Below, piece by piece: positions 1 to 64,000 of a stretch of DNA of 64,000 nt. The DNA is from Acidithrix ferrooxidans. Its GTDB lineage: Bacteria > Actinomycetota > Acidimicrobiia > Acidimicrobiales > Acidimicrobiaceae. The stretch spans positions 1-64,000 of the forward strand of contig NZ_JXYS01000078.1 of the NCBI RefSeq assembly GCF_000949295.1, in the 5' to 3' direction. Every line of letters starts with the position of its first letter. Position 1 is the first letter of the stretch. Position numbers and translations under genes: made by a program. The notes beneath the pieces were generated by a model. That model was not told the origin of the DNA. It made no database searches and saw only the letters and a list, made by a program, of their open reading frames with translations.

Positions 1-708
1 GCCTTGGCTGGCTGTGTCTCTAACGGCTCTTGAGAAGAACCCAGAGTCAAAACGCATGGTTATTTCACCAGTTGCTCCAGCGGCTCTGGCATTGTTGATT
101 ACCTGAGTTACAAACTCCCCGGCACCACGAGCGGTATTGGCGTTGCCTTCACGAGTCACTATTCCAAGAATGTCACCTGTTTTACCAACTGCTGCTAGGT
201 GTGGGTGATACCCCCTTACTTTGGTATAACCAAATCCAGCTCCTTCTTTTTTGTTTCCATATACCTGACATATCGTGGAATCAACATCAATGGTGAGTGA
301 CTCATCACCTGGACCTGCTCCAGCTAGCCAGGCTCGTTTTAGCAACAAAGCTGCAACTCGTTCAACATCTGCGATGTCACTGGTCTCAAAACTACGCAAG
401 AAGACACCAAACCTAGATGGTGCTGGCATTATCTGACCAAGGATAACTTGCGCTTTTGGGCTTTCAAGGATTGCAGTGTCATCAATGCAATCACCACCGG
501 CCAAGATAGATGCGACGATAGCCATAGCTTTTCTGCCAACATTTGCTCGTCCAGGACGATCCTCTAGGTCAATGTGTAAATCAAAGAGATCCCTAAGGCC
601 AAGTCTCTCAGCAAGGGTGATAGGGAGTATTAACCCACTGTTGGAAACTGCGTTCGAATCGTCAAAGGTGACTATCAAACACTCTAAAGCACTAGTAGAT
701 GCTTGCAT
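1..708 (-). CDS. IS1380-family transposase (3' part beyond window)
   Basis: Reading the minus strand from an ATG at 708 gives 236 uninterrupted codons that run off the window edge. The translation has the layout of IS1380-family DDE transposases: a glycine-rich segment with GRANVG near residues 57-62, then LAGGDCIDD (about 75-83), a block with LTIDVDSTICQVYG (about 145-158) that supplies a catalytic Asp, GYTKVRGYHP soon after, and MRFDSGFFS near the end with a further Asp. The C-terminal third lies outside the window, so completeness cannot be judged. The gene faces away from the recombinase remnant on its right. Family assignment is by recognised motifs only. Confidence 0.85.
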   Translation of the reverse strand, partial: MQASTSALECLIVTFDDSNAVSNSGLILPITLAERLGLRDLFDLHIDLEDRPGRANVGRKAMAIVASILAGGDCIDDTAILESPKAQVILGQIMPAPSRFGVFLRSFETSDIADVERVAALLLKRAWLAGAGPGDESLTIDVDSTICQVYGNKKEGAGFGYTKVRGYHPHLAAVGKTGDILGIVTREGNANTARGAGEFVTQVINNARAAGATGEITMRFDSGFFSRAVRDTASQG

Positions 709-829
709 CTAAAAGGTGCTCCTTGAACTGATGGATTTGAAGTGTCTTCAAACATCATTCTACCAGTTCAGAAAACCTTTTCTATGTCTAAATCAAAGTC
801 GATCGGCTAAATTTTCGGTGGATCCAGGC
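1..829 (-). mobile_element. IS1380-family insertion sequence, right end (partial)
   Basis: This covers the transposase plus about 120 bp of upstream sequence. The outer boundary is placed near 829 because recognisable recombinase coding sequence (L-K-x-E-Q-D-R-I-A) resumes there. The last bases, read on the minus strand, begin AGCCTGGATCC, which is a plausible terminal inverted repeat. The other end and any target duplication lie outside the window, so the exact border is inferred. Confidence 0.65.
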
Positions 830-1230
830 TAAAGAGCGAACAAGATCGGATAGCAAGTCGATTGGCACGAATTGAAGATCAGTTTGCTAGCCTCGATGCG
901 AACTTCGGGCAAGTACGAGCAGTATTGGCCGACACGCTCGATCTGACTCGAGACTGCCATACTGCGTACCTGGAAGCGGGTGACAACACCAGGCGACTTT
1001 TCAATCAGGCATTCTTCGCCAAGATCTACATCGATGTGGATGAAGAGACACGCGAGCAGACCGTCCGAGTTGACTACAGCGAGCCCTTCGACACTTTGCT
1101 CTCACGCCTCATTCCAGCGAGCGTTCATCGCACTCTTGACATAGAAAAAACCGCCCCCAGGGACATTCTGATAGGCGGTTTGAGCGACACGTTGACCGGC
1201 ACCGAAAAGGTGCAGGGTTCTCATACGGAT
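829..1230 (+). repeat. Direct repeat, left copy (recombinase 3' end / att)
   Basis: This matches 24037-24440 in the same orientation, with scattered substitutions and a final 31-bp identical block ending ACTTTGGTGG at 1230. After it the two copies diverge completely: here into the HTH tail, there into tRNA-Val. It marks the left junction of the integrated element. Confidence 0.8.
1142..1180 (-). terminator. Rho-independent terminator-like hairpin (left copy)
   Basis: The inverted repeat AACCGCC / GGCGGTT (1149-1155 and 1174-1180) is followed on the minus strand by a run of T. It lies antisense within the recombinase remnant and is the counterpart of the hairpin at 24341-24379 that probably terminates tRNA-Val. 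Confidence 0.6.
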
Positions 1231-1842
1231 ACTTTGGTGGTCCTCGCCAGACTCTTCTCGAACTCGACCCCGTCTGCTCTTTGCCGTGCGATAAATGCCT
1301 ATCGTCAACTCGACCTGACCAGGATCGGCTGTAAACGAGTCGGTCGGGTGCATCCCAAGCGAGCGAAGCGGCTAAGCGACACGCAACTCGCCCGACTGGT
1401 TGAGCAATACGAATCCGGCGCAACGGTGTACGAGTTGGCCTCAGAGTTTGCGATTGACCGCCGGACCGCCTCGAACCACCTTAAACAGCAGGGCGTTATC
1501 ATACGCCTGCAACCGCCTACAGAAGAGACTGTCGACGAGATAGTGCGACTCTATGAATCAGGTTTGTCGATGAGCAAAGTCGGACAGCAGGTCGGTTTCT
1601 CGGCAGACTCAGTTGGTAGTCACCTGCGAAAGCGTGGAGTAAAAGCAAGGGATCCACAAAAACAACCGTATACCGTCATTCGGAATAGTGCAATCAAATG
1701 ATCTAGCTTAACCTTGCTATCTTGCATTGTATGATTGCTTAGGAGGGTCCTTTGTGCCAAGATAGTTGACGTAAAGACCTTGTCTACCTCCCCATAAAGT
1801 GGGCACTTTGTATGGCGGCTCCGTTCGTTCGGGGAATCTCAT

Positions 1843-3477
1843 CTACATGTTCGCGAGTTCACTGACATTCTCACCGCCAAAGATCCGCTTTGCACCGTCA
1901 ATTGCGGATTTCGATAATGGCGAGACAACAAGTACGTGAAGGTTGCGCTTCGCACGAGAACACGACACGTACAGAAGGTTCAAGCTCCGTTGGTACTGCG
2001 TCTTGCTAGTGTCTCTAGCTAGTACCGCCTCGAACTTGTACTGATTCCAAAGGGTGTCATCCAGTATGACAAGCACGTTCTCATATTCTTCACCTTTGAC
2101 GCCATGATTCGTTGAGAATGGTGTTTCCGAGTTTAGGTAGCGTTCGAAGCTCGTCACTTGAGCAAACGGAACTGCCCTAAGGGCCGAAAGGAACGCGTTG
2201 TCTCGCTCGGCGCGATCTGGGTTATCGCCGTTCGCAATTCGCTCCTCAAGCGATACGACACGTCGCGGTTTCCGCAGCAGACCTTCGCTCCAGACGTAGT
2301 CAGCCACTTCCCCCACGGTTGCTGATGATCGGAGTTTATTTAGACGAGCAATCATTTCAGCGGCCATCTTCTTATCAGAGTGATGGGTAATACGACCACT
2401 ACTGCCAGCTCGAAGGGCAAGAAAAACTCCGTACCGCCCAGAGTTAAATGCGCTGGCCATTGCCTCAATGTTGGTGAAGAGTTCGCCAAACTCGTCGTCA
2501 CGGCGCATAAGATCATCAACGCTAAAGCCCGACCGCTGTTCGTACGCGGCGAGTAGATCACGCCATTCAAGGTCGCTTGCAATGCTCTTGCGAGTGAGCA
2601 TGAGAACCTTCTCGTTCTGCTCAGTCCAACCTTCAGCGCGAAGCTTAACACGTATCTTCGCAACTGGGTTTCTGACTCCGGAGTTTGCGTACACGAATCG
2701 CACGCTCCCTTGTACGTTTGTGTCGCCAGGTACCTGCTGCAACTCGGGTCGAAGTTTATTGAGTAATTCGATTACCGCTATTGAACATCGGTAGTTCTCC
2801 GTCTTCTGGATAATACGAAGTTCAGTCCGTTCGACCTTGCCCACACCCGTGTTGTAGATGCGCTGCATATGGTCGCCGAAGAGTCCGACGGTCAGGCGTT
2901 CCGAATTCCCGGCAAGCATGTTATCGAGGAGCAGTTTGATTGTTGACTGGTGGGTATCTTGGTACTCGTCGACGAAGATGATCGGGTAACGATCAGCTAC
3001 CAGTCTGACTAGCTTCGGATATTCGTCGAACAAGGCGGCCGAAAGGGCTACGACGTCGTCGTGACTGATCTTGCCGTCTTCCCATTTGCGTGGGTACTGC
3101 CAGTAGTCAATCGGGGTGTCGGTGAGGTCGAGGTTCTCAATGCGTCTCGACCCAGCGGCATCATTTGTTTTGACGATCGCCGTCCGAAGTTCGGCTTGAA
3201 AGCCGCGCACGACGGACCAAAGGAATTCATGAATGGTCGAGACGCGAACAAGCGGGTCTCTATTGATTCGAGACATGATCTCGTTGGCTGCGACGTTCGT
3301 ATAGGTAATGCAGACGATCTGCTGATTTCCGCTCAGCAGCCGCCCCGCCTCGACGGCTAACAGGTGGGCTAACGCTTCGACGAGCGTGCGAGTCTTTCCC
3401 GATCCAGCGCCAGCCTCAACGATGAAGCTTTGTTTGGTTTCTAGACACTCGATTACTCTATCGGAGGTACTAACCAC
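1843..3477 (-). CDS. UvrD/Rep-like helicase (GajB-like)
   Basis: This is a 544-aa superfamily 1 helicase. Visible motifs are Walker A AGAGSGKTRT (about 21-30), Walker B VDEYQDT with Q-rich continuation (about 168), motif III LFGDHMQRIY, motif V NHGVKGEEYENV and motif VI YVSCSRAKRN near the C-terminus. It starts with GTG and overlaps the end of the upstream OLD-type nuclease gene by 25 bp, so the two are translationally coupled. An OLD/TOPRIM nuclease followed by a roughly 500-aa UvrD-like helicase is the composition of Gabija anti-phage systems (GajA and GajB). In Gabija the helicase partner forms a complex with GajA, and nuclease activity is held in check by nucleotides. The family call is firm; assignment to Gabija rests on gene pairing. 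Confidence 0.85.
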   Translation of the reverse strand: MVSTSDRVIECLETKQSFIVEAGAGSGKTRTLVEALAHLLAVEAGRLLSGNQQIVCITYTNVAANEIMSRINRDPLVRVSTIHEFLWSVVRGFQAELRTAIVKTNDAAGSRRIENLDLTDTPIDYWQYPRKWEDGKISHDDVVALSAALFDEYPKLVRLVADRYPIIFVDEYQDTHQSTIKLLLDNMLAGNSERLTVGLFGDHMQRIYNTGVGKVERTELRIIQKTENYRCSIAVIELLNKLRPELQQVPGDTNVQGSVRFVYANSGVRNPVAKIRVKLRAEGWTEQNEKVLMLTRKSIASDLEWRDLLAAYEQRSGFSVDDLMRRDDEFGELFTNIEAMASAFNSGRYGVFLALRAGSSGRITHHSDKKMAAEMIARLNKLRSSATVGEVADYVWSEGLLRKPRRVVSLEERIANGDNPDRAERDNAFLSALRAVPFAQVTSFERYLNSETPFSTNHGVKGEEYENVLVILDDTLWNQYKFEAVLARDTSKTQYQRSLNLLYVSCSRAKRNLHVLVVSPLSKSAIDGAKRIFGGENVSELANM

Positions 3478-5438
3478 TTGAGCCCCTCCTCAATGTATCG
3501 AGGAGTGATCCAGTCCTCAAGTGTCAGAATGTCGAAAGCAAAGTCTGACTTGCTATCTATGCGGCCTGCGATCTCGTATGCGTCAGCACGAATGGCATCA
3601 GCGGAAAGCGATTTGCCATCGTCGCCGGTGAAGATACGCTTTGAGGCGAGACTAGTGGCATTAGCTAGTTGATCGGCGTTCGCGAGTATGAAAGCTTCCT
3701 CGAAGCTACGCCCCGTTCCAGAACCAGCTACCTCTGGTACTTGATATGCAACGCGAACCGCACCTGAAATCTTGTCGGCGTCGGCCTTCGCCAACAGATC
3801 GGCTACCATAGTGGACTGAGGTAGCCACTCCTTCAGGGTGACGTTAGTTGTGATCGCCCCAGTCGTGTCGGTACGAGTCTTTGGGTGGCGACCTTTTGGA
3901 TCTGCGGAGTCGATGTCTGTAATCACAAGCGTCGGTATACCAAGGAACTCGATCAACTTCTTGAACTTTACTGCGTAGGCGCCGCCGACTTCGATCACAG
4001 AGATGTACTCGTGCTGGAGGGCAGGAGCAGACTTCTTGATCAACTTGGGTAGAACGAGTCTCTCGACTGTACCTTCAACGAAAATAGCCTTATCGGCGAA
4101 GAACAAGTCACACCGTTGCAGCGCCATGTATTGCTGCAAGAACTTGAGAGTCGTCTCATCGCTTACCTCAAGATCCGTGCGGAACGTGCTGAGATCCTTG
4201 ATCTTGAGGCTATTGCTTGTAGTGTCGAAGTAGCGCAGGCAGGAGAATCCACTCTCCGCAACGACGTGCGATGAGTGGGTGGTAATAACGAGTTGAACGT
4301 TCCATTCGGGCTTTAGCTTCAGGTAGTCACTCACATTTTTGATGAACACAGTCTGCATCTGGGGGTGAAGATGTGCCTCAGGCTCCTCAAGAAAGAGCAG
4401 CTGAACGCCTGAACGCGGTTGCCGCTTCTTGTACGCTTCAAAAAACGATACAAACTGCAAGATGATAAAGATCAACTTACTGAAGCCGAGGCCGTTGTGT
4501 GCTTCGGGGAGATCGGTACCTGATTCGTGGGCATACATGACTCTGGTGCTGCCGTTGAGAAGATTGGCAGCACTGAACTCCGACACAATCCTTATCTCCT
4601 GGAGACTAGGCATGCGGCCAGCTCCAAAGTGCTTCAGGTCCCCAAAGACGTCAGCGAACAGTGTCGTGTACTCACTGTCGAGCTTCGAGGCGACATCTAC
4701 GAGAGCAGCTTCCAGACTCTCGATTGTACCGTCAGGGTTTGCGATAGCACGGTAGTAGCTCTCGAATCCCTTCGACAAGCCGTGTCCTGTATCTGAAGAG
4801 GTGTCATCGAAGAGGTTTTGGGCGTAGATGAAATCGCAAAGTACGGCCGCTTTTGCTTGCGCGGAGTTAACAGTTCGAAGGTTCGTCGGATCGGCCTTAT
4901 CGATTGCTAGGAATTCGCGATCAAAAAATGCGTGCATCCTCTTTCGTAAAAAATCAACGATGTCTTCGAAACCCGACTCGCTATAAGCTTTTAGAAATTC
5001 CAAGGGCCTTGTCGCCACGTAGCGACATGAAAGCAAAACGTCATGCCTGTCGGGATCGAGATCCAAGATGAGATCGCTAATCGGGGCGAGTGACTCCGCC
5101 TCATCATAGACAAATTCGACGTCGAGGCGGATATTCGGCAAGAGCGTAATGGCATCACTCTCAAGTTGCTCTGCGTCCACTGAATTGCCATCAACACGAG
5201 CTTGCTCTGCCTGCCGCCACAATTCGGCAGCACTCCGAAATTCCGCAAGACTCTTAAGGTTGAAGTCATCCAGCGTGAACGAGACCTTGTCGGTCCCAAG
5301 GAATTTGTAGAACGCTTCAACGAGCGAAGTTTTTCCACTATTATTCCGTCCGACGATGATGGTCGTGTCGCCTTCAAGCGAGATAATAGCATCGTCTAAC
5401 AAGCGAAAGCCGCTGACGTGAACGAACGCGACCTTCAT
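3453..5438 (-). CDS. OLD-family ATP-dependent endonuclease (GajA-like)
   Basis: A 661-aa protein. The N-terminal ABC-type ATPase half shows Walker A VGRNNSGKTSL (about 33-43), LLFLEEPEAHLHPQ as Walker B (about 348-361) and ITTHSSHVV as the H-loop. The C-terminal half is a TOPRIM nuclease: IFVEGTVERLVLPKL carries the catalytic Glu and LVITDIDSADP the DxD metal site. Length is a little above the usual 550-600 aa of GajA. It starts at ATG 5438, overlapping the preceding hsdR-tail frame by ATGA, and is followed by the UvrD-like helicase. Together they resemble Gabija, where GajA nicks DNA when cellular NTP falls during phage infection (known for the family, not shown here). Confidence 0.85.
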   Translation of the reverse strand: MKVAFVHVSGFRLLDDAIISLEGDTTIIVGRNNSGKTSLVEAFYKFLGTDKVSFTLDDFNLKSLAEFRSAAELWRQAEQARVDGNSVDAEQLESDAITLLPNIRLDVEFVYDEAESLAPISDLILDLDPDRHDVLLSCRYVATRPLEFLKAYSESGFEDIVDFLRKRMHAFFDREFLAIDKADPTNLRTVNSAQAKAAVLCDFIYAQNLFDDTSSDTGHGLSKGFESYYRAIANPDGTIESLEAALVDVASKLDSEYTTLFADVFGDLKHFGAGRMPSLQEIRIVSEFSAANLLNGSTRVMYAHESGTDLPEAHNGLGFSKLIFIILQFVSFFEAYKKRQPRSGVQLLFLEEPEAHLHPQMQTVFIKNVSDYLKLKPEWNVQLVITTHSSHVVAESGFSCLRYFDTTSNSLKIKDLSTFRTDLEVSDETTLKFLQQYMALQRCDLFFADKAIFVEGTVERLVLPKLIKKSAPALQHEYISVIEVGGAYAVKFKKLIEFLGIPTLVITDIDSADPKGRHPKTRTDTTGAITTNVTLKEWLPQSTMVADLLAKADADKISGAVRVAYQVPEVAGSGTGRSFEEAFILANADQLANATSLASKRIFTGDDGKSLSADAIRADAYEIAGRIDSKSDFAFDILTLEDWITPRYIEEGLKWLVPPIE

Positions 5439-5824
5439 GACTCCTCCTTCCCATTCGCAGTAAACAGCTTTGCCTGCTGAAGCACAAGCTCCACACCCTT
5501 CTCCTCGAGATCTGGCGAGTAGTCGTATTTCGCAAGGAGACGCCTGACCTTCGCTCGCATCTCGGCCTTCACTGAGGCCTTGAAGTTCCAGTCAATCGTG
5601 ATGCTATTCTGAACCTGTGTGACCAGGTCAGCGGCGATCTTCTTGAGTGTGTCGTCACCCATGGTTAGGATGGCTGCATCATTCTGGACGATGGCGTCAT
5701 AAAAAGCTGCCTCGGCAACGATCAGACGGACCCACTCATCGCTCAAGTTGGCCCACTCTGCGAGTCGAACACGCGGGTAAACCGCGATGACTCTCTCCGC
5801 TTCTGCTGCTTCAGACTCTGACAT
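5435..5824 (-). CDS. Duplicated HsdR C-terminal tail (129 aa)
   Basis: Residues 36-122 are nearly identical to the last 90 residues of the full HsdR at 8896-12000 (both carry ITIDWNFKASVKAEMRAKVR and LAKYDY). The first 35 residues are unrelated and unrecognised, so this is a short chimaeric frame: a new N-terminus on a remnant of a restriction subunit. In HsdR this tail is a helical region following the helicase domains, thought to contact the methylase core. The frame is kept open and coupled on both sides (2-bp gap upstream, ATGA overlap downstream). It may be only a scar preserving translation through the operon, or a small protein that interferes with or stabilises HsdR assembly. Neither role can be decided from sequence. 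Confidence 0.75.
   Translation of the reverse strand: MSESEAAEAERVIAVYPRVRLAEWANLSDEWVRLIVAEAAFYDAIVQNDAAILTMGDDTLKKIAADLVTQVQNSITIDWNFKASVKAEMRAKVRRLLAKYDYSPDLEEKGVELVLQQAKLFTANGKEES
5440..5720. repeat. hsdR 3'-end direct repeat, copy B
   Basis: About 280 bp that match 8900-9178 with scattered third-position changes, ending at a shared block ATAAAAAGCTGCCTCGGCAA. It flanks the CBASS/Abi_C insert on the side opposite to intact hsdR. Confidence 0.8.
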
Positions 5825-5826
5825 CG

Positions 5827-6135
5827 TTACTTAACCTCACTTCTCATCAGCAAGTGACGCGTTGTTAAACCTTGTGGGGTATATTTCACTAACTCATAGC
5901 GATCAGTTTCTGACAAATCAGAGAATGTGACTTCGATTTCCTCTATCGTCAACCCGAACGAACAGTCCGACTCGCTGAGTTGGCCAACCTTGCCATTGAA
6001 GAACCAATCGAGCGCTCTCAATACTGTCGATTTGCCACTATCCTTCGGACCAATCAGAGTAGTAATCAAATCGAGCCCTATAGAAATCCCTTTACGTAAG
6101 CGAAAATTCTTGATTGTCATCTGTCGCAGTTTCAT
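5827..6135 (-). pseudogene. Truncated OLD/RecF-like ATPase N-terminus
   Basis: A 102-aa frame starting MKLRQMTIKNF at ATG 6135, overlapping the stop of the Abi_C gene by ATGA. It has an SMC/OLD-type start (beta strand, then IKNFRLRKG) and Walker A LIGPKDSGKSTVL at about residues 28-40, followed by the strand order of an OLD ATPase. It stops at MRSEVK, far short of the 500 or more residues needed for Walker B, H-loop and nuclease parts. The break abuts the hsdR-tail chimaera, so a full ATPase gene was probably truncated when the modules were joined. ATP binding might persist but hydrolysis is impossible without Walker B. An ORF extending upstream to 6204 exists but overlaps Abi_C. Confidence 0.7.
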
Positions 6136-7061
6136 GACCTTTCCGCACCTGTTTCGAGATTCATATCTTGGAGCAACGCTGGAGCTATCGATTTCGTCCG
6201 CCATGGCGCACTAGGATCGATCAACGTATCAAGCATGAACTCGCACCAAAGTTTCGAAGCGTTCACTGCGAGCCGAGCGTGACGTGCTTTCAACCAGGAG
6301 GGCGCGGTGGCAGAGCCATGACCAGTGCCGTAGCCGCGGTTGCGTAGCTCGGCTACACCTGACGTCACGGTCATTGCTGCACCAAGAATCTTCTTAACCG
6401 CATTCGAACCATCGGGGCCGGGTGAACGTCCGGAAGGATGCACAGAAAGAGATTGCTGCGCTTTCATGACCAGGGCCGGTAGATCATCTGCGTCAGAGTA
6501 TGGTTCGTTCCGCTCGCGTAAAACAAGCTTTGCGGTACTCTCGATTAGTTCCTTCGCTGAGCCGATTGCTTGCGCAGGATCATCTCGCTCCACAGCACTA
6601 GCAATACGGTCTAAATGTTCGTGTATGGCAGAGGCATCAGTCAGATTTGCCAGAACGTTGCTGGCGATAACAACCTGACTCTCCCTTCTAATGTGCCCGT
6701 TTTCATCTATTAGATATCCATCACGCTGGAATAGTTTACGCAGCCGGAGTATCGTAACGTCGCCTCCCTGAGTAAAACCCTCGGGCGGAGAAAACAAAGG
6801 CTGTATTGCTTCCTCAAAGACACGCAGGGCTCTAGTAACCTGGCTAAAATTGGTCCAGTCAACTTGGTTGAGGTAACCCTGGAATCGAGTAACTCTTTGT
6901 CCACCAACAGGCTCGGGATCTGTCGCAGCGTGAAAAAGTTCGTCCTGCCACATCTGATCAATCTCGCGAAGGGTCGTGCCACTCATGGTATCACGGACAG
7001 CTTCGCGTGTACGTCGACTTACTAGTTCCTTGGGCACTGCTGTGTCGACCTCAGTCGTCAT
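6132..7061 (-). CDS. Abortive-infection (Abi_C-type) protein
   Basis: A 309-aa protein. The C-terminal half (about 150-285) has the pattern of the Abi_C domain: a helical segment with AIGSAKELIESTAKLVL, then DLPALVMKAQQSL, a GVAELRNRGYGTGHG turn and a terminal helix of the type AVNASKLWCEFMLDTL. The N-terminal 150 residues are helical and unrecognised. Such proteins occur in phage-defence islands, often as one subunit of multi-gene systems, and their biochemical action is generally unknown. It overlaps the start of the ATPase fragment by 4 bp and the end of the 85-aa frame by 11 bp, so it belongs to the same polycistron. Confidence 0.7.
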   Translation of the reverse strand: MTTEVDTAVPKELVSRRTREAVRDTMSGTTLREIDQMWQDELFHAATDPEPVGGQRVTRFQGYLNQVDWTNFSQVTRALRVFEEAIQPLFSPPEGFTQGGDVTILRLRKLFQRDGYLIDENGHIRRESQVVIASNVLANLTDASAIHEHLDRIASAVERDDPAQAIGSAKELIESTAKLVLRERNEPYSDADDLPALVMKAQQSLSVHPSGRSPGPDGSNAVKKILGAAMTVTSGVAELRNRGYGTGHGSATAPSWLKARHARLAVNASKLWCEFMLDTLIDPSAPWRTKSIAPALLQDMNLETGAERS

Positions 7062-7308
7062 GAGTATCCTTTATACAAACAGCGACAAACGCCTCTGCCC
7101 GATAGGGTGCGAACAAGAGTGGTGGACCTTGGCCCGATGACTTGTAGCGGGTCAACATCATGGGCGTCAGTTTTTGAATAGCCGCCAAGTCGATATTTGA
7201 CTTACAAATACTCGAGCAAATGTGTTTCGCTTGCTGTTTCAACATTCCGAACACAGACCTGTCCGTAACTCCATAGAAGTTTTGCGCTGTAAGTTTTATA
7301 GGTCTCAC
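7051..7308 (-). CDS. Unknown 85-aa protein of the defence operon
   Basis: An unrecognised small basic protein with an N-terminal strand-helix segment (IKLTAQNFYGV) and a C-terminal GQGPPLLFAPYRAEAFVAV stretch. No membrane segment or known motif is seen. It overlaps the Cap15-like gene by 4 bp and Abi_C by 11 bp, which supports real translation. It could be a regulator or adaptor of CBASS or of the Abi_C unit. Confidence 0.55.
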   Translation of the reverse strand: MRPIKLTAQNFYGVTDRSVFGMLKQQAKHICSSICKSNIDLAAIQKLTPMMLTRYKSSGQGPPLLFAPYRAEAFVAVCIKDTHDD

Positions 7309-8012
7309 GAGTGGCCTTCCTCCTGATGATCCACCGATGGGACGGACTTGCTTGTTAGAACATTTTTATCTAACGTTAGGGTTTGAGATTCCAGAGCCGA
7401 AAAGTAGCTAGCTGCTTCTGCAAAGTCGTCGGCAATCCGGTGACATCGTTGTTCGAACTTCAACTCGCCCCTGCTGTCTCGGTCAGTCCAATATCGACCA
7501 GACAGTCGACAGGCAGGCTTTCTCGCAACCTCCAATATTGCAGAGCCATGATGAATCGAGCTCCTCTCCCTGACGACCGTTCGAGGCTGGTTCAAGTACA
7601 GGTAGCTGAGGGCGGCGGTGCCGTCGGCATCGACAACTTGGGCCAAAGAAGAGGACGAAGTGGATTCCTTTGACATTAAGTTGACAGAGACGCTCTTGAA
7701 GGTCTGCCGGACGACGAGATATACCTCTACTGGTGACGGTCTCTCACCAGTCTGAGGGTCATCCCAAAGCGAAGCTACCGTTCCCTTCCACGTACCACGA
7801 ATACTCCGCGGCACTCCAGGCAAGAGTTGTGCCGGTATTGTGCGCCACAAAAAGAGGTCCCATATGGCAAGCAGAGTCGTAGCGAGGAAGACCGAGGCGG
7901 AGAAGTACTGAAGCCAAGTGACGTTCAGCTTTCCGCTGGTAATCCATGTCCCGGCGGAGAATACGCATAGAACGACGACGGCGACGATTTTGACAAAGAT
8001 TGAACGGCTCAT
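7305..8012 (-). CDS. CBASS effector, Cap15-like 2TM + beta-barrel protein
   Basis: The 235-aa frame begins at ATG 8012, overlapping the stop of the CD-NTase by ATGA; the longer frame to 8123 is rejected. Two hydrophobic segments (about residues 5-22 and 32-52) precede a soluble beta-rich domain that starts with IRGTWKGTVASLW, typical of the S-2TM-beta or Cap15 effectors of CBASS. In that family the barrel binds the cyclic nucleotide and the protein oligomerises in the inner membrane to disrupt it. Direct coupling to a CD-NTase supports the assignment. The last 40 residues are polar and unrecognised. Confidence 0.72.
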   Translation of the reverse strand: MSRSIFVKIVAVVVLCVFSAGTWITSGKLNVTWLQYFSASVFLATTLLAIWDLFLWRTIPAQLLPGVPRSIRGTWKGTVASLWDDPQTGERPSPVEVYLVVRQTFKSVSVNLMSKESTSSSSLAQVVDADGTAALSYLYLNQPRTVVRERSSIHHGSAILEVARKPACRLSGRYWTDRDSRGELKFEQRCHRIADDFAEAASYFSALESQTLTLDKNVLTSKSVPSVDHQEEGHS

Positions 8013-8899
8013 GACTTGTATCCCAAGTAGTTCCATCCCGCAAGCGCGAAGTCCCTGCCATCGGACCGAGTCCACTTCTGTGAAGCATCGAACAGGTACT
8101 TGCACTCGTTTACCTCGCGCCACCTCCCATCGACGGCGATCGACTCAGACCCCTCCAGCTGGTTGTAGATGTGACCAAGGGTCCCCCGAACAAGTTCGGT
8201 CCAGGTCGATAGGTTCAGCACAGCGTCAGGGATGTTATAGACCAGGCATTCGACGAAGAACGACGGCACCTCCCGATGCACACCAGCAGTTACCATTGCA
8301 TTCTCGAGGCGCTTCATGATGCGCACGGCCTTCTTGTAACGCTGGTTGGTCCGTTGATTCTTTAAGTTACCGTTCGCTTTCTGTTGATCGGGATAATTTA
8401 GTAGCGAACTGTTGTCAGTCTTGAAGACCTTGGTGCCTTCCAGGAAGTTATCCGGACTGAAGTAATAACGGTGGTCAAAGCACGGTACGACATCTGCGTC
8501 TACTCGAGCACTGCCTGATTTGATTGTAAAGGCGGTTGATCCAGAAGAGTCAACTTGCCCCGGAAATTTCGCTTCTAGCGCTGTCTTGAGTTCGGATCGC
8601 AATCTGGCCGGTGTCCAAGGACCCGTGTAAGGCGTGCCAACAGGCTTCACGCCTGGCGTCACTTCATTCCAGTAGAGGGCGTTGGTGCATTGGACGGCTA
8701 TATCTACATCGCTATCTGAGCGGACGTTCGTGTTGTTCGCGTAGGACCCTTTCGCGTACACCTTCAGGGAGCAGTTTGCGAATTCGGCATGATTCCGAAC
8801 AGCCTCACGGATCATGCGCTCGGTGCGGTCCTGCTTCTCCTGCTCGGTGTCACTGGACGGGCCAGTCCAACCACTAAGTTTGTCTTCAAGCGCGGTCAT
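8009..8899 (-). CDS. CBASS CD-NTase (cGAS/DncV-like nucleotidyltransferase)
   Basis: A 296-aa protein. The nucleotidyltransferase signature GSYANNTNVRSDSDVDI (about 50-66) supplies the G-S turn and two catalytic Asp, and a third acidic position comes in ARVDADVVPCF (about 130). The C-terminal helical half contains RIMKRLENAM and FFVECLVYNIP, the SMODS-type core seen in CD-NTases. On phage infection these enzymes make cyclic oligonucleotide second messengers; the product here cannot be predicted. The start overlaps the hsdR stop (TCATGA) and the stop overlaps the effector start. No Cap2/Cap3 ubiquitin-like or HORMA/TRIP13 genes are adjacent, so this is a minimal type I-like CBASS. Confidence 0.85.
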   Translation of the reverse strand: MTALEDKLSGWTGPSSDTEQEKQDRTERMIREAVRNHAEFANCSLKVYAKGSYANNTNVRSDSDVDIAVQCTNALYWNEVTPGVKPVGTPYTGPWTPARLRSELKTALEAKFPGQVDSSGSTAFTIKSGSARVDADVVPCFDHRYYFSPDNFLEGTKVFKTDNSSLLNYPDQQKANGNLKNQRTNQRYKKAVRIMKRLENAMVTAGVHREVPSFFVECLVYNIPDAVLNLSTWTELVRGTLGHIYNQLEGSESIAVDGRWREVNECKYLFDASQKWTRSDGRDFALAGWNYLGYKS

Positions 8900-11800
8900 G
8901 ACGTGGCCTCCGAAGAAGCGAATAGCTCAGCCTGCTGCAGTACAAGCTCCACAGCCTTCTCTTCAAGATCGGGTGGGTAATCGTATTTCGCGAGGAGGCG
9001 CCTAACTTTGGCCCGCATCTCGGCCTTGACTGAAGCTTTGAAGTTCCAGTCGATCGTGATGCTGCTCTGAACCTGAGTGACTAAGTCAACAGCGATCTTT
9101 TTGAGGACCTCGTCTCCCATGGTGAGGACGGCCGAGTCGTTCTGGACAATGGCGTCATAAAAAGCTGCCTCGGCAACGCTTAGTCCGAGCTGCTCATGGC
9201 GGGTATTCTGGTCGCGCATCTCCTTGGCGAGCTTGACGAGCTCGGCAATGATCTCTGCGGTCGAGAGTGCTCGATTAGTGTAGCGATTGATCGCCTCATC
9301 GAGTTGCTCCGAGAATTTGCGTGCCTGGACAAGGTTGCTCCGCTGAATGGTGCGAATCTGGTCGTTGATGAGACGGCGAAGCAGTCCCATCTGGAGGTTG
9401 GGCTTCTCCTTGCCAGCGAGCGAGTCCAAAAACTCGTCACTCAAGATGGACAGGTCAGGAGTGTCGACACCAGCGAGCTTATAAATATCGATGACCTCGT
9501 CGGCAGACACCGCCTCGTTCACGAGCTGGGAGATTGCGGTATCGATCTCCACGCCTCCGCTACCCGCCCTCCCGGAATCAGGGTTCTGAATCTTGATAAT
9601 TGCTGCCCGAACGTCAGCAAAGAGGCGAATGTCGTTGCGGATCGCTACTGCTTCGTCACGTGCCCCGCACAGAGCGAAGGCACGGGTAAGAGCAAGTACC
9701 TGGTCGAGGAAGCGACTTGTCCGATCGGGATCCGCCATCACGAAGTCGAGAACCGATGCATGCTGACCAAGCCGCTCGGAGGCCGAAAGCAACGGCGAAG
9801 AGTCGAACGGACAGCCGTACAGAATGGCACGAACGACGTCGTGTTTCTCCAGCATGACAGCCACCATCTCTTCGATAGGGACGCCAGCCTGATCTTGATC
9901 GGAAGGAGAATACTCGGCAAGTGCTTTGCGGAGATTGGTGGCAACGCCGATGTAGTCGACGATCAGGCCACCTGGCTTGTCACGGAAGGTCCGGTTCACC
10001 CGAGCAATCGCCTGCATCAGACCTGCTCCCTGCATGGGCTTGTCAACGTACATCGTGTGCAAGGCTGGGGAGTCAAACCCGGTGAGCCACATATCTCTGA
10101 CGATAACGATCTCCAATGGATCGTCGGGATCCTTGGCACGGCTCTTCAGTTCGGTGCGGGTTTTCTTATCGTAGAGGTGACGTTGGAATGGAGTTGGATC
10201 AGCTGCGGAGCCGGTCATGACGACCTTGATCTTTCCAGCCTTCGGGTCGTCACTGTGCCAATCTGGTCTTAGTTTCACGATTCTGTCATAGAGCTCGACG
10301 GCGATGCGACGACTCATTGCGACAATCATGGCCTTGCCAAACAATTCTGCTCGGCGCTTTTCCCAATGATCGACTATGTCTGCAGCGATCAGATCCAGAC
10401 GCTCGCTGGCACCGACAATGGCTTCCACCCTGGACCACCGTGACTTGGCACGAATCGCATCGGACTCCTCGACCTCCTCTGTTATCTCATCGGCCAGAGC
10501 GTCGATATCCGCATGAGCGTCGTCATTAAGAGAGACCTTGGCAAGTCGGGACTCGTAGTAGATCTTGACGGTCGCACCGTCCTCAACCGCTCGTGTCAGG
10601 TCGTAGACATCGATGTAGTCACCGAAGACCGAGCGGGTGGACTTGTCAGCGGACTCAATCGGTGTGCCGGTGAAGCCGAGATAGGTGGCATTCGGTAGGG
10701 CGTCGCGTAAGTGCTTGGCCAAGCCTGATTTCAACGTGCCGTCCGCTCCAAGCGTCTCAGTAAAGCCATACTGTGAGCGATGCGCCTCATCTGCTACGAC
10801 CACCACGTTCCGGCGGTCGGTTAGAACAGGATTCGTGTCGCCACCAACTTCTGGTGCAAACTTCTGGAGCGTCGTGAATAGGATTCCTCCCGAGGCACGA
10901 CGAAGAAGCTGGCGGAGTTCAATCCGACTATCAGCCCTAACCGGCTTCTCTGGCAGGATCTCGGCCGGAGCAAACACCTCACCAAAGAGCTGATCATCGA
11001 GATCGTTTCGGTCCGTAATAAAGACAAGTGTGGGATTGTTCATCCTGGGGTCACGCATGAGCTTCGCAGCGAAGAACACCATCTCGAAGCTCTTGCCTGA
11101 TCCCTGGGTATGCCAGACTACTCCACCACGTCGATCACCATTCGGTCCCGCTGCCTCAACCGTGGATTCGACGGCTGCGTTCACCGCCCAATATTGGTGG
11201 TACTTGGCTACTCGTTTGACCAGCCCCTTACCTTCGTCGCTGAACACTACGAAGTTCTGCAAGATATCCAGGAAACGCTTCTGATCAAAGACACCTTTTA
11301 CAAGAACCTCGAGTGCTGGTCGGTTAGTAACTACCTCACGGCCATCCATTGTTTTCCACGGCGCATAGTGCTCGAAGGCACCTGTGAAGCTACTCATAGC
11401 GGCACTCGTGCCATCACTGATAACTGTGACCACGTTCGGAGTAAAGATCGACGGAATATCGGAACGGTATGTCTGCACCTGGTTCCAGGCGTTCCTCAAG
11501 GTGGCGTGTTCGTCAGCGAGGTTCTTCAATTCGAAGAGAGCTACCGGAATGCCATTCAAAAACACCAGTACATCGGGCCGACGATTCTTGCCTTCGATGA
11601 TCGTGAACTGGTTGACAGCAAGCCATTCGTTGTTGCTTGTGTGATCAAAATCAATTAGGTGAATGCGATCCGTACGCAACTGACCATCAGTCGTCCTGCG
11701 CTCAAGTGGCACTCCATCACGCATCAACTCGTGGACACGCTTGTTCTCTGTCACCGCATTTTGGGACTCTGCGCGCTCCAGTCGCTTGACCGCCTCATCG

Positions 11801-12000
11801 ACGGACGCGGGATCGATGCCCTTATTAAGCCGTATCATCGCTTCACGAAGGCGTTCATATAGATAAACCTGACTCCAGGAAGACCGTTCTGCGAACTGTG
11901 TGTCAGGAGCAATCTCAGGGCCGAACTCTGTCGAGTATCCAAGCTCTCGCAGGTACTCCAGTGCCGCCGTTTCGACGGTTGATTCGTTGAGTAGGTTCAA
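8896..12000 (-). CDS. hsdR: Type I restriction enzyme, motor/nuclease subunit HsdR
   Basis: About 1034 aa from a TTG start at 12000 that overlaps the Ymh stop as TTGA; an upstream start at 12033 is possible. The N-terminal nuclease domain contains IIEGKNRRPDVLVF and ALFELKN (PD-(D/E)xK type). The motor has Walker A HTQGSGKSFEMV (about 300) and DEAHRSQYG Walker B, followed by VIVRDMWLTGFDSP and the Q-AIARVNR motif. The C-terminal helical region ends with ITIDWNFKASVKAE. HsdR cuts unmodified DNA after ATP-driven translocation, together with HsdM and HsdS, both encoded just upstream. Its last 280 bp are duplicated at 5440-5720. Confidence 0.93.
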   Translation of the reverse strand: MNLLNESTVETAALEYLRELGYSTEFGPEIAPDTQFAERSSWSQVYLYERLREAMIRLNKGIDPASVDEAVKRLERAESQNAVTENKRVHELMRDGVPLERRTTDGQLRTDRIHLIDFDHTSNNEWLAVNQFTIIEGKNRRPDVLVFLNGIPVALFELKNLADEHATLRNAWNQVQTYRSDIPSIFTPNVVTVISDGTSAAMSSFTGAFEHYAPWKTMDGREVVTNRPALEVLVKGVFDQKRFLDILQNFVVFSDEGKGLVKRVAKYHQYWAVNAAVESTVEAAGPNGDRRGGVVWHTQGSGKSFEMVFFAAKLMRDPRMNNPTLVFITDRNDLDDQLFGEVFAPAEILPEKPVRADSRIELRQLLRRASGGILFTTLQKFAPEVGGDTNPVLTDRRNVVVVADEAHRSQYGFTETLGADGTLKSGLAKHLRDALPNATYLGFTGTPIESADKSTRSVFGDYIDVYDLTRAVEDGATVKIYYESRLAKVSLNDDAHADIDALADEITEEVEESDAIRAKSRWSRVEAIVGASERLDLIAADIVDHWEKRRAELFGKAMIVAMSRRIAVELYDRIVKLRPDWHSDDPKAGKIKVVMTGSAADPTPFQRHLYDKKTRTELKSRAKDPDDPLEIVIVRDMWLTGFDSPALHTMYVDKPMQGAGLMQAIARVNRTFRDKPGGLIVDYIGVATNLRKALAEYSPSDQDQAGVPIEEMVAVMLEKHDVVRAILYGCPFDSSPLLSASERLGQHASVLDFVMADPDRTSRFLDQVLALTRAFALCGARDEAVAIRNDIRLFADVRAAIIKIQNPDSGRAGSGGVEIDTAISQLVNEAVSADEVIDIYKLAGVDTPDLSILSDEFLDSLAGKEKPNLQMGLLRRLINDQIRTIQRSNLVQARKFSEQLDEAINRYTNRALSTAEIIAELVKLAKEMRDQNTRHEQLGLSVAEAAFYDAIVQNDSAVLTMGDEVLKKIAVDLVTQVQSSITIDWNFKASVKAEMRAKVRRLLAKYDYPPDLEEKAVELVLQQAELFASSEATS
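8900..9178. repeat. hsdR 3'-end direct repeat, copy A
   Basis: Within intact hsdR; partner of 5440-5720 in the same orientation. The two copies flank the CBASS, 85-aa, Abi_C and ATPase-fragment genes. Confidence 0.8.
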
Positions 12001-12722
12001 GGCGTGGCCTCCACGATCGCCTCGTCCACCCACCGAGCAAGAACGCTAAGCGCCGCTAGATACTCAAGTGCAACCTGTTCGTCAATGTCCTTTGGATCTT
12101 CGTGGTTGAATGGATTCCGGATGCCTGAATAGATCCCTTCGGCAAGTGCCATAGCGCCACGCTGGACTGACCTATAGGTGTCGCTGCCATCATTCGTCAT
12201 GCGACGCAGACGAGACTTCCCGGTGATTGGAGCATCAGTACTAAAAGCTTCCTGGAATAGGTTCTTCTCGCTGACATCCCTGCGTCCGACCTTGTTCTGT
12301 GTCTCCGCATTGACCTTCTTCGCAGCATCTTCAACCGCAGACCTATAGTGGCCCGATTGCCAAAGCGAGGAGGCACCATTCCAGACCCATGGGTGAAGTT
12401 TTGCTGCTGATATTTCGGGAGCATTCTCGCCAAGATTCTTTTGGAGCTCCTCCTGTCTAAGCAGTGACTCTTTTGCCCGTAGCGCTACCTCATGATGGAG
12501 TGCCCACTTCTTCCGACGAGTATCGACTTCGAGTGAACGCCAACCCGGGATCGCCCGATTTAGTATCTGCTCGACAATCTGTGCCTTTTTGACGACCTCA
12601 ACCTCTGACTCTGCGGTCTTATAGGTCCCTACACTTATAACTCCAGACGGCGCCCGTACATGATGAACTTCCGTTGCACTAATGAAGTCCTGGAGCTGGT
12701 TGAGAGCCCATTCGGTATTCAT
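11997..12722 (-). CDS. TIGR02391 (Ymh) family protein
   Basis: A 241-aa protein. The C-terminal half carries the Ymh/TIGR02391 pattern: WNGASSLWQSGHYRSAVEDA, then KNLFQEAF, a basic stretch, and GIYSGIRNPFNHEDP followed by EYLAALSVLARWVDEA. The family is common next to type I restriction genes and in prophages, and its function is unknown. The N-terminal half is helical. It lies between hsdS and hsdR with 4-bp overlaps on both sides, so it is co-translated with the restriction system and may be an accessory or regulatory partner. Confidence 0.8.
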   Translation of the reverse strand: MNTEWALNQLQDFISATEVHHVRAPSGVISVGTYKTAESEVEVVKKAQIVEQILNRAIPGWRSLEVDTRRKKWALHHEVALRAKESLLRQEELQKNLGENAPEISAAKLHPWVWNGASSLWQSGHYRSAVEDAAKKVNAETQNKVGRRDVSEKNLFQEAFSTDAPITGKSRLRRMTNDGSDTYRSVQRGAMALAEGIYSGIRNPFNHEDPKDIDEQVALEYLAALSVLARWVDEAIVEATP

Positions 12723-13888
12723 GCCACCGCCTCCGACACTCGAATCCGTCCGGAGAGCAGCTCCGGAAGTAGTGCATCTCTAATTTGCCCTAATAGAAGG
12801 ATCTCGTGCTCAAGCTGCACGGATCTCCTCTCGAGCGCAAAGAGATCCCCCTCGAGTTCAGTTGCAAAATCGACAGAAGGAAGTGCGACCTTCAGGGAGC
12901 CAAGCATCGTTGGACTCAATTCCGTCTGTCCTGTGCTCCCTGTCGCAAGGCCCTCGATATCCATCTCTCGACCGAACAGCGCGTATGCGAGAACGGTAGG
13001 GGGAACTACGTCGCTGTTTGGCTTGACCACGGACACGTGGCCGTCAACAAAGATGCTCCCCTTGTGCCAGCGACCAACACGGCCAAGCGTCCCGGTACCA
13101 GTTGAGTTTACGAGAATGTCTCCACTTGAAGCCTTCTTAGCGATCGCCACCTGTCGGTCGACCATCCGTCTCGCTGGGCCAAGCGAAATCCGTCCGTCGC
13201 GAACGCACCTCTGATTCAGCACGAGCGGTGCTAGAGGATCGTCATCGGCGTAGTTCGGTGCGATACCGCGCGCAATTGATATCGAGACATCAGAAAGAGG
13301 TAATCGACGCTCGTTCCCGCGACTTATGACGTACTCGAATCTCGCCATACCAAGCTCCCGAAGCAACGAGTAAGCCCGTCGATTCGACTCAATCTTGTCG
13401 TCCAGCGCTCCCAACGTGGCCGCAATACCGCGCTGCTCTTCGAGTGGAGGGAGTAGTACTTCAATTGCCGAAAGAGTAGAGCCAGATATTTCCTTGAAAG
13501 TTGAGCCGTTGGCCCGCCTCTCAAACTCATCTTTCATTGACCCAAGTAGGTAGTACATAAATAGGGTATCAACCTCATCACCTGGAACGAAACTACGGCA
13601 GCCCTGATTAGTCGTTAGAGGAACAGCTGCAATAGCCGTCAACCCAATTGGTGCTCGACTTGACAAGATGACCGTGCCAGTAGGAAGCAACTTTGCCGAT
13701 GATGCTCTTAGCCCGGAATCTGTGATGCTTCGCTCTCCAGTCCTCACAAATCGAGAGCGCTGCCTCGATAGATCTTTTGGCGTGATCCATGGATATCCAT
13801 CGCCAAAGTGCTTGCTATTAGCTGTGGAAGGTGTGCCTCCGCCAACAATGGTGCCAGCCTGTCCCAGTGATACGCTCCTCCAATTCAC
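12719..13888 (-). CDS. hsdS: Type I restriction enzyme specificity subunit HsdS
   Basis: A 389-aa protein with the two-fold layout of HsdS: TRD1 (residues 1-150, starting WRSVSLGQAGTIVGGGTPST), a conserved helix (LPPLEEQRGIAATLGALDDKIESN), TRD2 (about 200-340) and a second helix (ALERRSVQLEHEILLLGQIRDALLPELLSG). The TRDs read the two half-sites of a bipartite target that cannot be deduced from sequence. Overlaps with hsdM and the Ymh gene are 4 bp each. Confidence 0.9.
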   Translation of the reverse strand: MNWRSVSLGQAGTIVGGGTPSTANSKHFGDGYPWITPKDLSRQRSRFVRTGERSITDSGLRASSAKLLPTGTVILSSRAPIGLTAIAAVPLTTNQGCRSFVPGDEVDTLFMYYLLGSMKDEFERRANGSTFKEISGSTLSAIEVLLPPLEEQRGIAATLGALDDKIESNRRAYSLLRELGMARFEYVISRGNERRLPLSDVSISIARGIAPNYADDDPLAPLVLNQRCVRDGRISLGPARRMVDRQVAIAKKASSGDILVNSTGTGTLGRVGRWHKGSIFVDGHVSVVKPNSDVVPPTVLAYALFGREMDIEGLATGSTGQTELSPTMLGSLKVALPSVDFATELEGDLFALERRSVQLEHEILLLGQIRDALLPELLSGRIRVSEAVA

Positions 13889-15474
13889 AGCAGCAACTCT
13901 CCGAGTCGCTCCCGAACAACTTCTTCGAGCCGTCGCCCTTCCTCAAACTCAGCAAACAGCTCCTTTTTGAGTCGAGCAATCTTTTCATCAATCGGTTCGT
14001 CGTCGACCTCGGCCTCCTCGGCGCCGACGTACCGGCCCGGTGTGAGGACAAAGTCATGATGCTTAATCTCATCTAGATTGGCAGACTTCGTGAAACCGGC
14101 TACGTCCTCGTATGTGCCATCGTGGTGACGCCAGGCATGGTATACGTTAGAAATTTTGGCGATGTCTTCGTCAGTAAGCACCCTTAGTCGGCGACTCTCC
14201 ATTTTCCCAAGCTTGCGGGCATCAATAAAAAGCACCTCGCCCTGACGACTGCGGTGTCCGTTGCCGTGGCGATCCTTGCTGACGAACCACAGGCTGACGG
14301 GAATACCAGTATTGAAGAACAGCCTGTCGGGCATCGCCACGATGCAGTCAACCAGGTCGGCCTCGACGAGCTTGCGGCGGATGTCTCCCTCGCCGCTGGT
14401 CTTGCTCGACAGCGAACCATTTGCAAGGACGAAGCCAGCGGTACCTTTCGGCGACAAGTGATAAATGAAGTGCTGCACCCAAGCGAAGTTGGCGTTACCT
14501 TCAGGTGGAGTGCCGTACTTCCAACGTGGGTCATCTGCAAGTTTGGCATCCCACCAATTGCTGACGTTGAAAGGTGGATTTGCGATGACAAAGTCTGCCC
14601 GCAGATCTGGGTGTAAGTCATTAGCGAAGGAGTCATCGGAGTGATCACCCAAGTCGGCCTCGATGCCTCTAAGCGCAAGGTTCATCTTGGCCAGCTTCCA
14701 GGTGGTGTCGGTGAACTCCTGCCCATAAATCGAAATATCAGTGCGCTTGCCGCCGTGAGCTTTCACGAACTCGGCGGACTGCACGAACATTCCTCCCGAG
14801 CCACAAGCAGGGTCATAGACACGACCGTGATAGGGCTCCAACATCTCGACCAATGTCTTAACAATGGACCTCGGGGTGTAAAATGCTCCGGCGTCCTTGC
14901 CGGTCTCCTTGCCAGCAAACTGCCCTAGGAAGTACTCATACACTCGGCCTAGCACATCGTCAGAGCCGTGGTCATCGGACTCGGTGAATCCAATCGATCC
15001 GATAAGGTCGACGAGCTGGCCAAGACGTCCCTTGTCAAGGCCTTCGCGGCCATAGTTGCGGGGCAAGACACCTCGAATCGACGGATTCTCCTTCTCAATT
15101 AGATCCATCGCCGCATCAATGTCCTGACCAATAATTGGGAGCTTGGCTCGGTCCTGAATGTGCTGCCAGCGAGCGTCGGCCGGAACCCAGAAAACGTTGT
15201 GGCTTGTGTACTCGTCACGATCCTCGATGAGCCGAGAGCGCCTCTCGGGGTTAGGAATGAAATCAGCGGAGTCGGGATCGCTCAGGCTCGTTTCGATAGC
15301 CTGGCGACGTACCTCAAACCGATCGGAAATGTACTTGAGGAAGACTAATCCGAGAACGATATGTTTGTACTCGCTCGGCTCCTGGTTGCCTCGAAGTGCG
15401 TCCGCAGTATCCCACAGGCGCTGTTCGAGCGTCTTGGCTGGCTTCGTCGCAGTCTTGCGAGGTTGGCCCGCCAT
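13885..15474 (-). CDS. hsdM: Type I modification subunit HsdM (N6-adenine methylase)
   Basis: A 529-aa protein. The N-terminal helical domain includes WDTADALRGNQEPSEYKHI. SAM-binding motif I is VYDPACGSGGMFVQ (about 218) and catalytic motif IV is IANPPFNVS (about 297), marking an N6-adenine methylase. The AFYTPRSIVKTLVEML segment is typical of HsdM. The C-terminal helix GRRLEEVVRERL contacts HsdS in known complexes. It is the first gene of the minus-strand defence operon, with a plausible ribosome site (GAAAGGAAT) and the promoter at 15535-15563. Confidence 0.93.
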   Translation of the reverse strand: MAGQPRKTATKPAKTLEQRLWDTADALRGNQEPSEYKHIVLGLVFLKYISDRFEVRRQAIETSLSDPDSADFIPNPERRSRLIEDRDEYTSHNVFWVPADARWQHIQDRAKLPIIGQDIDAAMDLIEKENPSIRGVLPRNYGREGLDKGRLGQLVDLIGSIGFTESDDHGSDDVLGRVYEYFLGQFAGKETGKDAGAFYTPRSIVKTLVEMLEPYHGRVYDPACGSGGMFVQSAEFVKAHGGKRTDISIYGQEFTDTTWKLAKMNLALRGIEADLGDHSDDSFANDLHPDLRADFVIANPPFNVSNWWDAKLADDPRWKYGTPPEGNANFAWVQHFIYHLSPKGTAGFVLANGSLSSKTSGEGDIRRKLVEADLVDCIVAMPDRLFFNTGIPVSLWFVSKDRHGNGHRSRQGEVLFIDARKLGKMESRRLRVLTDEDIAKISNVYHAWRHHDGTYEDVAGFTKSANLDEIKHHDFVLTPGRYVGAEEAEVDDEPIDEKIARLKKELFAEFEEGRRLEEVVRERLGELLL

Positions 15475-15534
15475 CAGTGATATTCCTTTCGTAATCCCTC
15501 AAACTGGCGCCTTGATTTTTGCATAATTCTCCTT

Positions 15535-15563
15535 ATTATAACATTGTATGCAAAATCCAAGAA
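15535..15563 (-). promoter_or_regulatory. Promoter of the hsdM-led defence operon
   Basis: On the minus strand TTCTTG (15563-15558), a 17-bp spacer and a perfect TATAAT (15540-15535) lie about 60 bp upstream of the hsdM start. No other good promoter is obvious further down the overlapping gene chain. The rest of 15475-15713 is AT-rich and non-coding. Confidence 0.6.
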
Positions 15564-15713
15564 TCTGAATACAACACTACTGACCGCCTGTTACAGAATG
15601 CATTACGAGGAAATATTGGACACTCAAATCAAAATCGAAGCAACTAACTTGTCCTTAATTTGCGTGTTCATGAGGCACCAACATCCAACTTCATTCCAAT
15701 CTTCGACAAGCAC

Positions 15714-16697
15714 TCACCATTCCCAGGCAATACCGCTATAAAGTCCACCGTATAAATCGTGGAACTCAACATTGACACCCCGCTCGTCGCCAAACTCGAG
15801 GGTCTTACCGATGTGGGGAGTTCCGGGTCGTTCAAAGTACGTGAGTCCACGGTAGCTCCAGATGGTGTCTGGCCGATCGCCGATGAACACTGCTCCGAAT
15901 GAGGCGAACCGGGTGGGCTCGTGAAAGGCCTGACTCTGCTCGGTGAGCGCACCCGGGGTGCCAAGGTCTGGATCAGCTAGGAGCCGAAATTTAAGGTCGT
16001 AGGTCTCGCCTCGCCTCATCGGCTCCTTGTACCAGAACTGATGAGTAAAGCTCTCTCCGATGCGTTCAGTTTTGACCGTGAAGTCCCCTTCGGGAATCGG
16101 CCGCCCAGGGTAGGAACTGCTGATCGAGATGAAGTCAGCTTCGTCGAACGCAGCAATAAGTTGATGCCACTCCCTATTCTCCTGCCAGGCACGGTTGCGG
16201 ACCACCGTCAAAATACGGGCGGCCTGCTGGACAAAGCCGTTGTGAGACTGCGGCACCGAAAATCCGGTTGGGGACTTGGGATACCAACCCGTGACGAGTT
16301 GCTTACGCAGGCTATCCAGAGCTGTTTCTTCTCGGTCGGCGACAGCTTCAACCTTGATGCCGTGCTTGTCGCCGTAGTGTCGGCGCCGATCCTTGAGATA
16401 CGTCATGTCTTCGGTCTCGGGGGCAAGCCCGAAGACATCGAGCAGTATCTCGGGCTGCGGATCACGAAGCGACTCAATGGCCGATATGAAGCGTTCCAGC
16501 AACACCTCATACGATTCGTTGTCCCCGCCAAGAAGTTGACGAACGAGATTGGCTCTGGCAATACGAGTTGGGGAAAAGCCAGCGTCTTTGTGTAAATAGA
16601 CAAGATCTTGGAGAACGTTGTAAGCCTGCTTGGGATCCCACGCCGATGGTTCAACCCATCGATACGAGGACCGGACCGACTTCGATTGCGACTCCAA
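15714..16697 (-). CDS. Conserved-looking protein of unknown function (327 aa)
   Basis: Soluble, no membrane helix. The N-terminal part (about 20-110) is helical with WDPKQAYNVLQDLVYLH and RANLVRQLLGG. The C-terminal half is beta-rich with alternating aromatic residues (FTHQFWYKEPMRRGETYDL, TIWSYRGLTYFERP) and ends GLYSGIAWEW. I do not recognise the family. It is divergent from the mobilisation operon and upstream of hsdM on the same strand, 240 bp apart. A regulator or sensor of the element is possible but unsupported. Confidence 0.6.
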   Translation of the reverse strand: MESQSKSVRSSYRWVEPSAWDPKQAYNVLQDLVYLHKDAGFSPTRIARANLVRQLLGGDNESYEVLLERFISAIESLRDPQPEILLDVFGLAPETEDMTYLKDRRRHYGDKHGIKVEAVADREETALDSLRKQLVTGWYPKSPTGFSVPQSHNGFVQQAARILTVVRNRAWQENREWHQLIAAFDEADFISISSSYPGRPIPEGDFTVKTERIGESFTHQFWYKEPMRRGETYDLKFRLLADPDLGTPGALTEQSQAFHEPTRFASFGAVFIGDRPDTIWSYRGLTYFERPGTPHIGKTLEFGDERGVNVEFHDLYGGLYSGIAWEW

Positions 16698-16759
16698 TTC
16701 CTACTCCAACTCTGTTCGTGCGCATATCTCCAATGCAAAGCCAGCTCTAACCTCAAGGA

Positions 16760-16786
16760 TATTCGGTTGAGCAATATGGCCGAATA
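16760..16786. promoter_or_regulatory. Inverted repeat in divergent promoter region
   Basis: TATTCGG (16760-16766) and CCGAATA (16780-16786) are perfect 7-bp arms with a 13-bp spacer. They sit between the divergent 327-aa gene and the mobilisation operon, a natural operator position. A second hairpin with arms GGGTGG / CCACCC follows at about 16797-16828. Confidence 0.5.
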
Positions 16787-16879
16787 CCAGCGATGAGGGG
16801 TGGATGGCCCGCTGTAACGGACCACCCACGGTGTCATCGCAACCCACTCGGATTAATTGGAGAAAGGAGCAAAGACACT

Positions 16880-16915
16880 ATGAAGGCTATCAACTACGGG
16901 GTGGTGATCGTATGA
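16880..16915 (+). CDS. 11-residue leader peptide (MKAINYGVVIV)
   Basis: A strong ribosome site (AAAGGAGC at 16863-16870) precedes an ATG at 16880 that opens an 11-codon frame. Its TGA overlaps the ATG of the next gene as ATGA. The Shine-Dalgarno is correctly spaced for this leader rather than for the downstream start, so translation of the leader probably delivers ribosomes to the next gene. No family can be assigned. Confidence 0.5.
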   Translation: MKAINYGVVIV

Positions 16916-17247
16916 GCGAGCTGGCCACATACAACGGAGGTGGTGGTGCGCTCGCCAGGGATGCACGTCGTTTTGGGCGTGAGATCTCACGGGGTCGCCT
17001 CGGAACGCAGATCCGAACCAGCCAGGTCGATAATGCAACCGACGTGACACTTGCGAAGGTTGAGAACTTGACGATGGCTACTGGCAACGCCATGCAGCAA
17101 ATCACACGGGTTTCCCAGGCACAGCGTCAGCTGGAGATGATTGCACCCGATGCTGCTCAGCGTCTCGCTTTCATTGCCGACGACCACATGCTCGGCTGTG
17201 CAGAACTGCTGTCCGACTTGCGGCGCGACCTGCACCGAATCAGGTGA
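16912..17247 (+). CDS. Small helical protein of the mobilisation operon (111 aa)
   Basis: The start is taken at ATG 16912, which overlaps the leader stop; a longer frame from 16804 lacks a ribosome site. The product is glycine-rich at the N-terminus, then basic (RDARRFGREISRGRLGTQIR), then a long amphipathic helix (residues 40-105) with regular leucine/alanine spacing. It is unrecognised. Similar small soluble proteins start the transfer operons of many actinobacterial elements. The stop overlaps the GTG of the next gene. Confidence 0.6.
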   Translation: MSELATYNGGGGALARDARRFGREISRGRLGTQIRTSQVDNATDVTLAKVENLTMATGNAMQQITRVSQAQRQLEMIAPDAAQRLAFIADDHMLGCAELLSDLRRDLHRIR

Positions 17248-17453
17248 CCGCGCTGGTAGCGCTGGGCATTGCCGTCTTGGCACTGGCGCTCTCGGGCGCC
17301 GGTGTCTGGGCGCTCTTGGCTTGGCGCCAGTATCGTCGCACCTTCGATATCTTCGCTGAGCGTTTGTCCGTTGACACGCGTCTTGAGCAGCTCACGGCGC
17401 AGACGTTGTCGGCTATGCGCGAAGCCGCACGTAGAGCAGGTGGTCTTACGTGA
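17244..17453 (+). CDS. Small single-pass membrane protein (69 aa)
   Basis: GTG start overlapping the previous TGA. One clear N-terminal membrane helix (ALVALGIAVLALALSGAGVWALLAW, residues 3-28) is followed by a basic, helical cytoplasmic tail. It resembles accessory membrane proteins of conjugative elements in general shape only. Coupled to both neighbours. Confidence 0.6.
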   Translation: MTALVALGIAVLALALSGAGVWALLAWRQYRRTFDIFAERLSVDTRLEQLTAQTLSAMREAARRAGGLT

Positions 17454-17680
17454 CGGCAGCAGCAAACAGCGGTCTCAGGTCAATCGACCAGCGCCGGATA
17501 GTCAAGGGTGATGTCATCGTCACACGCAATGTGGTCGACACAATGAACAAGACGGTCAGCTCACTGTCCCATGCGACAAGCAAGCTCGCCAACTCTGCTG
17601 CAGCTACTGATATCCATAAGCTGGTCCAGCCGTCTCGCAGGAATCTTACTCGATCCCCTGCGGTCCTGGCCCAGGTATGA
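17450..17680 (+). CDS. Small soluble protein of the mobilisation operon (76 aa)
   Basis: GTG start overlapping the previous stop by 4 bp. Polar and Ser/Thr/Asn-rich with no recognisable motif. Its reality rests on overlap and position within a tightly packed operon. Confidence 0.5.
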   Translation: MTAAANSGLRSIDQRRIVKGDVIVTRNVVDTMNKTVSSLSHATSKLANSAAATDIHKLVQPSRRNLTRSPAVLAQV

Positions 17681-17693
17681 GGAGTAGTCGGGA

Positions 17694-17882
17694 ATGTTAG
17701 ACCGGCTCATCGGTATCTGCTTCACGCTGCTTGCGGTAGCGGTGGCGATCTACGTAGCGGTGAGGCTCATCGAATCGATTGCGGCAGCGTTGGTCGGTAT
17801 CGTCGCCGTGGTCGGAGGGCTCGTCGTCCTGGGTTTCATCACAAGTCTGCTCTGGCGGAGAAATCGCATAAATCGTTGGTAA
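17694..17882 (+). CDS. Small membrane protein (62 aa)
   Basis: ATG start with a GAGGAGT-like ribosome site. Two membrane segments (about 5-24 and 28-53) separated by ESIAAAL, ending in a basic tail RRNRINRW. A holin-like or entry-exclusion-like role can be imagined but not supported. It is followed by a 274-bp non-coding stretch. Confidence 0.6.
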   Translation: MLDRLIGICFTLLAVAVAIYVAVRLIESIAAALVGIVAVVGGLVVLGFITSLLWRRNRINRW

Positions 17883-18156
17883 TCGGAAGAACGTTGTTTA
17901 TTCCACAATGCCACTATTGGTGAACATTACGAGACCATATATCGCATGAATTGCAAGAGGTACTCGGCGTCGCTTCGAACGTCTTATCGGTAGTCGCGTC
18001 GCCGACCTCTGCTATTGCAAATGATCCCCGAGATGTTTTTAGCTGTAATCACCCCGGGGATGCTCCTCGCAATTCTCGGTGGACTTCTACATCAACCTAA
18101 TCAAAATCCCGTGCTTTCGACGGCAATCGAAAACTCGGGCAGAAAGGAGCTTTTTA
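17883..18156. other. Non-coding stretch with an inverted repeat
   Basis: Contains arms ATCCCCG (18024-18030) and CGGGGAT (18055-18061) around a 24-nt loop, without a T-run, between two parts of the mobilisation operon. It may be a regulatory hairpin or processing site. A ribosome site (GAAAGGAGC, 18142-18150) belongs to the next gene. Confidence 0.4.
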
Positions 18157-18771
18157 ATGGTAACACAAAACTTTTTCTCAAGGAGCGGCCCGGAGTCCCG
18201 GCAGCCGTTCAAGACCATCTTGGCCGACCCGCCGTGGGACGTTCAGCAAAAGGGTGCACTCGGAGCGGCGTCGCACTACAAACTTATGACGCTGGATGAG
18301 ATTCAAGCTATGCCAGTAGCTGACCTAGCTGCTACCGATGCCCACTGCTGGCTATGGGTCACCAACGCTACTTTACGCGCCGGTTATGACGTCATGGAGT
18401 CATGGGGCTTTACTCCTCGGTCGCCTTTGACCTGGATCAAGCCACGGATCGGCTTGGGTCAGTATCTTCGGAACGCAACCGAACACCTTATCCTCGGTAC
18501 ACGAGGACATGCTCCGGTCAACTTTCGCGCGCAGCCGACGTGGATGTTTGCTCCGCTGCAGGAACACTCACATAAGCCAGAGGAGCAGTACGCAGTCATC
18601 GAGCGGGTCAGCGACGGCCCCTACCTCGAGCTGTTCGCCCGGCGACGTCCACGCTCAAGCGCCAACTGGAGTGTGTGGGGAGATGAGGTCGATGCCGATA
18701 TTGTCATTCCCGGCTACCCGGTCCCTTCCGACGTGGGTCACCAAGGCGGAGGTCGTCATGCCGAGGCATAG
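18157..18771 (+). CDS. MT-A70 family adenine methyltransferase
   Basis: A 204-aa protein from ATG 18157 with a good ribosome site; upstream in-frame extension to 18079 is rejected. The catalytic motif ILADPPWDVQQKG (DPPW, about 24) is diagnostic of MT-A70 enzymes. HCWLWVTNATLRAGYDVMESWGF and the C-terminal NWSVWGDEV fit the fold. Homologues on mobile elements methylate DNA adenine and may protect transferred DNA from host restriction. It heads the coupling-ATPase section of the operon and overlaps the next gene by 14 bp. Confidence 0.88.
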   Translation: MVTQNFFSRSGPESRQPFKTILADPPWDVQQKGALGAASHYKLMTLDEIQAMPVADLAATDAHCWLWVTNATLRAGYDVMESWGFTPRSPLTWIKPRIGLGQYLRNATEHLILGTRGHAPVNFRAQPTWMFAPLQEHSHKPEEQYAVIERVSDGPYLELFARRRPRSSANWSVWGDEVDADIVIPGYPVPSDVGHQGGGRHAEA

Positions 18772-18994
18772 GAAGCGCAAGACCAACTGGAAGCGCCAGG
18801 AAGAGCGGGCCTTACGGGTGCGTGGCGTGCGACGGGGCACTCCAGATGCCAAGAAACTCTCGCGGGCATTCATCGGACTGGCGCTCGCTCGAGCCGAGGT
18901 CGAGGCTCAAGCACAGGCGGAGGCAACGAAGGTTAGGAATAACTATCGCCAGGGTGGCATCGGCGACGAAAGTGATCGAGATGAGGCTTCATAA
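18758..18994 (+). CDS. Small basic protein (78 aa)
   Basis: ATG at 18758 preceded by GGCGGAGG, overlapping the methyltransferase end by 14 bp and the start of the coupling ATPase by 14 bp. The first 35 residues are very basic (PRHRKRKTNWKRQEERALRVR), followed by an Ala/Glu-rich helix. It may bind DNA; the family is not recognised. Confidence 0.6.
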   Translation: MPRHRKRKTNWKRQEERALRVRGVRRGTPDAKKLSRAFIGLALARAEVEAQAQAEATKVRNNYRQGGIGDESDRDEAS

Positions 18995-21179
18995 TCGCTC
19001 TCGCTCCACCAATCCCGGCAGCAGCTGGGTGTTTTCCCAGTTGCATCTGCCTCGTCCGCTGGAGGTCGATCAAGTCAATGCAATGCTGCTTCGAATGGCC
19101 GCCGACAGGGCCGCACCGCCGCTGGTCTTCGAGGTTCGCAGCGAGCATGGCCAACTCATCCAGCATCTGGTCGGCACGCCAGCAGAACACGTTGTATGGG
19201 TGCAGCGCACGCTGCGACACCTACTTCCGGAGCTGGATATCGACGGCATCGATCAACCGCGTCTTGCTGTGAACCGCTCGGTCAGAGTGAGAATGCGTCC
19301 ACGGGCGTTTGCCCTGGCAGCCGGGCGTGCTGAGGTGACGAGCTTGAGCCTGCTCTCTGCCTTGTATGCGCGGCTAGAGGCGGCGGAACGTTTAGTGGTT
19401 CAGGTCGTGCTCGGTCCACGAATGACACCGAAGCATCTGCCGAAGGAGATTGCCGATCCTACCCAACCGTGGTGGCAGGTGTTGACGATCGGCGAGCGCT
19501 CGGCGGGCAAGGCTGTACGAGACCAAGTTGACACAAGATCCGGTCAGCACGGTTTCTCAGCCGTACTTCGCATCGGGGTGGCAGCGAAGGAGCGAGGGCG
19601 CAGACAACAGCTGGTCATCGGCGTGCTCGGAGCCTTGTCGACGGCCATAGATCGAGGCACCTACATGGATCTGATCATCGAGCCACCAGTTCGGCTCAAT
19701 ACCCCTCAGTTACCGAGGCACTGGAATCTGCATCTCGGAGCTACCGAGCTGACGGGCCTGCTGGGCTGGCCATTAGGAGATTACGACCTGCCGGGCGTCG
19801 CTCCTCTCCATCCTCGCCCGCTGCGAGTGCCTGAGAAGGTCAACAGATCCGAGCGGCTCTTCGCCGTTCCCGGAGGCCCGGGACCTAGAGCGCCTATAGG
19901 AATCGCTGCTCGGGATATCACGTCACACCTGCTGGCGATGGGTCCGACTGGCGTTGGTAAGTCGACAGTCCTGCTCAACCTCATCGCCGCCGACATAGCG
20001 GCTGGGCGTGCGGTACTGGTGATCGATCCGAAGTGGCAGCTGATACGTGACATAGTCGAGCGGGCTATACCTCGAGCGAGGATCGACGATATTGTGATTA
20101 TCGATCCAGCCGAAGCGAAGACCGGAAAGGTGGTCGGCTTCAATCCACTCAACGTTGGAAACCGAGATCCTGACGTTGTCGTCGATGGGTTGGTAGCGGT
20201 TCTCAGGCAAGTATTCCACGACGGCTGGGGACCTCGCACCGAGGACATCATCCACTCTGCACTTCTCACACTCGCCAGGGTTGGTGCTACTCGCAAGTCG
20301 CCCTTCACGCTGATTGATCTCCCTCGGCTTCTAGCGGACGAGAGGTTTCGACGTGGAATCATCGGAGAGGTTATGGACGACCCCGGTCTCGCATCGTTTT
20401 GGTCCGGTTATCTGGCCATGTCTCCCGGCGCACAAGCACAAGCGATCGCTGCACCGATGAACAAGCTACGTCAGTACCTACTCAGGTCGAGTTTGCGAGC
20501 CATCCTTGGCCAGGCCGATCCTCCGTTCCGCGTTCGGGATATGTTCAAAGACAACAAGGTCGTGCTCGTTCCACTCAATGAAGCACTCATCGGCCCTATC
20601 ACAGCCCAGCTACTCGGTTCCCTGATCGTGGCTGAGACGTGGTCGGCAACGATGGAGCGTGCGAGCGAAGTTGATCCATCCAGCCGTCCGGCGACCGTGG
20701 TAATTGATGAGGTGCAGCAGTACTTGCACCTGCCAGTCTCAATTGACGACGCCCTAAGTCGTTCCCGGTCCAACGGTGTCGGCTGGCATCTTGCCCATCA
20801 ACATCGAGCTCAACTCCCCGCTTCGACTCGGGCGGCGATCGATACGAATGCAAAGTCCAAGGTCATCTTCCAGCTCCTTGATCCTGACGACGCAACCGCT
20901 GTTGCAAAGCAGGCTCCCAGTCTCCAAGCAGTCGACTTCCTCAGCCTTGGTCAATATCAGGCATATGCGAACCTGACCGCCGGTGGTGCTCCATCCGGAT
21001 GGGCACTGATCCGAACGCTTCCACCGCCGCAGCCAACCGGTCTCGGGGAAGAAGTTCGTAACCGTAGCCACAATCGATATGCAAGCCCTATCCCTCAACC
21101 CCCACCAACTTCGACGGTCAGACCGTATCCAAAGGTGGCAGACGGGGATGAGCTGGGACGAAAGAGGAGACGCATATGA
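18981..21179 (+). CDS. TraD/FtsK-like DNA-translocating ATPase (coupling protein)
   Basis: A 732-aa protein from ATG 18981. Walker A MGPTGVGKSTVLLNL lies near residue 318 after AARDITSHLLA. Later motifs are VLVIDPKWQLIRDIV and Walker B TVVIDEVQQYLHLP (about 575), then WHLAHQHRAQLP, an arrangement of HerA/TraD-type hexameric pumps. The N-terminal 300 residues form a beta-rich domain seen in actinobacterial type IV coupling-like proteins. It would couple the relaxed DNA to a transfer channel. No other secretion ATPase or channel gene is visible nearby. Confidence 0.85.
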   Translation: MRLHNRSRSTNPGSSWVFSQLHLPRPLEVDQVNAMLLRMAADRAAPPLVFEVRSEHGQLIQHLVGTPAEHVVWVQRTLRHLLPELDIDGIDQPRLAVNRSVRVRMRPRAFALAAGRAEVTSLSLLSALYARLEAAERLVVQVVLGPRMTPKHLPKEIADPTQPWWQVLTIGERSAGKAVRDQVDTRSGQHGFSAVLRIGVAAKERGRRQQLVIGVLGALSTAIDRGTYMDLIIEPPVRLNTPQLPRHWNLHLGATELTGLLGWPLGDYDLPGVAPLHPRPLRVPEKVNRSERLFAVPGGPGPRAPIGIAARDITSHLLAMGPTGVGKSTVLLNLIAADIAAGRAVLVIDPKWQLIRDIVERAIPRARIDDIVIIDPAEAKTGKVVGFNPLNVGNRDPDVVVDGLVAVLRQVFHDGWGPRTEDIIHSALLTLARVGATRKSPFTLIDLPRLLADERFRRGIIGEVMDDPGLASFWSGYLAMSPGAQAQAIAAPMNKLRQYLLRSSLRAILGQADPPFRVRDMFKDNKVVLVPLNEALIGPITAQLLGSLIVAETWSATMERASEVDPSSRPATVVIDEVQQYLHLPVSIDDALSRSRSNGVGWHLAHQHRAQLPASTRAAIDTNAKSKVIFQLLDPDDATAVAKQAPSLQAVDFLSLGQYQAYANLTAGGAPSGWALIRTLPPPQPTGLGEEVRNRSHNRYASPIPQPPPTSTVRPYPKVADGDELGRKRRRI

Positions 21180-21397
21180 CCTATCTCTTGCCAACCTGCC
21201 CAACCCTATTAGAGAAGAGGAACAGAGGTCGAGGGTTTGTCAACGTCATCTCGGTCGTCGTGCCACGACCCTCAAGTGTCTTTTACTCATGCAGGTCGTT
21301 GGCCAAGTTCCGCCCTTGGCGGGAGGGGACTGACCCCGCATTGCGGGGTCACGAGGGACGACGGGAAGCTAAGCGAGTGACAGGAGGTCCGACATGA
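21176..21397 (+). CDS. Possible short frame between coupling ATPase and relaxation protein
   Basis: A 73-codon frame whose ATG overlaps the coupling ATPase stop and whose stop overlaps the next start. The translation is basic and unrecognised and runs across a strong palindrome at 21331-21351, which makes a structural DNA role for this stretch as likely as a coding one. Confidence 0.3.
   Translation: MTYLLPTCPTLLEKRNRGRGFVNVISVVVPRPSSVFYSCRSLAKFRPWREGTDPALRGHEGRREAKRVTGGPT
21331..21351. promoter_or_regulatory. Perfect palindrome upstream of replication-relaxation gene (oriT candidate)
   Basis: TGACCCCGCA-T-TGCGGGGTCA: two perfect 10-bp arms around one base. A second hairpin CCGCC-CTT-GGCGG lies just before it (about 21312-21324). 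It is followed by CGAGGGACGACGGGAAG and no T-run, so it does not look like a terminator. Position immediately before a relaxation-type gene fits a transfer origin or a site bound by that protein (inference). Confidence 0.5.
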
Positions 21398-22206
21398 CGC
21401 GCTCGGATCTCGACACCCTGAAAGACCGCCTGACCGAGCGGGATTACAAGCTGCTTCGTAACGTGGAAGAGTTCCGGCTGCTTTCCACCAAGCACATCCA
21501 GCGACTCCACTTCGATCCCGTCCATCCAACACCGACAGCATCAGCGCGTGCTTGCATTCGAACACTGTCACGGCTTCGGAACGCTCTTGTGCTCAAGGCG
21601 CTCGAACGCCGTATCGGTGGAGCCAGAGCTGGATCAGCGGGATTCGTCTGGTACGTCGGTCCGGCCGGTGAACGAATACTCCAGAGCCTTGACCCTCCCG
21701 TCATTTCCGGACGACGCAATTACCGAGAACCATCTCGGCACTTCGTCGAGCACACTCTGGCCATATCCGAACTGGCCGTGAGGACTATCGAATCTGGGCG
21801 TCAGGGTGACTTAGAAGTGCTCGAAGTCCAAGCCGAACCCGCCAGCTGGCAACAATCACTTTCGAGATTTGGCACGGCGCTAACGCTCAAGCCAGATCTT
21901 CGTCTGGTCACTGCTTCTGACGACTACGAGCACCACTGGTTCATCGAGGTTGATATGGCAAGCGAACACATGCCGGTAATTATGCGCCAGTGCGCTGCGT
22001 ATGAAGCCTTTCGGGCAACGGGGCGCTACCAGGCGACACACGGCCTTTTCCCCGCCGTTCTCTGGGTGGTCCCTGGATCTGCCCGAGCGGGGGCCATTCG
22101 GGCTGCCGTGGCGGCAACGGCGGGCCTTGACCCGGCTCTGTTTCTGGTCTGCACCACAGGGGAGTATCTGGAGGTTGTGGCCGCCCTTCCCTCTGAGAGC
22201 TCCTGA
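21394..22206 (+). CDS. Replication-relaxation family protein
   Basis: A 270-aa protein. The N-terminal winged-helix part RLTERDYKLLRNVEEFRLLSTKHIQRLHF and the LRNALVLKALERRIGG wing, followed by GFVWYVGPAG and an HFVEHTLAISELAVR segment, match the replication-relaxation family of actinobacterial plasmids and mobile elements. The acidic segment HHWFIEVDMASEH suggests a nuclease-like core. The family is linked to plasmid mobilisation, though catalysis is poorly defined. It follows the palindrome at 21331 and a GACAGGAGG ribosome site. Confidence 0.85.
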   Translation: MTRSDLDTLKDRLTERDYKLLRNVEEFRLLSTKHIQRLHFDPVHPTPTASARACIRTLSRLRNALVLKALERRIGGARAGSAGFVWYVGPAGERILQSLDPPVISGRRNYREPSRHFVEHTLAISELAVRTIESGRQGDLEVLEVQAEPASWQQSLSRFGTALTLKPDLRLVTASDDYEHHWFIEVDMASEHMPVIMRQCAAYEAFRATGRYQATHGLFPAVLWVVPGSARAGAIRAAVAATAGLDPALFLVCTTGEYLEVVAALPSESS

Positions 22207-22268
22207 TCCGTCTTTGCCCAGTTCATAGAGCCATTTCCGACTTGACTTCTCAACCAGAGAGAGCGTCA

Positions 22269-22385
22269 ATGTCTGAAGCTCCTGAGCCAAACGACCCCGG
22301 GAGCGATATCACTCAACAACTAACCGAAAGGAGGTTTACACATGAAAGAAGTAGAACAACAAGGATCACAAGCAAAGCCCTATGA
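22269..22385 (+). CDS. Possible 38-residue leader ORF
   Basis: ATG at 22269 opens 38 codons in a different frame that overlap the first 44 bp of the next gene. The ribosome site GAAAGGAGG of the downstream gene lies inside it. It may be translated as a regulator of the downstream start or be chance. No homology recognised. Confidence 0.25.
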   Translation: MSEAPEPNDPGSDITQQLTERRFTHERSRTTRITSKAL

Positions 22386-22731
22386 GGGCATGGATGATCC
22401 AAACAAGCAAGAACGACATACCAAGACCCTTGCAATTCGCGTCGAGGAAACTTTGCACGCGCAATTGCGATTCATCGCCCAGTTGCGAGAAACCAGCATT
22501 ACCGACGAGATCCGCCAAGCCATTGAAACTCGCATCGCCTCAGCCCAGGATGATCCCGAGATCATCGCTCGTGCTCAACAGGCTCGTGATGAGCTGGAGC
22601 GAGAAGCAGCGGCTCGCAGTGCGGCAATCGCTGGGTTCTTAGGCAAGCCCGTAGTCACTGCCGTCGTCGACAAATCACCCGGCCCTGCCACCAAAGTGCA
22701 GCAAAACGCCCGTAAGACAGAAAACGAATAG
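22342..22731 (+). CDS. Ribbon-helix-helix-like small protein
   Basis: A 129-aa protein with a strong ribosome site (GAAAGGAGGTTTACAC before ATG). Residues 25-60, KTLAIRVEETLHAQLRFIAQ followed by SITDEIRQAIETRI, fit a CopG/Arc-type strand-helix-helix DNA-binding unit. The C-terminus is an Ala/Glu helix and a disordered tail. Such proteins accompany recombinase or relaxation genes and often control them. The recombinase starts 13 bp downstream. Confidence 0.65.
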   Translation: MKEVEQQGSQAKPYEGMDDPNKQERHTKTLAIRVEETLHAQLRFIAQLRETSITDEIRQAIETRIASAQDDPEIIARAQQARDELEREAAARSAAIAGFLGKPVVTAVVDKSPGPATKVQQNARKTENE

Positions 22732-22744
22732 GAACGGAGTGCCC

Positions 22745-24478
22745 ATGTCAAGCGATTCTGCCATACTGGGAGTATTGGGTGCTGCACCTTCAAAGACTGC
22801 AATCATTTACCTGCGCGTCTCCACCGCCGACCAAGCCAAGCGTGGCGGACGAGAGGAAGGGTTCTCTATTCCTGCCCAGCGTGAAGCTAACACCCGAAAA
22901 GCTGCGTCGCTGGATGCGCTCGTAATTGAGGAATTCGTCGATGCGGGAGAATCCGGTACCTCAGCGGCCAAGCGGCCTGAACTCCAGCGCATGTTGTCCT
23001 ATGTTCGGGAATATCACGTGGATTACTGCATCGTCCACAAACTCGACCGTCTCGCTCGGTCCCGAGCTGATGACGTCGCTATCCACTTCGCCTTGAAGCA
23101 AGCGGGAGTTACACTGGTCAGCACCAGCGAGAACATCGACGAGACCCCATCGGGGATGCTCATGCACGGCATCATGAGTAGCATCGCCGAGTTCTACTCC
23201 CGCAACCTCGCCAACGAGGTCACTAAAGGACTGGTCCAGAAGGCGAGCGTCGGTGGCACAGTTTCCCGAGCGCCACTTGGCTACAGAAACATCCATGTCA
23301 ACGATGCGCTCGGACGAGTCAACCGAACTGTTGAGATCGATACCGAGCGAGCGCACTTGATCACCTGGGCGTTCTTTCGATACTCCGAAGGTGATCCAAC
23401 GCTTCGGACGCTGCTCGATGAACTGACAGCTCGTGGGCTTACCACACGAGCAACACCCAAGTGGCCATCCAAGCCGTTGACAATTACCGGCCTCCATAAA
23501 TTGCTCCGCAATCCGTATTACAAGGGAGAGATCCGTTACCGGAATATCACCTACCCCGGACTCCATGAACCCCTGGTTGATCCACAGACATGGCAGCAGG
23601 TCCAGGACCTACTCAGTGCCCACAACACCGCCGGAACACATCAGCGAACCAACAACCACTACTTGCGAGGAAGTGTATTTTGCGGGTCCTGTGGTTCTCG
23701 GCTAATGATCACAACAGCCCGTAATAGATGGGGCACCGAATACCTCTACCTTGTCTGCTCTGGTCGAGCGAGAAGGGTCACCGACTGTCAACGACAGGCG
23801 ATGTCAGCGGAGATGGTCGAGGAAATCATTGAGGACGAGTACCGCACTATTGCACTCTCGCCAGCGTTGCGAGACAGCATCGAAGAGCTTGTCTTGGAGG
23901 ACGTCGACACCTTACAGGCCGGTTCCGCAACCGAGCGAAAACAGATGGACAACCAGCGCATTGAGCTAACCGCCCAACGTCAGAAGCTGCTCGATGCTCA
24001 CTACGCCGGAGCAATTCCACTTGATCTACTGAAGATCGAACAGGACCGGATTGCTGGTCAGATCGCACGAATTGAAGATCAGTTTGCTAGCCTCGATGCG
24101 AACTTCGAGCAAGCACGAGCAGTATTGGCCGACACGCTGGATCTGACTCGAGACTGTCATACCGCCTACCTGGAAGCCAACGACAGCACCAGGAGGCTCT
24201 TCAATCAGGCGTTCTTTGCCAGGATCTACATCGATGAAGATGACGAGACACGAGAGCAAACTGTCCGAGTTGACTACAACGAGCCCTTCGACACTTTGCT
24301 CTCACGCCTCATTCCAGCGAGCGTTCATCGCACTCTTGACATAAAAAATACCGCCTACCGGGAAATCCCGACGGGCGGTTCTAGCGTAGCATCAAGCGGC
24401 ATCGCTGAGGTGCAGGGTTCTCATACGGATACTTTGGTGGGCGCTAAGGGACTCGAACCCCCGACCTCAGCCGTGTGA
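22745..24478 (+). CDS. Large serine recombinase (integrase), C-terminus set by att site
   Basis: About 577 aa from ATG 22745 (GGAG five bases upstream); GTG 22739 is an alternative. The catalytic resolvase domain starts IIYLRVSTADQAKRGG with the nucleophilic Ser, followed by the QREA region and LDRLARSRADD. The recombinase domain follows (about 165-290), then a zinc ribbon FCGSCGSRL with a second pair CSG-x-DC, then a coiled-coil region. The last residues (GAKGLEPPTSAV) are encoded antisense to tRNA-Val, so this end was created by integration. The truncated copy at 829-1701 shares this region but continues into an HTH tail. It should integrate and excise the element at tRNA-Val. Confidence 0.9.
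   Translation: MSSDSAILGVLGAAPSKTAIIYLRVSTADQAKRGGREEGFSIPAQREANTRKAASLDALVIEEFVDAGESGTSAAKRPELQRMLSYVREYHVDYCIVHKLDRLARSRADDVAIHFALKQAGVTLVSTSENIDETPSGMLMHGIMSSIAEFYSRNLANEVTKGLVQKASVGGTVSRAPLGYRNIHVNDALGRVNRTVEIDTERAHLITWAFFRYSEGDPTLRTLLDELTARGLTTRATPKWPSKPLTITGLHKLLRNPYYKGEIRYRNITYPGLHEPLVDPQTWQQVQDLLSAHNTAGTHQRTNNHYLRGSVFCGSCGSRLMITTARNRWGTEYLYLVCSGRARRVTDCQRQAMSAEMVEEIIEDEYRTIALSPALRDSIEELVLEDVDTLQAGSATERKQMDNQRIELTAQRQKLLDAHYAGAIPLDLLKIEQDRIAGQIARIEDQFASLDANFEQARAVLADTLDLTRDCHTAYLEANDSTRRLFNQAFFARIYIDEDDETREQTVRVDYNEPFDTLLSRLIPASVHRTLDIKNTAYREIPTGGSSVASSGIAEVQGSHTDTLVGAKGLEPPTSAV
24037..24440 (+). repeat. Direct repeat, right copy (recombinase 3' end / att)
   Basis: Partner of 829-1230. 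The last 31 bp are identical and end at the CCA/discriminator end of tRNA-Val, giving the right junction of the element. Confidence 0.8.
24341..24379 (-). terminator. Terminator of tRNA-Val, inside the recombinase gene
   Basis: Nested arms ACCGCC / GGCGGT (24350-24355, 24374-24379) and CGGG / CCCG around AAAT, followed on the minus strand by ATTTTTTAT. It lies 56 bp after the tRNA 3' end in the tRNA's direction, antisense to the recombinase, so the element supplies the tRNA transcription stop. Confidence 0.75.
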
Positions 24479-24511
24479 AGGCTGCGCTCTAACCAGCTGA
24501 GCTAAGCGCCC
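24435..24511 (-). tRNA. tRNA-Val (anticodon CAC)
   Basis: On the minus strand a complete cloverleaf: acceptor GGGCGCT / AGCGCCC, D-arm GCTC...GAGC, anticodon stem CAGCC / GGCTG with loop TTCACAC (anticodon CAC), a TTCGAGT T-loop, discriminator A and encoded CCA. The T-stem contains two G-T pairs. Its 3' end is the integration site of the defence element, and its sequence is unchanged by integration. Confidence 0.93.
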
Positions 24512-25000
24512 GGAGTTAACAAGCATAGCCGGAGATTTGAGTTCGATTTCAATTAATTTAGGTTAAGCCCTTGGTGGCTGGAGGCTGTTCGCCGAAAGGA
24601 TTCGTGTGTTTTGAGGCTTGGGAATTTGAGCGTTACTCGGCTCAGATGGTTTAATGTTTTAGATTCCAAGAGCTATAGCACTGTCCAAGGCTCGTCCTTT
24701 ATGGATTATTCAGTTGATCGATTGTTTGATTGAAGTGGTCACGCATCGATTGGACGTTTTCATTTGCCGATGGTCGCTATCCGTTATTGCGAACAGTGGA
24801 TCACTTGATCTAGTTCTATGTTCGAGGCAATGCCAAGGTGAGCTTGACGGGGATTTTATGGGTGAGGTTCAAGAAAAGGGCTTCATGGGTATTTTCTCAG
24901 TATCAATGGATCATGATCGATTCAGATCTCATGGAGTTTTGCCAAAGTCCCTTCGAAGGGCCACTTGGGTAAAACAGAAGTCGATTCAGTAGAAGCCGAT
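24512..25000. other. Intergenic stretch, 490 bp
   Basis: No convincing gene. A plus-strand frame at 24714-24992 has no ribosome site or recognisable product. A 15-bp tandem repeat (AGAAGTCGATTCAGT and AGAAGCCGATTCAAT, 24976-25005) overlaps the 3' end of the next gene. The tRNA promoter should lie near 24520-24560. Confidence 0.5.
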
Positions 25001-26083
25001 TCAATAGAAGATACTTTTGCACTTATGTGATAGTGACAGTCTGTATTTGCCCGATAACAACGGATCATGTTTTGAGGTCCAAATTGCGGCGTCAATTTGA
25101 TTGGGATAAAGAGTAATTCCATCACCCAGGAGCTTTGCGTGAATCATCTCCACACTTTGAATAGTTGCTGCACGAATCTCTACCTCCGCCCATGAGCTAT
25201 ATTCGAGGCGCCCCCCTAGTTGAATGTGACTCTCTAAAGCGGGGTCATATTCTAGGACTTTTTCAACCCGAAGGACATGTGGAAGTGAATTATCAGCAAA
25301 TGCAGTAAGCTTGTGGATCCCTGAAATGCAAAAAGGTATTTGAGCGACATCTAGATTTTTGTGGTGGAAGCGCCAAATCATATCGAGATCCGAGAGGATT
25401 ATCTGTGCCTTTTTGAGGGGGTAAAAAGCTATCTCATTGATCTCATAGTAATCAGCCAAGGCTGGTAACTCAATTAGAGTCTTGAGGCAGTCATCAACAT
25501 CGCGGTTTAGGTACTTTGCGAATTCGACAAAGCTGTCGGCGAAATTACCTTCTAAGTACATACCCAGTTCGTTTACAGCTTTTACCAGGAGATCTATCAA
25601 AATTGATACTTGAGGTGAAGGATCTCTTTGTTGGAGGATCTCGGTCATTTGGTCCGAAGTGATGTTGGTTAGGTGAGATGGTTTGAAAGGGTAGTGCTCC
25701 ACGAAATATGAGGTAAGGCCCTGTGCGAAGGTGAGATAGCCAGATCCAGTTGAATTTTTTTGAAGATCCTCGAAGTACCCAGAGCCAAAGTTGAGATAAT
25801 CAACGACTATTACAAATGCAAAGCTGGCGATTGGGTCGCTCAGAATCCAAAATCTAGGGTCTAACTCTTTGTCGTAGTCGATTGCATATTGCAGAAGTCG
25901 ATCGCTATATGAATTTAAATGAGCTTCATTGATTGTGACCCATGAAGACGACAAGGAAAGTTCTTTAGCGCCACTTCGGATATCGCTTGTTCCGCTAAAT
26001 CTTTTGGGAGAGATTGCGACCTTGAGCGGGGTTACAAAAGCCGAATTATCCTGATTGGGGCTGGATGGGAGCCGTGTTGTCAA
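25001..26083 (-). CDS. Queuosine-salvage family protein (PF10343-type)
   Basis: A 360-aa protein of about the usual family length. Recognisable blocks are FWILSDPIASFAFVIVVDYLNFG, then EFAKYLNRDVDDCLKTLIELP, LADYYEINEIAFYPLKKAQI, LTAFADNSLPHVLR, the acidic VEIRAATIQSVEMI, and a C-terminus with basic residues ending in KCKSIFY. The family (DUF2419, human QNG1) releases queuine from queuosine 5'-monophosphate. It is the last gene of a four-gene coupled unit with SDR, MftE-like and EtfB; the start overlaps the SDR stop by ATGA. Its place in a mycofactocin-type operon is unexpected, and a different nucleoside or cofactor substrate is possible. Confidence 0.75.
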   Translation of the reverse strand: MTTRLPSSPNQDNSAFVTPLKVAISPKRFSGTSDIRSGAKELSLSSSWVTINEAHLNSYSDRLLQYAIDYDKELDPRFWILSDPIASFAFVIVVDYLNFGSGYFEDLQKNSTGSGYLTFAQGLTSYFVEHYPFKPSHLTNITSDQMTEILQQRDPSPQVSILIDLLVKAVNELGMYLEGNFADSFVEFAKYLNRDVDDCLKTLIELPALADYYEINEIAFYPLKKAQIILSDLDMIWRFHHKNLDVAQIPFCISGIHKLTAFADNSLPHVLRVEKVLEYDPALESHIQLGGRLEYSSWAEVEIRAATIQSVEMIHAKLLGDGITLYPNQIDAAIWTSKHDPLLSGKYRLSLSHKCKSIFY

Positions 26084-26877
26084 AGGTGCATTCCAGCATC
26101 GACAAAGATTTCAGCTCCGGTGATGGCAGAGGCAGCCGGTGACAATAGAAAAGAGATAGCTTCTGCTATCTCTTTTGGATTGATTAGTCGACCCAGGGCA
26201 TGGTGTATTGAAAACTCTTCTACGTCGCTAAGGCCATAAAGGACAGCCGATTGATCCAACATTGCACCCCTGGTTGATCCCGGACAGACCCAATTGACAT
26301 TGATTTGATCGGGTGCCAGCTCTAGAGCAAGGGTTCGTAGGTATGCAACCATTGCGCCCTTAGCAGCGCAGTAGGCACCAATTCCACCGAGTGCCTTTGA
26401 AGCTGCAACCGACACAACCGCCACAATTGATGCGCTTGAGCTGCGCTCTTTTGTCTCTTTCATGAGAGGTATGAAGGAGGTGATGGCGTTGTGTAGCACC
26501 ACTAAGTTAGCATCGATCATCGATAGAAGTTCTTGTGTTGAGGTCTCAACCAGCGACTTTCCACCAAGAATTGCACCTGCGGTAATGGCAAGTTGATCGA
26601 TGGGTCCCATATCATCTTGTATTTGGGTTGCGATACGGGCTAAATCAGCACCATTGGTTGCATCCGCACCATATCTGCTGATCTTTTCCTCAAGATCACC
26701 ATAGGTAGCGCTTTTGATATCTCCCATTTGATATCCAAAGCGCATCGTCACTTCACTAAAGTCGACTACTGCACATCTACGTCCTGATGATGCGGCGATC
26801 TTCGCGACCTCGGCTCCGATGCCTCGTGCTCCACCTAGTACAACTAGGCAACCTTGATCTGTCGTTAGATCACTCAT
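26080..26877 (-). CDS. SDR oxidoreductase, mycofactocin-coupled type
   Basis: A 265-aa protein from ATG 26877 (ATGA overlap with the MftE stop). Rossmann motif GGARGIGAEVA lies near residue 15, and catalytic residues lie in VVSVAASKALGGIGAYCAAKGA (Ser, Tyr-x-x-x-Lys). After the second beta strand (CAVVDFSE) there is an extra stretch of about 30 residues (MRFGYQMGDIKSATYGDLEEK). Insertions here are typical of mycofactocin-dependent SDRs that hold NAD tightly and pass electrons to mycofactocin. Substrate unknown; alcohols or hydroxy-acyl compounds are likely. Adjacent MftE and ETF genes support the electron route. Confidence 0.8.
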   Translation of the reverse strand: MSDLTTDQGCLVVLGGARGIGAEVAKIAASSGRRCAVVDFSEVTMRFGYQMGDIKSATYGDLEEKISRYGADATNGADLARIATQIQDDMGPIDQLAITAGAILGGKSLVETSTQELLSMIDANLVVLHNAITSFIPLMKETKERSSSASIVAVVSVAASKALGGIGAYCAAKGAMVAYLRTLALELAPDQINVNWVCPGSTRGAMLDQSAVLYGLSDVEEFSIHHALGRLINPKEIAEAISFLLSPAASAITGAEIFVDAGMHL

Positions 26878-27647
26878 AGGGTAGGCCAATTGATCGCTTT
26901 AGGTGGGATAGACTTATAAAACCGATCGTAGGTCTCGATCAGTGCATCACTGAAAGCTCCTAAAATGGCTGCACCTTCAGTGGCGCTTGAGCCGGTTGGG
27001 TCGCCTAAAACACCGTTCTTTGAGACCGCAGATACCCCTAGGTTGCGCATGACTTCCATGATCTCTGAAGGCTCAGCGACACTACCGGGCCTAGCCAGGC
27101 TCATCTGTACTAATTCAGGAACCAACGCTAACATTGCGGAAGTTTCTGTTCTTCCAGCATGAAGATCTGGAGCCTCCATCCCCTGGGCGCCACCTGGTCC
27201 GCTCCATCGATAGGCTGCTTTTTGAAGAATCTCAAGGGTGGGCCACCAGGCGGTTGCGAACCTGCCTTCGCTTCTAAGTTTTTGGACCGCTTTTGCCATT
27301 GCCTCTACGTTACCCCCATGAGCGGTGACAAAGATGATTCCAGCAAAGTGATCGACGCTTCTACCTAATTCTAAAAGGACGAGTTCGAGGGCATTTTGGC
27401 CAATTGATAAGGTGCCTGCAAAGGAGGAGTGTTCGCCGCTGGAGCCGAAGTTGACGCTAGGTGCCAAAAGAGTGCTCTCGGCTCGACGTGTTGCGAGTGC
27501 CTCGGCCAGCGCGATGGTCATAATTGAGTCGGTAAATAGCGGTAGATGCGGGCCGTGTTGTTCGGTGGATCCCACCGAAAGAATGATCACTGACCTCTCG
27601 GCAACGGCTGCAACCTCGGGGTGGGTCATCTGAGCCAGAACCCTCAA
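26874..27647 (-). CDS. mftE: Creatininase-family peptidase, MftE-like
   Basis: A 257-aa metal-dependent amidohydrolase. Metal-binding and fold motifs are GSTEQHGPHLPLFTD (about 26-40), FGSSGEHSSFAGTLSIG, VTAHGGNVEAM, DLHAGRTETSAML and the MftE-like GDPTGSSATEGAAIL. MftE removes the C-terminal Val-Tyr dipeptide remnant during mycofactocin maturation. It starts at TTG overlapping the EtfB stop (TTGA), with an internal ATG at 27629 as alternative. The precursor gene mftA, mftB and the radical-SAM gene mftC are not in the window, so the enzyme either serves a distant locus or processes another substrate. Confidence 0.8.
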   Translation of the reverse strand: MRVLAQMTHPEVAAVAERSVIILSVGSTEQHGPHLPLFTDSIMTIALAEALATRRAESTLLAPSVNFGSSGEHSSFAGTLSIGQNALELVLLELGRSVDHFAGIIFVTAHGGNVEAMAKAVQKLRSEGRFATAWWPTLEILQKAAYRWSGPGGAQGMEAPDLHAGRTETSAMLALVPELVQMSLARPGSVAEPSEIMEVMRNLGVSAVSKNGVLGDPTGSSATEGAAILGAFSDALIETYDRFYKSIPPKAINWPTL

Positions 27648-28453
27648 TTTGACTCCTTGTGGCGCGAGACTGCCTCTAGGACTATCTCTGCGGCTGAGTC
27701 GGGATTAACTTCAATTAGTTCACGTCGTCTAGCATCTATCGCCCCTCCCATTAGGGATCTAATGCGCATTATCGCACGATCTCCAATTGGGCTTTGTGTG
27801 ATAGTGGTTGGCGCACTTCGCCCTTGGTCATCTAGATACCAGGTAGCAGGTAGGCCATTTGAATCTTGTAAGCCCACAGTTTCAATTTGAGCTGCTTTAG
27901 CCTCGATCAAAGTGATCAGATCTCCGCGTATTTCAATATTTGTTGGGGCGCATCCAAGTGCGATTGGTAGCTGTGTGATCTCCGAGAGGAGATGTGAGCT
28001 TCCATCAAAGTGCTCAATCGTGAACTTGCCTTTGGTCTGTTTTACCCCTTCGACACCAAAGAGGTACCCTATGGATAAGTTTCCAGCTACAATTGCGCCA
28101 AAGAGGCCACTTCCAGTATCTGCTGAATAGTCTCCAAATAAGAGAGCCATTGGAGCTATTGATCTGATTAGCGATGCCAATTGATCCTTATACACAAAGG
28201 CTGCACCTTGGGATGGGTCACCAATGACTAGGATCGCTCGATCGACTCCTAGGCTAAGCGCCTCTAAAAGTGCATCTTGGTCATGCGCTTCACCTAGGGT
28301 TATCGCGATGGTTTTACCGCCGGAAGTGCCACTTAGATCCCTTGCTATGGCGATGGCATTTCGTTCTGATGGAGTTAGACCCCCAAAATATCGTCGGGAG
28401 GTGTGATCAACATTGCGATATGAGTTTTTTACAAAGACAATCGTGTCCTTCAA
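27644..28453 (-). CDS. Electron transfer flavoprotein beta subunit
   Basis: A 269-aa protein from TTG 28453 with a GGAGG ribosome site. Characteristic features are IVFVKNSYRNVD at the N-terminus, LTPSERNAIAIARDLSG, IAITLGEAHDQDALLEALSLGVDRAILV and LLFGDYSADTGSGLFGAIVAGNL, the FixA/EtfB fold that binds AMP and contacts EtfA. Its partner EtfA and the FixC/FixX genes lie 25-32 kb away on the same strand, beyond the repeat-bounded segment. It collects electrons from dehydrogenases and passes them to the quinone reductase. Confidence 0.85.
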   Translation of the reverse strand: MKDTIVFVKNSYRNVDHTSRRYFGGLTPSERNAIAIARDLSGTSGGKTIAITLGEAHDQDALLEALSLGVDRAILVIGDPSQGAAFVYKDQLASLIRSIAPMALLFGDYSADTGSGLFGAIVAGNLSIGYLFGVEGVKQTKGKFTIEHFDGSSHLLSEITQLPIALGCAPTNIEIRGDLITLIEAKAAQIETVGLQDSNGLPATWYLDDQGRSAPTTITQSPIGDRAIMRIRSLMGGAIDARRRELIEVNPDSAAEIVLEAVSRHKESN

Positions 28454-28539
28454 TTGGCAACCTCCGGTCTTTATTATTTAATTCTAGGACAGATTATGAA
28501 GTTATGTGACTTTTACAAAAGAGTCGATTCGCAAAAAAA

Positions 28540-28556
28540 TATAGTTAAAAACTATA
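28540..28556. promoter_or_regulatory. Palindrome upstream of the EtfB operon
   Basis: TATAGTT-AAA-AACTATA, perfect 7-bp arms, 87 bp upstream of the EtfB start in an AT-rich stretch. It could be an operator; the minus-strand side is followed by a T-run, so an attenuator or terminator is an alternative reading. Confidence 0.45.
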
Positions 28557-28625
28557 AAGATAAGCATTTTCTTGATTGTATTCTTATTAATTTGGATTAG
28601 ATATCATGCCAGTACTGATCCGGTT

Positions 28626-28814
28626 TTATTTAGAGGCGCCAATAAATGATCTAAATCCCAGATTGCACATATCGAACGATGCAACTCTCGGATCTTCGCC
28701 AAAGGCCAAGGCAAAGGCCAGCCATCTTTCTGCGTGCGTCATGAATGAAAGAGGTTGTAAATCACCTACAAGCTGATAACGATCACACTGCAATGCTACA
28801 TAGATGATGGACAT
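28626..28814 (-). CDS. Unknown 62-aa protein with promoter and ribosome site
   Basis: ATG at 28814 is preceded by GGAGGG, and a TATAAT box lies about 40 bp upstream (28860-28855 on the minus strand). The product is soluble and contains two Cys (positions about 10 and 50) and ends FRSFIGASK. It lacks the IDGxCGVY-like C-terminus of the mycofactocin precursor. Unrecognised; possibly a fragment. Confidence 0.4.
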   Translation of the reverse strand: MSIIYVALQCDRYQLVGDLQPLSFMTHAERWLAFALAFGEDPRVASFDMCNLGFRSFIGASK

Positions 28815-28889
28815 ACGCCCTCCGGGATCGCCTTTTGGGAGGAGATTTCAAACCATTATATCGATTATGGCACGGGGCATTAGCTAAAG

Positions 28890-29385
28890 AGCGTTGTCCA
28901 AAGCGGTACTAAAAAAGTTAGAGCAATGACTCTTTCAGGTATGAGTTAAGAAGACGAGTGAAAACGAACCATCTTCATCAACTACGGCAAGTGTCTCGAA
29001 ATTGATATGGACGATGTCGAAACCGAGGCATGGCAAACTCTCGGGACAACTTGGAGACTAACCCAATTAGTGCTCCCCTTGGCTATATGGGGGCATCCGG
29101 CGTGTAGGTGGCGTGAGCTTAACATCAGGCGTTTATGTGGAACATGAGAACCCAGTCCTAGACGTTCTTGGCTAAGCCCACATGGGCTAAGCCCAAAGAT
29201 GAGGAAAAACCTACAAGTTGCAGATCAACAAGAGGGAAAGTACCAAATGCCTATGGATTGGGGGCGGACCATCCCGTAGTAGCTACGAAGTCCTTGTAAT
29301 GAGGATGTAAGCCAAAGAGATGGAGTAAACAGCAGATCTAGTTGTAATTGGCAAATGAACAACTTCTCAAGGTAAAAGTTGAGAG
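28890..29385 (+). ncRNA. Probable group II intron relic (5' domain, no RT)
   Basis: The plus strand shows stretches typical of domain I of bacterial group II introns: CATGGCAAACTCTCGGGA near 29030, GGCGTGAGCTTAACATCAGG, ATGTGGAACATGAGAACCC, and the pre-ORF segment CGGACCATCCCGTAGTAG with TCCTTGTAATGAGGATG near 29265-29310. No reverse transcriptase frame and no domain V hairpin follow, so the copy is internally deleted or truncated. Both borders are approximate. Recognition is from remembered intron patterns, not an alignment. Confidence 0.5.
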
Positions 29386-29387
29386 GG

Positions 29388-29682
29388 GTCGGGTAGGCAC
29401 GACTCATAGGCGAGCCGTGCCTACCCGACTAGCTCAGGCCGGTCTTTTTGTTAACTGTTGGAGTTTCACGGATAAACACAACAAGACAATAGCACTATGT
29501 CAAGGGTAATGGAAGTCATAATCAAAACTATTCAAAACTTAGGACACTACATACTCGACCCATAAACACCGAATACCCATCTACCAGGGTATCTGTAAAT
29601 CACCTCAGCCCAAAATCCTCCAAAATCACCTAAAAAGGGGCCAATTGGGGCGATTTTTCAGGAATTCTGCTAAGGATGGGCT
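29388..29682 (+). repeat. Non-coding repeat with 18-bp hairpin, copy 1
   Basis: Left arm GTCGGGTAGGCACGACTC (29388-29405) and right arm (29412-29429) form an 18-bp stem with one mismatch and a 6-nt loop, followed by a GCCGGTCTTTTTG segment. The repeat then continues for about 250 bp with blocks shared with copy 2, such as GTTGGAGTTTCACGGATAAA and AAAGGGGCCAATTGG. No frame is conserved. About 80 percent identical to 53069-53363 by eye. Confidence 0.8.
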
Positions 29683-30155
29683 AGGTGCTCCATTTCCTTT
29701 GCAGTTTTCACATCGCCTTCGGTGTCTTCAGAGAGAATCGAGTAAATATTACCGCGGTATACGGCGGTTGGGGAGTTTGAGCAAACATGGATGCGGTTTT
29801 AGCCTTACACCGCTACGAGATATCTGCATCCTGCGCCACGACCGCAATTTCGGTTGCATTATGGTTGGATGGAGTCGCCAAGCCAGTGTGCACGTTGCAA
29901 CATCTCGTCGAATTGCACCCGCCCATCTGTTGTGATCAAGCGCATAGTAAGAGCATGCCTGAGTGATAGTGGGCCTTGATGCATCCCTAAGATTCCGACA
30001 CGGGAGTGCGAGTGCCAGTCTGGTTAAGCCGGGGCAGCTTTGATGGATATTTAAGGACTTTGCCTCGGCCCTGGTCGCCCGGCCACTATTATATCTAGCT
30101 TAGAATAGAATAAATAGTAGCCGAGACTACTGGTGATCAATTGGAAGGAGAGAAA
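29683..30155. other. Intergenic stretch upstream of the DUF2249 gene
   Basis: No convincing gene in 470 bp; a plus-strand frame at 29645-29935 starts inside the repeat and has no recognisable product. A small palindrome TACCGCGGTA occurs near 29750. The last 70 bp hold the AT-rich operator candidate at 30085-30118. Confidence 0.5.
30085..30118. promoter_or_regulatory. AT-rich inverted repeat upstream of DUF2249 gene
   Basis: ACTATT (30085-30090) and AATAGT (30113-30118) flank ATATCTAGC..., and the left half CTATTATAT is shared with the site at 32217. It lies about 40 bp before the gene start, a likely regulator-binding position. Confidence 0.45.
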
Positions 30156-30404
30156 GTGGTGACTGACAATGGATGTGGAAAGGCCGATTTGGTACTCGAC
30201 GTCAGGGCAATGCTGGCTGGAGGGCAGGAACCGTTCGACGCGATTATGCAGGGCGTCGCCGCCTTAGAAGAAGGTCAGGACCTCGTGGTAATCGCGCCGT
30301 TTGAACCTGTCCCCTTAGAAGGTGTACTTTCCGGACAGGGTTTCACCTATCAAGTTACGGAATTCTCTCCGGAACACTTCTCCGTCACTTTTCATCGGGA
30401 CTAG
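30156..30404 (+). CDS. DUF2249 domain protein
   Basis: About 82 aa from GTG 30156 (GGAAGGAG seven bases upstream; GTG 30159 also possible). The DUF2249 fold is visible: LVLDVRAMLAGGQEPFDAIMQ, then ALEEGQDLVVIAPFEPVPLEGVL and a C-terminal strand FSVTFHRD. It is TusA-like in shape but without the catalytic Cys-Pro. These proteins accompany hemerythrin, NnrS and haem-copper proteins in nitric-oxide stress clusters. First gene of a short plus-strand unit with the SufT-like gene. Confidence 0.75.
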   Translation: MVTDNGCGKADLVLDVRAMLAGGQEPFDAIMQGVAALEEGQDLVVIAPFEPVPLEGVLSGQGFTYQVTEFSPEHFSVTFHRD

Positions 30405-30479
30405 TAGTACGCAATGATGAAATTGGGAAGATACAAAGAAACAGTTTTGGGCACTCAAACTGGAAATGTGGGGTAGAGA

Positions 30480-30800
30480 ATGGTGGAGGAAACGGCTAAA
30501 AAAGAGATCCTTGATCTGGCATGGTCGGCGCTTCGAGGGGTTATCGATCCAGAATTAGCGTTAGATATTGTTGCATTGGGTTTGATCTACAGGATGGAGT
30601 TCGTAGAAGACCGGCTCGAGTGCGACATGACCTTGACAACACTGGGCTGCCCGGTCTCCGAATCGATGCCGATCCAAGTTCAGGAGGTACTAGAGCGTTG
30701 CTGTAGTACTGAAGTAGAAGTCAAGTTGGTGTGGAGTCCTCCATGGGGTGTAGAGATGATCGACCCGGTAAGCGCCAAGGCACTTGGCCTTCGCCGATAA
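30480..30800 (+). CDS. MIP18/SufT-like iron-sulfur assembly factor
   Basis: A 106-aa DUF59-type protein: LRGVIDPELALDIVALGLIY, DMTLTTLGCPVSESMP with the conserved Thr and Cys, and VKLVWSPPWGVEMID. SufT-like proteins help mature Fe-S clusters, and PaaD-type relatives do so for specific enzymes. Its place between a DUF2249 gene and a haem-copper-like gene suggests repair of clusters damaged by nitric oxide (inference). Confidence 0.85.
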   Translation: MVEETAKKEILDLAWSALRGVIDPELALDIVALGLIYRMEFVEDRLECDMTLTTLGCPVSESMPIQVQEVLERCCSTEVEVKLVWSPPWGVEMIDPVSAKALGLRR

Positions 30801-30836
30801 GAATAACTCGAGGTTGACGCTGATGGATCTTCGACG

Positions 30837-32189
30837 TCAACCGGCTTCTGATTGACTCGCATCACCGAAGTGTGAGAGCATTCGAGACGGCCTAATCGCT
30901 AGGTTCAATGATACCGATATAGCGGCCAGGGCTAGCGCCGCAGACCCGATGGAGAATAACACCCCAGTCATAGTCGCCAAGCCGACGATGATAAATGTGA
31001 AACCCGATGTCACTATGACAAAGCTGGCCCTGGCCACCGATGGATTTAGCAGGTCGGAGAAGACCAAGGGTTTGTTATTGCGGGTGAACTTTACCCCCGA
31101 AGCACGCAGAATCCCCCAGGTGATAAATGGTACGACCTTGTGAGCGTGACCGATAACCGCAAGTGCGATCCATGCGCCGAGGGATACTATCTCAGCAGCT
31201 GCAAGTTGCGTCCGCAACTGTGAGCCCGCCTTAGACAGAACGGAAGCGATAGCGAAGCCGATGGCTCCAACTAGGAATATCGCCGAGACGACGACGTATC
31301 CCTGAAGTAGCTCCAACTTGCGCCGTCTCCCGGATACTACTCTCGCCAGGGTATACAGGTGTGAACAAAGGGCAATTACGATAATTACCCCCGCGGCTGT
31401 TGCGATCAAAGTACTCGATGCGAGCATTCCAATCACGAAGATGGTCACTCCAATTGCAAGCCCCCAAATCGCTATCTGGCTCGATCTGTTTGACTTTCGA
31501 TGAGAGAGCATAAACATCGGCCAGAGCTTTTCAGATACGGCAACGTAGCTTATGCCTAGCCAGCCCAGAATGCCGATATGGGCATGCGCGATGACCAAAT
31601 TCGGAGACAAAGCGAAAAAGCTCTCGTGAGCATTGCGGTCCACTGCGTAGGTGATGCCAAAGCAGGCCACAGCGACGAGCATTATCGAAGATATCCGGGC
31701 GCCGGTAATCGAGATTCCCTTCCCTCTTACCATAAGTGGTTTGGAGAGGTTGATCACGAGCAAAACGACACCAATCACCGCAAGTATGCCTGAGGCGACG
31801 ACCATTGGGTTTATCTCGAGGAGGAAGCTGGTTGCAAGACCGATCGAACCCGCTGCGAAGAGTCCGCCGCCCCAGTAGGAGAGTTGGGGGTGTCTGAGCT
31901 TCTGTCCCGAAATGACCGGGATGAACTGGTGCATCGCACCAAGGACCGCCATCGACGCCACGCCCAGCATGAACATGTGGGTCATTCCTATTGCCAAGTG
32001 ACCCATTGGATTGTCAACTACCCTTGAGCCGAGAAAGATCCCGAGGATTCCATCTGTGAAAAGCGCAAGTGCGGCAATAGAAAAGAAACCAAGGGGCAGC
32101 CGTGGTGGTGGGACGCTCTTAGGCATGCCAAGGTTTGAATGCGAGTAGTTGCTAGCCGGACCCGGAGAATCAATTGGAACGCCATTCAC
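30837..32189 (-). CDS. Haem-copper oxidase subunit I-like membrane protein
   Basis: A 450-aa protein of about twelve membrane helices from GTG 32189 with a GAGGTAAC ribosome site. Conserved histidines sit in HLAIGMTHMFMLGVASMAVL and AMHQFIPVISG, in VIAHAHIGILGWLG, and in VIGHAHKVVPFITW, a pattern like the haem and metal ligands of NorB/CcoN-type subunits and NnrS. No subunit II or III is present. A nitric oxide reductase or tolerance role is suggested by hemerythrin and DUF2249 neighbours. It is divergent from the hemerythrin gene and converges on the SufT-like gene. Confidence 0.65.
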   Translation of the reverse strand: MNGVPIDSPGPASNYSHSNLGMPKSVPPPRLPLGFFSIAALALFTDGILGIFLGSRVVDNPMGHLAIGMTHMFMLGVASMAVLGAMHQFIPVISGQKLRHPQLSYWGGGLFAAGSIGLATSFLLEINPMVVASGILAVIGVVLLVINLSKPLMVRGKGISITGARISSIMLVAVACFGITYAVDRNAHESFFALSPNLVIAHAHIGILGWLGISYVAVSEKLWPMFMLSHRKSNRSSQIAIWGLAIGVTIFVIGMLASSTLIATAAGVIIVIALCSHLYTLARVVSGRRRKLELLQGYVVVSAIFLVGAIGFAIASVLSKAGSQLRTQLAAAEIVSLGAWIALAVIGHAHKVVPFITWGILRASGVKFTRNNKPLVFSDLLNPSVARASFVIVTSGFTFIIVGLATMTGVLFSIGSAALALAAISVSLNLAIRPSRMLSHFGDASQSEAG

Positions 32190-32218
32190 GATTGTGTTAC
32201 CTCACTTATGCCGAAGCC

Positions 32219-32246
32219 TATTATATTTCTATTGCAGAGTATAATA
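32219..32246. promoter_or_regulatory. Operator candidate between divergent NO-cluster genes
   Basis: Perfect 7-bp arms TATTATA (32219-32225) and TATAATA (32240-32246) with a 14-bp spacer lie between the GTG starts at 32189 (minus) and 32260 (plus). The left part resembles the site at 30085. The adjacent regulator at 33631 is a candidate binder. Confidence 0.5.
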
Positions 32247-32259
32247 AAAAGGAGACGAA

Positions 32260-33018
32260 GTGAGCGACCATGTTGAGAATTTAGAGTCCAATGGTGCATA
32301 TATTCCAGTGGCATTGGGGAACAAGCCGACCGAAGCACAACGAGTGCTGAGCGCTATCGAAGCTCACCACGCCGAGATGGCACAGAGGCTCTCAGCATTA
32401 GCGAATTCCATGGCAAAAGGTGCATCGCCCGAGGCCCACTCGCTGTTGGCGAATGACTTCTCCAGTTATTTGAGAAGCGATATCCTTCCCCACGCACAAG
32501 CAGAAGAGACCAGCGTCTACCTTCGAGCGCAAAAAGTTGGCCTGGCGGATGTGGTTGAGACGATGCTTTTCGAACACCGCTACCTACGGGCAAAGATCGA
32601 TGAGTTCGAGACCCTTTCTGGATCGGAACAGGCAGCTGTCGCGCTGGTGATCAGCGAGGTATTTTCGATACATGCCCAGAAAGAGAACCTCTTTATCTTG
32701 CCGCAGGTTCTATCTTCGGTCGCAGATGACGAGGTTTCCCAGGTACTCTCTGAGATCCAGCGGGAGTTCGTCAAGTCAAAGAGCACTCCAGTTATCTCAA
32801 CGATCGATCTGCGGCCACTGCCACCAAGAGCCCGCCACGACGTCGTCTTTTCGAAGATACAATCCATAAAGAGCGGTGACGCAATTACGGTATTAAACGA
32901 CCACAACCCCAAACCACTCTTCTATCAGATCGACGCTCTTTGGCCCAACAGCTATAGGTGCACAATCGCCCGGGTTGACGATAGGACATTCACGATGGAG
33001 ATTACAAAGCTTGGCTAA
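32260..33018 (+). CDS. Hemerythrin-DUF2249 fusion protein
   Basis: A 252-aa protein from GTG 32260 with AAAGGAG. Residues 25-155 form a hemerythrin four-helix bundle: AIEAHHAEMAQRL, LPHAQAEETSVYL, MLFEHRYLRAKIDEFE and FSIHAQKENLFILPQV supply the His and Glu ligands of a di-iron site. Residues about 180-250 are a DUF2249 domain starting ISTIDLRPLPPRARHDVVF. Such fusions are linked to oxygen or nitric-oxide binding and Fe-S repair. The following gene starts inside its stop region. Confidence 0.85.
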   Translation: MSDHVENLESNGAYIPVALGNKPTEAQRVLSAIEAHHAEMAQRLSALANSMAKGASPEAHSLLANDFSSYLRSDILPHAQAEETSVYLRAQKVGLADVVETMLFEHRYLRAKIDEFETLSGSEQAAVALVISEVFSIHAQKENLFILPQVLSSVADDEVSQVLSEIQREFVKSKSTPVISTIDLRPLPPRARHDVVFSKIQSIKSGDAITVLNDHNPKPLFYQIDALWPNSYRCTIARVDDRTFTMEITKLG

Positions 33019-33538
33019 TGGTGACCCAAACCTTGATCTCTTGGTCCCTTCGTTGAGTGGTGTTGTCATTGACCTTTCCAAGGCCTTAGCCAAGTCTGGC
33101 GAGCCACGATTAGCGGCGACCCTTCTGTCTCGGGCATGGGTTGAGCTCTATCGAAGCGGCGAATTTGCAAAGCAGGCCAAAGCGATGGAGGCTACGATGC
33201 ACTCAATATCTCGTCTTGATCATTCCGACGTTGATCGAGGAGGCATGGACCTCAAGAGGCCCGACGGCCATGAAGCGGACTCGCAACCGGTCGACTTACG
33301 ACCCCTCGCTCCGATCGATAGACATGCAGAGGTAATTTCCCGCTTTGAAGCCTTGGCGGATGGCGATGAGTTTGTCCTCGTAAACGACCACGATCCCAAG
33401 CCGCTCTACTACCAGCTCAAGGCGGAGTATGACAAGGTTTTCGATTGGGATTATCTAAAAGGTGGCCCCGAAGAATGGATAGTGAAGATCACCATTTCGC
33501 CTGGTCAACAATCTCGAGATCAAGAGGATCAGTGTTGA
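33011..33538 (+). CDS. DUF2249 protein with helical N-terminal domain
   Basis: The frame is open from 32975; the start is placed at TTG 33011, overlapping the previous stop, and is uncertain. The first 75 residues form a helical domain (LSKALAKSGEPRLAATLLSRAWVEL). The C-terminal 75 residues are a DUF2249 domain, VDLRPLAPIDRHAEVISRF and FVLVNDHDPKPLYYQL, closely resembling that of the preceding fusion. The two C-terminal domains are probably paralogous. Confidence 0.7.
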   Translation: MANGDPNLDLLVPSLSGVVIDLSKALAKSGEPRLAATLLSRAWVELYRSGEFAKQAKAMEATMHSISRLDHSDVDRGGMDLKRPDGHEADSQPVDLRPLAPIDRHAEVISRFEALADGDEFVLVNDHDPKPLYYQLKAEYDKVFDWDYLKGGPEEWIVKITISPGQQSRDQEDQC

Positions 33539-33630
33539 TCCCGCACGGCTTCAAAAACAGCTATGGTTCCGGACTAAGTTGTCTTGGTGGGGTGGGTTTA
33601 ATATGGTGTGCACGCTAGGTGGAGTAACAA

Positions 33631-34350
33631 ATGGCAGATACTGTTTCTGAGCTTCCCGGGGGAAAATTGGCACTTTCACCGGTCTTCGGGCCCGGTGATG
33701 AGTTGCGGAGTAGGGCGGTGGCCCTAGGAGACCCGACCCGGTATCGGATCTTCGAGCACCTGCTTAAATCGGCCGAACCTGTCTCAGTTTCCGAACTGAC
33801 CGAATTCACCCGACTCAACCACACCGGAATTCGCCATCACCTTGAGATTCTCCGTCGATCGGGACTCATCGACGAATATCGTGAACCGCCCAAGGGGCGT
33901 GGCAGACCTCGCCTGCTATACGAAGCGTCGGCGGAAGCCAAAAGGGGCCCGACGAAGGCGTACGAGCGTCTGTCATTACTTCTAATTGAAGCCATGACTA
34001 CACAAAGTTCCGTTAGGACTATCGGGAGAAAGGAAGGCGTCCGACTTGCGACCGAATTAGCGCCGAAGTATTCCGACCCTGTTCGGGTAATCCATGAGGC
34101 GATGATTGGGTGGGAGTTTTCGGTAACTCTCGTAAATAATCGAGATTTTGCTGCCGTCGTCCTCAATAAGTGCCCACTTGAATCAGCGGTCAATCTCGCC
34201 GGCAAGACAGTATGTGGGCTGCATTTAGGAATTATAGAAGGAATCCTATCCAAATTACAGGGCCTTGAGCTGACCGATTTCGAGATTCATCTCCCGAAAG
34301 TCGCCGCGTGTAAGATCGAACTACGACGTCACACCGAATCTGCGGAATAG
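33631..34350 (+). CDS. ArsR/SufR-like regulator with C-terminal cysteines
   Basis: A 239-aa protein. The winged helix (about 25-95) includes LGDPTRYRIFEHLL, VSVSELTEFTRLNHTGIRHHLEIL and the wing PPKGRGRPRLLYEAS. The C-terminal domain holds NKCPLESAVNLAGKTVCGLHLGI and AACKIEL, a Cys set like that used by SufR-type regulators to bind an Fe-S cluster. Loss of the cluster by nitric oxide or oxygen would change DNA binding. It probably controls the neighbouring DUF2249, hemerythrin and haem-copper genes through the AT-rich inverted repeats. Confidence 0.75.
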   Translation: MADTVSELPGGKLALSPVFGPGDELRSRAVALGDPTRYRIFEHLLKSAEPVSVSELTEFTRLNHTGIRHHLEILRRSGLIDEYREPPKGRGRPRLLYEASAEAKRGPTKAYERLSLLLIEAMTTQSSVRTIGRKEGVRLATELAPKYSDPVRVIHEAMIGWEFSVTLVNNRDFAAVVLNKCPLESAVNLAGKTVCGLHLGIIEGILSKLQGLELTDFEIHLPKVAACKIELRRHTESAE

Positions 34351-35254
34351 CTATCGGGACTACGACGTGGCGAGTTATTTGTTTCGATCTGCAGCGGTCG
34401 TAAAGTAGTTCTCTTTGACCTAAGCAATTTAGCCAGACCCGAAGTGAGCGCTTCTTCCATCGTGCTTCTTCCATCAAGCTTTGCATAAAGACGCCCATCG
34501 CGCTAACAGGATGCCCTAAGTGGGTTCAGCGACTGCTTTGTTGATACGAATCAAGGCTCTGACCGCGCTAGCTTGTTGCCAGGCGACGTGGCATTGCTAG
34601 AAAAATCCTATGAGACTTAAGATAACGCCAAAATGAGACTCTTTCTTCATGTAAAGTGAACCGCTGCAATACTCCTAAAGTCCTACGAGATGAAGAAGTC
34701 CCCAAAAGGGATATTCGCCAACGCACTATCAATGGATGATATAGCTCGAGTTCTTGGATCGCTGGGATGTACTACTAGTAATAGAGTGCTCATACTCCAC
34801 GATCAGAAATAGCTAGCTTTGTCTCATTGTCAAAGACAATTCGAACACACAAAGAGGAAGTTATGGTTGGAATTGAACCCTATATCTTGAAAAAAACTGT
34901 CGCCGAAAAAGGGGTCGAGGGTCGAAACAATAAAACTCGATCGGCCATTGTTAGAAGCTAAGGTCTTTACGCGGCAAAATCAACGCTTGGCTCGGTAATG
35001 CTTTCATGCGGTCCGATTGAGCTAAAGCTTGCCTATGAGAGGGTTAGTTGATCCGTGTATATGTCAATAGAGCTAATTGTTTAGAGTGGCCGGTCTGTAA
35101 AAACTTGGGGAAGAGATCAATTAAATATGAACCTTTATGGAAATAGAGCAACATGACCTGATATAAATAGTGTTTGGTAGTTCTCTTTGCATTTTAGGCA
35201 ATGTCTTAGTTGTGTTACCTTTTCATTCAAGGAATTGTCGTAGGAGGTTCCGGA
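34351..35254. other. Intergenic stretch, 0.9 kb
   Basis: No convincing gene. A 40-codon frame (34690-34812, starting MKKSPKGIFANALSMDD) and a 32-codon frame at about 34863 have recognisable protein-like composition but no known family; they may be relics of an inactivated mobile gene. Confidence 0.4.
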
Positions 35255-36097
35255 ATGCCGATTGATGATCACGTTCTTTACGCTTACTCTATCCATGGAC
35301 GGAATCACAGCGGTGACGTTATTGACTATTCCGCGCTAATAAGGGGCCTTGGGCTAAATTCTTCCTCATTTCAATATTTTTTCGACGGTAATCCTAACGA
35401 AACCTTAGCCGTTAGTGGCGACATCTACCCAAGGGACAATATCTGGGAGTTACGATTCCACCAGGAGATTCTGCTCGATCGAGCAGATCTCCAATCGCCC
35501 TTTAGATCCCTCATAAAAGAATCATCTCTTTTTGTTGATCCAGACAGTAGGTTTGTTGCCATTGAAAAACATCGTAATGGTCTTGATTCTCTCCAAATTA
35601 GTTCTTTTCTCCAGACTTTGGGTAGGGTAAGTGGATTTGATCCCGACCTTATTATTGACCTCAATCCGGTTATTTCGGAATCTTTCTACCAGGAACTACA
35701 GCGCTATGTTCGAATTCGGGCAGTGTCGTTAATGATGTCACGCCCGAACTTTAATTGGACTGATAATGCCAATGAGATAACCGACTTGGCCGAGCTTTCG
35801 AACGCTCATTCCGTGGAAATAAAGATGTCGGCACCCCGTGGTAGGTGGTTATCAATGGATAGAGGAATCGTCTACGATATCAAGCAGCTCTTACTCAATA
35901 AGATTGGGCCACTTAAGAGTGCGAGAGTCGTTGGCTTTAAGGCGGTCGACGGCCGTGAAAGTACTTTATCTTCAAATAGCTATCATGAGCGCAAGGCAAT
36001 ATCTATTGAGGAAGATTCCAGCCGAGAGGAGCGACGAAGTAATCTCGTCCGGGAAGTCAAACATTTTTTAGTTAGCTTTGAGCCCGTTGCTAGATAG
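35255..36097 (+). CDS. Unknown soluble protein, RexA-like in size and layout
   Basis: A 280-aa protein from ATG 35255 with TAGGAGG upstream; an upstream start at 35210 is unlikely. N-terminal strand VLYAYSIHGRN, a beta-rich region, SSLFVDPDSRFVAIEKHRNG, then helix LQISSFLQTLGRV, and a C-terminal helical tail. The order resembles phage lambda RexA (279 aa; FLFVEGDTIGFAR block followed by a helix) and DUF4747-like proteins, but identity is too low to claim homology by eye. The next gene, 33 bp downstream, encodes a 4-TM protein, as in rexAB. Function unknown. Confidence 0.55.
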   Translation: MPIDDHVLYAYSIHGRNHSGDVIDYSALIRGLGLNSSSFQYFFDGNPNETLAVSGDIYPRDNIWELRFHQEILLDRADLQSPFRSLIKESSLFVDPDSRFVAIEKHRNGLDSLQISSFLQTLGRVSGFDPDLIIDLNPVISESFYQELQRYVRIRAVSLMMSRPNFNWTDNANEITDLAELSNAHSVEIKMSAPRGRWLSMDRGIVYDIKQLLLNKIGPLKSARVVGFKAVDGRESTLSSNSYHERKAISIEEDSSREERRSNLVREVKHFLVSFEPVAR

Positions 36098-36130
36098 CGA
36101 TTCATCCTGAGATATTCTGAAACGCGCTTT

Positions 36131-36688
36131 ATGAGAAGTATAAATAAACGGACGAGCAATCAAAACAATTTTTGGTCTTGTCAAGTATGGCAAAGACGCC
36201 ATAGATTGATATCGTTTCCCGCGTTTATCATCGCGATAATCGTAGGGGGTTCGGCTGCGATGGAAATTCCACACATGGCTGACATGCGAGACATAACCTC
36301 CAATCTTGCCGCAACCGCATTAATTTTCGCCTCCATATCCTTCGGAGCTTGCCTAACCGGAGCAGTTGTGGCTCTCACTGTTCCATCTGAGAAAGCAAGG
36401 GAAGATTGGGCGTCAAGTGGGCTAACAAATGGTTCATTTTCCCATTTCAGTGATCTTATGTTCGTGTTCACTTGGTCGGCGATATGTCAACTTGGCGTCG
36501 TAGGAGCTGCCATCGGTCTATATCTTTCCGAAGCACCTCTATCACCAGCAACCCCTGAGCACGTCTACTTAGCGTTACCCATTTTTCTTGAGATTCTAGG
36601 TATTGTCGGTGTCATTGCATTTGCTCAACTTATCGCCGTCGTCTCTACAATCTCTCAAATCGCCGTAGCGGTCAGCGCTAGAAGATAA
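36131..36688 (+). CDS. Four-helix membrane protein paired with the 280-aa protein
   Basis: A 185-aa protein with membrane segments at about residues 26-46, 58-86, 112-135 and 142-178. The N-terminal 25 residues are basic and the start is uncertain because no good ribosome site precedes ATG 36131. No family recognised. With its soluble upstream partner it could form a sensor-plus-membrane-effector pair. Confidence 0.6.
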   Translation: MRSINKRTSNQNNFWSCQVWQRRHRLISFPAFIIAIIVGGSAAMEIPHMADMRDITSNLAATALIFASISFGACLTGAVVALTVPSEKAREDWASSGLTNGSFSHFSDLMFVFTWSAICQLGVVGAAIGLYLSEAPLSPATPEHVYLALPIFLEILGIVGVIAFAQLIAVVSTISQIAVAVSARR

Positions 36689-37999
36689 TCGAACCTCAAA
36701 CAGAGGTGACTGTATCTTAAATGCTAAATTCACGACCGGGCGATAGTTGGTTATGGCGCTCTATCTGTGCGTAATAGTGTCTCTCCAAGTCGTTGTCTTT
36801 CTATGTTTATCGAATGATAGGGAGCTCGTTAAAGTAGATTTGAGATGCTTTTTGAGTCAATCAAAGGTCCCCATTTCACAGTCAGTAGGTTGTGTAAGCG
36901 GTGATTCAACCTAAGGGCTATGTTTCATGTTTATTTGTCCTTTTTAGAAACAGGAATTAATTAAATTTCATCTAAAGATCGGAGACCGATCCTTTGGGAT
37001 TCAGGGCCGTGATGCCTTTGTTTGGATGTGTTTGGTAGGGGTAAGACTCAAGATTGGAGCCTGGAATAACTCTATCTAGCAAACCTATTGGCGCAAGTGT
37101 TTCTTGGGTGTTTGTTTTTCTTTCATACCGGACTGGTGTCTTGTAGCTTTCATTCCAACTTTAATAAGGAGCGTTATCTCGGACTAAAAAGAGTTCGCAA
37201 AGCAGGGAAACTGGGCACTTGTGCACAGGGCCGCTTTGCTAGTTTGATGGGTTCAAAGAGGAGGTCGGATGGCCATTTGATGTGGTAGTTTGACGGGAAT
37301 TTTAAGTGCCGGCGAATTTTGGTTTCTACAGATTGTTGCATTATATCTTTAGAATTTTTAGAATCTCTCGGGTTTTTAGGATCTTTGACGTTGGAAAAAC
37401 AAGTTCGCATACAAGGAGGTCTAAATTGAAGCTGTAGGGCCAGGTAAAAGATTACCCAAAGGGCATTTGAGCCGAGTTGATTGACTGCGCCGGCTGCTCA
37501 TTTATCGATGATGATCCCTAACCAGCGCACAGTATTTTGAAGTCGAGCCTTTTGGCGAATTGTACCCTACTGGTTAGGGGTTGTAATAACTAGGACCGCT
37601 GCGGTACTTCCTACCAGCGAGGTGGTGAGCTTGCTCTTTTACACTTTCAATACGGCCCATAACGTGCGGCCCGCGACTACATCGCGACTAGGGAACCCAG
37701 TTGACGATGGCAATTACCGCCGACAGTTCGGAACCGAAATGTGAACTGATATGGATAGGCTGGGCAGATCCGTGGAGTTAGCCGGAGAGGATAGCTTTGT
37801 GGGCTTAGGCGTTATCTGGCTCAGGGCTAGATGGTGCATGATTTGAGATTTTAGTGATGTGTTAGCTACTTTTCTCATCTCGCTGACCCACGAACAGCTA
37901 CCCTTTGGTTAGCTACTTTCACAATCTCGGTTGGAGTTCTTGCACCCTCCCGGCAAAAGAGAATCGCAATACACCGAGCCCTGTCCACTTGGGTATATA
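36689..37999. other. Gene-poor stretch, 1.3 kb
   Basis: No convincing gene on either strand. Short frames at 37088-37288 and 37174-37410 overlap on opposite strands and have no recognisable product. Sequence composition looks like decayed DNA next to the frameshifted gene at 38000. Confidence 0.5.
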
Positions 38000-38383
38000 G
38001 TGACTTTGGCGTTTACGTCATACGAAAAGTCGCGCGCGGTTTCCTTTGTGGGATGGGTAGTAGTCGGTGTGCTTGCGCTCGGCGCCTTGGTTGCACCTTT
38101 ACCATCTTTGCGACCGTGGCCCTTTTTGGTGCAGCTATTGGAACTATCGCCCTGGCTATCTGGCCGGCTGGTCGAGGTGGTGCTGCCTTTGGAGCTTTAA
38201 GCGGGGCGGGTGGTGTGCTTGTATATATTGCGTGGCTAAATCGTCAGGGACCAGAAATGGTGTGCAAAGCCACTTCGACATCTAGCCCGGCGCATTCAAG
38301 AATGGAATCCGTGGATTTGGCTTATCGTCGCAGCCGTGTTGGTTATAGGCGGAATCATCGGATTCTTAAAATATCGAAGGTAG
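38000..38383 (+). pseudogene. Small membrane-protein gene broken by two frameshifts
   Basis: Three consecutive pieces in different frames read as one protein: SRAVSFVGWVVVGVLALGAL (to about 38085), then TIFATVALFGAAIGTIALAI with GRGGAAFGALSGAGGVLVYIAWLNR (about 38100-38250), then RRIQEWNPWIWLIVAAVLVIG and GIIGFLKYRR with a stop at 38381-38383. All pieces are hydrophobic with sensible membrane spacing, so recent frameshifts are the best explanation. The original family is not recognised. Confidence 0.6.
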
Positions 38384-38727
38384 ACGGGCCGACTCGAAAG
38401 TGGTTGGGCTTTAAGGCTGAGCTTGAGACCCTGTTCAGAGAGTCAAAGTTGTACGCTTTGATGTTTTATTATCAAGACCCGCTAGAGACGCTGAACTAGT
38501 GCCCTTTTTGCCTCCACTTCATTCATTTTGGATTGATTTATCAATACGATTTCCATGGTGTTTCAACAATTAGATTCAGCGACTTTTGAATCGGAGATTT
38601 GTGACTCTGCAAGAATTGAAAATTGACCCAGAGGCGTCGAGAAAGATGTCGTGGAGCATGAATATTTGCTACTGCCAGGCGAATTATCCAGAGAACAACA
38701 CAGCAGACTTTTCCATAGCTACGAAGG

Positions 38728-39318
38728 CTAGGTAAGGTCAAGGACGGCCATCGCTGCGGTTGTCAGTGTTTCTTTTAGACGATCTTTCGGTAGCCCGACG
38801 TTGTGAAATAAGGGCGACTGGATAGCAGCGATAGCAGCGTGCGTCAGTGTACGAGCGGTGGCATCATCAAGCTCACTTCGCACTTCACGGAGCAGGTGCA
38901 CCCATTCTTCAACATATAATCGCTGTTTTCGGCGTAGCCTTATTTGATCGTCGTCAGGAAGGCTACGAATTTCGTTGTGATAGACCTGCGCGATTGCGCG
39001 GTCTCGCACTACGAATTCGACCTGCCCTTCTATGAGACCTGCGAGGGCGACTTTGATGTCAGAAGCTTCCTCAAGAGTGCGTTGCTCGTCTCGAAGGAGG
39101 CGGTCGATAAAGCGATCGAAGAGAGCCACTAGGATCGCCGACTTGCTCTCAAAGTGGCGGTAAATACCTGAACCGGTGATGCCTGCCTCAAGACCGATAT
39201 CGGCCATTGATACTGCGTGAAAGCCGCTGGCTGAGACCAGTTCTGCAGCAGCTTCGAGGATCTTTTCCTTGCGCGCGGGATCCCTGGTACGCAAGGGAGT
39301 CTCGCCGGGGACAGTCAT
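38728..39318 (-). CDS. TetR-family regulator
   Basis: A 196-aa protein. The N-terminal HTH is REKILEAAAELVSASGFHAV followed by SMADIGLEAGITGSGIYRHF with the recognition helix. The C-terminal ligand domain is typical of regulators of acyl-CoA degradation (helical, EGQVEFVVRDRAI). It is the last gene of the minus-strand acyl-CoA cluster, 18 bp after the ligase. It probably responds to an acyl-CoA of the pathway and may bind the palindrome at 50811. Confidence 0.85.
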   Translation of the reverse strand: MTVPGETPLRTRDPARKEKILEAAAELVSASGFHAVSMADIGLEAGITGSGIYRHFESKSAILVALFDRFIDRLLRDEQRTLEEASDIKVALAGLIEGQVEFVVRDRAIAQVYHNEIRSLPDDDQIRLRRKQRLYVEEWVHLLREVRSELDDATARTLTHAAIAAIQSPLFHNVGLPKDRLKETLTTAAMAVLDLT

Positions 39319-39336
39319 GGTTTTCTCCTTGGGTAT

Positions 39337-40941
39337 TTAATCTTGGGGTGGATTATAGAAGTGGCTGAACTCTTGGCGGACGAGGTTCTTTTGGATCTTG
39401 CCGGTCGAGGTCTTAGGTAATGCATCAACCACGATTATCGCTTTAGGCGCTTTGTAGGGATCGATGATCGTCTTGACCTTGGCAATCACGGCGTCTTTGT
39501 CGATAGTGGTCCCTGGAAGGGGCACTACCACTGCCGTTACCGCTTCGCTCCAGCGCTGGTGGCTGAGACCTACTACAACGGCTTCAGCGATGTTAGGATC
39601 GGCAGCATAGATAGCTTTTTCCACCTCTATCGAGGCGACGTTTTCACCTCCAGTCTTTATCACGTCCTTGTTGCGGTCAGCAAACCATAAGATTCCATCG
39701 CTATCAAAGTGGCCGACATCGCCGGAGTGGAACCAGCCGCCTTTAAAAGCTGCGTCGGTAGCCTCTGTGTTGTGTAGGTATCCAGTCATGGTATGAGGCC
39801 CTCGATAGACGATCTCACCTTGGGAGCCTTGGGGGAGGAAATTGCCGGCTTCGTCCATGATTCTCACCCAGACGTTAACTACTGGGGTTCCCACTGCGCC
39901 ATTATGGGTGAGTTGGTGTTCGGGACGAAAGATCGTCGTAGTGGGGCTCATCTCCGTCTGTCCAAAGAGTAGATAGAAGCCACAGCCAAATACTTCGATA
40001 CACTTTTTCAGTTGTGCCTCGGGCATTGGAGCCATGGCGTAGAGGGCGCGGCGTAAGCTGGAGAGATCGCGGGTGGCGATATCGGCTTGGTCAAGCATCG
40101 CTCGATACATCATCGGAAGGCCAAAGATCTGAGTGATATGGTCAGTTTCGATAAGATCGAGAAGCCCCTTTGCATCAAATCCTCTCTCGATGTAGATCGT
40201 GGCGCCCACCATTATCGCTGGGGTGCAGTGACAATTGAGCTGTGCGGTATGAAACATCGGCATCATGGCCACGAAACGGTCATCGGCTGCGAAGCGTCCT
40301 TCTAAGGCCATCGTCATCGACTCTAAGTAGATGGCGGCATGGTTTCCGATCACACCTTTGGGAAAAGAGGTTGTCCCGCTTGTGTATAGATATGTGAGAG
40401 CGTCGCGGTCGGCTATGAGTGCTTCGGGCTCGCTTGGGTTTGTGTCGGCTGAAAAAGCCACAAAGTCTATTCCTGTCAATCCTGAAATGGAATCGCTATG
40501 GGCGGCATGAGTTCCTTGAGCAATGATAAGATCTTGGATCTTGGCCGAGGTTGCAATCGCTGGAGCAATGGCTTTCATAAGCTGGGTTTCTATAACAATC
40601 CCCCGCGCACCTGAGTGATCGAGCACATATGCAACCTCTTCGGGCCGCCACCCGAGGTTGATTGGCACGCAGACGATTCCTACCTTGGCACATGCATAAT
40701 AAGTGACTAAGAACTCCACGCTATTTGCAGATGCCAGTGCCAGGGCGTCACCACCTTGGTAACCCTTGGCCATCAGTGCATTTGCCATGCGGTTCACCCA
40801 GGCGTTGAAGTCTTGGTAATTAAGTCGTAGATTGCGATCGACGATTGCTAAGGCATTGGGATAGCGATAAGCGCTTCGGGTGAGGCTGTCGCCGATATTG
40901 ATGCGATGGATTAAGTTGTCAAAGAGTGGAGAGGTTGTCAT
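39337..40941 (-). CDS. Acyl-CoA ligase (AMP-forming), first of three
   Basis: A 534-aa ANL-family enzyme. The P-loop YLYTSGTTSFPKGV (about 187-200), LLFGQTEMSP, YRGPHTMTGYL, the hinge WFHSGDVGHFDSDG with DRNKDVIKTGGENV, and the C-terminal catalytic Lys in PKTSTGKIQK are all present. It activates a carboxylic acid to its CoA ester through an acyl-adenylate. Substrate is probably a branched or terpenoid acid given the neighbours. It lies between the acyl-CoA dehydrogenase and the TetR gene. Confidence 0.88.
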   Translation of the reverse strand: MTTSPLFDNLIHRINIGDSLTRSAYRYPNALAIVDRNLRLNYQDFNAWVNRMANALMAKGYQGGDALALASANSVEFLVTYYACAKVGIVCVPINLGWRPEEVAYVLDHSGARGIVIETQLMKAIAPAIATSAKIQDLIIAQGTHAAHSDSISGLTGIDFVAFSADTNPSEPEALIADRDALTYLYTSGTTSFPKGVIGNHAAIYLESMTMALEGRFAADDRFVAMMPMFHTAQLNCHCTPAIMVGATIYIERGFDAKGLLDLIETDHITQIFGLPMMYRAMLDQADIATRDLSSLRRALYAMAPMPEAQLKKCIEVFGCGFYLLFGQTEMSPTTTIFRPEHQLTHNGAVGTPVVNVWVRIMDEAGNFLPQGSQGEIVYRGPHTMTGYLHNTEATDAAFKGGWFHSGDVGHFDSDGILWFADRNKDVIKTGGENVASIEVEKAIYAADPNIAEAVVVGLSHQRWSEAVTAVVVPLPGTTIDKDAVIAKVKTIIDPYKAPKAIIVVDALPKTSTGKIQKNLVRQEFSHFYNPPQD

Positions 40942-40956
40942 GTTGGTGCCTTCTTT

Positions 40957-42111
40957 CTAATATGAGCGGGGAAGCCCGAGAGAATGCTGAGCGACGAAAT
41001 TGAGAATCATCTCTCGATTGACCGGGGCGATGCGAAGGAGACGGGCCAATCCCCAGTAAGGAACGAGGCCGTACTCGGTGGCTAAACCATTGCCACCATG
41101 GGTCTGTATTGCGGCATCGATGGCCGAAAGTGCCGCCTCTGCTGCGGCATACTTTGCCATATTGGCGGCCTCTCCTGCGGGAAGGTGGTTGTCGTGAAGC
41201 CAGGCCGCCTTTGTCGTCATCAGGGCAGCTAGTTCTACTTCGATCTTGGCCTTGGCGAGGGCGTGGGATACTCCTTGGTGTGCACCAATCGGGGTATCCC
41301 ATACCACCCGAACGTTAGCGTATTGCGCGGCGCGTTCTAGGCAATAGCGCCCGATCCCGACACAGAGCCCAGCGCCGGTAATTCGCTCGGGGTTGAGACC
41401 CTGAAAGACTTGCTTGAAGCCGTCGCCCTCGGTTCCGACAAGACGGTCGGCAGATACTTTGACATTGTCAAAGTGCAAAGTGAATTGGCGTTCTGGCAAC
41501 GTAACCGAGACTGGCAGTGGAATTTTTGAAAGTCCAGGCGCATCGCTGTCGACGATAAAGAGCGAGAGGCGTGCCTTTTCGTTCGGAGGTGAGGTTCGTG
41601 CAACTACTAAAATCGCATCCGCTTCGTCGACGCCAGAGATGTAGTATTTTTCACCGCTAATACTCCAGCTATCACGATCACCAACACGGTGGGCGAAGGT
41701 CGAGAGTCGATGGGTATTGGAACCTGCTGATGGCTCAGTTATGGCAAAGACGATCTTGGATTCACCCGAGGCGAGCTTAGGAAGCCATCTCTCGCGCTGG
41801 CTTTGGGTGCCGTAAGTGGCGATCACCTCGCCGGATATTGCGCTTGAAACAAGGAGAAGTAGCAGTGGAGTTCCGCGCGCAGCGCTTTCTTGACAGACCA
41901 TGGTTAGTTCGACGAGTCCAGCACCGCCCCCGCCGTATTGTTCGGGGAGATTGATGCCAATATAACCGTGGTCCCCAAGGGCTCGCCATAGTTCGGTAGT
42001 TGGGGTGCGCGATTCCGCGTGACTCTGGTAGTATTCCGCTCCAAAGTCGTCACAGATCGCGGCGACCGCGACCCTGAGCGCTACGTGTTCTTCATTTTCG
42101 GTAAAATCCAT
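40957..42111 (-). CDS. Acyl-CoA dehydrogenase (AtuD-like)
   Basis: A 384-aa protein from ATG 42111 with AGAGGAAA upstream; an in-frame start at 42144 is less likely. It shows the FAD and substrate motifs FAITEPSAGSNTHRL, WSISGEKYYISGVDEAD and the C-terminal helix QTHGGNGLATEYGLVPYWGLAR with the R-x-x region. It introduces a 2,3 double bond into acyl-CoA and hands electrons to ETF, which links this cluster functionally to the ETF genes nearby. A 137-bp gap separates it from the next ligase upstream. Confidence 0.88.
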   Translation of the reverse strand: MDFTENEEHVALRVAVAAICDDFGAEYYQSHAESRTPTTELWRALGDHGYIGINLPEQYGGGGAGLVELTMVCQESAARGTPLLLLLVSSAISGEVIATYGTQSQRERWLPKLASGESKIVFAITEPSAGSNTHRLSTFAHRVGDRDSWSISGEKYYISGVDEADAILVVARTSPPNEKARLSLFIVDSDAPGLSKIPLPVSVTLPERQFTLHFDNVKVSADRLVGTEGDGFKQVFQGLNPERITGAGLCVGIGRYCLERAAQYANVRVVWDTPIGAHQGVSHALAKAKIEVELAALMTTKAAWLHDNHLPAGEAANMAKYAAAEAALSAIDAAIQTHGGNGLATEYGLVPYWGLARLLRIAPVNREMILNFVAQHSLGLPRSY

Positions 42112-42248
42112 CTGGTTTCCTCTTTTAGTCATCCTCTTGTCCACACAGCCTTAATTGTTGAGCTTTAATTTCCCCAGGTAGGCCATTTGGAGGCGATATA
42201 TGTGGGCAAAATTCACCCTTGAGTTGTTATTGTTATTTCCGACCATGG

Positions 42249-43802
42249 TCACTTTAGGGTTTCATCTCTTTTGGTGAGTTCGCTAAGGAGGTGGCGTTGA
42301 AGTTTGCCGGTGGTGGAGCGAGGAAGATCCTCGGCGCGCATGAAAGTTATCTCACGCGGACGCTTGTATCCCCCGAGACGTTCTTTGCACCAGTTTGTGA
42401 TCTCCTCCTTGGTGAGTGACGCGCCGGGCCTAAGTACCACAACTGCGCTGACGGCCTCGCCCCAATGTTCGTTGGTAATTCCAAAGACGCACACCTCCTC
42501 TACCTCAACCATTGAAGCAATGACCTGCTCGACTTCGGCAGGGTAGATGTTTTCCCCACCGCTCTTGATCAAGTATTTTTTGCGATCCACAAAGGTAAGG
42601 CTGCCGTCACCATTTCGAACCAGAATATCGCCGGTGTGGAGCCAGCCACCAGAGAAAGCTTCGGCGGTGGCCAGAGGGTCATTCATATACCCGCTCATAA
42701 CCGAGGGTCCTCGCACTAGGCACTCTCCGGGGACTCCCACTGGTGTTTCGCTTAGATCGTCATTTGCGATTCGAATCTCCATAAGAGGAGCGGGAATCTT
42801 GTTCATGCTAGGTGTTTCGCCAGGACCAGATAGTCCATGCGCAATGAGATAGCTCGCTTCGGTCTGCCCGAAGGCATCGTAGAAGTCTATATTCGCTGAG
42901 GCGGTTAATTCGGTGACGATGTTGGGCATCATATTGGCATAGCCGATCGCAAAGCGCAAACTCGATAGATCGAAGTCACTACGGGAGGGGTCGTGTAAAA
43001 AGTCGGTGATCACCCCGGGTAGGAGCAAGGTCCAGGTGAGCCGGTCGCGCTCTATTACCTTAAACATCATTCGGGCGTCTGCTTTTCTTAAGGTGGCATA
43101 GGTTCCACCACTTTGGAGGGTGGCATATAGAGATTCGTCTCCACCGCAATGAAAGAGAGGTAGCCAACCTACAAAGCCATCGTCTGGGGTCAGAGAAAAC
43201 CACTGTGCCAAGCGCATCGCTCGTATTGCGGCTGCCCCCTGGCTGATCATGGCTCCTTTGGGCCGTCCGGTGGTACCACTGGTATAGAGAACGTTGTAAA
43301 TATCAGATGACGTAATCTCAATTGCCGGCGGTGGGGGATTCTCTTGCGCAATCATGCTTTCATAGTCAAGATATCCCTTTGTTGGCCCGTCGTAAGTGAT
43401 CACCATGGTGGTTTCATTTGAATCAATAAACCCTAAAAGTGAAGGGATTAGTGCGCCAGAGACGATTATCGCCTTGGGAGCGCCAGTTGACAAGCAGTAG
43501 GCGATCTCGTCGGGGTGAAAGCGGATATTGATCGTCAAGGCGATTACGCCAAGGGACGAAAGTGCGCAATAGGTCTCGACGTATTCGCTCCGGGTCTCAG
43601 AAAGTATCGCTACCTTATCACCTTTTGATATTCCAAGACAATAGAGAGAGCTAGCCAGTCTATGTGACCGCTCAGCGAGTTCGCCATAGGTATAAGCCGC
43701 ACTTTCAGAGGTAATTGCCCGTCGTTTCGAAAAGATGCGAAAGCTTCGACTAAAGAGGCTATTTAGTGTGATCTGGCATGCAATTGAAGCTTGGTCATCC
43801 AT
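42249..43802 (-). CDS. Acyl-CoA ligase (AMP-forming), second
   Basis: A 517-aa enzyme with YNVLYTSGTTGRPKGAMISQ (P-loop, about 167-186), FYDAFGQTEASY, RGPSVMSGYM, LHTGDILVRNGDG, DRKKYLIKSGGENIYP and LPRSTTGKLQRH with the catalytic Lys. The start overlaps the AtuA end by 8 bp. It is divergent in sequence from the ligase at 39337, so different acids may be activated. Role in the same degradative pathway is inferred. Confidence 0.88.
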   Translation of the reverse strand: MDDQASIACQITLNSLFSRSFRIFSKRRAITSESAAYTYGELAERSHRLASSLYCLGISKGDKVAILSETRSEYVETYCALSSLGVIALTINIRFHPDEIAYCLSTGAPKAIIVSGALIPSLLGFIDSNETTMVITYDGPTKGYLDYESMIAQENPPPPAIEITSSDIYNVLYTSGTTGRPKGAMISQGAAAIRAMRLAQWFSLTPDDGFVGWLPLFHCGGDESLYATLQSGGTYATLRKADARMMFKVIERDRLTWTLLLPGVITDFLHDPSRSDFDLSSLRFAIGYANMMPNIVTELTASANIDFYDAFGQTEASYLIAHGLSGPGETPSMNKIPAPLMEIRIANDDLSETPVGVPGECLVRGPSVMSGYMNDPLATAEAFSGGWLHTGDILVRNGDGSLTFVDRKKYLIKSGGENIYPAEVEQVIASMVEVEEVCVFGITNEHWGEAVSAVVVLRPGASLTKEEITNWCKERLGGYKRPREITFMRAEDLPRSTTGKLQRHLLSELTKRDETLK

Positions 43803-45585
43803 CGCTGGACTCTTTTGCTAAGAGCTGGATGGGAACCTCGACATATCGTGATCGAATGTACTCGCCGAGCCCTTTGGCTTGGGGATCAAGGCGTGTTGAA
43901 GAGGCAACGCCTTCACCGAGGAGACCGATCACCACGAAGTTGATGGCATAGAGATTGGGTAAATCGAAGCGGCGGATTTCTAAATCTTTGGCTTCGGGAA
44001 GGAGCTTTCTAAATTGATCTACATCTAGGTAGTCAAAGAGCCACCCAAAGGCCTGAGCGTCGCGCGCCCAGATTCCCACGTTGGCATTGCCCCCTTTATC
44101 TCCCGAGCGTGCTCCGCAGAGGCAACCCAAGGGGACGAGGCGCGCTGGCTTTGGGGCAACTTTGGGAAAGTCAAAGGTGGCCGTGTGAATAAGGTCGGCC
44201 TTAGGTTGGTTTGATTGTGGTGGCCCCGCTATGGTGAGGCTAGAGCCATCTTGGAGCACCGCGGTGTGGGTAACCAATGATGCTGGGATCAAAGTTGGCC
44301 AATAGATAACATATGCACTCTCTGACGTGGGTGGGGAAGTGGTATGAAATCCTGGATAGCCACCTAGAGCTAGTTCAAGTACCCCATTAGAAAATGACCG
44401 GCCAACTTTTGTGGGGTCTGGGTCTTTGATGGTGATGCGTAGGTGCGCTGTAGCCAGCTCATTGAAAAGGGCGTCTTCTCGTTCAAATCGAATCAGCTGT
44501 ACATCCACTTCGTCGAATTGCTCTGGGCCACCGAGGATTCCAAAGAGCTCTTCGGTGGCCCAAGCGGCCTTTTCTTCTATGTGAGGGCCGGTGAGTACCA
44601 TGGTCATGGTGTTGCGGTAGCCACCAAAATAATTAAGAGCTACTTTGAGGTTTTGTGTGGGGGCACTTCCGCGGGTTCCAGTGACGAGCACTTGGTTAGT
44701 GTCGAGTTGCGCGAGGTTGATGGTGTCAAAATGGGCGATGACATCGGGATTGAGATACTGGGGTTCTGCGATCTCATAGAGTAGTTGTGCGGTGATCGTT
44801 CCCACCGAGACCAATCCCCCGGTATCTTGGTGCTTGGTGATCACCGAGGTGCCATCGTGGGCGACTTGAGCGATTGGAAAACCAGGATAGCGACGATCAG
44901 TGATCTCGTCCATGAATGCATAGTTACCTCCTGTAGCCTGAGGTCCGCATTCGATAATGTGGCCAGCTACAACCGCACCGCTAAGTGCGTCATAGTCGTC
45001 GCGGCGCCAACCATGCCAGTAGGCGGCGGGTCCCACCACTAAGGATGCATCCGTGACTCTCCCGCAGATCACTATTTCGGCACCGCCCTTTAGCGCCTCG
45101 ACGATTCCCCAAGCCCCGAGATAGGCATTTGCGGTGATCGGAGCGACATTGGCCTCTTTTAGGGTAAGTCCGGTGTCTAAGTTGGCAAGGTCGTATCCCG
45201 ATTCGAGAAAGTGAGGGATCGAAGCGATGATGTCGTCTCCGGTGATATAGGCGACATTGACGCTGATTCCGAGACGCTCAGAAAGTGTGCGAATCTCTTC
45301 GGCCAATGCCGCCGGATTGAGGCCACCTGCATTGCTTACCACCTTGATGCCGCGATCGACACAGCTACCAAGGACCTGTTCCATTTGTGTGAGAAAGGTT
45401 CTGGCGTAGCCGGCGCGCGGATCTTTCTGGCGCGCCTTCCATAGAATTGCCATGGTGAGTTCCGCGAGATAGTCTCCGGTGAGAAAGTCAATCGGGCCAC
45501 CTTCGACCATCTCCTTGGCAGCTATGAGGCGATCTCCGTAGAAGCCTGAGCAGTTTCCGATGCGAACTGCGCGCTTTTGGGTCAT
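43795..45585 (-). CDS. atuA: AtuA-family protein (acyclic terpene utilisation)
   Basis: About 596 aa from ATG 45585, which overlaps the stop of the previous gene (ATGA) and follows GGATCCTCC on the plus strand (GGAGGATCC on the coding strand). Family hallmarks: VRIGNCSGFYGDRL at the N-terminus, VSNAGGLNP, GAEIVICGRVTDASLVVGP, GHIIECGPQATGGNY and, in a C-terminal ferredoxin-fold-like part, CLCGARSGDKGGNANVGIW. AtuA is needed for citronellol or geraniol growth in Pseudomonas, and its reaction is unknown. The adjacent carboxylase, dehydrogenase and hydratase support the terpenoid-type pathway. Confidence 0.87.
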   Translation of the reverse strand: MTQKRAVRIGNCSGFYGDRLIAAKEMVEGGPIDFLTGDYLAELTMAILWKARQKDPRAGYARTFLTQMEQVLGSCVDRGIKVVSNAGGLNPAALAEEIRTLSERLGISVNVAYITGDDIIASIPHFLESGYDLANLDTGLTLKEANVAPITANAYLGAWGIVEALKGGAEIVICGRVTDASLVVGPAAYWHGWRRDDYDALSGAVVAGHIIECGPQATGGNYAFMDEITDRRYPGFPIAQVAHDGTSVITKHQDTGGLVSVGTITAQLLYEIAEPQYLNPDVIAHFDTINLAQLDTNQVLVTGTRGSAPTQNLKVALNYFGGYRNTMTMVLTGPHIEEKAAWATEELFGILGGPEQFDEVDVQLIRFEREDALFNELATAHLRITIKDPDPTKVGRSFSNGVLELALGGYPGFHTTSPPTSESAYVIYWPTLIPASLVTHTAVLQDGSSLTIAGPPQSNQPKADLIHTATFDFPKVAPKPARLVPLGCLCGARSGDKGGNANVGIWARDAQAFGWLFDYLDVDQFRKLLPEAKDLEIRRFDLPNLYAINFVVIGLLGEGVASSTRLDPQAKGLGEYIRSRYVEVPIQLLAKESSDG

Positions 45586-46397
45586 TTGGATCCTCCTTGG
45601 TCTGCGAGGGACGCTTGAGTCTCTCGCCCTGGTCCCACAGCACCGGCATAGGCCTGGGCGATGTGCATCCACTCCGAGGAGATTGGGCCACTGGTGGTGA
45701 TCTTGGTTTCACTAATGTTGCGGCGCTGGGTGACCACGAGACAAAAATCCAGAGCACTTGCTACCACCACTTCTTTTGCCTCTTGCGGGCCGAAGTTCCA
45801 AATGGAACCATCAGGAGCGCCAAGTTCTACTCGCACGGCTTCTTTTGGTATTTGGAGGTTTCGAAGCGTGTAGGAAAACTCTCGGGTGTTAAAGCCGAGA
45901 TGGGCGATGTGGCGCAAACGATTTGTTGGAACGATCTGAAGCGCCAACGTATCGGCAATGTCGACGCCATGGGCCCAAGTCTCCATGAGGCGAGCGGTGA
46001 GAGAACTTGCGGCGCTCATATCCGGACCGTACCACTTTAGACGCTGGCGAGCATCGATTCCAGTGAAAGCGCTAACAAGGTCGGAACGGGCTTGCTTTAG
46101 CCATTCTAGGAGCTTGGCTGGAGTGACGTCGTGGTATTTCTTTGCCACCTCATCGGGAAAGGAGTCTCCGTAGGCGCTAAGCGCACCAGCGTCACTTTGA
46201 AACTTCTCAGGGTCATCTAACGACAATAGCGCTGCCTCGTCGAAGTAGGCGAGGTGGCTCACCTGGTCTCGGATTGCCCAACCAGAAGCAGGGGTCGGTA
46301 ACTCCCAGGCGGAATCCTCCAGTGGAGCGAGCATCGCTACTACCACTTTAGTTTCGGCGACGAGATCATCAAGTAGGTTGCTCATGTCAATAGCCAT
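45582..46397 (-). CDS. TIGR03084-family protein (DinB/maleylpyruvate isomerase fold)
   Basis: A 271-aa protein from ATG 46397, whose A overlaps the hydratase stop; a later ATG at 46385 is possible. The N-terminal four-helix region has WELPTPASGWAIRDQVSHLAYFDEAA with the metal-binding His, and RLMETWAHGVDIAD carries a second His, as in mycothiol-dependent enzymes. The C-terminal region WNFGP...SALDFCLVVTQRRN is characteristic of the TIGR03084 group. Function is unknown; it is typical of actinobacterial catabolic operons. Confidence 0.85.
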   Translation of the reverse strand: MAIDMSNLLDDLVAETKVVVAMLAPLEDSAWELPTPASGWAIRDQVSHLAYFDEAALLSLDDPEKFQSDAGALSAYGDSFPDEVAKKYHDVTPAKLLEWLKQARSDLVSAFTGIDARQRLKWYGPDMSAASSLTARLMETWAHGVDIADTLALQIVPTNRLRHIAHLGFNTREFSYTLRNLQIPKEAVRVELGAPDGSIWNFGPQEAKEVVVASALDFCLVVTQRRNISETKITTSGPISSEWMHIAQAYAGAVGPGRETQASLADQGGSK

Positions 46398-47161
46398 TAT
46401 TTTCCACTCCAATTCGGTTGGCGCTTTTCTTGGAATGCGCGAGGTCCCTCTTGCGCATCGCTACTGAGATAGACGGGAGCCCAGATGCGTTCAGCCTCCG
46501 CGAACGCTTGTGTTAGGGGCATCTCGGAAATTAGCCGCGCTGTCTTCTTTGCTGCGATTACCGAGAGCGGTGCATTGGCGGCGATAGTTTCAGCGAGCCT
46601 CTGGGTGGCCTCGACTAGATCTTTAGCGGGGACGACTTTGTTGATGAGGCCGAGTTGATAAGCTCGGAGTGCGTCGATGGGCTCTCCTGTAACTAGGATC
46701 TCCATCGCTACCTTTTGAGGTATTATCCCTGATAGCGGCGCCGCCCAAGGCGAACCGCGTCCCACTTTGACTTCAGTGATGGCGAACCTAGCGGTTTTGG
46801 CTGCAACGATCAGATCGCAGTTTTGAGCGAGTAGAAATCCTCCCGCATAAGCGATGCCATTTACCGCTGCAATGGTGACTTTGTCGGTATGGATATTTCG
46901 CCCTAGCTGGGGGACGAAGTCGACCGGTGGAATCTCAAGTGCGGTCTGGGCCATCTCCACTAGGTCTCCGCCAGCACAAAAGGCCTTGTCGCCGGCGCCG
47001 GTGAGTACCAACACACGGGCGCTCTTATCGTCGTTGAAGTGGTGGAACCCCTCGAATAGGCCCTCGCGGACCGCTTTATTTAGAGCATTGCGCGCTTGGG
47101 GGCGGTTGATGGTAAGCCAGGCGACTTCGCCCCTAAGTTGATAGGTGACTGTATCGTTCAC
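46397..47161 (-). CDS. Enoyl-CoA hydratase/isomerase family protein
   Basis: A 254-aa crotonase. Oxyanion-hole segments are FCAGGDLVEMAQ and NGIAYAGGFLLAQNCDLIVAA, followed by FAITEVKVGRGSPWA and the C-terminal helices. The usual catalytic Glu positions are replaced or shifted (ITEVKVGRG in place of the classical E-x-G loop), so hydratase, isomerase or lyase activity is open. It overlaps the carboxylase alpha gene by 4 bp and fits the isohexenylglutaconyl-CoA hydratase position of Atu pathways. Confidence 0.85.
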   Translation of the reverse strand: MNDTVTYQLRGEVAWLTINRPQARNALNKAVREGLFEGFHHFNDDKSARVLVLTGAGDKAFCAGGDLVEMAQTALEIPPVDFVPQLGRNIHTDKVTIAAVNGIAYAGGFLLAQNCDLIVAAKTARFAITEVKVGRGSPWAAPLSGIIPQKVAMEILVTGEPIDALRAYQLGLINKVVPAKDLVEATQRLAETIAANAPLSVIAAKKTARLISEMPLTQAFAEAERIWAPVYLSSDAQEGPRAFQEKRQPNWSGK

Positions 47162-49149
47162 TGGCCCCCCTCCATTACCGCGAGCACGAAACCTACATCA
47201 ACGGCTTGTCCGCTTTTTATGTGTAGGGCCTGGATGGTGCCGGCGGCTGGTGCACGCACGGTGTGTTCCATCTTCATCGCTTCGAGCACTACGATTGGGG
47301 CTCCAGCGGGGACCTCTTGTCCAATGGCGGCCAGAACCCGAAGTACAACTCCAGGCATCGGTGCCAACAAGGATCCCGGAGCGTCCCGCGAATCGGGCTC
47401 GGGAAAGCGAGGTACTTCCACAAGGGCGCAAGTACCTAATGCGCTATCGACGTAGCAGGTTTGTCCGACTCGATGGATCTCGATGCGGTGGCGCACTCCT
47501 GCGATTGCCAGATCCACCTGGGTCGCGCTGGCGCAAAAGAGGACTATTTCGCCAAAGGAGGAGTCGTCTACTTGAGCTTGGAGACCGTTTCGGCCAAAGC
47601 GATATGAGACCTCGAGTTCTTGGTTTCCGATCGCCCAGCGCTGTCGCTGAGGGCCATTTTGAACGTTGCGCCAACCCGAGGGGAGGCTTATTTGGACTTT
47701 GGCATCCCTTCGTCTTGTAGCTTGGTCAGCCAAAGATGCCGCTAGACAATGTATTGCGATTATCTCGGGGCTATGGGTGGAGGCGATGAGCTCGATCGGA
47801 TTGTGGCGTACCAAATATCCGGTGTCAATAGCCCCGCCAGCAAAGTCATCTTCGCGTAGGATGGCCACTAGGAGGTCGCGGTTGCTGATTACGCCGTGAA
47901 TTTTGGCTTTAGATAGCGCTCGGGCAAGAAGGCGACGTGCCTCATCTCTGGTTGACCCATAGGCGATAACCTTAGCGAGCATCGGGTCGTAGTGGATATC
48001 CACTTTGGATCCCTCGGCCACCCCGGAGTCTACCCTCAACCCTGCGAAGGTGGGAATTTCAAATTTCACCAGTGTCCCGCTGGAAGGGAGGAATCCGGCG
48101 GTGACATCCTCGGCATAGAGGCGGGCTTCTATGGCCCAGCCACGAATAGAGGCATTGAGGACCGCTGGGGGCAGGGCGATGCCCTCTGCTACGCTGAGTT
48201 GCAACGCCACGAGGTCAAGGCCGGTTATTGCTTCGGTTACGGGGTGCTCCACCTGAAGGCGGGTGTTCACCTCGAGGAAGAAGAACTTTCCATCGGTGCC
48301 CATAACGAACTCAACCGTCCCCGCACCGACATATCCAATTGCTTGCGCTGCTTTTACTGCGGCGGCACCTAATTCAGCGCGAAGATCATCGGTTACCGCC
48401 ATCGATGGTGCCTCCTCAATGATCTTTTGATATCGCCTCTGGATCGAGCACTCTCGCTCGAAGAGGTGCACAGCATTGCCATGGGTATCAGCAAAGATCT
48501 GTACTTCGATGTGGCGAGGAGACTCCACGTAATGTTCCAGAAATACCGTACCATTGCCAAATGCGGATTCTGCTTCACGCCGTGCCGAGGCGATGGCATG
48601 GATGAGTTCGTCGGGGTTATTGACCGCGCGCATCCCACGTCCACCCCCACCAAAAGCTGCTTTTACCAAGAGGGGATAGCCAACTGTTCGGCCAGCTTCG
48701 TCTCCAATATCACTTTTGAGCTCTTCGTCGTCGGCGATGGTGATTCCACTTAGGACCGGAACTCCAGCTGCAGCCATGAGTTCTTTGGCGAGAATCTTAG
48801 ATCCCATCGAGGCAATGACATTAGGCGCAGGACCGACAAAGATCAACCCTGCTTTGGCGCAGGCCGATGCAAATGGGGCATTTTCTGAGAGAAAGCCATA
48901 GCCAGGGTGAATTGCGTCGCAGCCGGTTCTTAATGCCGCAGCGATAATGAGATCGTCGCGTAAGTAGGTCTGCGATGGTGCGTTGCCCGCCAGGGCAACC
49001 GCCTCGTCGGCCTCTTTGACATAGGGCGCATCGGCGTCTGAGTCGGAATAGATCGCTACGGTGGCGATGTCCATCCGTCGTGCGGTGGCAATAATACGGG
49101 AGGCGATTTCGCCGCGGTTTGCGATGAGAAGTTTTCGAATTGGCGCCAT
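47158..49149 (-). CDS. Acyl-CoA carboxylase, biotin-containing alpha subunit (AtuF-like)
   Basis: A 663-aa protein. The biotin carboxylase part (1-445) begins IRKLLIANRGEIASRIIATAR and shows the ATP-grasp loop KAAFGGGGRGMRAV, then VEFVMG, FLEVNTRLQVEHPVTEAITG. The C-terminal biotinyl domain carries VVLEAMKMEHTVRAP with the biotinylated Lys. With the beta subunit directly upstream it would carboxylate geranyl-CoA, 3-methylcrotonyl-CoA or a related enoyl-CoA. AtuA next to it favours the geranyl-CoA type. Confidence 0.9.
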   Translation of the reverse strand: MAPIRKLLIANRGEIASRIIATARRMDIATVAIYSDSDADAPYVKEADEAVALAGNAPSQTYLRDDLIIAAALRTGCDAIHPGYGFLSENAPFASACAKAGLIFVGPAPNVIASMGSKILAKELMAAAGVPVLSGITIADDEELKSDIGDEAGRTVGYPLLVKAAFGGGGRGMRAVNNPDELIHAIASARREAESAFGNGTVFLEHYVESPRHIEVQIFADTHGNAVHLFERECSIQRRYQKIIEEAPSMAVTDDLRAELGAAAVKAAQAIGYVGAGTVEFVMGTDGKFFFLEVNTRLQVEHPVTEAITGLDLVALQLSVAEGIALPPAVLNASIRGWAIEARLYAEDVTAGFLPSSGTLVKFEIPTFAGLRVDSGVAEGSKVDIHYDPMLAKVIAYGSTRDEARRLLARALSKAKIHGVISNRDLLVAILREDDFAGGAIDTGYLVRHNPIELIASTHSPEIIAIHCLAASLADQATRRRDAKVQISLPSGWRNVQNGPQRQRWAIGNQELEVSYRFGRNGLQAQVDDSSFGEIVLFCASATQVDLAIAGVRHRIEIHRVGQTCYVDSALGTCALVEVPRFPEPDSRDAPGSLLAPMPGVVLRVLAAIGQEVPAGAPIVVLEAMKMEHTVRAPAAGTIQALHIKSGQAVDVGFVLAVMEGGQ

Positions 49150-49160
49150 ATCGTTGCTCC

Positions 49161-50759
49161 TTACATCCGAAAGACGCCAAAGCCCTGGCGTCCTTGTACT
49201 TGATTTGAGTGTGCTGCTGAAAGTGCGATCCCAAGGACCGTACGGGTATCACGGGGGTCGATGACACCATCGTCATAGAGGCGTGAGGTGATGTAAAAAG
49301 CGTGCGATTCGCGCTCTATCTGCTCTTTGATTGCGAGGGTTCGGGTCGCATCGGCCTCTAAATCGAAGTCACGCCCCGCCGCCTCTGCCCCTTGGCGCGC
49401 CACGATGGAGAGCACCCCGGCGAGTTGTTGTGCTCCCATCACTGCGAGTTTGGCATTGGTCCATGCGAACATGAAGCGCGGATCAAAGGCTCGACCCGAC
49501 ATTCCGTAGTTTCCGGCCCCAAATGAAGCTCCGATGTTGATGGTGATGTGGGGTACGGTGGAATTGGCGACAGCGTTGATCATCTTCGCGCCGTCTTTTA
49601 TGATCCCATCTTGTTCATAGGTGGTTCCCACCATATATCCCGTTGTGTTCTGCAAGAAGATCAGCGAGGTGTCGCTCTGATTGGCTAAAAGAATGAACTC
49701 GGTTGCCTTCTTTGCCTCATCGCCAAAGAGGACGCCGCGAGCGTTCGCTAAAATCCCCACTGGATAACCATGGATCCAAGCCCAGCCCGTAATAAGGCTT
49801 GTGCCATAAAGTGCCTTGTATTCGTCGAAACGCGAGCCATCCACGACTCTGGCAATAACATCTTTGGGGTCCATAGGAATGCGAAAGTCGCCTGAAGCGA
49901 TACCAAGAAGCTCTTCGGGATCATATAGAGGTGGATCAACCTTCGGCGACGGAGGTGGGCCGAGCTTGCGCCAGTGGAGATCGCTAATGATCTGGCGTCC
50001 GATACGGATGCAGTCGAGCTCATCGAGGGCAAAGTAGTCCGAAAGGCCAGAGACACGTGAGTGCATCTCGGCACCGCCGAGAGCTTCGTCGTCAGCGTCT
50101 TCCCCAGTGGCCATCTTGACCAATGGGGGTCCTCCGAGAAAGACCTTGGCGTGACGATCGACTAATACCGCGTAGTCGCACATCCCTGGAACATAGGCGC
50201 CGCCGGCAGTGGAGTTTCCAAAGACTAGGGCAATAGTGGCGATACCCATCGCAGATAGTGCGGTGAGATCATGAAATAACCGTCCTGCGGGAACGAAGAG
50301 TTCTGATTGGGTGGGAAGATCCGCTCCCCCGGACTCCACGAGATTGATAACCGGAAGGCGGTTACATCGTGCAATTTCCAGGGCGCGCAGGTTCTTTTTT
50401 AGACTGATGGGATTCATTGCGCCGCCTCGAAGTGTGGGGTCATGAGCAATGATGACGCACTCTACGCCCTCTACTATCCCGATGCCGGTCAAGATACTCG
50501 CGCCAACTGCAAATTCGCTACCCCAGGCCGCGAGAGCGGAGAGCTCCAAAAAAGGTGAGTCTTGATCAATTAGGAGTTCGACGCGTTCGCGTGCCAAAAG
50601 TCGCCCGCGATTGTGATGGCGCTGGGCATACTTCGGACCACCTCCAGCGCGGACCGCTTCGAGTTGCTCATCCAAGGCGGCGACCGCCGCGAGCTGGTCA
50701 CGTCGATTTTGGAGATAAGTCTCACTCGAGGGGTCGATAGTGGATTTTAGAACTGGCAA
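49161..50759 (-). CDS. Acyl-CoA carboxylase beta subunit (AtuC-like)
   Basis: A 532-aa carboxyltransferase: RHHNRGRLLARERVELLID, NPISLKKNLRALEIA, INLVESGGADLPTQSELF, FLGGPPLVKMATGEDADDEALGGAEMHSRVSG, and IGASFGAGNYGMSGRAFDPRF. It is the first gene of the minus-strand operon, 11 bp upstream of the alpha subunit. It resembles MCC/GCC beta subunits. Its promoter region contains the palindrome at 50811-50830. Confidence 0.9.
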   Translation of the reverse strand: MPVLKSTIDPSSETYLQNRRDQLAAVAALDEQLEAVRAGGGPKYAQRHHNRGRLLARERVELLIDQDSPFLELSALAAWGSEFAVGASILTGIGIVEGVECVIIAHDPTLRGGAMNPISLKKNLRALEIARCNRLPVINLVESGGADLPTQSELFVPAGRLFHDLTALSAMGIATIALVFGNSTAGGAYVPGMCDYAVLVDRHAKVFLGGPPLVKMATGEDADDEALGGAEMHSRVSGLSDYFALDELDCIRIGRQIISDLHWRKLGPPPSPKVDPPLYDPEELLGIASGDFRIPMDPKDVIARVVDGSRFDEYKALYGTSLITGWAWIHGYPVGILANARGVLFGDEAKKATEFILLANQSDTSLIFLQNTTGYMVGTTYEQDGIIKDGAKMINAVANSTVPHITINIGASFGAGNYGMSGRAFDPRFMFAWTNAKLAVMGAQQLAGVLSIVARQGAEAAGRDFDLEADATRTLAIKEQIERESHAFYITSRLYDDGVIDPRDTRTVLGIALSAAHSNQVQGRQGFGVFRM

Positions 50760-50810
50760 GTGTAACCTCTCTCAGACCAGACGAATGTTACTGGTGATTC
50801 ACTAAGAAGT

Positions 50811-50830
50811 ACTTTAGATGACGCTAAAGT
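50811..50830. promoter_or_regulatory. Palindromic operator candidate of the acyl-CoA cluster
   Basis: ACTTTAG-ATGACG-CTAAAGT has perfect 7-bp arms and sits 51 bp upstream of the carboxylase beta start, in the 200-bp divergent region with the ligase at 50960. Near-symmetric flanks (AGAAG and ATTCT) extend it. It is a likely site for the TetR regulator at 38728. Confidence 0.6.
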
Positions 50831-50959
50831 AGATTCTTGCAATAATTTGCCTCATTCATTGAAAAAATATGGCTATTTCACGATGACCGATGCCAGATTT
50901 GCTAGCATCAAGGAAATTGTAATTCACTAGTAGTAGCTATTTTTAGCGGGGAGCCTGCG

Positions 50960-52609
50960 ATGGACATCGATGTGACGAGCCTAAGTGGTCGGCGCGCGAT
51001 CAATAGATGGGAGCGCACCAGCATTGGTGATGTTATCGAGCGCGTCACTTGGAGCTACCCTAACAAGGAGGCGATTATCGGGTGGGAGGGAGCCTATGGC
51101 CACCCCGAGTTTGCCCGCCTTACCTATCGCCAGGCAGACGAGCTCGCCAACCGCTTCGCCAATGCGCTGATTGCTCGGGGTCTTACCCAAAGCGATCGAG
51201 TGCTGCTCTTTTGTGAGAACTCAGTTGAAGCTTTTGTGGCTAAGATCGCTATCGCCAAAGCTGGTGGAGTGGGGGTTCCGCTTAATCCCTCGCTAGCTCC
51301 TGATGTAGTGGCAGAGCTAATTGCTCGAACACAACCACGTTTTAGCGTGGTTGACTCCGAACTTTGGGTGCGTGCAAAGGAGGCTTTTAGGGCTGCCGGC
51401 TTAGGTGTGGATGTAACTATTCCCATCGGCGGCGGCGCGATAGATTCAAGCCTCACCTTTGGCGACTTCGTGGCGGGCTATCCCTCTAGCGAGCCCAAGG
51501 TGGTCATTCACGGCGATGACATCTGGGAGATACTGTTTACCTCTGGCACTACCGCGCTTCCCAAGGGGGCGATGATAAGCCACTCCGGCTCGGTTATGGG
51601 TGCCTATAGCTTTGCCCTTACCCTAACTCGGGGTATTCACATCGAATGTGACCTAAAGTTGGCGACCTTTCTTCCAATCATCTATCACGTAGCCGACCAG
51701 GTCTTTACTTTTCCAGCCTTTTTCAGCGGTGGGACCCTTATTATCGGAAGGCGCCCGGTAGCGGAATCGATCGTAGCGGCAATCACCCAAGAGAAGATTA
51801 CCGCACTCTGGGGTGGATCACCAGCGATGGTAAATGCTCTTGCCAAAGTGGTCGCGACCGATAGTGGCGAACATGATATTTCTAGTCTCAGTGTGATCGT
51901 CTATGGCTGGGCGGCATTGTCGCCTGCGACCCTTCAAATTCTCAAAGAACGCGCCGGCACCGATCTTGTTGCAGTAGAGATCTTTGGTCAAACTGAGTGC
52001 ATATCCTGCCATCGCTTTTGGCCAGATAAATGGCCTGAAGTTTATGAGAGAACTGCACCGGAGCACAACTACGTGGGGGTGCCAAACCCCATGCTGGCAT
52101 CGGTGGTCGTTGACGCTATGGGCGAGTCACTCGAGGGCCAGCCCTGGGTGGCCGGTGAGGCGATCTATCGATCGCCAGCTGTTACGGCAGGATACTATCT
52201 CGATGCCGCCGCCACCGGAGAAGCCTTTCGTGACGGATGGTTTCATTCAGGGGATAGCTGTGTCTATGACGAGCAAGGTCTTCGCATTATGGTCGATCGC
52301 TTCAAGGATATAGTGAAATCTGGTGGTGAAAATGTCTCTACGATTCGTGTGGAAGCGATTTTGCACCAGCACCCCGGGGTTACAAAGGCTGCGGTTATTG
52401 GAGTCCCAGATGAACGTTGGGGCGAGGCGGTTACTGCAGTGGTGGTTCCCCTCGAACTCGGAGGCACAAGCGAAGGCGAGATCATAGCTTTTTGTCGCGA
52501 GCGCCTCGCAGGCTTTGAAACTCCGAAATCGGTAATCTTTGTCGAAGAATTGCCAGAGACGGTGGGTGGCAAGGTCTTGAAATACAAACTCCGCCAGCAG
52601 TTTCGCTAA
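50960..52609 (+). CDS. Acyl-CoA ligase (AMP-forming), third, divergent
   Basis: A 549-aa enzyme from ATG 50960 with GGGGAG upstream. It has ILFTSGTTALPKGAMIS (about 190), VEIFGQTECISCHR, YRSPAVTAGYYL, WFHSGDSCVYDEQG, DRFKDIVKSGGENV and the C-terminal GGKVLKYKLR with the catalytic Lys. It is divergent from the carboxylase operon and likely co-regulated through the shared palindrome. The N-terminus WERTSIGDVIERVTWSYPNKEA resembles long-chain or terpenoid acyl-CoA ligases. Confidence 0.88.
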   Translation: MDIDVTSLSGRRAINRWERTSIGDVIERVTWSYPNKEAIIGWEGAYGHPEFARLTYRQADELANRFANALIARGLTQSDRVLLFCENSVEAFVAKIAIAKAGGVGVPLNPSLAPDVVAELIARTQPRFSVVDSELWVRAKEAFRAAGLGVDVTIPIGGGAIDSSLTFGDFVAGYPSSEPKVVIHGDDIWEILFTSGTTALPKGAMISHSGSVMGAYSFALTLTRGIHIECDLKLATFLPIIYHVADQVFTFPAFFSGGTLIIGRRPVAESIVAAITQEKITALWGGSPAMVNALAKVVATDSGEHDISSLSVIVYGWAALSPATLQILKERAGTDLVAVEIFGQTECISCHRFWPDKWPEVYERTAPEHNYVGVPNPMLASVVVDAMGESLEGQPWVAGEAIYRSPAVTAGYYLDAAATGEAFRDGWFHSGDSCVYDEQGLRIMVDRFKDIVKSGGENVSTIRVEAILHQHPGVTKAAVIGVPDERWGEAVTAVVVPLELGGTSEGEIIAFCRERLAGFETPKSVIFVEELPETVGGKVLKYKLRQQFR

Positions 52610-53068
52610 AATTGCTTGACCAATAAAAAACAGCCCTTCGTGATTGGCGAGCGGCACACTGACCCAATCACCTAGGCCCTGCCTCATGTTATCGTTTTCT
52701 TTGCATTACAATCAGGCATTACAATCAGGCATTACATTTGCGACTTTGGTAATCCAAGGCCAATCCCGCTTGGCCAGCTAAATACCCAAATGGTCATTTC
52801 GGCATTCCAAAGCTCTTTATAAGTGGTTTGTGTAATTCTATGCCAATGCGTTTTTCTTATCAACTAAGCCATTTCTAAATGACAGTTTTGATATTCCGCG
52901 CCTTTACTGGCCAGCTCGCTCACTTGAGGATTCCTAGCCATCCCGAGTCCTTGCTGGAAGATCTACCGTAGCCAAAAATAGGGCGAGGATCGATAGTGGT
53001 CCCTTTCAGCAAATGCACTGACGTCTTCCGCCCCAACAACTGCTGATAATAATTATTAGCCACATAAA
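52610..53068. other. Intergenic stretch between acyl-CoA cluster and repeat copy 2
   Basis: No gene seen. A 13-bp tandem repeat (GCATTACAATCAG, about 2.6 copies) lies at 52704-52737. The remainder is AT-rich unstructured sequence. Confidence 0.5.
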
Positions 53069-53363
53069 ACGGGATAAGCACGGCTCAGCAATGGGTCGTG
53101 CTTACCTGACTAGCTCACGCCGGTTTTTTTTGTTAATTGTTGGAGTTTCACGGATAAACACAACAAGATAATAGCACCATGTCAGGGGTAATGCAAGTTA
53201 GCATCAAAACTAGCCAAAAATTAGGATACTACATTCGCAACCCAAAAAGACCTAATAGCCATCTACGAGTGCTTCTGTAAATCACCTCAGTCGAAAATCG
53301 TCCAGAATCGCCTCAAAAGGGGCCAATTGGCGCGATTCTTCGGGAATTCTGCGAAAGATGGGC
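53069..53363 (+). repeat. Non-coding repeat with hairpin, copy 2
   Basis: Same orientation as 29388-29682. Arms around ATAAGCACGGCTC and GGGTCGTGCTTAC form a degenerate version of the copy 1 hairpin, followed by GCCGGTTTTTTTTG. Shared blocks include GTTGGAGTTTCACGGATAAA and AAAGGGGCCAATTGG. The copy ends 69 bp before the FixX stop codon. No group II intron-like sequence precedes this copy. Confidence 0.8.
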
Positions 53364-53431
53364 CAACGAAAAGTCAAAGAAATAGGCAAGGCGCCGCACA
53401 AAGTTGCGACTTAGCTAGGTTGTCTGCGTGA

Positions 53432-53788
53432 CTAGGAGTGCAAAAAGTCTACACCATAGCCGCCAGTTGGGTAGTTCCATGTGATTGCGCCCTCTTGGTT
53501 GCAGACCAAATAGCAGGTCCCACATTCAAAGCAGTTCTCGTAGTTGAAGATCATCGAACCATTTGAAGTTTCAACAAATAATGAGGCTGGACAGGCTATG
53601 AGACATCGACGATCTGAGCAGCCTTCACAGATCGTTGAATTTAAGACTATGTGGGCTTTAGATGAGATCCTAAAGTTCACATTCTCAAGAACATCATCGA
53701 CGATGATTTGGTCATTTTTCTTTGGAGCAACTGTGGTTTTTGGGCGGTTGAATACGATCTTTGGGGAGTTGTCGGGCGTCATCTTCAC
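53432..53788 (-). CDS. fixX: Ferredoxin-like protein FixX
   Basis: A 118-aa protein. The C-terminal half has ICEGCSDRRCLIACPASLF and NCFECGTCYLVCNQEGAITWNYP, cysteine clusters for an Fe-S centre as in FixX and the ferredoxin end of ETF:quinone oxidoreductase. The N-terminal 45 residues are a lysine/asparagine-rich extension. It is the last gene of the upstream block, 25 bp after the FixC-like gene, and would carry electrons between flavin and quinone. Confidence 0.88.
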   Translation of the reverse strand: MKMTPDNSPKIVFNRPKTTVAPKKNDQIIVDDVLENVNFRISSKAHIVLNSTICEGCSDRRCLIACPASLFVETSNGSMIFNYENCFECGTCYLVCNQEGAITWNYPTGGYGVDFLHS

Positions 53789-53813
53789 CTTGTAGTTTCA
53801 TTGGTAAATTTAT

Positions 53814-55142
53814 TCATTTGAACGATCGAAACCCTCTGATTCCTAGTTGAATCAACTCTTTCTTTGAGATCTTGTTTGCCTTTATCGCCGAGAATATCGC
53901 CTTTGGAATACCAACCTTTGGGAGGGGGTCTCGCACTTTGAAGAGTTCGTCAAAGATGTCGCAAGCGAGTTTGGGCATCTTGTTTTGTACGATTGGAGAC
54001 ATCACCAGCTCTGGGGCTGATTGAAATCTAGAGTGATTCTTACCCACAAAGCTCTCATCTATCTGTCTCTTGTAGATCGAGAGGCCCTCTTTTGTAACGT
54101 CGCCTTTTCTAATAGCTTGTGCGCTAGCCCTACCGGCTAGATCTCCTGATGCTATTGCATAGTTGACACCTTCGAGCCATATGCCAGCCGCTAGGCACAT
54201 AAATCCACTGTCACCAGCGATTAAAAGGCCATCGCTGTAGAGCTCGGGCCAACCTTTTTTTCCTGCTTCAGGAATCAAATGAGCACCATATTCTAAGTCA
54301 GTTCCACCTTTTATGAGGTCTTTGATCGATGGGTGGTTGCACAACCCAGAGAGGATCTCCTCAGAACGAACTTTAGATTTTGAAAAAGAATCGAGCGAGA
54401 GGACGACACCAATTGAGATCGATGACCGATTGGTGTATAAGAACCCCCCTCCGCTTATTCCCATGGTGCACCCAAGGATCTCAATATCGGTGCCCTGTAA
54501 GCTATCTGGCTGATTGAAGCGTTCGTTTATTGTTGTCTCGTCTAGTTCAATTACTCTTTTGACCCCAAGGGTGTAGTGGTGCGAACTGAGCTCGCTAAAG
54601 AGGCCAGCCTCTTTAGCTATGAACGAGTTCGCACCATCGGCTGCGATCACCACCTTGGCGCTAAGTGGAATATCGCCCCGATCCGTATAGACAAGCGTCT
54701 TTGCGTTTTTTGCAAGGGAGCGATCTAGGGAGGTAACTGTCGTTGCATTTAGCAGAGTGGCGCCTTCTTTTACCGCTTGGTCGGCCAACCAAGAGTCAAA
54801 GAGGGAGCGCTTTACGGTAAATCCATTTGGAATCTCATCTACCCAGTTGGGGTTGTCAACCACCAGTGAGGTGGATCTATTGCCATCTATTGCCATCGTA
54901 ACTCTTCGTGAGATGGCTCGTTCTATCGGGGCATCTTCTAAAAAGTTAGGAATTAGCTCCGATAAGATAGCAGGGTAGACGACCCCGCCAAAGAGGTTCT
55001 TTGAGCCAGGAGCTCTTCCTCGTTCTATTAGACATACCGAAAGGCCCAACCTGGCAGCGCTAATTGCAGCGCTTGAGCCCGCGGGGCCGGCACCTACCAC
55101 GATTACGTCCCATTCGACATTTGGGTTATGGTCTTTTGTCAA
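53814..55142 (-). CDS. fixC: FixC-like ETF:quinone oxidoreductase
   Basis: A 442-aa flavoprotein. FAD motif DVIVVGAGPAGSSAAISAARLG near residue 13, NLFGGVVYPAIL, VVIAADGANSFIAKEAGLF, and LIAGDSGFMCLAAGIWLEGVNYAIASG with the second FAD contact. It accepts electrons from the EtfA/EtfB flavoprotein and reduces quinone at the membrane, with FixX as its ferredoxin part. The C-terminal segment lacks transmembrane helices, as usual for this monotopic family. Part of the minus-strand block with EtfA and the OYE genes. Confidence 0.88.
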   Translation of the reverse strand: MTKDHNPNVEWDVIVVGAGPAGSSAAISAARLGLSVCLIERGRAPGSKNLFGGVVYPAILSELIPNFLEDAPIERAISRRVTMAIDGNRSTSLVVDNPNWVDEIPNGFTVKRSLFDSWLADQAVKEGATLLNATTVTSLDRSLAKNAKTLVYTDRGDIPLSAKVVIAADGANSFIAKEAGLFSELSSHHYTLGVKRVIELDETTINERFNQPDSLQGTDIEILGCTMGISGGGFLYTNRSSISIGVVLSLDSFSKSKVRSEEILSGLCNHPSIKDLIKGGTDLEYGAHLIPEAGKKGWPELYSDGLLIAGDSGFMCLAAGIWLEGVNYAIASGDLAGRASAQAIRKGDVTKEGLSIYKRQIDESFVGKNHSRFQSAPELVMSPIVQNKMPKLACDIFDELFKVRDPLPKVGIPKAIFSAIKANKISKKELIQLGIRGFRSFK

Positions 55143-55155
55143 CTATGGCCCTTTG

Positions 55156-56472
55156 TTAGTTCGAAGTGGTGGAAGTGGCATTAGATGTTACTCGAGCTAT
55201 TATTGCCTCGATCACCGCTGTTGCATCTGCTTTTATGGATAGGTCGGCCGAATTTGTAATTGGCGCACCCTCATCTATATTGATTGAGATCATCTCCTGG
55301 GCTCGAGCGATTCCACCCATGTGTTGAGGCGCCCCAGAAACTCCAAAGGCCACATAGAGTTTTGGCTCTATCGAGATGCCAGTAGTTCCAATTTGCCTAT
55401 CGTGGCCACACCAACCAAAGTCAAAGGCTACCCTTGTGGCCCCGTATTGAACCTCAAGGAGTTTGGCTGCTTCTACCACTTTGGCAAAGGCAGCTTTGGA
55501 TCCAACTCCGGCTCCGATCCCAAAGACAATTGGAGCATCGAATAATCCAGCACTTTGATCCTTGGCAACTTCGATGACGGTGGTCGAAATTATAGGGTCA
55601 CCCTTATCATTTGTAAGTTGCCAGGTTTTTGATGTTGCTAACTCCCCAATCAAATGCCCAAGGCATTCTCCGTCTTTATAGATGAGATGAGTGCTAGTAA
55701 GAAGTGGTAGTTGCCCGGGTGCACAAGATTCGTTGTCGTCATCGTTGTCATTATTATTGTCGTTGGCTTGGCCTTTTGCCAGTTTATTTCCCATGGCATT
55801 TGCCAGTTCGTATGCTAAGTCATTGGCGAGATTGTCTTCGATTTCGCCGGGAATATCGGGGGAGTCTGTGGAGGATTGCATCGATGGCACTTGGCTTGAG
55901 AGATGATCTTCAATCCATCTCATTGCGTGGTTAGCGGCGATGCTGAGCTCTTGGGATTGATTAGATTTGGCTCCTCTGTGGTCGTTATGGAGGTAGTAAG
56001 CGATCAGGTTGTTTTGAGCGATGGGGTAGCAGCGGATTTTTTTCGATCTCTCTCTGACTCTAAAGGCTTGAGCTCGTACCTCTTCTAAGGGTCCGATAGC
56101 GAGTCGATTCAATGTTGCACTTAGACGACCGGCTAATGCGATTATCTGAGCAGTTCCGACGATTACGACATTTTGATTGGCGTGTCTTTGGATCAATTCG
56201 CCAAGGGCCGTTGCTTTGGCCTCACTGGAGTCGTCTTCTAGGATAAGGAGATTGACGCGTGCTTTTTCTTGGGCTTTGGAAAGTGACAAGAGCGCCTCTT
56301 TTAGGGCTGAGCGATGGACCATGATCGCAAGATTGATTGAGATCGATCTTGAAGAGATCGCATTTAGTGGACCCGGTACATATGGCCCATCTATCACTAC
56401 GATTATTTGTGGATTTGAAGCTGAGGGGTTATTTGACGGTCTCGAGTTAGGCGATAGTTTGTTTTTGATCAC
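55156..56472 (-). CDS. Electron transfer flavoprotein alpha subunit, with insertion
   Basis: A 438-aa protein, longer than the usual 320 or so. The FAD domain is typical: VFGIGAGVGSKAAFAKVVEAAKLL, FDFGWCGHDRQIGTTGISIEP, YVAFGVSGAPQHMGGI. Between the N-terminal domain and the FAD domain lie roughly 60 extra residues (about 200-250) of low complexity, including NDNNNDNDDDNE and repeated Leu-Ala-Asn motifs. The region probably forms a loop. It overlaps the OYE gene upstream by ATGA. It pairs with EtfB 27 kb away. Confidence 0.85.
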   Translation of the reverse strand: MIKNKLSPNSRPSNNPSASNPQIIVVIDGPYVPGPLNAISSRSISINLAIMVHRSALKEALLSLSKAQEKARVNLLILEDDSSEAKATALGELIQRHANQNVVIVGTAQIIALAGRLSATLNRLAIGPLEEVRAQAFRVRERSKKIRCYPIAQNNLIAYYLHNDHRGAKSNQSQELSIAANHAMRWIEDHLSSQVPSMQSSTDSPDIPGEIEDNLANDLAYELANAMGNKLAKGQANDNNNDNDDDNESCAPGQLPLLTSTHLIYKDGECLGHLIGELATSKTWQLTNDKGDPIISTTVIEVAKDQSAGLFDAPIVFGIGAGVGSKAAFAKVVEAAKLLEVQYGATRVAFDFGWCGHDRQIGTTGISIEPKLYVAFGVSGAPQHMGGIARAQEMISINIDEGAPITNSADLSIKADATAVIEAIIARVTSNATSTTSN

Positions 56473-58499
56473 CTAAGGGCTCCAAGGCGAGATGAGCGAG
56501 ATTCCCCTAGTACCAAAGCAAGACTTTGGGGTGCTCTTTGGCCCTCTAAGATCGCGCTATGTGCGCGCCGAGGCGACAATGCGTCACCAATGGCAATGGC
56601 TGGAATTTTGGCTTGGAGTGCGTGATGGTAGAGCTCGTTGTTGGAGCGTCTATGGGTGGCTAAAAAGAGATGATCTCCATAGATTGAATCGGTCTTACCG
56701 ATTATATGATTTAGGGTTCCAAGGGTTTTTTGAGCGACATGGGTTCCAAGGGTATTTCGCAAGAAGGTAATATTTCGTCCCGCCATCGACGCCCTCCACA
56801 GCTCCAAGTCCAAGGTAACTCCAAGGTCTTGAGCAATAACCATCGAGGGGGTGATAAAGACGACATTTACCCCCCGGTCCAAGAGATAGGTCGCAGCCGA
56901 GGTGGCTTGGTGAAAGCCTAATTCATCAAAGATGATTGCGGTCTCGCCTGCCTTGGGCTGGACCCTTTTCTCAAAGAGCCAGTTGACGTCGCTGATGCTC
57001 ATTTGATCTTCGTCCGACCCCTGATAGTCAGAGATCCAATATGGTTTGTTGTGTGATGAGCCAGATGCCACAACTATTGCATCCGCATTGAGCTCCGCTA
57101 AATCGTCTTCAGTTATCTTGGTGTTGGTGGTTATCTCAACTCCAAGTTCTCGAAGTGCATTTAGCTGATTTCTAACCAGGTCGCCAATCTCGTTTCGAGC
57201 GGGGAGACTAGCGCCAAGAAGGATTTGGCCTCCGGGATTTGGGCTCGCCTCAATTAGGGCAACTATTGCGCCGGCTTGGCTAAGAGAGATAGCAGCCTGT
57301 AGGCCAGCGGGTCCCGCCCCGATAATTGCGACCTTTGGATAGTCTTGGCCCTTTGCTTTGGATCGAAAGTTCACCTTTTCTTCGGGAGTTGCCTCTCGTC
57401 CAGTATTTGGATTTTCAATACAGCCAAGCCATCGATTGAGTCCCATGCGACCGACACACTCTTGATTACAAGAGAGGCAGTACCTAATAGCTTGAAGATC
57501 CTTACCCCTTGCTTTATTGGCGAAGTCTGGATCAGCGATCTGTCCTCTAACGACTCCGACTAGATCGCAGTGGCCTAAGGCGATTGCCTTATCAGCTTGA
57601 AGTGGATCTTTGAATCTTCCAACTCCAACAACTGGTATCGAGACCTCTTTTCGAATGGCGCTTGGGATAAAGAGGCTGTATCCAGGTGGTATCGCCATCG
57701 AGGCTTCGATGGCAAAGAGAGAGGCGGTTGCAACGCCAATGGAGGTATTTATGTAGTCGACTGACTTTGTGGCATCGACCGCTTTGGCGACTTCAACCGC
57801 TTCGTCGATTCGCATCCCTCCTTCGATTAGCTCATCTCCACAGATCCGAACACCCAGTGCCTTGTCGGGGCCAATAGTAGCGCGAACACGATCGATAATC
57901 TCGAGCATTAATCTCGAACGATTTTGAAGATCCCCGCCCCACCTATCTGAGCGATGGTTGGTCGCGCCCGATAGAAAACACCGCACGATCGAAGAGTGAG
58001 AGCATTGAAGCTCGATCCCGTCGAAACCTCCCTCGATGGCATTTTTGGCTACGTTGGCGTATCCATCGATCACTTCGAAGATCTCATCTTCGGTTACTTC
58101 GTGGGGAACTTCTCTAAATAAGGGGTCATAGATTGGCGATGCTCCCCAGACCGCTCTTCTTGAGTACATACCCGATGCTTGAGAGCCGTTGTGGTTGATC
58201 TGTGCGAAGATTGGCGTTCCATGAGCGTGAACTGCGTTAGTAATAGCCCTGTATCCCTCGATTACTTTTTTGTCGAAGCCGTGGATCAGCTTTTCATAGG
58301 GCCAATCGGTGGGATGGACCGAGTGTTCCTCGGTGATGATCAGACCTGCTCCACCATTTGCACGGGCTTGATAGTACTTTACGTGTTGGTCAGTCGGAAG
58401 CTGATCAACGGCATAGTTGGTTAAATGCGCCGAGAAGATTATTCGATTAGAAAGCGTGATTGGCCCAAGTTTGAGGGGTGAAAATAGGTAGTCGTACAC
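56469..58499 (-). CDS. FadH/OYE-family flavoenzyme (mycofactocin system type 2)
   Basis: A 676-aa protein. The N-terminal TIM barrel (1-350) starts LFSPLKLGPITLSNRIIFSAH and contains HGTPIFAQINHNGSQAS and GGFDGIELQCSHSSIVRCFLS. The Fe-S cluster site is YCLSCNQECVGRMGLNRWLGC. The C-terminal FAD/NAD part has VAIIGAGPAGLQAAISLSQAG. It is like 2,4-dienoyl-CoA reductase. In actinobacteria such enzymes are encoded near mycofactocin genes. The partner gene ends 2 bp upstream. Confidence 0.8.
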   Translation of the reverse strand: MYDYLFSPLKLGPITLSNRIIFSAHLTNYAVDQLPTDQHVKYYQARANGGAGLIITEEHSVHPTDWPYEKLIHGFDKKVIEGYRAITNAVHAHGTPIFAQINHNGSQASGMYSRRAVWGASPIYDPLFREVPHEVTEDEIFEVIDGYANVAKNAIEGGFDGIELQCSHSSIVRCFLSGATNHRSDRWGGDLQNRSRLMLEIIDRVRATIGPDKALGVRICGDELIEGGMRIDEAVEVAKAVDATKSVDYINTSIGVATASLFAIEASMAIPPGYSLFIPSAIRKEVSIPVVGVGRFKDPLQADKAIALGHCDLVGVVRGQIADPDFANKARGKDLQAIRYCLSCNQECVGRMGLNRWLGCIENPNTGREATPEEKVNFRSKAKGQDYPKVAIIGAGPAGLQAAISLSQAGAIVALIEASPNPGGQILLGASLPARNEIGDLVRNQLNALRELGVEITTNTKITEDDLAELNADAIVVASGSSHNKPYWISDYQGSDEDQMSISDVNWLFEKRVQPKAGETAIIFDELGFHQATSAATYLLDRGVNVVFITPSMVIAQDLGVTLDLELWRASMAGRNITFLRNTLGTHVAQKTLGTLNHIIGKTDSIYGDHLFLATHRRSNNELYHHALQAKIPAIAIGDALSPRRAHSAILEGQRAPQSLALVLGESRSSRLGALR

Positions 58500-58501
58500 C
58501 T

Positions 58502-60541
58502 CTAGTGGCCCCCTTGATTTGTAGATGCATAGAGTTTTTCGATGACTCCCTCGATCGCGACTTTTGCGTCATAGGTTGCATGGGCCAGCGTTCGTGGAGC
58601 TTGTGCGTCACCGATTAATTCAAAATTAAGATCGCGCCATCGTATGTCATTTGCCCTATAAGGCGAAGCATCGACGATAATGTCACAAGGAATACTGATC
58701 GGCTCGGAGCTAAAGGAGCTTATCAGATGGAGTCCGTCGTGTTGGACTATTGGGGAGACGGCCTCGTAGGTGACTTCGTTCCCACTTCTAAGTAGTCGAT
58801 GATTTGCGCCAACTAAGTCATTGGTAAGAGAGAGGCCTGTGCCAATGATTGAATCAGTGGTGACAAAGTGAAAGGAGATATTTCGAAGGATCAAAAAGTC
58901 AGCTAGTGCAACCGCGGTTTCGGCTCCAATTGGATCATAGATAACTATCGATTTTCCGGCGAGCTCTTCTGCCTTACTAAAGAGCTCAATTGGCGAGATT
59001 ACCCTTGGCCCTGAATCGAATTGTCCAAGGTCGCAATGGACTGGAATGGTGGTATTGAATTGAGAGCCTGATGCAATGATGATTGGGTTTAGGGACGACT
59101 GTCGCTCCATCAATTCATCTGGATCCACCTCGTATTCTAAGAGCAATTTTATGGGGCTCTCATTGATCTGTTTGATGTAGTGGCTGAGAAGCGCCTGCAT
59201 GTGATAGTTAGGGTGAAATGGGGAGTATTTTGCCAATAGGCCACCTAGATGCGAGCTAGCTTCATAGATGGTGACTTGGTCGAAGTGACCAACAGCCTCA
59301 AGAGCCGCGTGCATGCCGGCTATTCCACCGCCGACTATAGATAGACGTGGCTTGGGCTTGTCCATTAAATTTCGATGAGTCACAGACTTTATCTGGGTCT
59401 TTATCTGGGTGTCCTCATTTCCGACGCGTGGGTTTACAGTGCAATAGATCGGAGGGTTTCTGGAATCTCTCACGCAGCATCCGCGATTGCATGCAATACA
59501 TGGGGTTGGTGCAAGATCTTTGGCTGATTTGGCTACGAACATGGAATCGGCGATCAAGACTTTTGTTAGATCGACCAGGTCCGCACCTAGCTCATTTAGA
59601 GCGAAGTTGGCATCTTCGATCGTGTAGATTCCACCACCAAAGACGATTCGGGGGCGTGATTCGACCTTTGGCGGCATCCTCTTTATGGCATCAGCCATGA
59701 AGAGGATGCCAGCGTGAAAGTCTGGGTCGGTCTCGCTTTGACTGTAAATTCCACCGCGCTCGATCGCGATGTAGTCAAAGCGATCTCGAAATTGATCGGT
59801 AATTTCGTGAGCATTTTCGGGGCTGATTCCTCCCCAAGCGGCTAATTCGTCGATCGATAGGCGAAGGCCTATTAGGCGATTACCCATAATTTTGCGAGTC
59901 GCTTCGGTGAGCTCGTTCAGAAGCCGAAGCCTATCAGAACCATACTCGTCGTCTCGGACGTTGGTTAGCGACGAGAGAAATTGGCGAATTAGAGAAAACT
60001 GTCCTCCATTGATCTCAATACCGTCACAACCAGCCTCGAGTCCGATTTTGCAGGCATTGCAAAAGCCATTGATTATCTCATTGATTTGATCGTGTGATGC
60101 ACCAGTACAAAGCTCTCGTGAATTTGTCTCTGGAAATGGGCTAGGTCCCAAGAGGACTTGTTGAGAATACGCACTTGAGCCTTGGCCACCGCTATGGCTT
60201 AATCCAAAGATTACCTTGGCGTTAGTTTCATGGATTTGGTCGACGAGGCCACGAAGAGATGGCCCAAGCAGAGGAGCAAGTGGAGCATACTCATAGGGCC
60301 AGTCATCACTTGTAACACTGGCGTATTCTGTGACGATTATTCCAACTTGGTTTATCGCTCGCTCTTTTAGGTAGCTTATGTAGCGTTGGCTGAAGCGGTC
60401 TCTTCGATTTATGTTTGTTACATGTGGGGCGAGATATGATCTGCTTGAAAGTTCATAACTTGAAATTTCATATTTATCAAAAAGGCTCTTCAACTGTCTG
60501 GTCCCAAGTTCGGAATGTGCGTCTTTATATTTATAGTCCAA
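58502..60541 (-). CDS. FadH/OYE-family flavoenzyme (mycofactocin system type 1)
   Basis: A 679-aa protein starting at TTG 60541 (no clear ribosome site, so the start is uncertain). Barrel segments KVIFGLSHSGGQGSSAYSQQ and GCDGIEINGGQFSLIRQFLS replace the usual sequence. The Fe-S site is CIACNRGCCVRDSRNPPIYC, and the C-terminal Rossmann domain shows LSIVGGGIAGMHAALEAVG. A typical C-terminal NAD-binding half follows. It is first in the upstream block; the pair may form a heteromer or act sequentially on enoyl substrates with ETF as electron partner. Confidence 0.8.
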   Translation of the reverse strand: MDYKYKDAHSELGTRQLKSLFDKYEISSYELSSRSYLAPHVTNINRRDRFSQRYISYLKERAINQVGIIVTEYASVTSDDWPYEYAPLAPLLGPSLRGLVDQIHETNAKVIFGLSHSGGQGSSAYSQQVLLGPSPFPETNSRELCTGASHDQINEIINGFCNACKIGLEAGCDGIEINGGQFSLIRQFLSSLTNVRDDEYGSDRLRLLNELTEATRKIMGNRLIGLRLSIDELAAWGGISPENAHEITDQFRDRFDYIAIERGGIYSQSETDPDFHAGILFMADAIKRMPPKVESRPRIVFGGGIYTIEDANFALNELGADLVDLTKVLIADSMFVAKSAKDLAPTPCIACNRGCCVRDSRNPPIYCTVNPRVGNEDTQIKTQIKSVTHRNLMDKPKPRLSIVGGGIAGMHAALEAVGHFDQVTIYEASSHLGGLLAKYSPFHPNYHMQALLSHYIKQINESPIKLLLEYEVDPDELMERQSSLNPIIIASGSQFNTTIPVHCDLGQFDSGPRVISPIELFSKAEELAGKSIVIYDPIGAETAVALADFLILRNISFHFVTTDSIIGTGLSLTNDLVGANHRLLRSGNEVTYEAVSPIVQHDGLHLISSFSSEPISIPCDIIVDASPYRANDIRWRDLNFELIGDAQAPRTLAHATYDAKVAIEGVIEKLYASTNQGGH

Positions 60542-62624
60542 AGCTGATGGCTAGATCAGACACTATTTGAATTGCCAGAGTAAAACTTGCTTTTTTGTAA
60601 TACGAATCCAAATTCAGGGTCTCACAATTTGGTGGGCGTTCACTCCCTTTATGAGTGGAGGGGTCTTTGACAATGGTTTCGCATATCTAGGGAGTCTCTG
60701 TATAGGTTGGATATCTAATAGAAGTAGCACTCATCCTAAAGCCCCTATGAATTGAGAGATTGGTACTAGATTCTCAAAGTTATGTACGAAGGTTCCTTTG
60801 GCTTAATCGTCCCGTTGTCGTTGAGGATGGAGCCCGTTCAATTACATAAAGGTAGGCGCTGTGGTGCTTTTAGGTTGAGAAGTGACCCAATTTTTTTTGG
60901 ACAGTGGCGTTAGATCGGTCTGAGGATCATATTGAAGCTCACAAAGTCGAATCTATAGTTTTCGATGTGGTTTCGGGGGTTTGACCAGATTTGATATTCA
61001 GTAGTTGTAAATTTGAAAAATAGTGATTTAGGAAGATATGGGAGTGACAAATTCGAAAAGGGAGCGAAGTCTTCAAAGACGGTCGCCGGATTTCTTGTAG
61101 TGGTGGTGATCGTCTCGGAATGATGGACTGTTTTACTCTGCACGCCGAGTTATTATCTGGCGGCTGGGCGCTAGTGGTTATTATCGTCCAGATTATTCTA
61201 AGGATCGGAAGTAAATGCCTGCCTGCCCAGCCTGTTAGAGAATCTTTCGCACGAGACGTATTTGGGTTGACCGCTGGTGTGACCGCCATGGGACGCCTTG
61301 GGACGCCTTGGGACGCCTTGGCGACGACCGGGAACGAAAGCTCCTAATTGATTTATCGCCAGCCCTATGATTTTTGAATCCACCACGTAGACAATGAACT
61401 ATGGCCTATCTGAAAGAGATGCCTGAAACATCCTAAGGTAGTCAAGCAAAGATGTTGAAGAATATTGTCGTTTGAGATGTGGTGTTCAACGAAGGCTCCC
61501 GCTAGGTGGAACCGTGGATTTCGCAGGGAAATGTGCACTCTAATTCAGAACAATTTTCTGGTTCCTAACGGCATAGATGTGTATTGAATTTTCTCACGGC
61601 AGACTAGACGAAGATTGATTGCAAACCATAGGACCTAGGTGTCACTTGATTGTCTAGCCTCTCAAATGAATCTACGAAGATCTAGGAATTGAAATTTGTC
61701 CATTACTACTAATTCAAAAAAGCTCCATAGATTTTCTTAAAAGTCGCTGAGTCCCAAAGGTAGCTAGATCTAAAAATTACATTCAATTTGGACCATTAAC
61801 CGGGTAACTGTCAATTTCTTTAGTGACACCGAAATCGAATTTTCGTCTGACCCGTTCCAGAGGAAGCGTGTCTTGAGCGTCATTTAGGGACTTTAGGTGA
61901 GTATGTCTGATGACTCCCTCTTTAGCCTTCGCACGATGATGACTCCTTGAAAAAAACTTAGATCCGCCAAGATTTTCCGAGCGTATCATTCAGTGGGTTG
62001 GTTGTCGATAGGGGAGTTTTAAGATATTTTTAGCGCGGAACTCGAGACAGAGAGCTATAGCTTGTCGCTCTTTCGAAGGTCGCCTGCCTATCTTGCGAGC
62101 GGAGGAAGGGCATGTTAAGCGCTTATCACGTTCAGGCCGATTTTTCTGGCGACTGAGTGTACAAATTAATCATTTATTTTTAATTAGTCTAACTAATTTA
62201 TTGGATAGATTCGCGACCGATGTTGCTCATTGGGTGTAAGACATGTTTTCAATTAGATGACTATTTCACTAAGGCTGCGAATCATTGACTGTGGGATGTA
62301 TCGCATGTGCCATTTCACTGTGGTTCAAGAATTTGGGTAAGGATAACGCTTTGCGCTCAAGATGATTGGTATAATAGCTGATCAGAGTCTACTTAATTCT
62401 TAAAAATACCGCGTTTGAATCTTTAGCTGAATTTCTCTCCGTGCGTATTTCCTCAAGCGATTGCGGATGCACTTTAATCCAACATAATTTAAAGCGTTGC
62501 GTGCAATGTGATTTAGTCTCTTTGATTGGTCTGCGATATGGAGATATTGTGATTTTAGAGGGCATGATTTAGTCTTCTCACTGGATGATGCGGATCATGG
62601 ATTGAGAAAGTTTCTTAGGTGAAC
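60542..62624. other. Non-coding stretch, 2.1 kb
   Basis: No convincing gene on either strand. Frames at 60910-61289 overlap each other antisense and have no recognisable product. A 10-bp tandem repeat GGACGCCTTG, three copies, lies at 61291-61320. AT-rich palindromic sequence TTAATTAGTCTAACTAATTT occurs near 62182. Confidence 0.5.
61291..61320. repeat. Three tandem copies of GGACGCCTTG
   Basis: Three exact 10-bp units in the non-coding region between the OYE genes and the LacI regulator. It is short and probably a slippage product. Confidence 0.6.
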
Positions 62625-62652
62625 TTGACAAGATGAAGCCCCATGGTATTGT
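62625..62652 (+). promoter_or_regulatory. Promoter of the LacI-family regulator gene
   Basis: TTGACA (62625-62630), 16-bp spacer, TATTGT (62647-62652), about 43 bp upstream of the GTG start. The sequence just after, TGTTAAGCGGTACACA, has partly symmetric ends and could be an autoregulatory operator. Confidence 0.55.
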
Positions 62653-62694
62653 TAAGCGGTACACAAGCATTTAGGGAACGAATTGGGGGAATAG

Positions 62695-63759
62695 GTGAGT
62701 CAAAGGCCGACCATATATGCCGTAGCAAAGCGATGCGGGGTTTCCACGACGACGGTTTCTCGGGTAATGCAGGATGAGTCTTTTGGATCGCCGGCCACTA
62801 GGGAGCGGGTTTTGAGCGTTGCTCTCGAACTCGGATGGGTACCCAACGGGGCGGCTCGCGGCCTCGCGACAAGGAAGGCTGGGATTATAGGTTTACTCTT
62901 TCCCGATCTGGGGGAACTTGGAGTCGGGGAAGAAGAGTCACCTCTTTATGTAGATCAAGTTGTACGCGGAGCAGAGCGAGTGACGGCAGCCGCCGGTCAG
63001 GCGGTGCTGATAGCAGCCGTCCGAGCTTCTGGCGGGAAATCCTTGGCGTACTCAGTCGCAGGCAAGGTTGATGGACTCGTAATCATGTCGAGAAGCTTGT
63101 CTGACAAGGATGTTGCGTTGATCGCTCGAACGGTACCAGTGGTATTGCTGGCGCACAAGCCGGGGCGCAAATCATTCGACCATGTTGTTGTGGACAATAG
63201 ATCTGGAGCGCGTGAAATGACTTCGCATCTAATTGAGGTACATGGTTATCAAGACCTGGTCTACGTCAGGGGACCCGAAGGATCACCTGACTCCCATGAA
63301 CGGTTTTTAGGTTTCTGTGACTCTCTCGAAGCGGCGGGGTTGCCCGTTCCGGAAAAACCGGCCGCTGATGGCGGATTTACAGAAGCCGGTGGAAAAAAAG
63401 CAATGTGGCAACTGCTTGGATCCGCTAAGCCGCCGCGAGCCATTGTATTTGGAAATGACGAGATGGCTATTGGCGCGATGGATGTTCTCAACAAGGCGAA
63501 GATCTCTATCCCAGGCGAAGTTGCAATCACTGGTTTTGATGATATTGCCGTTGCTCGACATGTTAATCCTTCACTCACAACGGTCAAACAGCCAATGCGT
63601 GAACTTGGCGAACAAGCTGTTCAGCTGCTGTTCGCAAGGCTACGTGATCCCAAGGCTGGAACGAAAACTATCTATTTATCTACGGAGTCAGTATTTCGCA
63701 AAAGCTGTGGATGCGGCAAGGCGAATACGAACTCGAAGAAAGGATCAAAGAATGACTGA
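62695..63759 (+). CDS. LacI-family transcriptional regulator
   Basis: A 354-aa protein from GTG 62695 behind GGGGGAAT. The HTH is TIYAVAKRCGVSTTTVSRVM with hinge GAARGLATRKAGIIGLLFPD. The sugar-binding domain follows with VDGLVIMSRSLSD, DHVVVDNRSGAREMTSHLIE and AITGFDDIAVARHVNPSLTTV. The C-terminus ends with CGCGK, with two adjacent cysteines. It overlaps the next gene by 8 bp, so it probably controls that sugar-related operon. Confidence 0.9.
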   Translation: MSQRPTIYAVAKRCGVSTTTVSRVMQDESFGSPATRERVLSVALELGWVPNGAARGLATRKAGIIGLLFPDLGELGVGEEESPLYVDQVVRGAERVTAAAGQAVLIAAVRASGGKSLAYSVAGKVDGLVIMSRSLSDKDVALIARTVPVVLLAHKPGRKSFDHVVVDNRSGAREMTSHLIEVHGYQDLVYVRGPEGSPDSHERFLGFCDSLEAAGLPVPEKPAADGGFTEAGGKKAMWQLLGSAKPPRAIVFGNDEMAIGAMDVLNKAKISIPGEVAITGFDDIAVARHVNPSLTTVKQPMRELGEQAVQLLFARLRDPKAGTKTIYLSTESVFRKSCGCGKANTNSKKGSKND

Positions 63760-64000
63760 AGCCCTAGATGCCCGAGCTGATTGGGAAAATAGAATCTACG
63801 ATAGATCAGATCAAATTGGATCAAGTTTGGATTTGCCCTCGCCCGGGAATTTGAAAGCAGTGCCTGGTGTCGGATCGATCACACTGTCATGGGATTCGGT
63901 GAGCAGCGCGTCAGGTTACGTAATCCAACTAGATGAGCCCAACAAGGCGTCAATCCTTTTGCGACACGGAGGAAGTGACGTCGTCGCGGTTCCAGGTAAT
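63752..64000 (+). CDS. Gene start with FN3-like N-terminus, probable glycosidase (partial)
   Basis: ATG 63752 overlaps the LacI stop. The visible 83 residues include DWENRIYDRSDQIGSS, then LPSPGNLKAVPGVGSITLSW and SSASGYVIQLDEPNK, a fibronectin type III-like strand pattern. N-terminal FN3-like modules of this kind precede GH39-like beta-xylosidases in actinobacteria, which would fit the LacI neighbour. The catalytic region lies beyond the window. Confidence 0.5.
   Translation, partial: MTEALDARADWENRIYDRSDQIGSSLDLPSPGNLKAVPGVGSITLSWDSVSSASGYVIQLDEPNKASILLRHGGSDVVAVPGN

Follow-up and report, generated by a model that had tools for sequence, protein, structure and literature searches.

Gene content and conservation of the cluster

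The sequence studied was a 64,000-nt stretch of Acidithrix ferrooxidans DNA (GCF_000949295.1, NZ_JXYS01000078.1, positions 1 to 64,000), hereafter called the window. The gene content given in a preliminary description of this DNA, which had listed DUF2249 genes, hemerythrin and haem-copper-like genes and a regulator, was confirmed (Table 1). The three DUF2249 domains, one of them fused to hemerythrin as described, were the only DUF2249 domains found in the genome. By eye, GTG at 30156, which follows AAGGAG, is a likelier start for DUFa than 30141, and TTG at 33011, also picked by eye, is the probable start of DUFb and overlaps the end of HemDUF. Comparison of related loci revealed that the gene set is conserved across many genomes; over 80 related loci with MEM, FeSP was present in 72, DUFa in 68, HemDUF in 52 and REG in 47.

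Table 1. Genes and candidate operators of the cluster (positions in the window)
Feature	Position	Strand	Description	Support
Operator 1 (candidate)	30093..30110		ATCTAG-CTTAGA-ATAGAA, upstream of DUFa-FeSP	Matrix score 29.8, best in window
DUFa	30141..30404	+	Single DUF2249 domain	PF10006 50.4 bits (cut-off 29.5)
FeSP	30480..30800	+	PF01883 (DUF59/MIP18/SufT-like) Fe-S assembly protein	PF01883 46.1 bits (cut-off 23.5)
MEM	30837..32189	-	450-aa, 12-helix membrane protein, haem-copper oxidase subunit I / NorB fold (model)	AlphaFold2 model, fold matches
Operator 2 (candidate)	32227..32244		TTCTAT-TGCAGA-GTATAA, between divergent MEM and HemDUF	Matrix score 22.7, second in window
HemDUF	32260..33018	+	Hemerythrin domain + DUF2249 fusion	PF01814 42 bits (cut-off 25.3), PF10006 58.3 bits
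DUFb	33011..33538	+	Helical linker + DUF2249	PF10006 87.5 bits; model pLDDT 85
REG	33631..34350	+	HTH_20/ArsR-like regulator with C181, C195, H198, C227	HTH_20 49.7 bits

Candidate operator in the window

Alignments with close relatives and among distant relatives placed the candidate operator at an inner dyad, TTCTAG-N6-CTAGAA. Operator 1 was kept in three close relatives and Operator 2 in four. A weight matrix trained on distant relatives only, without the window itself or the four loci closest to it, ranked exactly these two dyads first and second in the window, where the next score was 10.7. The earlier proposal of one operator shared by the DUF2249 gene and the divergent hemerythrin/MEM pair was borne out. 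That proposal had rested on two AT-rich inverted repeats sharing CTATTATAT; the repeats are real at both promoter regions, and an imperfect inverted repeat spans 30080-30123, but CTATTATAT is only a flank. It is present twice in the window (30086-30094 and 32218-32226), and as two matches were reached in 2 of 100 shuffles, it is modest evidence on its own. As a candidate operator it was rejected: beyond the close clade, just scattered single copies of AT strings of this kind preceded module genes, whereas the inner dyad was kept.

The right half of Operator 1 overlaps TAGAAT, a -10-like hexamer assigned by eye at 30106-30111, and that of Operator 2 overlaps TATAAT at 32240-32245. A simple promoter scan of the operator region returned no -35/-10 pair, and no dyad sits right at the start of the window's REG gene. 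We also ran the genome-wide motif search that the preliminary description had suggested. The plain consensus with two mismatches matched 141 places, compared with 444 in the control, and is therefore too loose to be informative. A tight pattern, drawn up after both window sites had been seen, matched perfectly at two places, both of them the window sites, and at twelve with one mismatch; since the backward control gave 25 places pooled at one mismatch or fewer, only the perfect matches are informative.

Distribution of the dyad across related loci

In the 80 related loci, the dyad was strongly enriched at a spacer of 6 alone, which accounted for 74 sites, whereas no other spacer length gave more than 4. 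Sites with 0, 1 and 2 mismatches numbered 25, 49 and 69, against permutation means of 0.03, 1.35 and 19.5, and the 65 loci not inspected beforehand held 13, 41 and 54 unique sites (expected 0.02, 1.1 and 16.2). Matrix matches scoring at least 16, partly within the training set, numbered 145 versus 0 in reversed sequence. Sites were found upstream of HemDUF (40/46), DUFa (50/64), MEM (42/75), REG (22/44) and FeSP (2/70). Loci with REG carried a site in 44 of 48 cases, and those with no REG in the stretch examined, where contigs are often truncated, in 26 of 32. A site of score 16 was absent from 10 of the 80 loci. In L118, whose regulator is an HTH-DUF2249 fusion, and in L129, which has a similar appearance, the dyad was absent or weak (5.7 and 14.4), and the loci with a fused or divergent regulator (L118, L129 and L151) had no strong dyad. 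The candidate operator is common to dozens of related bacteria and seems to be the single DNA site by which the compact gene set is switched, a set that probably serves against nitric oxide or comparable damage to iron proteins.

Away from module genes lay 16 of the 145 matches, two of these within a labelled ORF, and each candidate target gene outside the module occurred in one or two loci only. Extra sites precede a peroxiredoxin gene in a single relative (L174) and an aa3 oxidase gene in another (L140); a further one is found 12 nt ahead of a narG-like gene (L158). Within the taxonomic class, the twelve narG genes scoring over the cut-off (L198-L209) had no operator in the stretch examined, the best score being -2.8.

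The regulator REG

Judged from its sequence, REG is a winged-helix protein with a C-terminal C-C-H-C layout like that of SufR. C181, C195, H198 and C227 were invariant in 32 of 32 aligned rows, in agreement with the three C-terminal cysteines noted previously. The SufR_cyano model TIGR02702 reached 17.3 bits (cut-off 178.8) over residues 36-122, the HTH region, only; the ArsR/SmtB metalloregulator subfamily NF033788 gave 44.1 bits, under its cut-off of 55, and matches to sequences of solved structures were limited to ArsR-type HTH parts. REG-like paralogues of 39-42% identity occur at other loci (L038, L040, L041, L042 and L044), which contained no module genes and no site scoring at least 10 in the stretch examined. 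The gene of one REG paralogue forms a divergent pair with a gene for an ApbC/Mrp-like Fe-S carrier.

The membrane protein MEM

The AlphaFold2 model of MEM (pLDDT 89) matched 3mk7 with a TM score of 0.71 in Foldseek, and further fold matches gave Z-scores of 33.1 to 8smr_E and 31.6 to the NO reductase 4xyd. According to the model, MEM keeps the haem-copper oxidase subunit I fold. No Pfam or NCBIfam family, including PF00115, matched MEM at E 0.1; its locus was not among the matches of a whole-genome COX1 profile search, and no sequence of a solved structure matched it. In residues 232-275, taken as the expected place of the CuB pair by helix order rather than by residue-level superposition, a His-His pair was found in 0 of 38 rows, and MEM is therefore probably neither a standard oxidase nor a standard NO reductase. 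The former label 'haem-copper-like' holds for the fold but probably not for the CuB pair. Profile alignment with three COX1 proteins gave a probability of 5%, and that with ten CcoN-like proteins 23%, covering just MEM 28-109 against CcoN helices 9-11; since both failed, the ligand placement rests on helix order.

DUF2249, hemerythrin and Fe-S proteins

The di-iron ligand pattern of HemDUF (H36, H37, H78, E82, E83, H106, H138 and E142) was kept in 21 of 21 rows. In 16 of the 18 more distant relatives aligned, hemerythrin, linker and DUF2249 form a single protein; part of the 'elaborate' look ascribed to the three DUF2249 domains of the window therefore reflects a local gene split. FeSP scored under the cut-offs of the NCBIfam SufT-type models (TIGR02945, 72.7 of 143.4 bits; TIGR03406, 62.8 of 202.6 bits). 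The fusion partners of DUF2249 comprised hemerythrin, the oxidase homologue and an HTH regulator.

The fold search with the DUFb model returned nothing at E 0.001 or better, the best match being the TsuB domain of 8j4c (E 0.015), and the model aligned with 2lxr at a TMt of 0.73; 'TusA-like' is accordingly used for DUF2249 as a lead only. Among sequences of solved structures, only a designed protein matched DUFb (E 0.24). Excerpts of PMC11218638 report DUF2249 genes induced under denitrification in Haloferax and cite an association of DUF2249 with the haem-copper oxidase superfamily.

Proposed mechanism and alternative explanations

The shared operator, the cysteine-bearing regulator and the coherent, conserved gene set of the preliminary interpretation stood, whereas its operator letters, its 'haem-copper-like' label and its 'elaborate' look held only in part or needed correction, and NO as the signal is a putative part of it. 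It is an even question whether an Fe-S-sensing repressor controls a local defence or repair regulon against NO or redox damage here. In this proposal, REG would be a dimeric winged-helix protein whose three C-terminal cysteines carry an Fe-S cluster, acting as a repressor rather than an activator. It would bind two dyads, one overlapping the -10 region that serves DUFa-FeSP and the other in the gap separating MEM from the oppositely oriented HemDUF-DUFb-REG unit, and loss or nitrosylation of the cluster would lift repression. The products may then capture or eliminate NO (or O2/ROS) and restore iron centres: the hemerythrin of HemDUF would act via its di-iron site, MEM would be a membrane haem protein with an oxidase fold lacking CuB, FeSP would serve as an Fe-S loading factor, and the DUF2249 domains would be partner modules between hemerythrin, MEM and FeSP.

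Profile searches covering NirK, NarG and the COX1 family found no NirK match in the genome, no NarG over the cut-off (best E 2.8e-5) and COX1-family oxidases at two places only, both read as aa3-type, and so gave no sign of an internal source of NO of these types. Among genomes of the family, NirK matched in 1 of 42, below the cut-off. With the same operator and regulator, the signal might instead be oxygen, peroxide or iron/Fe-S status, the genes protecting or rebuilding iron proteins generally, which we consider possible but rather unlikely. The genome's lack of NirK, of NarG over the cut-off and of a further COX1-family gene favours such a signal, as do the extra sites before the peroxiredoxin and aa3 oxidase genes and the reaction of SufR-type sensors to redox state and Fe-S status (excerpts of PMC6034842); the extra site before the narG-like gene and the links of DUF2249 elsewhere to nitrogen-oxide respiration and metabolism (excerpts of PMC11218638 and PMC6282519) count against it.

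It appears quite improbable that a different redox, NO or iron regulator recognises the dyad while REG controls something else. The sites in loci without REG mean that a factor other than REG could bind the dyad, and the paralogues at loci without a site point the same way, but REG is encoded in the cluster, half of the REG genes scored have a site before them, loci with REG nearly always carry one, and those with a fused or divergent regulator lack a strong one. The dyad is also unlike the known sites of FNR/NnrR, NsrR and SufR. Finally, it is very improbable that the shared AT-rich pieces are mere -10 promoter elements: TAGAAT and TATAAT do fall on the right half-sites and 2 of 100 shuffles match the count of CTATTATAT alone, but the conserved core is a dyad of fixed spacer in diverged loci, matrix matches scoring at least 16 are absent from reversed sequence, and the scan found no -35/-10 pair.

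The cluster may even represent a hitherto undescribed defence against NO (or redox stress) in Acidimicrobiia and some neighbours, an idea that we regard as unlikely. Its sensor would be a SufR-like Fe-S protein that reads an operator code of its own, TTCTAG-N6-CTAGAA, and controls a CuB-less, oxidase-fold membrane haem protein, MEM, relaying electrons or NO to the hemerythrin di-iron centre. TusA-like DUF2249 domains, devoid of the cysteine of TusA, would serve as modules for docking or for carrying nitrosyl-iron. If so, DUF2249 would gain a defined function. No published account of this regulon was found in a literature search that left most subscription journals outside. Gene context, fusions and a shared operator now connect DUF2249, a domain of unknown function, with a SufR-like regulator and with an Fe-S assembly factor. 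Should NO prove to be the signal, a dedicated NO defence would be kept by bacteria whose genomes yielded no denitrification genes. Owing to the shared operator, the regulon and the roles of DUF2249 and the MEM family can be tested using a single purified protein and a pair of short DNA sites.

Comparison with known systems

MEM resembles haem-copper-oxidase homologues such as NnrS and the HCOH families, the latter reportedly described by Pei et al. in 2014, in its oxidase fold, 12 helices and a few conserved histidines; at E 0.1, however, neither Pfam nor NCBIfam gave a match for it. Like the hemerythrin repair proteins YtfE/Ric, HemDUF keeps its di-iron ligands and is clustered with an Fe-S assembly gene, but it is fused to DUF2249, its repair role is putative, and its control runs through another site and probably involves an Fe-S-type HTH regulator. 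DUF2249 proteins are tied to nitrogen-oxide metabolism in Haloferax mediterranei and, as DrpA/DrpB, in Thermus thermophilus (excerpts of PMC11218638 and PMC6282519), whereas the present genome yielded no gene for NirK, for NarG over the cut-off or for a NOR-like protein, and its cluster has a different regulator and operator.

REG is similar to SufR of cyanobacteria and to Rv1460 of Mycobacterium tuberculosis in its N-terminal winged HTH, its three C-terminal cysteines and the nearby Fe-S assembly genes. In Rv1460, which binds a cluster, C203, C216 and C244 are needed (excerpts of PMC6034842). The cysteine spacing is x13/x31 in REG compared with x12/x27 in Rv1460, the putative targets of REG are the DUF2249/hemerythrin/MEM set rather than suf genes, and its putative operator is the TTCTAG-N6-CTAGAA dyad.

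Gene cluster and candidate operators

The operator and gene module described here are real, conserved and sharply defined, and the putative mechanism of the regulon is plausible. Six genes lie between 30.1 and 34.35 kb of the window, which is contig C78 of a 4.02 Mb genome in 183 contigs; the closest matches among named genomes were metagenome-assembled Acidimicrobiaceae/Actinomycetes. As the preliminary description had claimed, the cluster holds three DUF2249 domains, one of them fused to hemerythrin, and no others were found genome-wide.

Features of the window, with the two sites predicted from sequence
Feature	Position	Direction	Description
Site 1	30093-30110		ATCTAG-CTTAGA-ATAGAA
Site 2	32227-32244		TTCTAT-TGCAGA-GTATAA
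DUFa		rightward	DUF2249 protein
FeSP		rightward	Fe-S assembly protein; gene behind DUFa
MEM		leftward	450-residue membrane protein
HemDUF		rightward	hemerythrin-DUF2249
DUFb		rightward	linker-DUF2249
REG		rightward	regulator
Gabija-like	1843-5438		UvrD-type helicase beside OLD-like ATPase; match GajB, GajA (522.6, 630.1 bits)
CBASS-type pair	7305-8899		oligonucleotide cyclase (453.4 bits) adjoining 2TM effector (256 bits)
Restriction-modification	8896-15474		type I R, S and M genes
Recombinase-like	22739-24478		serine-recombinase-like ORF (reading by eye)
Recombinase-like	862-1701		similar fragment (reading by eye)
Mycofactocin-type	26083-28453		gene set
Mycofactocin-type	53814-60541		gene set

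The same description had proposed a repeat common to both promoter regions. The string CTATTATAT is indeed present at both, but two copies also arose in 2 of 100 shuffles. When site 1 was aligned with three close relatives and site 2 with four, the conserved block was found to run on to the right of CTATTATAT, and the DUFa-MEM intergenic region of more distant relatives revealed the dyad TTTTTCTAG....ACTAGAATTAT, with the consensus TTCTAG-N6-CTAGAA. The right half-sites in the window overlie TAGAAT at one site and TATAAT at the other; a simple promoter scan of the window found no -35/-10 pair here. Because a protein bound at the dyad in the window would cover a -10 region, it would probably act as a repressor.

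Statistics and placement of the dyad

The best 80 of 130 loci of MEM relatives in genome_contigs (1.193 Mb in total) contained 25, 49 and 69 dyads with 0, 1 and 2 mismatches, respectively, versus means of 0.03, 1.35 and 19.5 and maxima of 1, 6 and 59 in half-site permutations (n = 119). With at most one mismatch, 74 sites had a spacer of 6, and no other spacer length between 0 and 14 gave more than four. The consensus was derived by reading alignments of 15 of these loci; the remaining 65 gave unique counts of 13, 41 and 54, versus 0.02, 1.1 and 16.2 by permutation. A weight matrix was built from 116 distinct sites in related loci (L104-L179), leaving out both the window and the four loci closest to it. 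On the window, the two sites ranked first and second (scores of 29.8 and 22.7), and the third place scored 10.7. At a score of at least 16, there were 145 matches in L104-L179 versus none in reversed sequence; since this count includes training sites, the window ranking and the 65-locus count are the cleaner tests. In the genome-wide motif search that had been recommended, the only two perfect places were the window sites, but the tight pattern was written after these had been seen.

At least one site of score 16 or more was present in 70 of the 80 loci. Among genes with at least 150 nt upstream covered, such sites, counted if -60 to 250 nt upstream of a gene's start, were found at HemDUF (40/46), DUFa (50/64), MEM (42/75) and REG (22/44), and at only 2 of 70 FeSP genes. 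Sixteen of the 145 matches stand apart from module genes; among the genes that follow them are a narG-like gene (L158), a peroxiredoxin (L174), an aa3 oxidase (L140) and genes for FAD-binding reductases (by position in L152, by Pfam in L153 and L155).

Conservation of the module and domain fusions

Among the best 80 of 130 MEM loci, BLAST (E 1e-3) identified FeSP at 72, DUFa at 68, HemDUF at 52 and REG at 47. Many of the contigs behind these counts are short, DUF2249 protein labels may be swapped and some loci are near-duplicates. DUF2249 was present in 21 of 42 genomes of the family. Hemerythrin, linker and DUF2249 form one protein in 16 of 18 aligned, more distant HemDUF rows, the linker being absent in L118 and L135; the window clade has two genes instead, HemDUF without the linker and DUFb with it. 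A genome of the same genus without DUF2249 (G009) contained REG together with a hemerythrin and the beginning of MEM; a dyad between these last two scored 32.9.

Two further fusions were observed. The MEM homologue at L104:9431-11293 carries an N-terminal DUF2249, and an HTH regulator at L118:1559-2740 has a C-terminal DUF2249, with a sub-threshold MetOD1 match in between. Locus L118 has no dyad, and the best in the similar L129 scored only 14.4.

Predicted structures of the module proteins

The MEM sequence had no match in Pfam, NCBIfam or PDB. Its structure, predicted from 38 rows (pLDDT 89), resembled cbb3 subunit I (TM 0.71, Z 33.1) and cytochrome-c NO reductase (Z 31.6). H71, H230, H277 and H348 were kept in 38/38 rows, H87 in 37, H202 in 32 and H350 in 31. 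Within residues 232-275, where helix order would place the CuB pair, an HH pair occurred in 0/38 rows, and any histidine within residues 235-258 in 1/38. We infer that MEM is a haem protein without CuB; haem-copper oxidase homologues of such kind were reportedly described by Pei et al. in 2014.

The hemerythrin ligand residues were kept in 21/21 rows. In the DUFb model (pLDDT 85), the C-terminal domain has a beta-alpha-beta-alpha-beta-beta order and gave weak TusA-like matches in a structure search. The DUF2249 motif HDPKP presumably occupies the position of the TusA CPxP motif, judging by eye.

Other systems in the window

The restriction-modification genes adjoin the Gabija- and CBASS-like genes, and the recombinase-like ORF and fragment suggest a mobile island. 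In the mycofactocin-type set, MftE (231.3 bits versus a cut-off of 172) and a mycofactocin OYE type 2 oxidoreductase (816.7 versus 793) exceeded their cut-offs; the set also has EtfB/EtfA- and SDR-like genes, each under its own cut-off.

Candidate signal

Damaged iron centres are the theme suggested by a hemerythrin together with an Fe-S assembly factor and an HTH regulator with three cysteines. DUF2249 genes are described as upregulated under denitrification in Haloferax mediterranei (PMC11218638) and as sitting in nitrate respiration clusters in Thermus (PMC6282519). NO is the likeliest single signal of the regulon. Redox or iron stress is a serious rival: in the own genome, NirK had no match, NarG matched only below the cut-off and COX1 was found in just two places, results that count against NO.

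The regulator and its relation to SufR

Sites were present in 26 of 32 loci without REG in the stretch covered and in 44 of 48 with it. REG-like paralogues with 39-42% identity lie outside the module, without a dyad, in L038, L040, L041, L042 and L044. These five site-free loci and the 26 argue against a strict pairing of REG and site.

A paralogue of REG in the own genome (L242:3993-5945, contig C133; 27% over 197 residues) gave weak SufR and MsvR matches. It is transcribed divergently from an Fe-S carrier gene of the ApbC/Mrp-like type (242.7 bits against a cut-off of 348), and the pair recurs in another genus (L243).

REG matched HTH_20 (49.7 bits) and fell far under the ArsR cut-off. The three C-terminal cysteines noted earlier in the regulator proved invariant: C181, C195 and C227, as well as H198, were kept in all 32 hand-chosen rows (the window and 31 relatives). 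In the SufR homologue Rv1460, which binds an Fe-S cluster, C203, C216 and C244 are reported to be required (PMC6034842). Although REG lies far under the SufR cut-off and so is not SufR by that test, the two are alike in layout.
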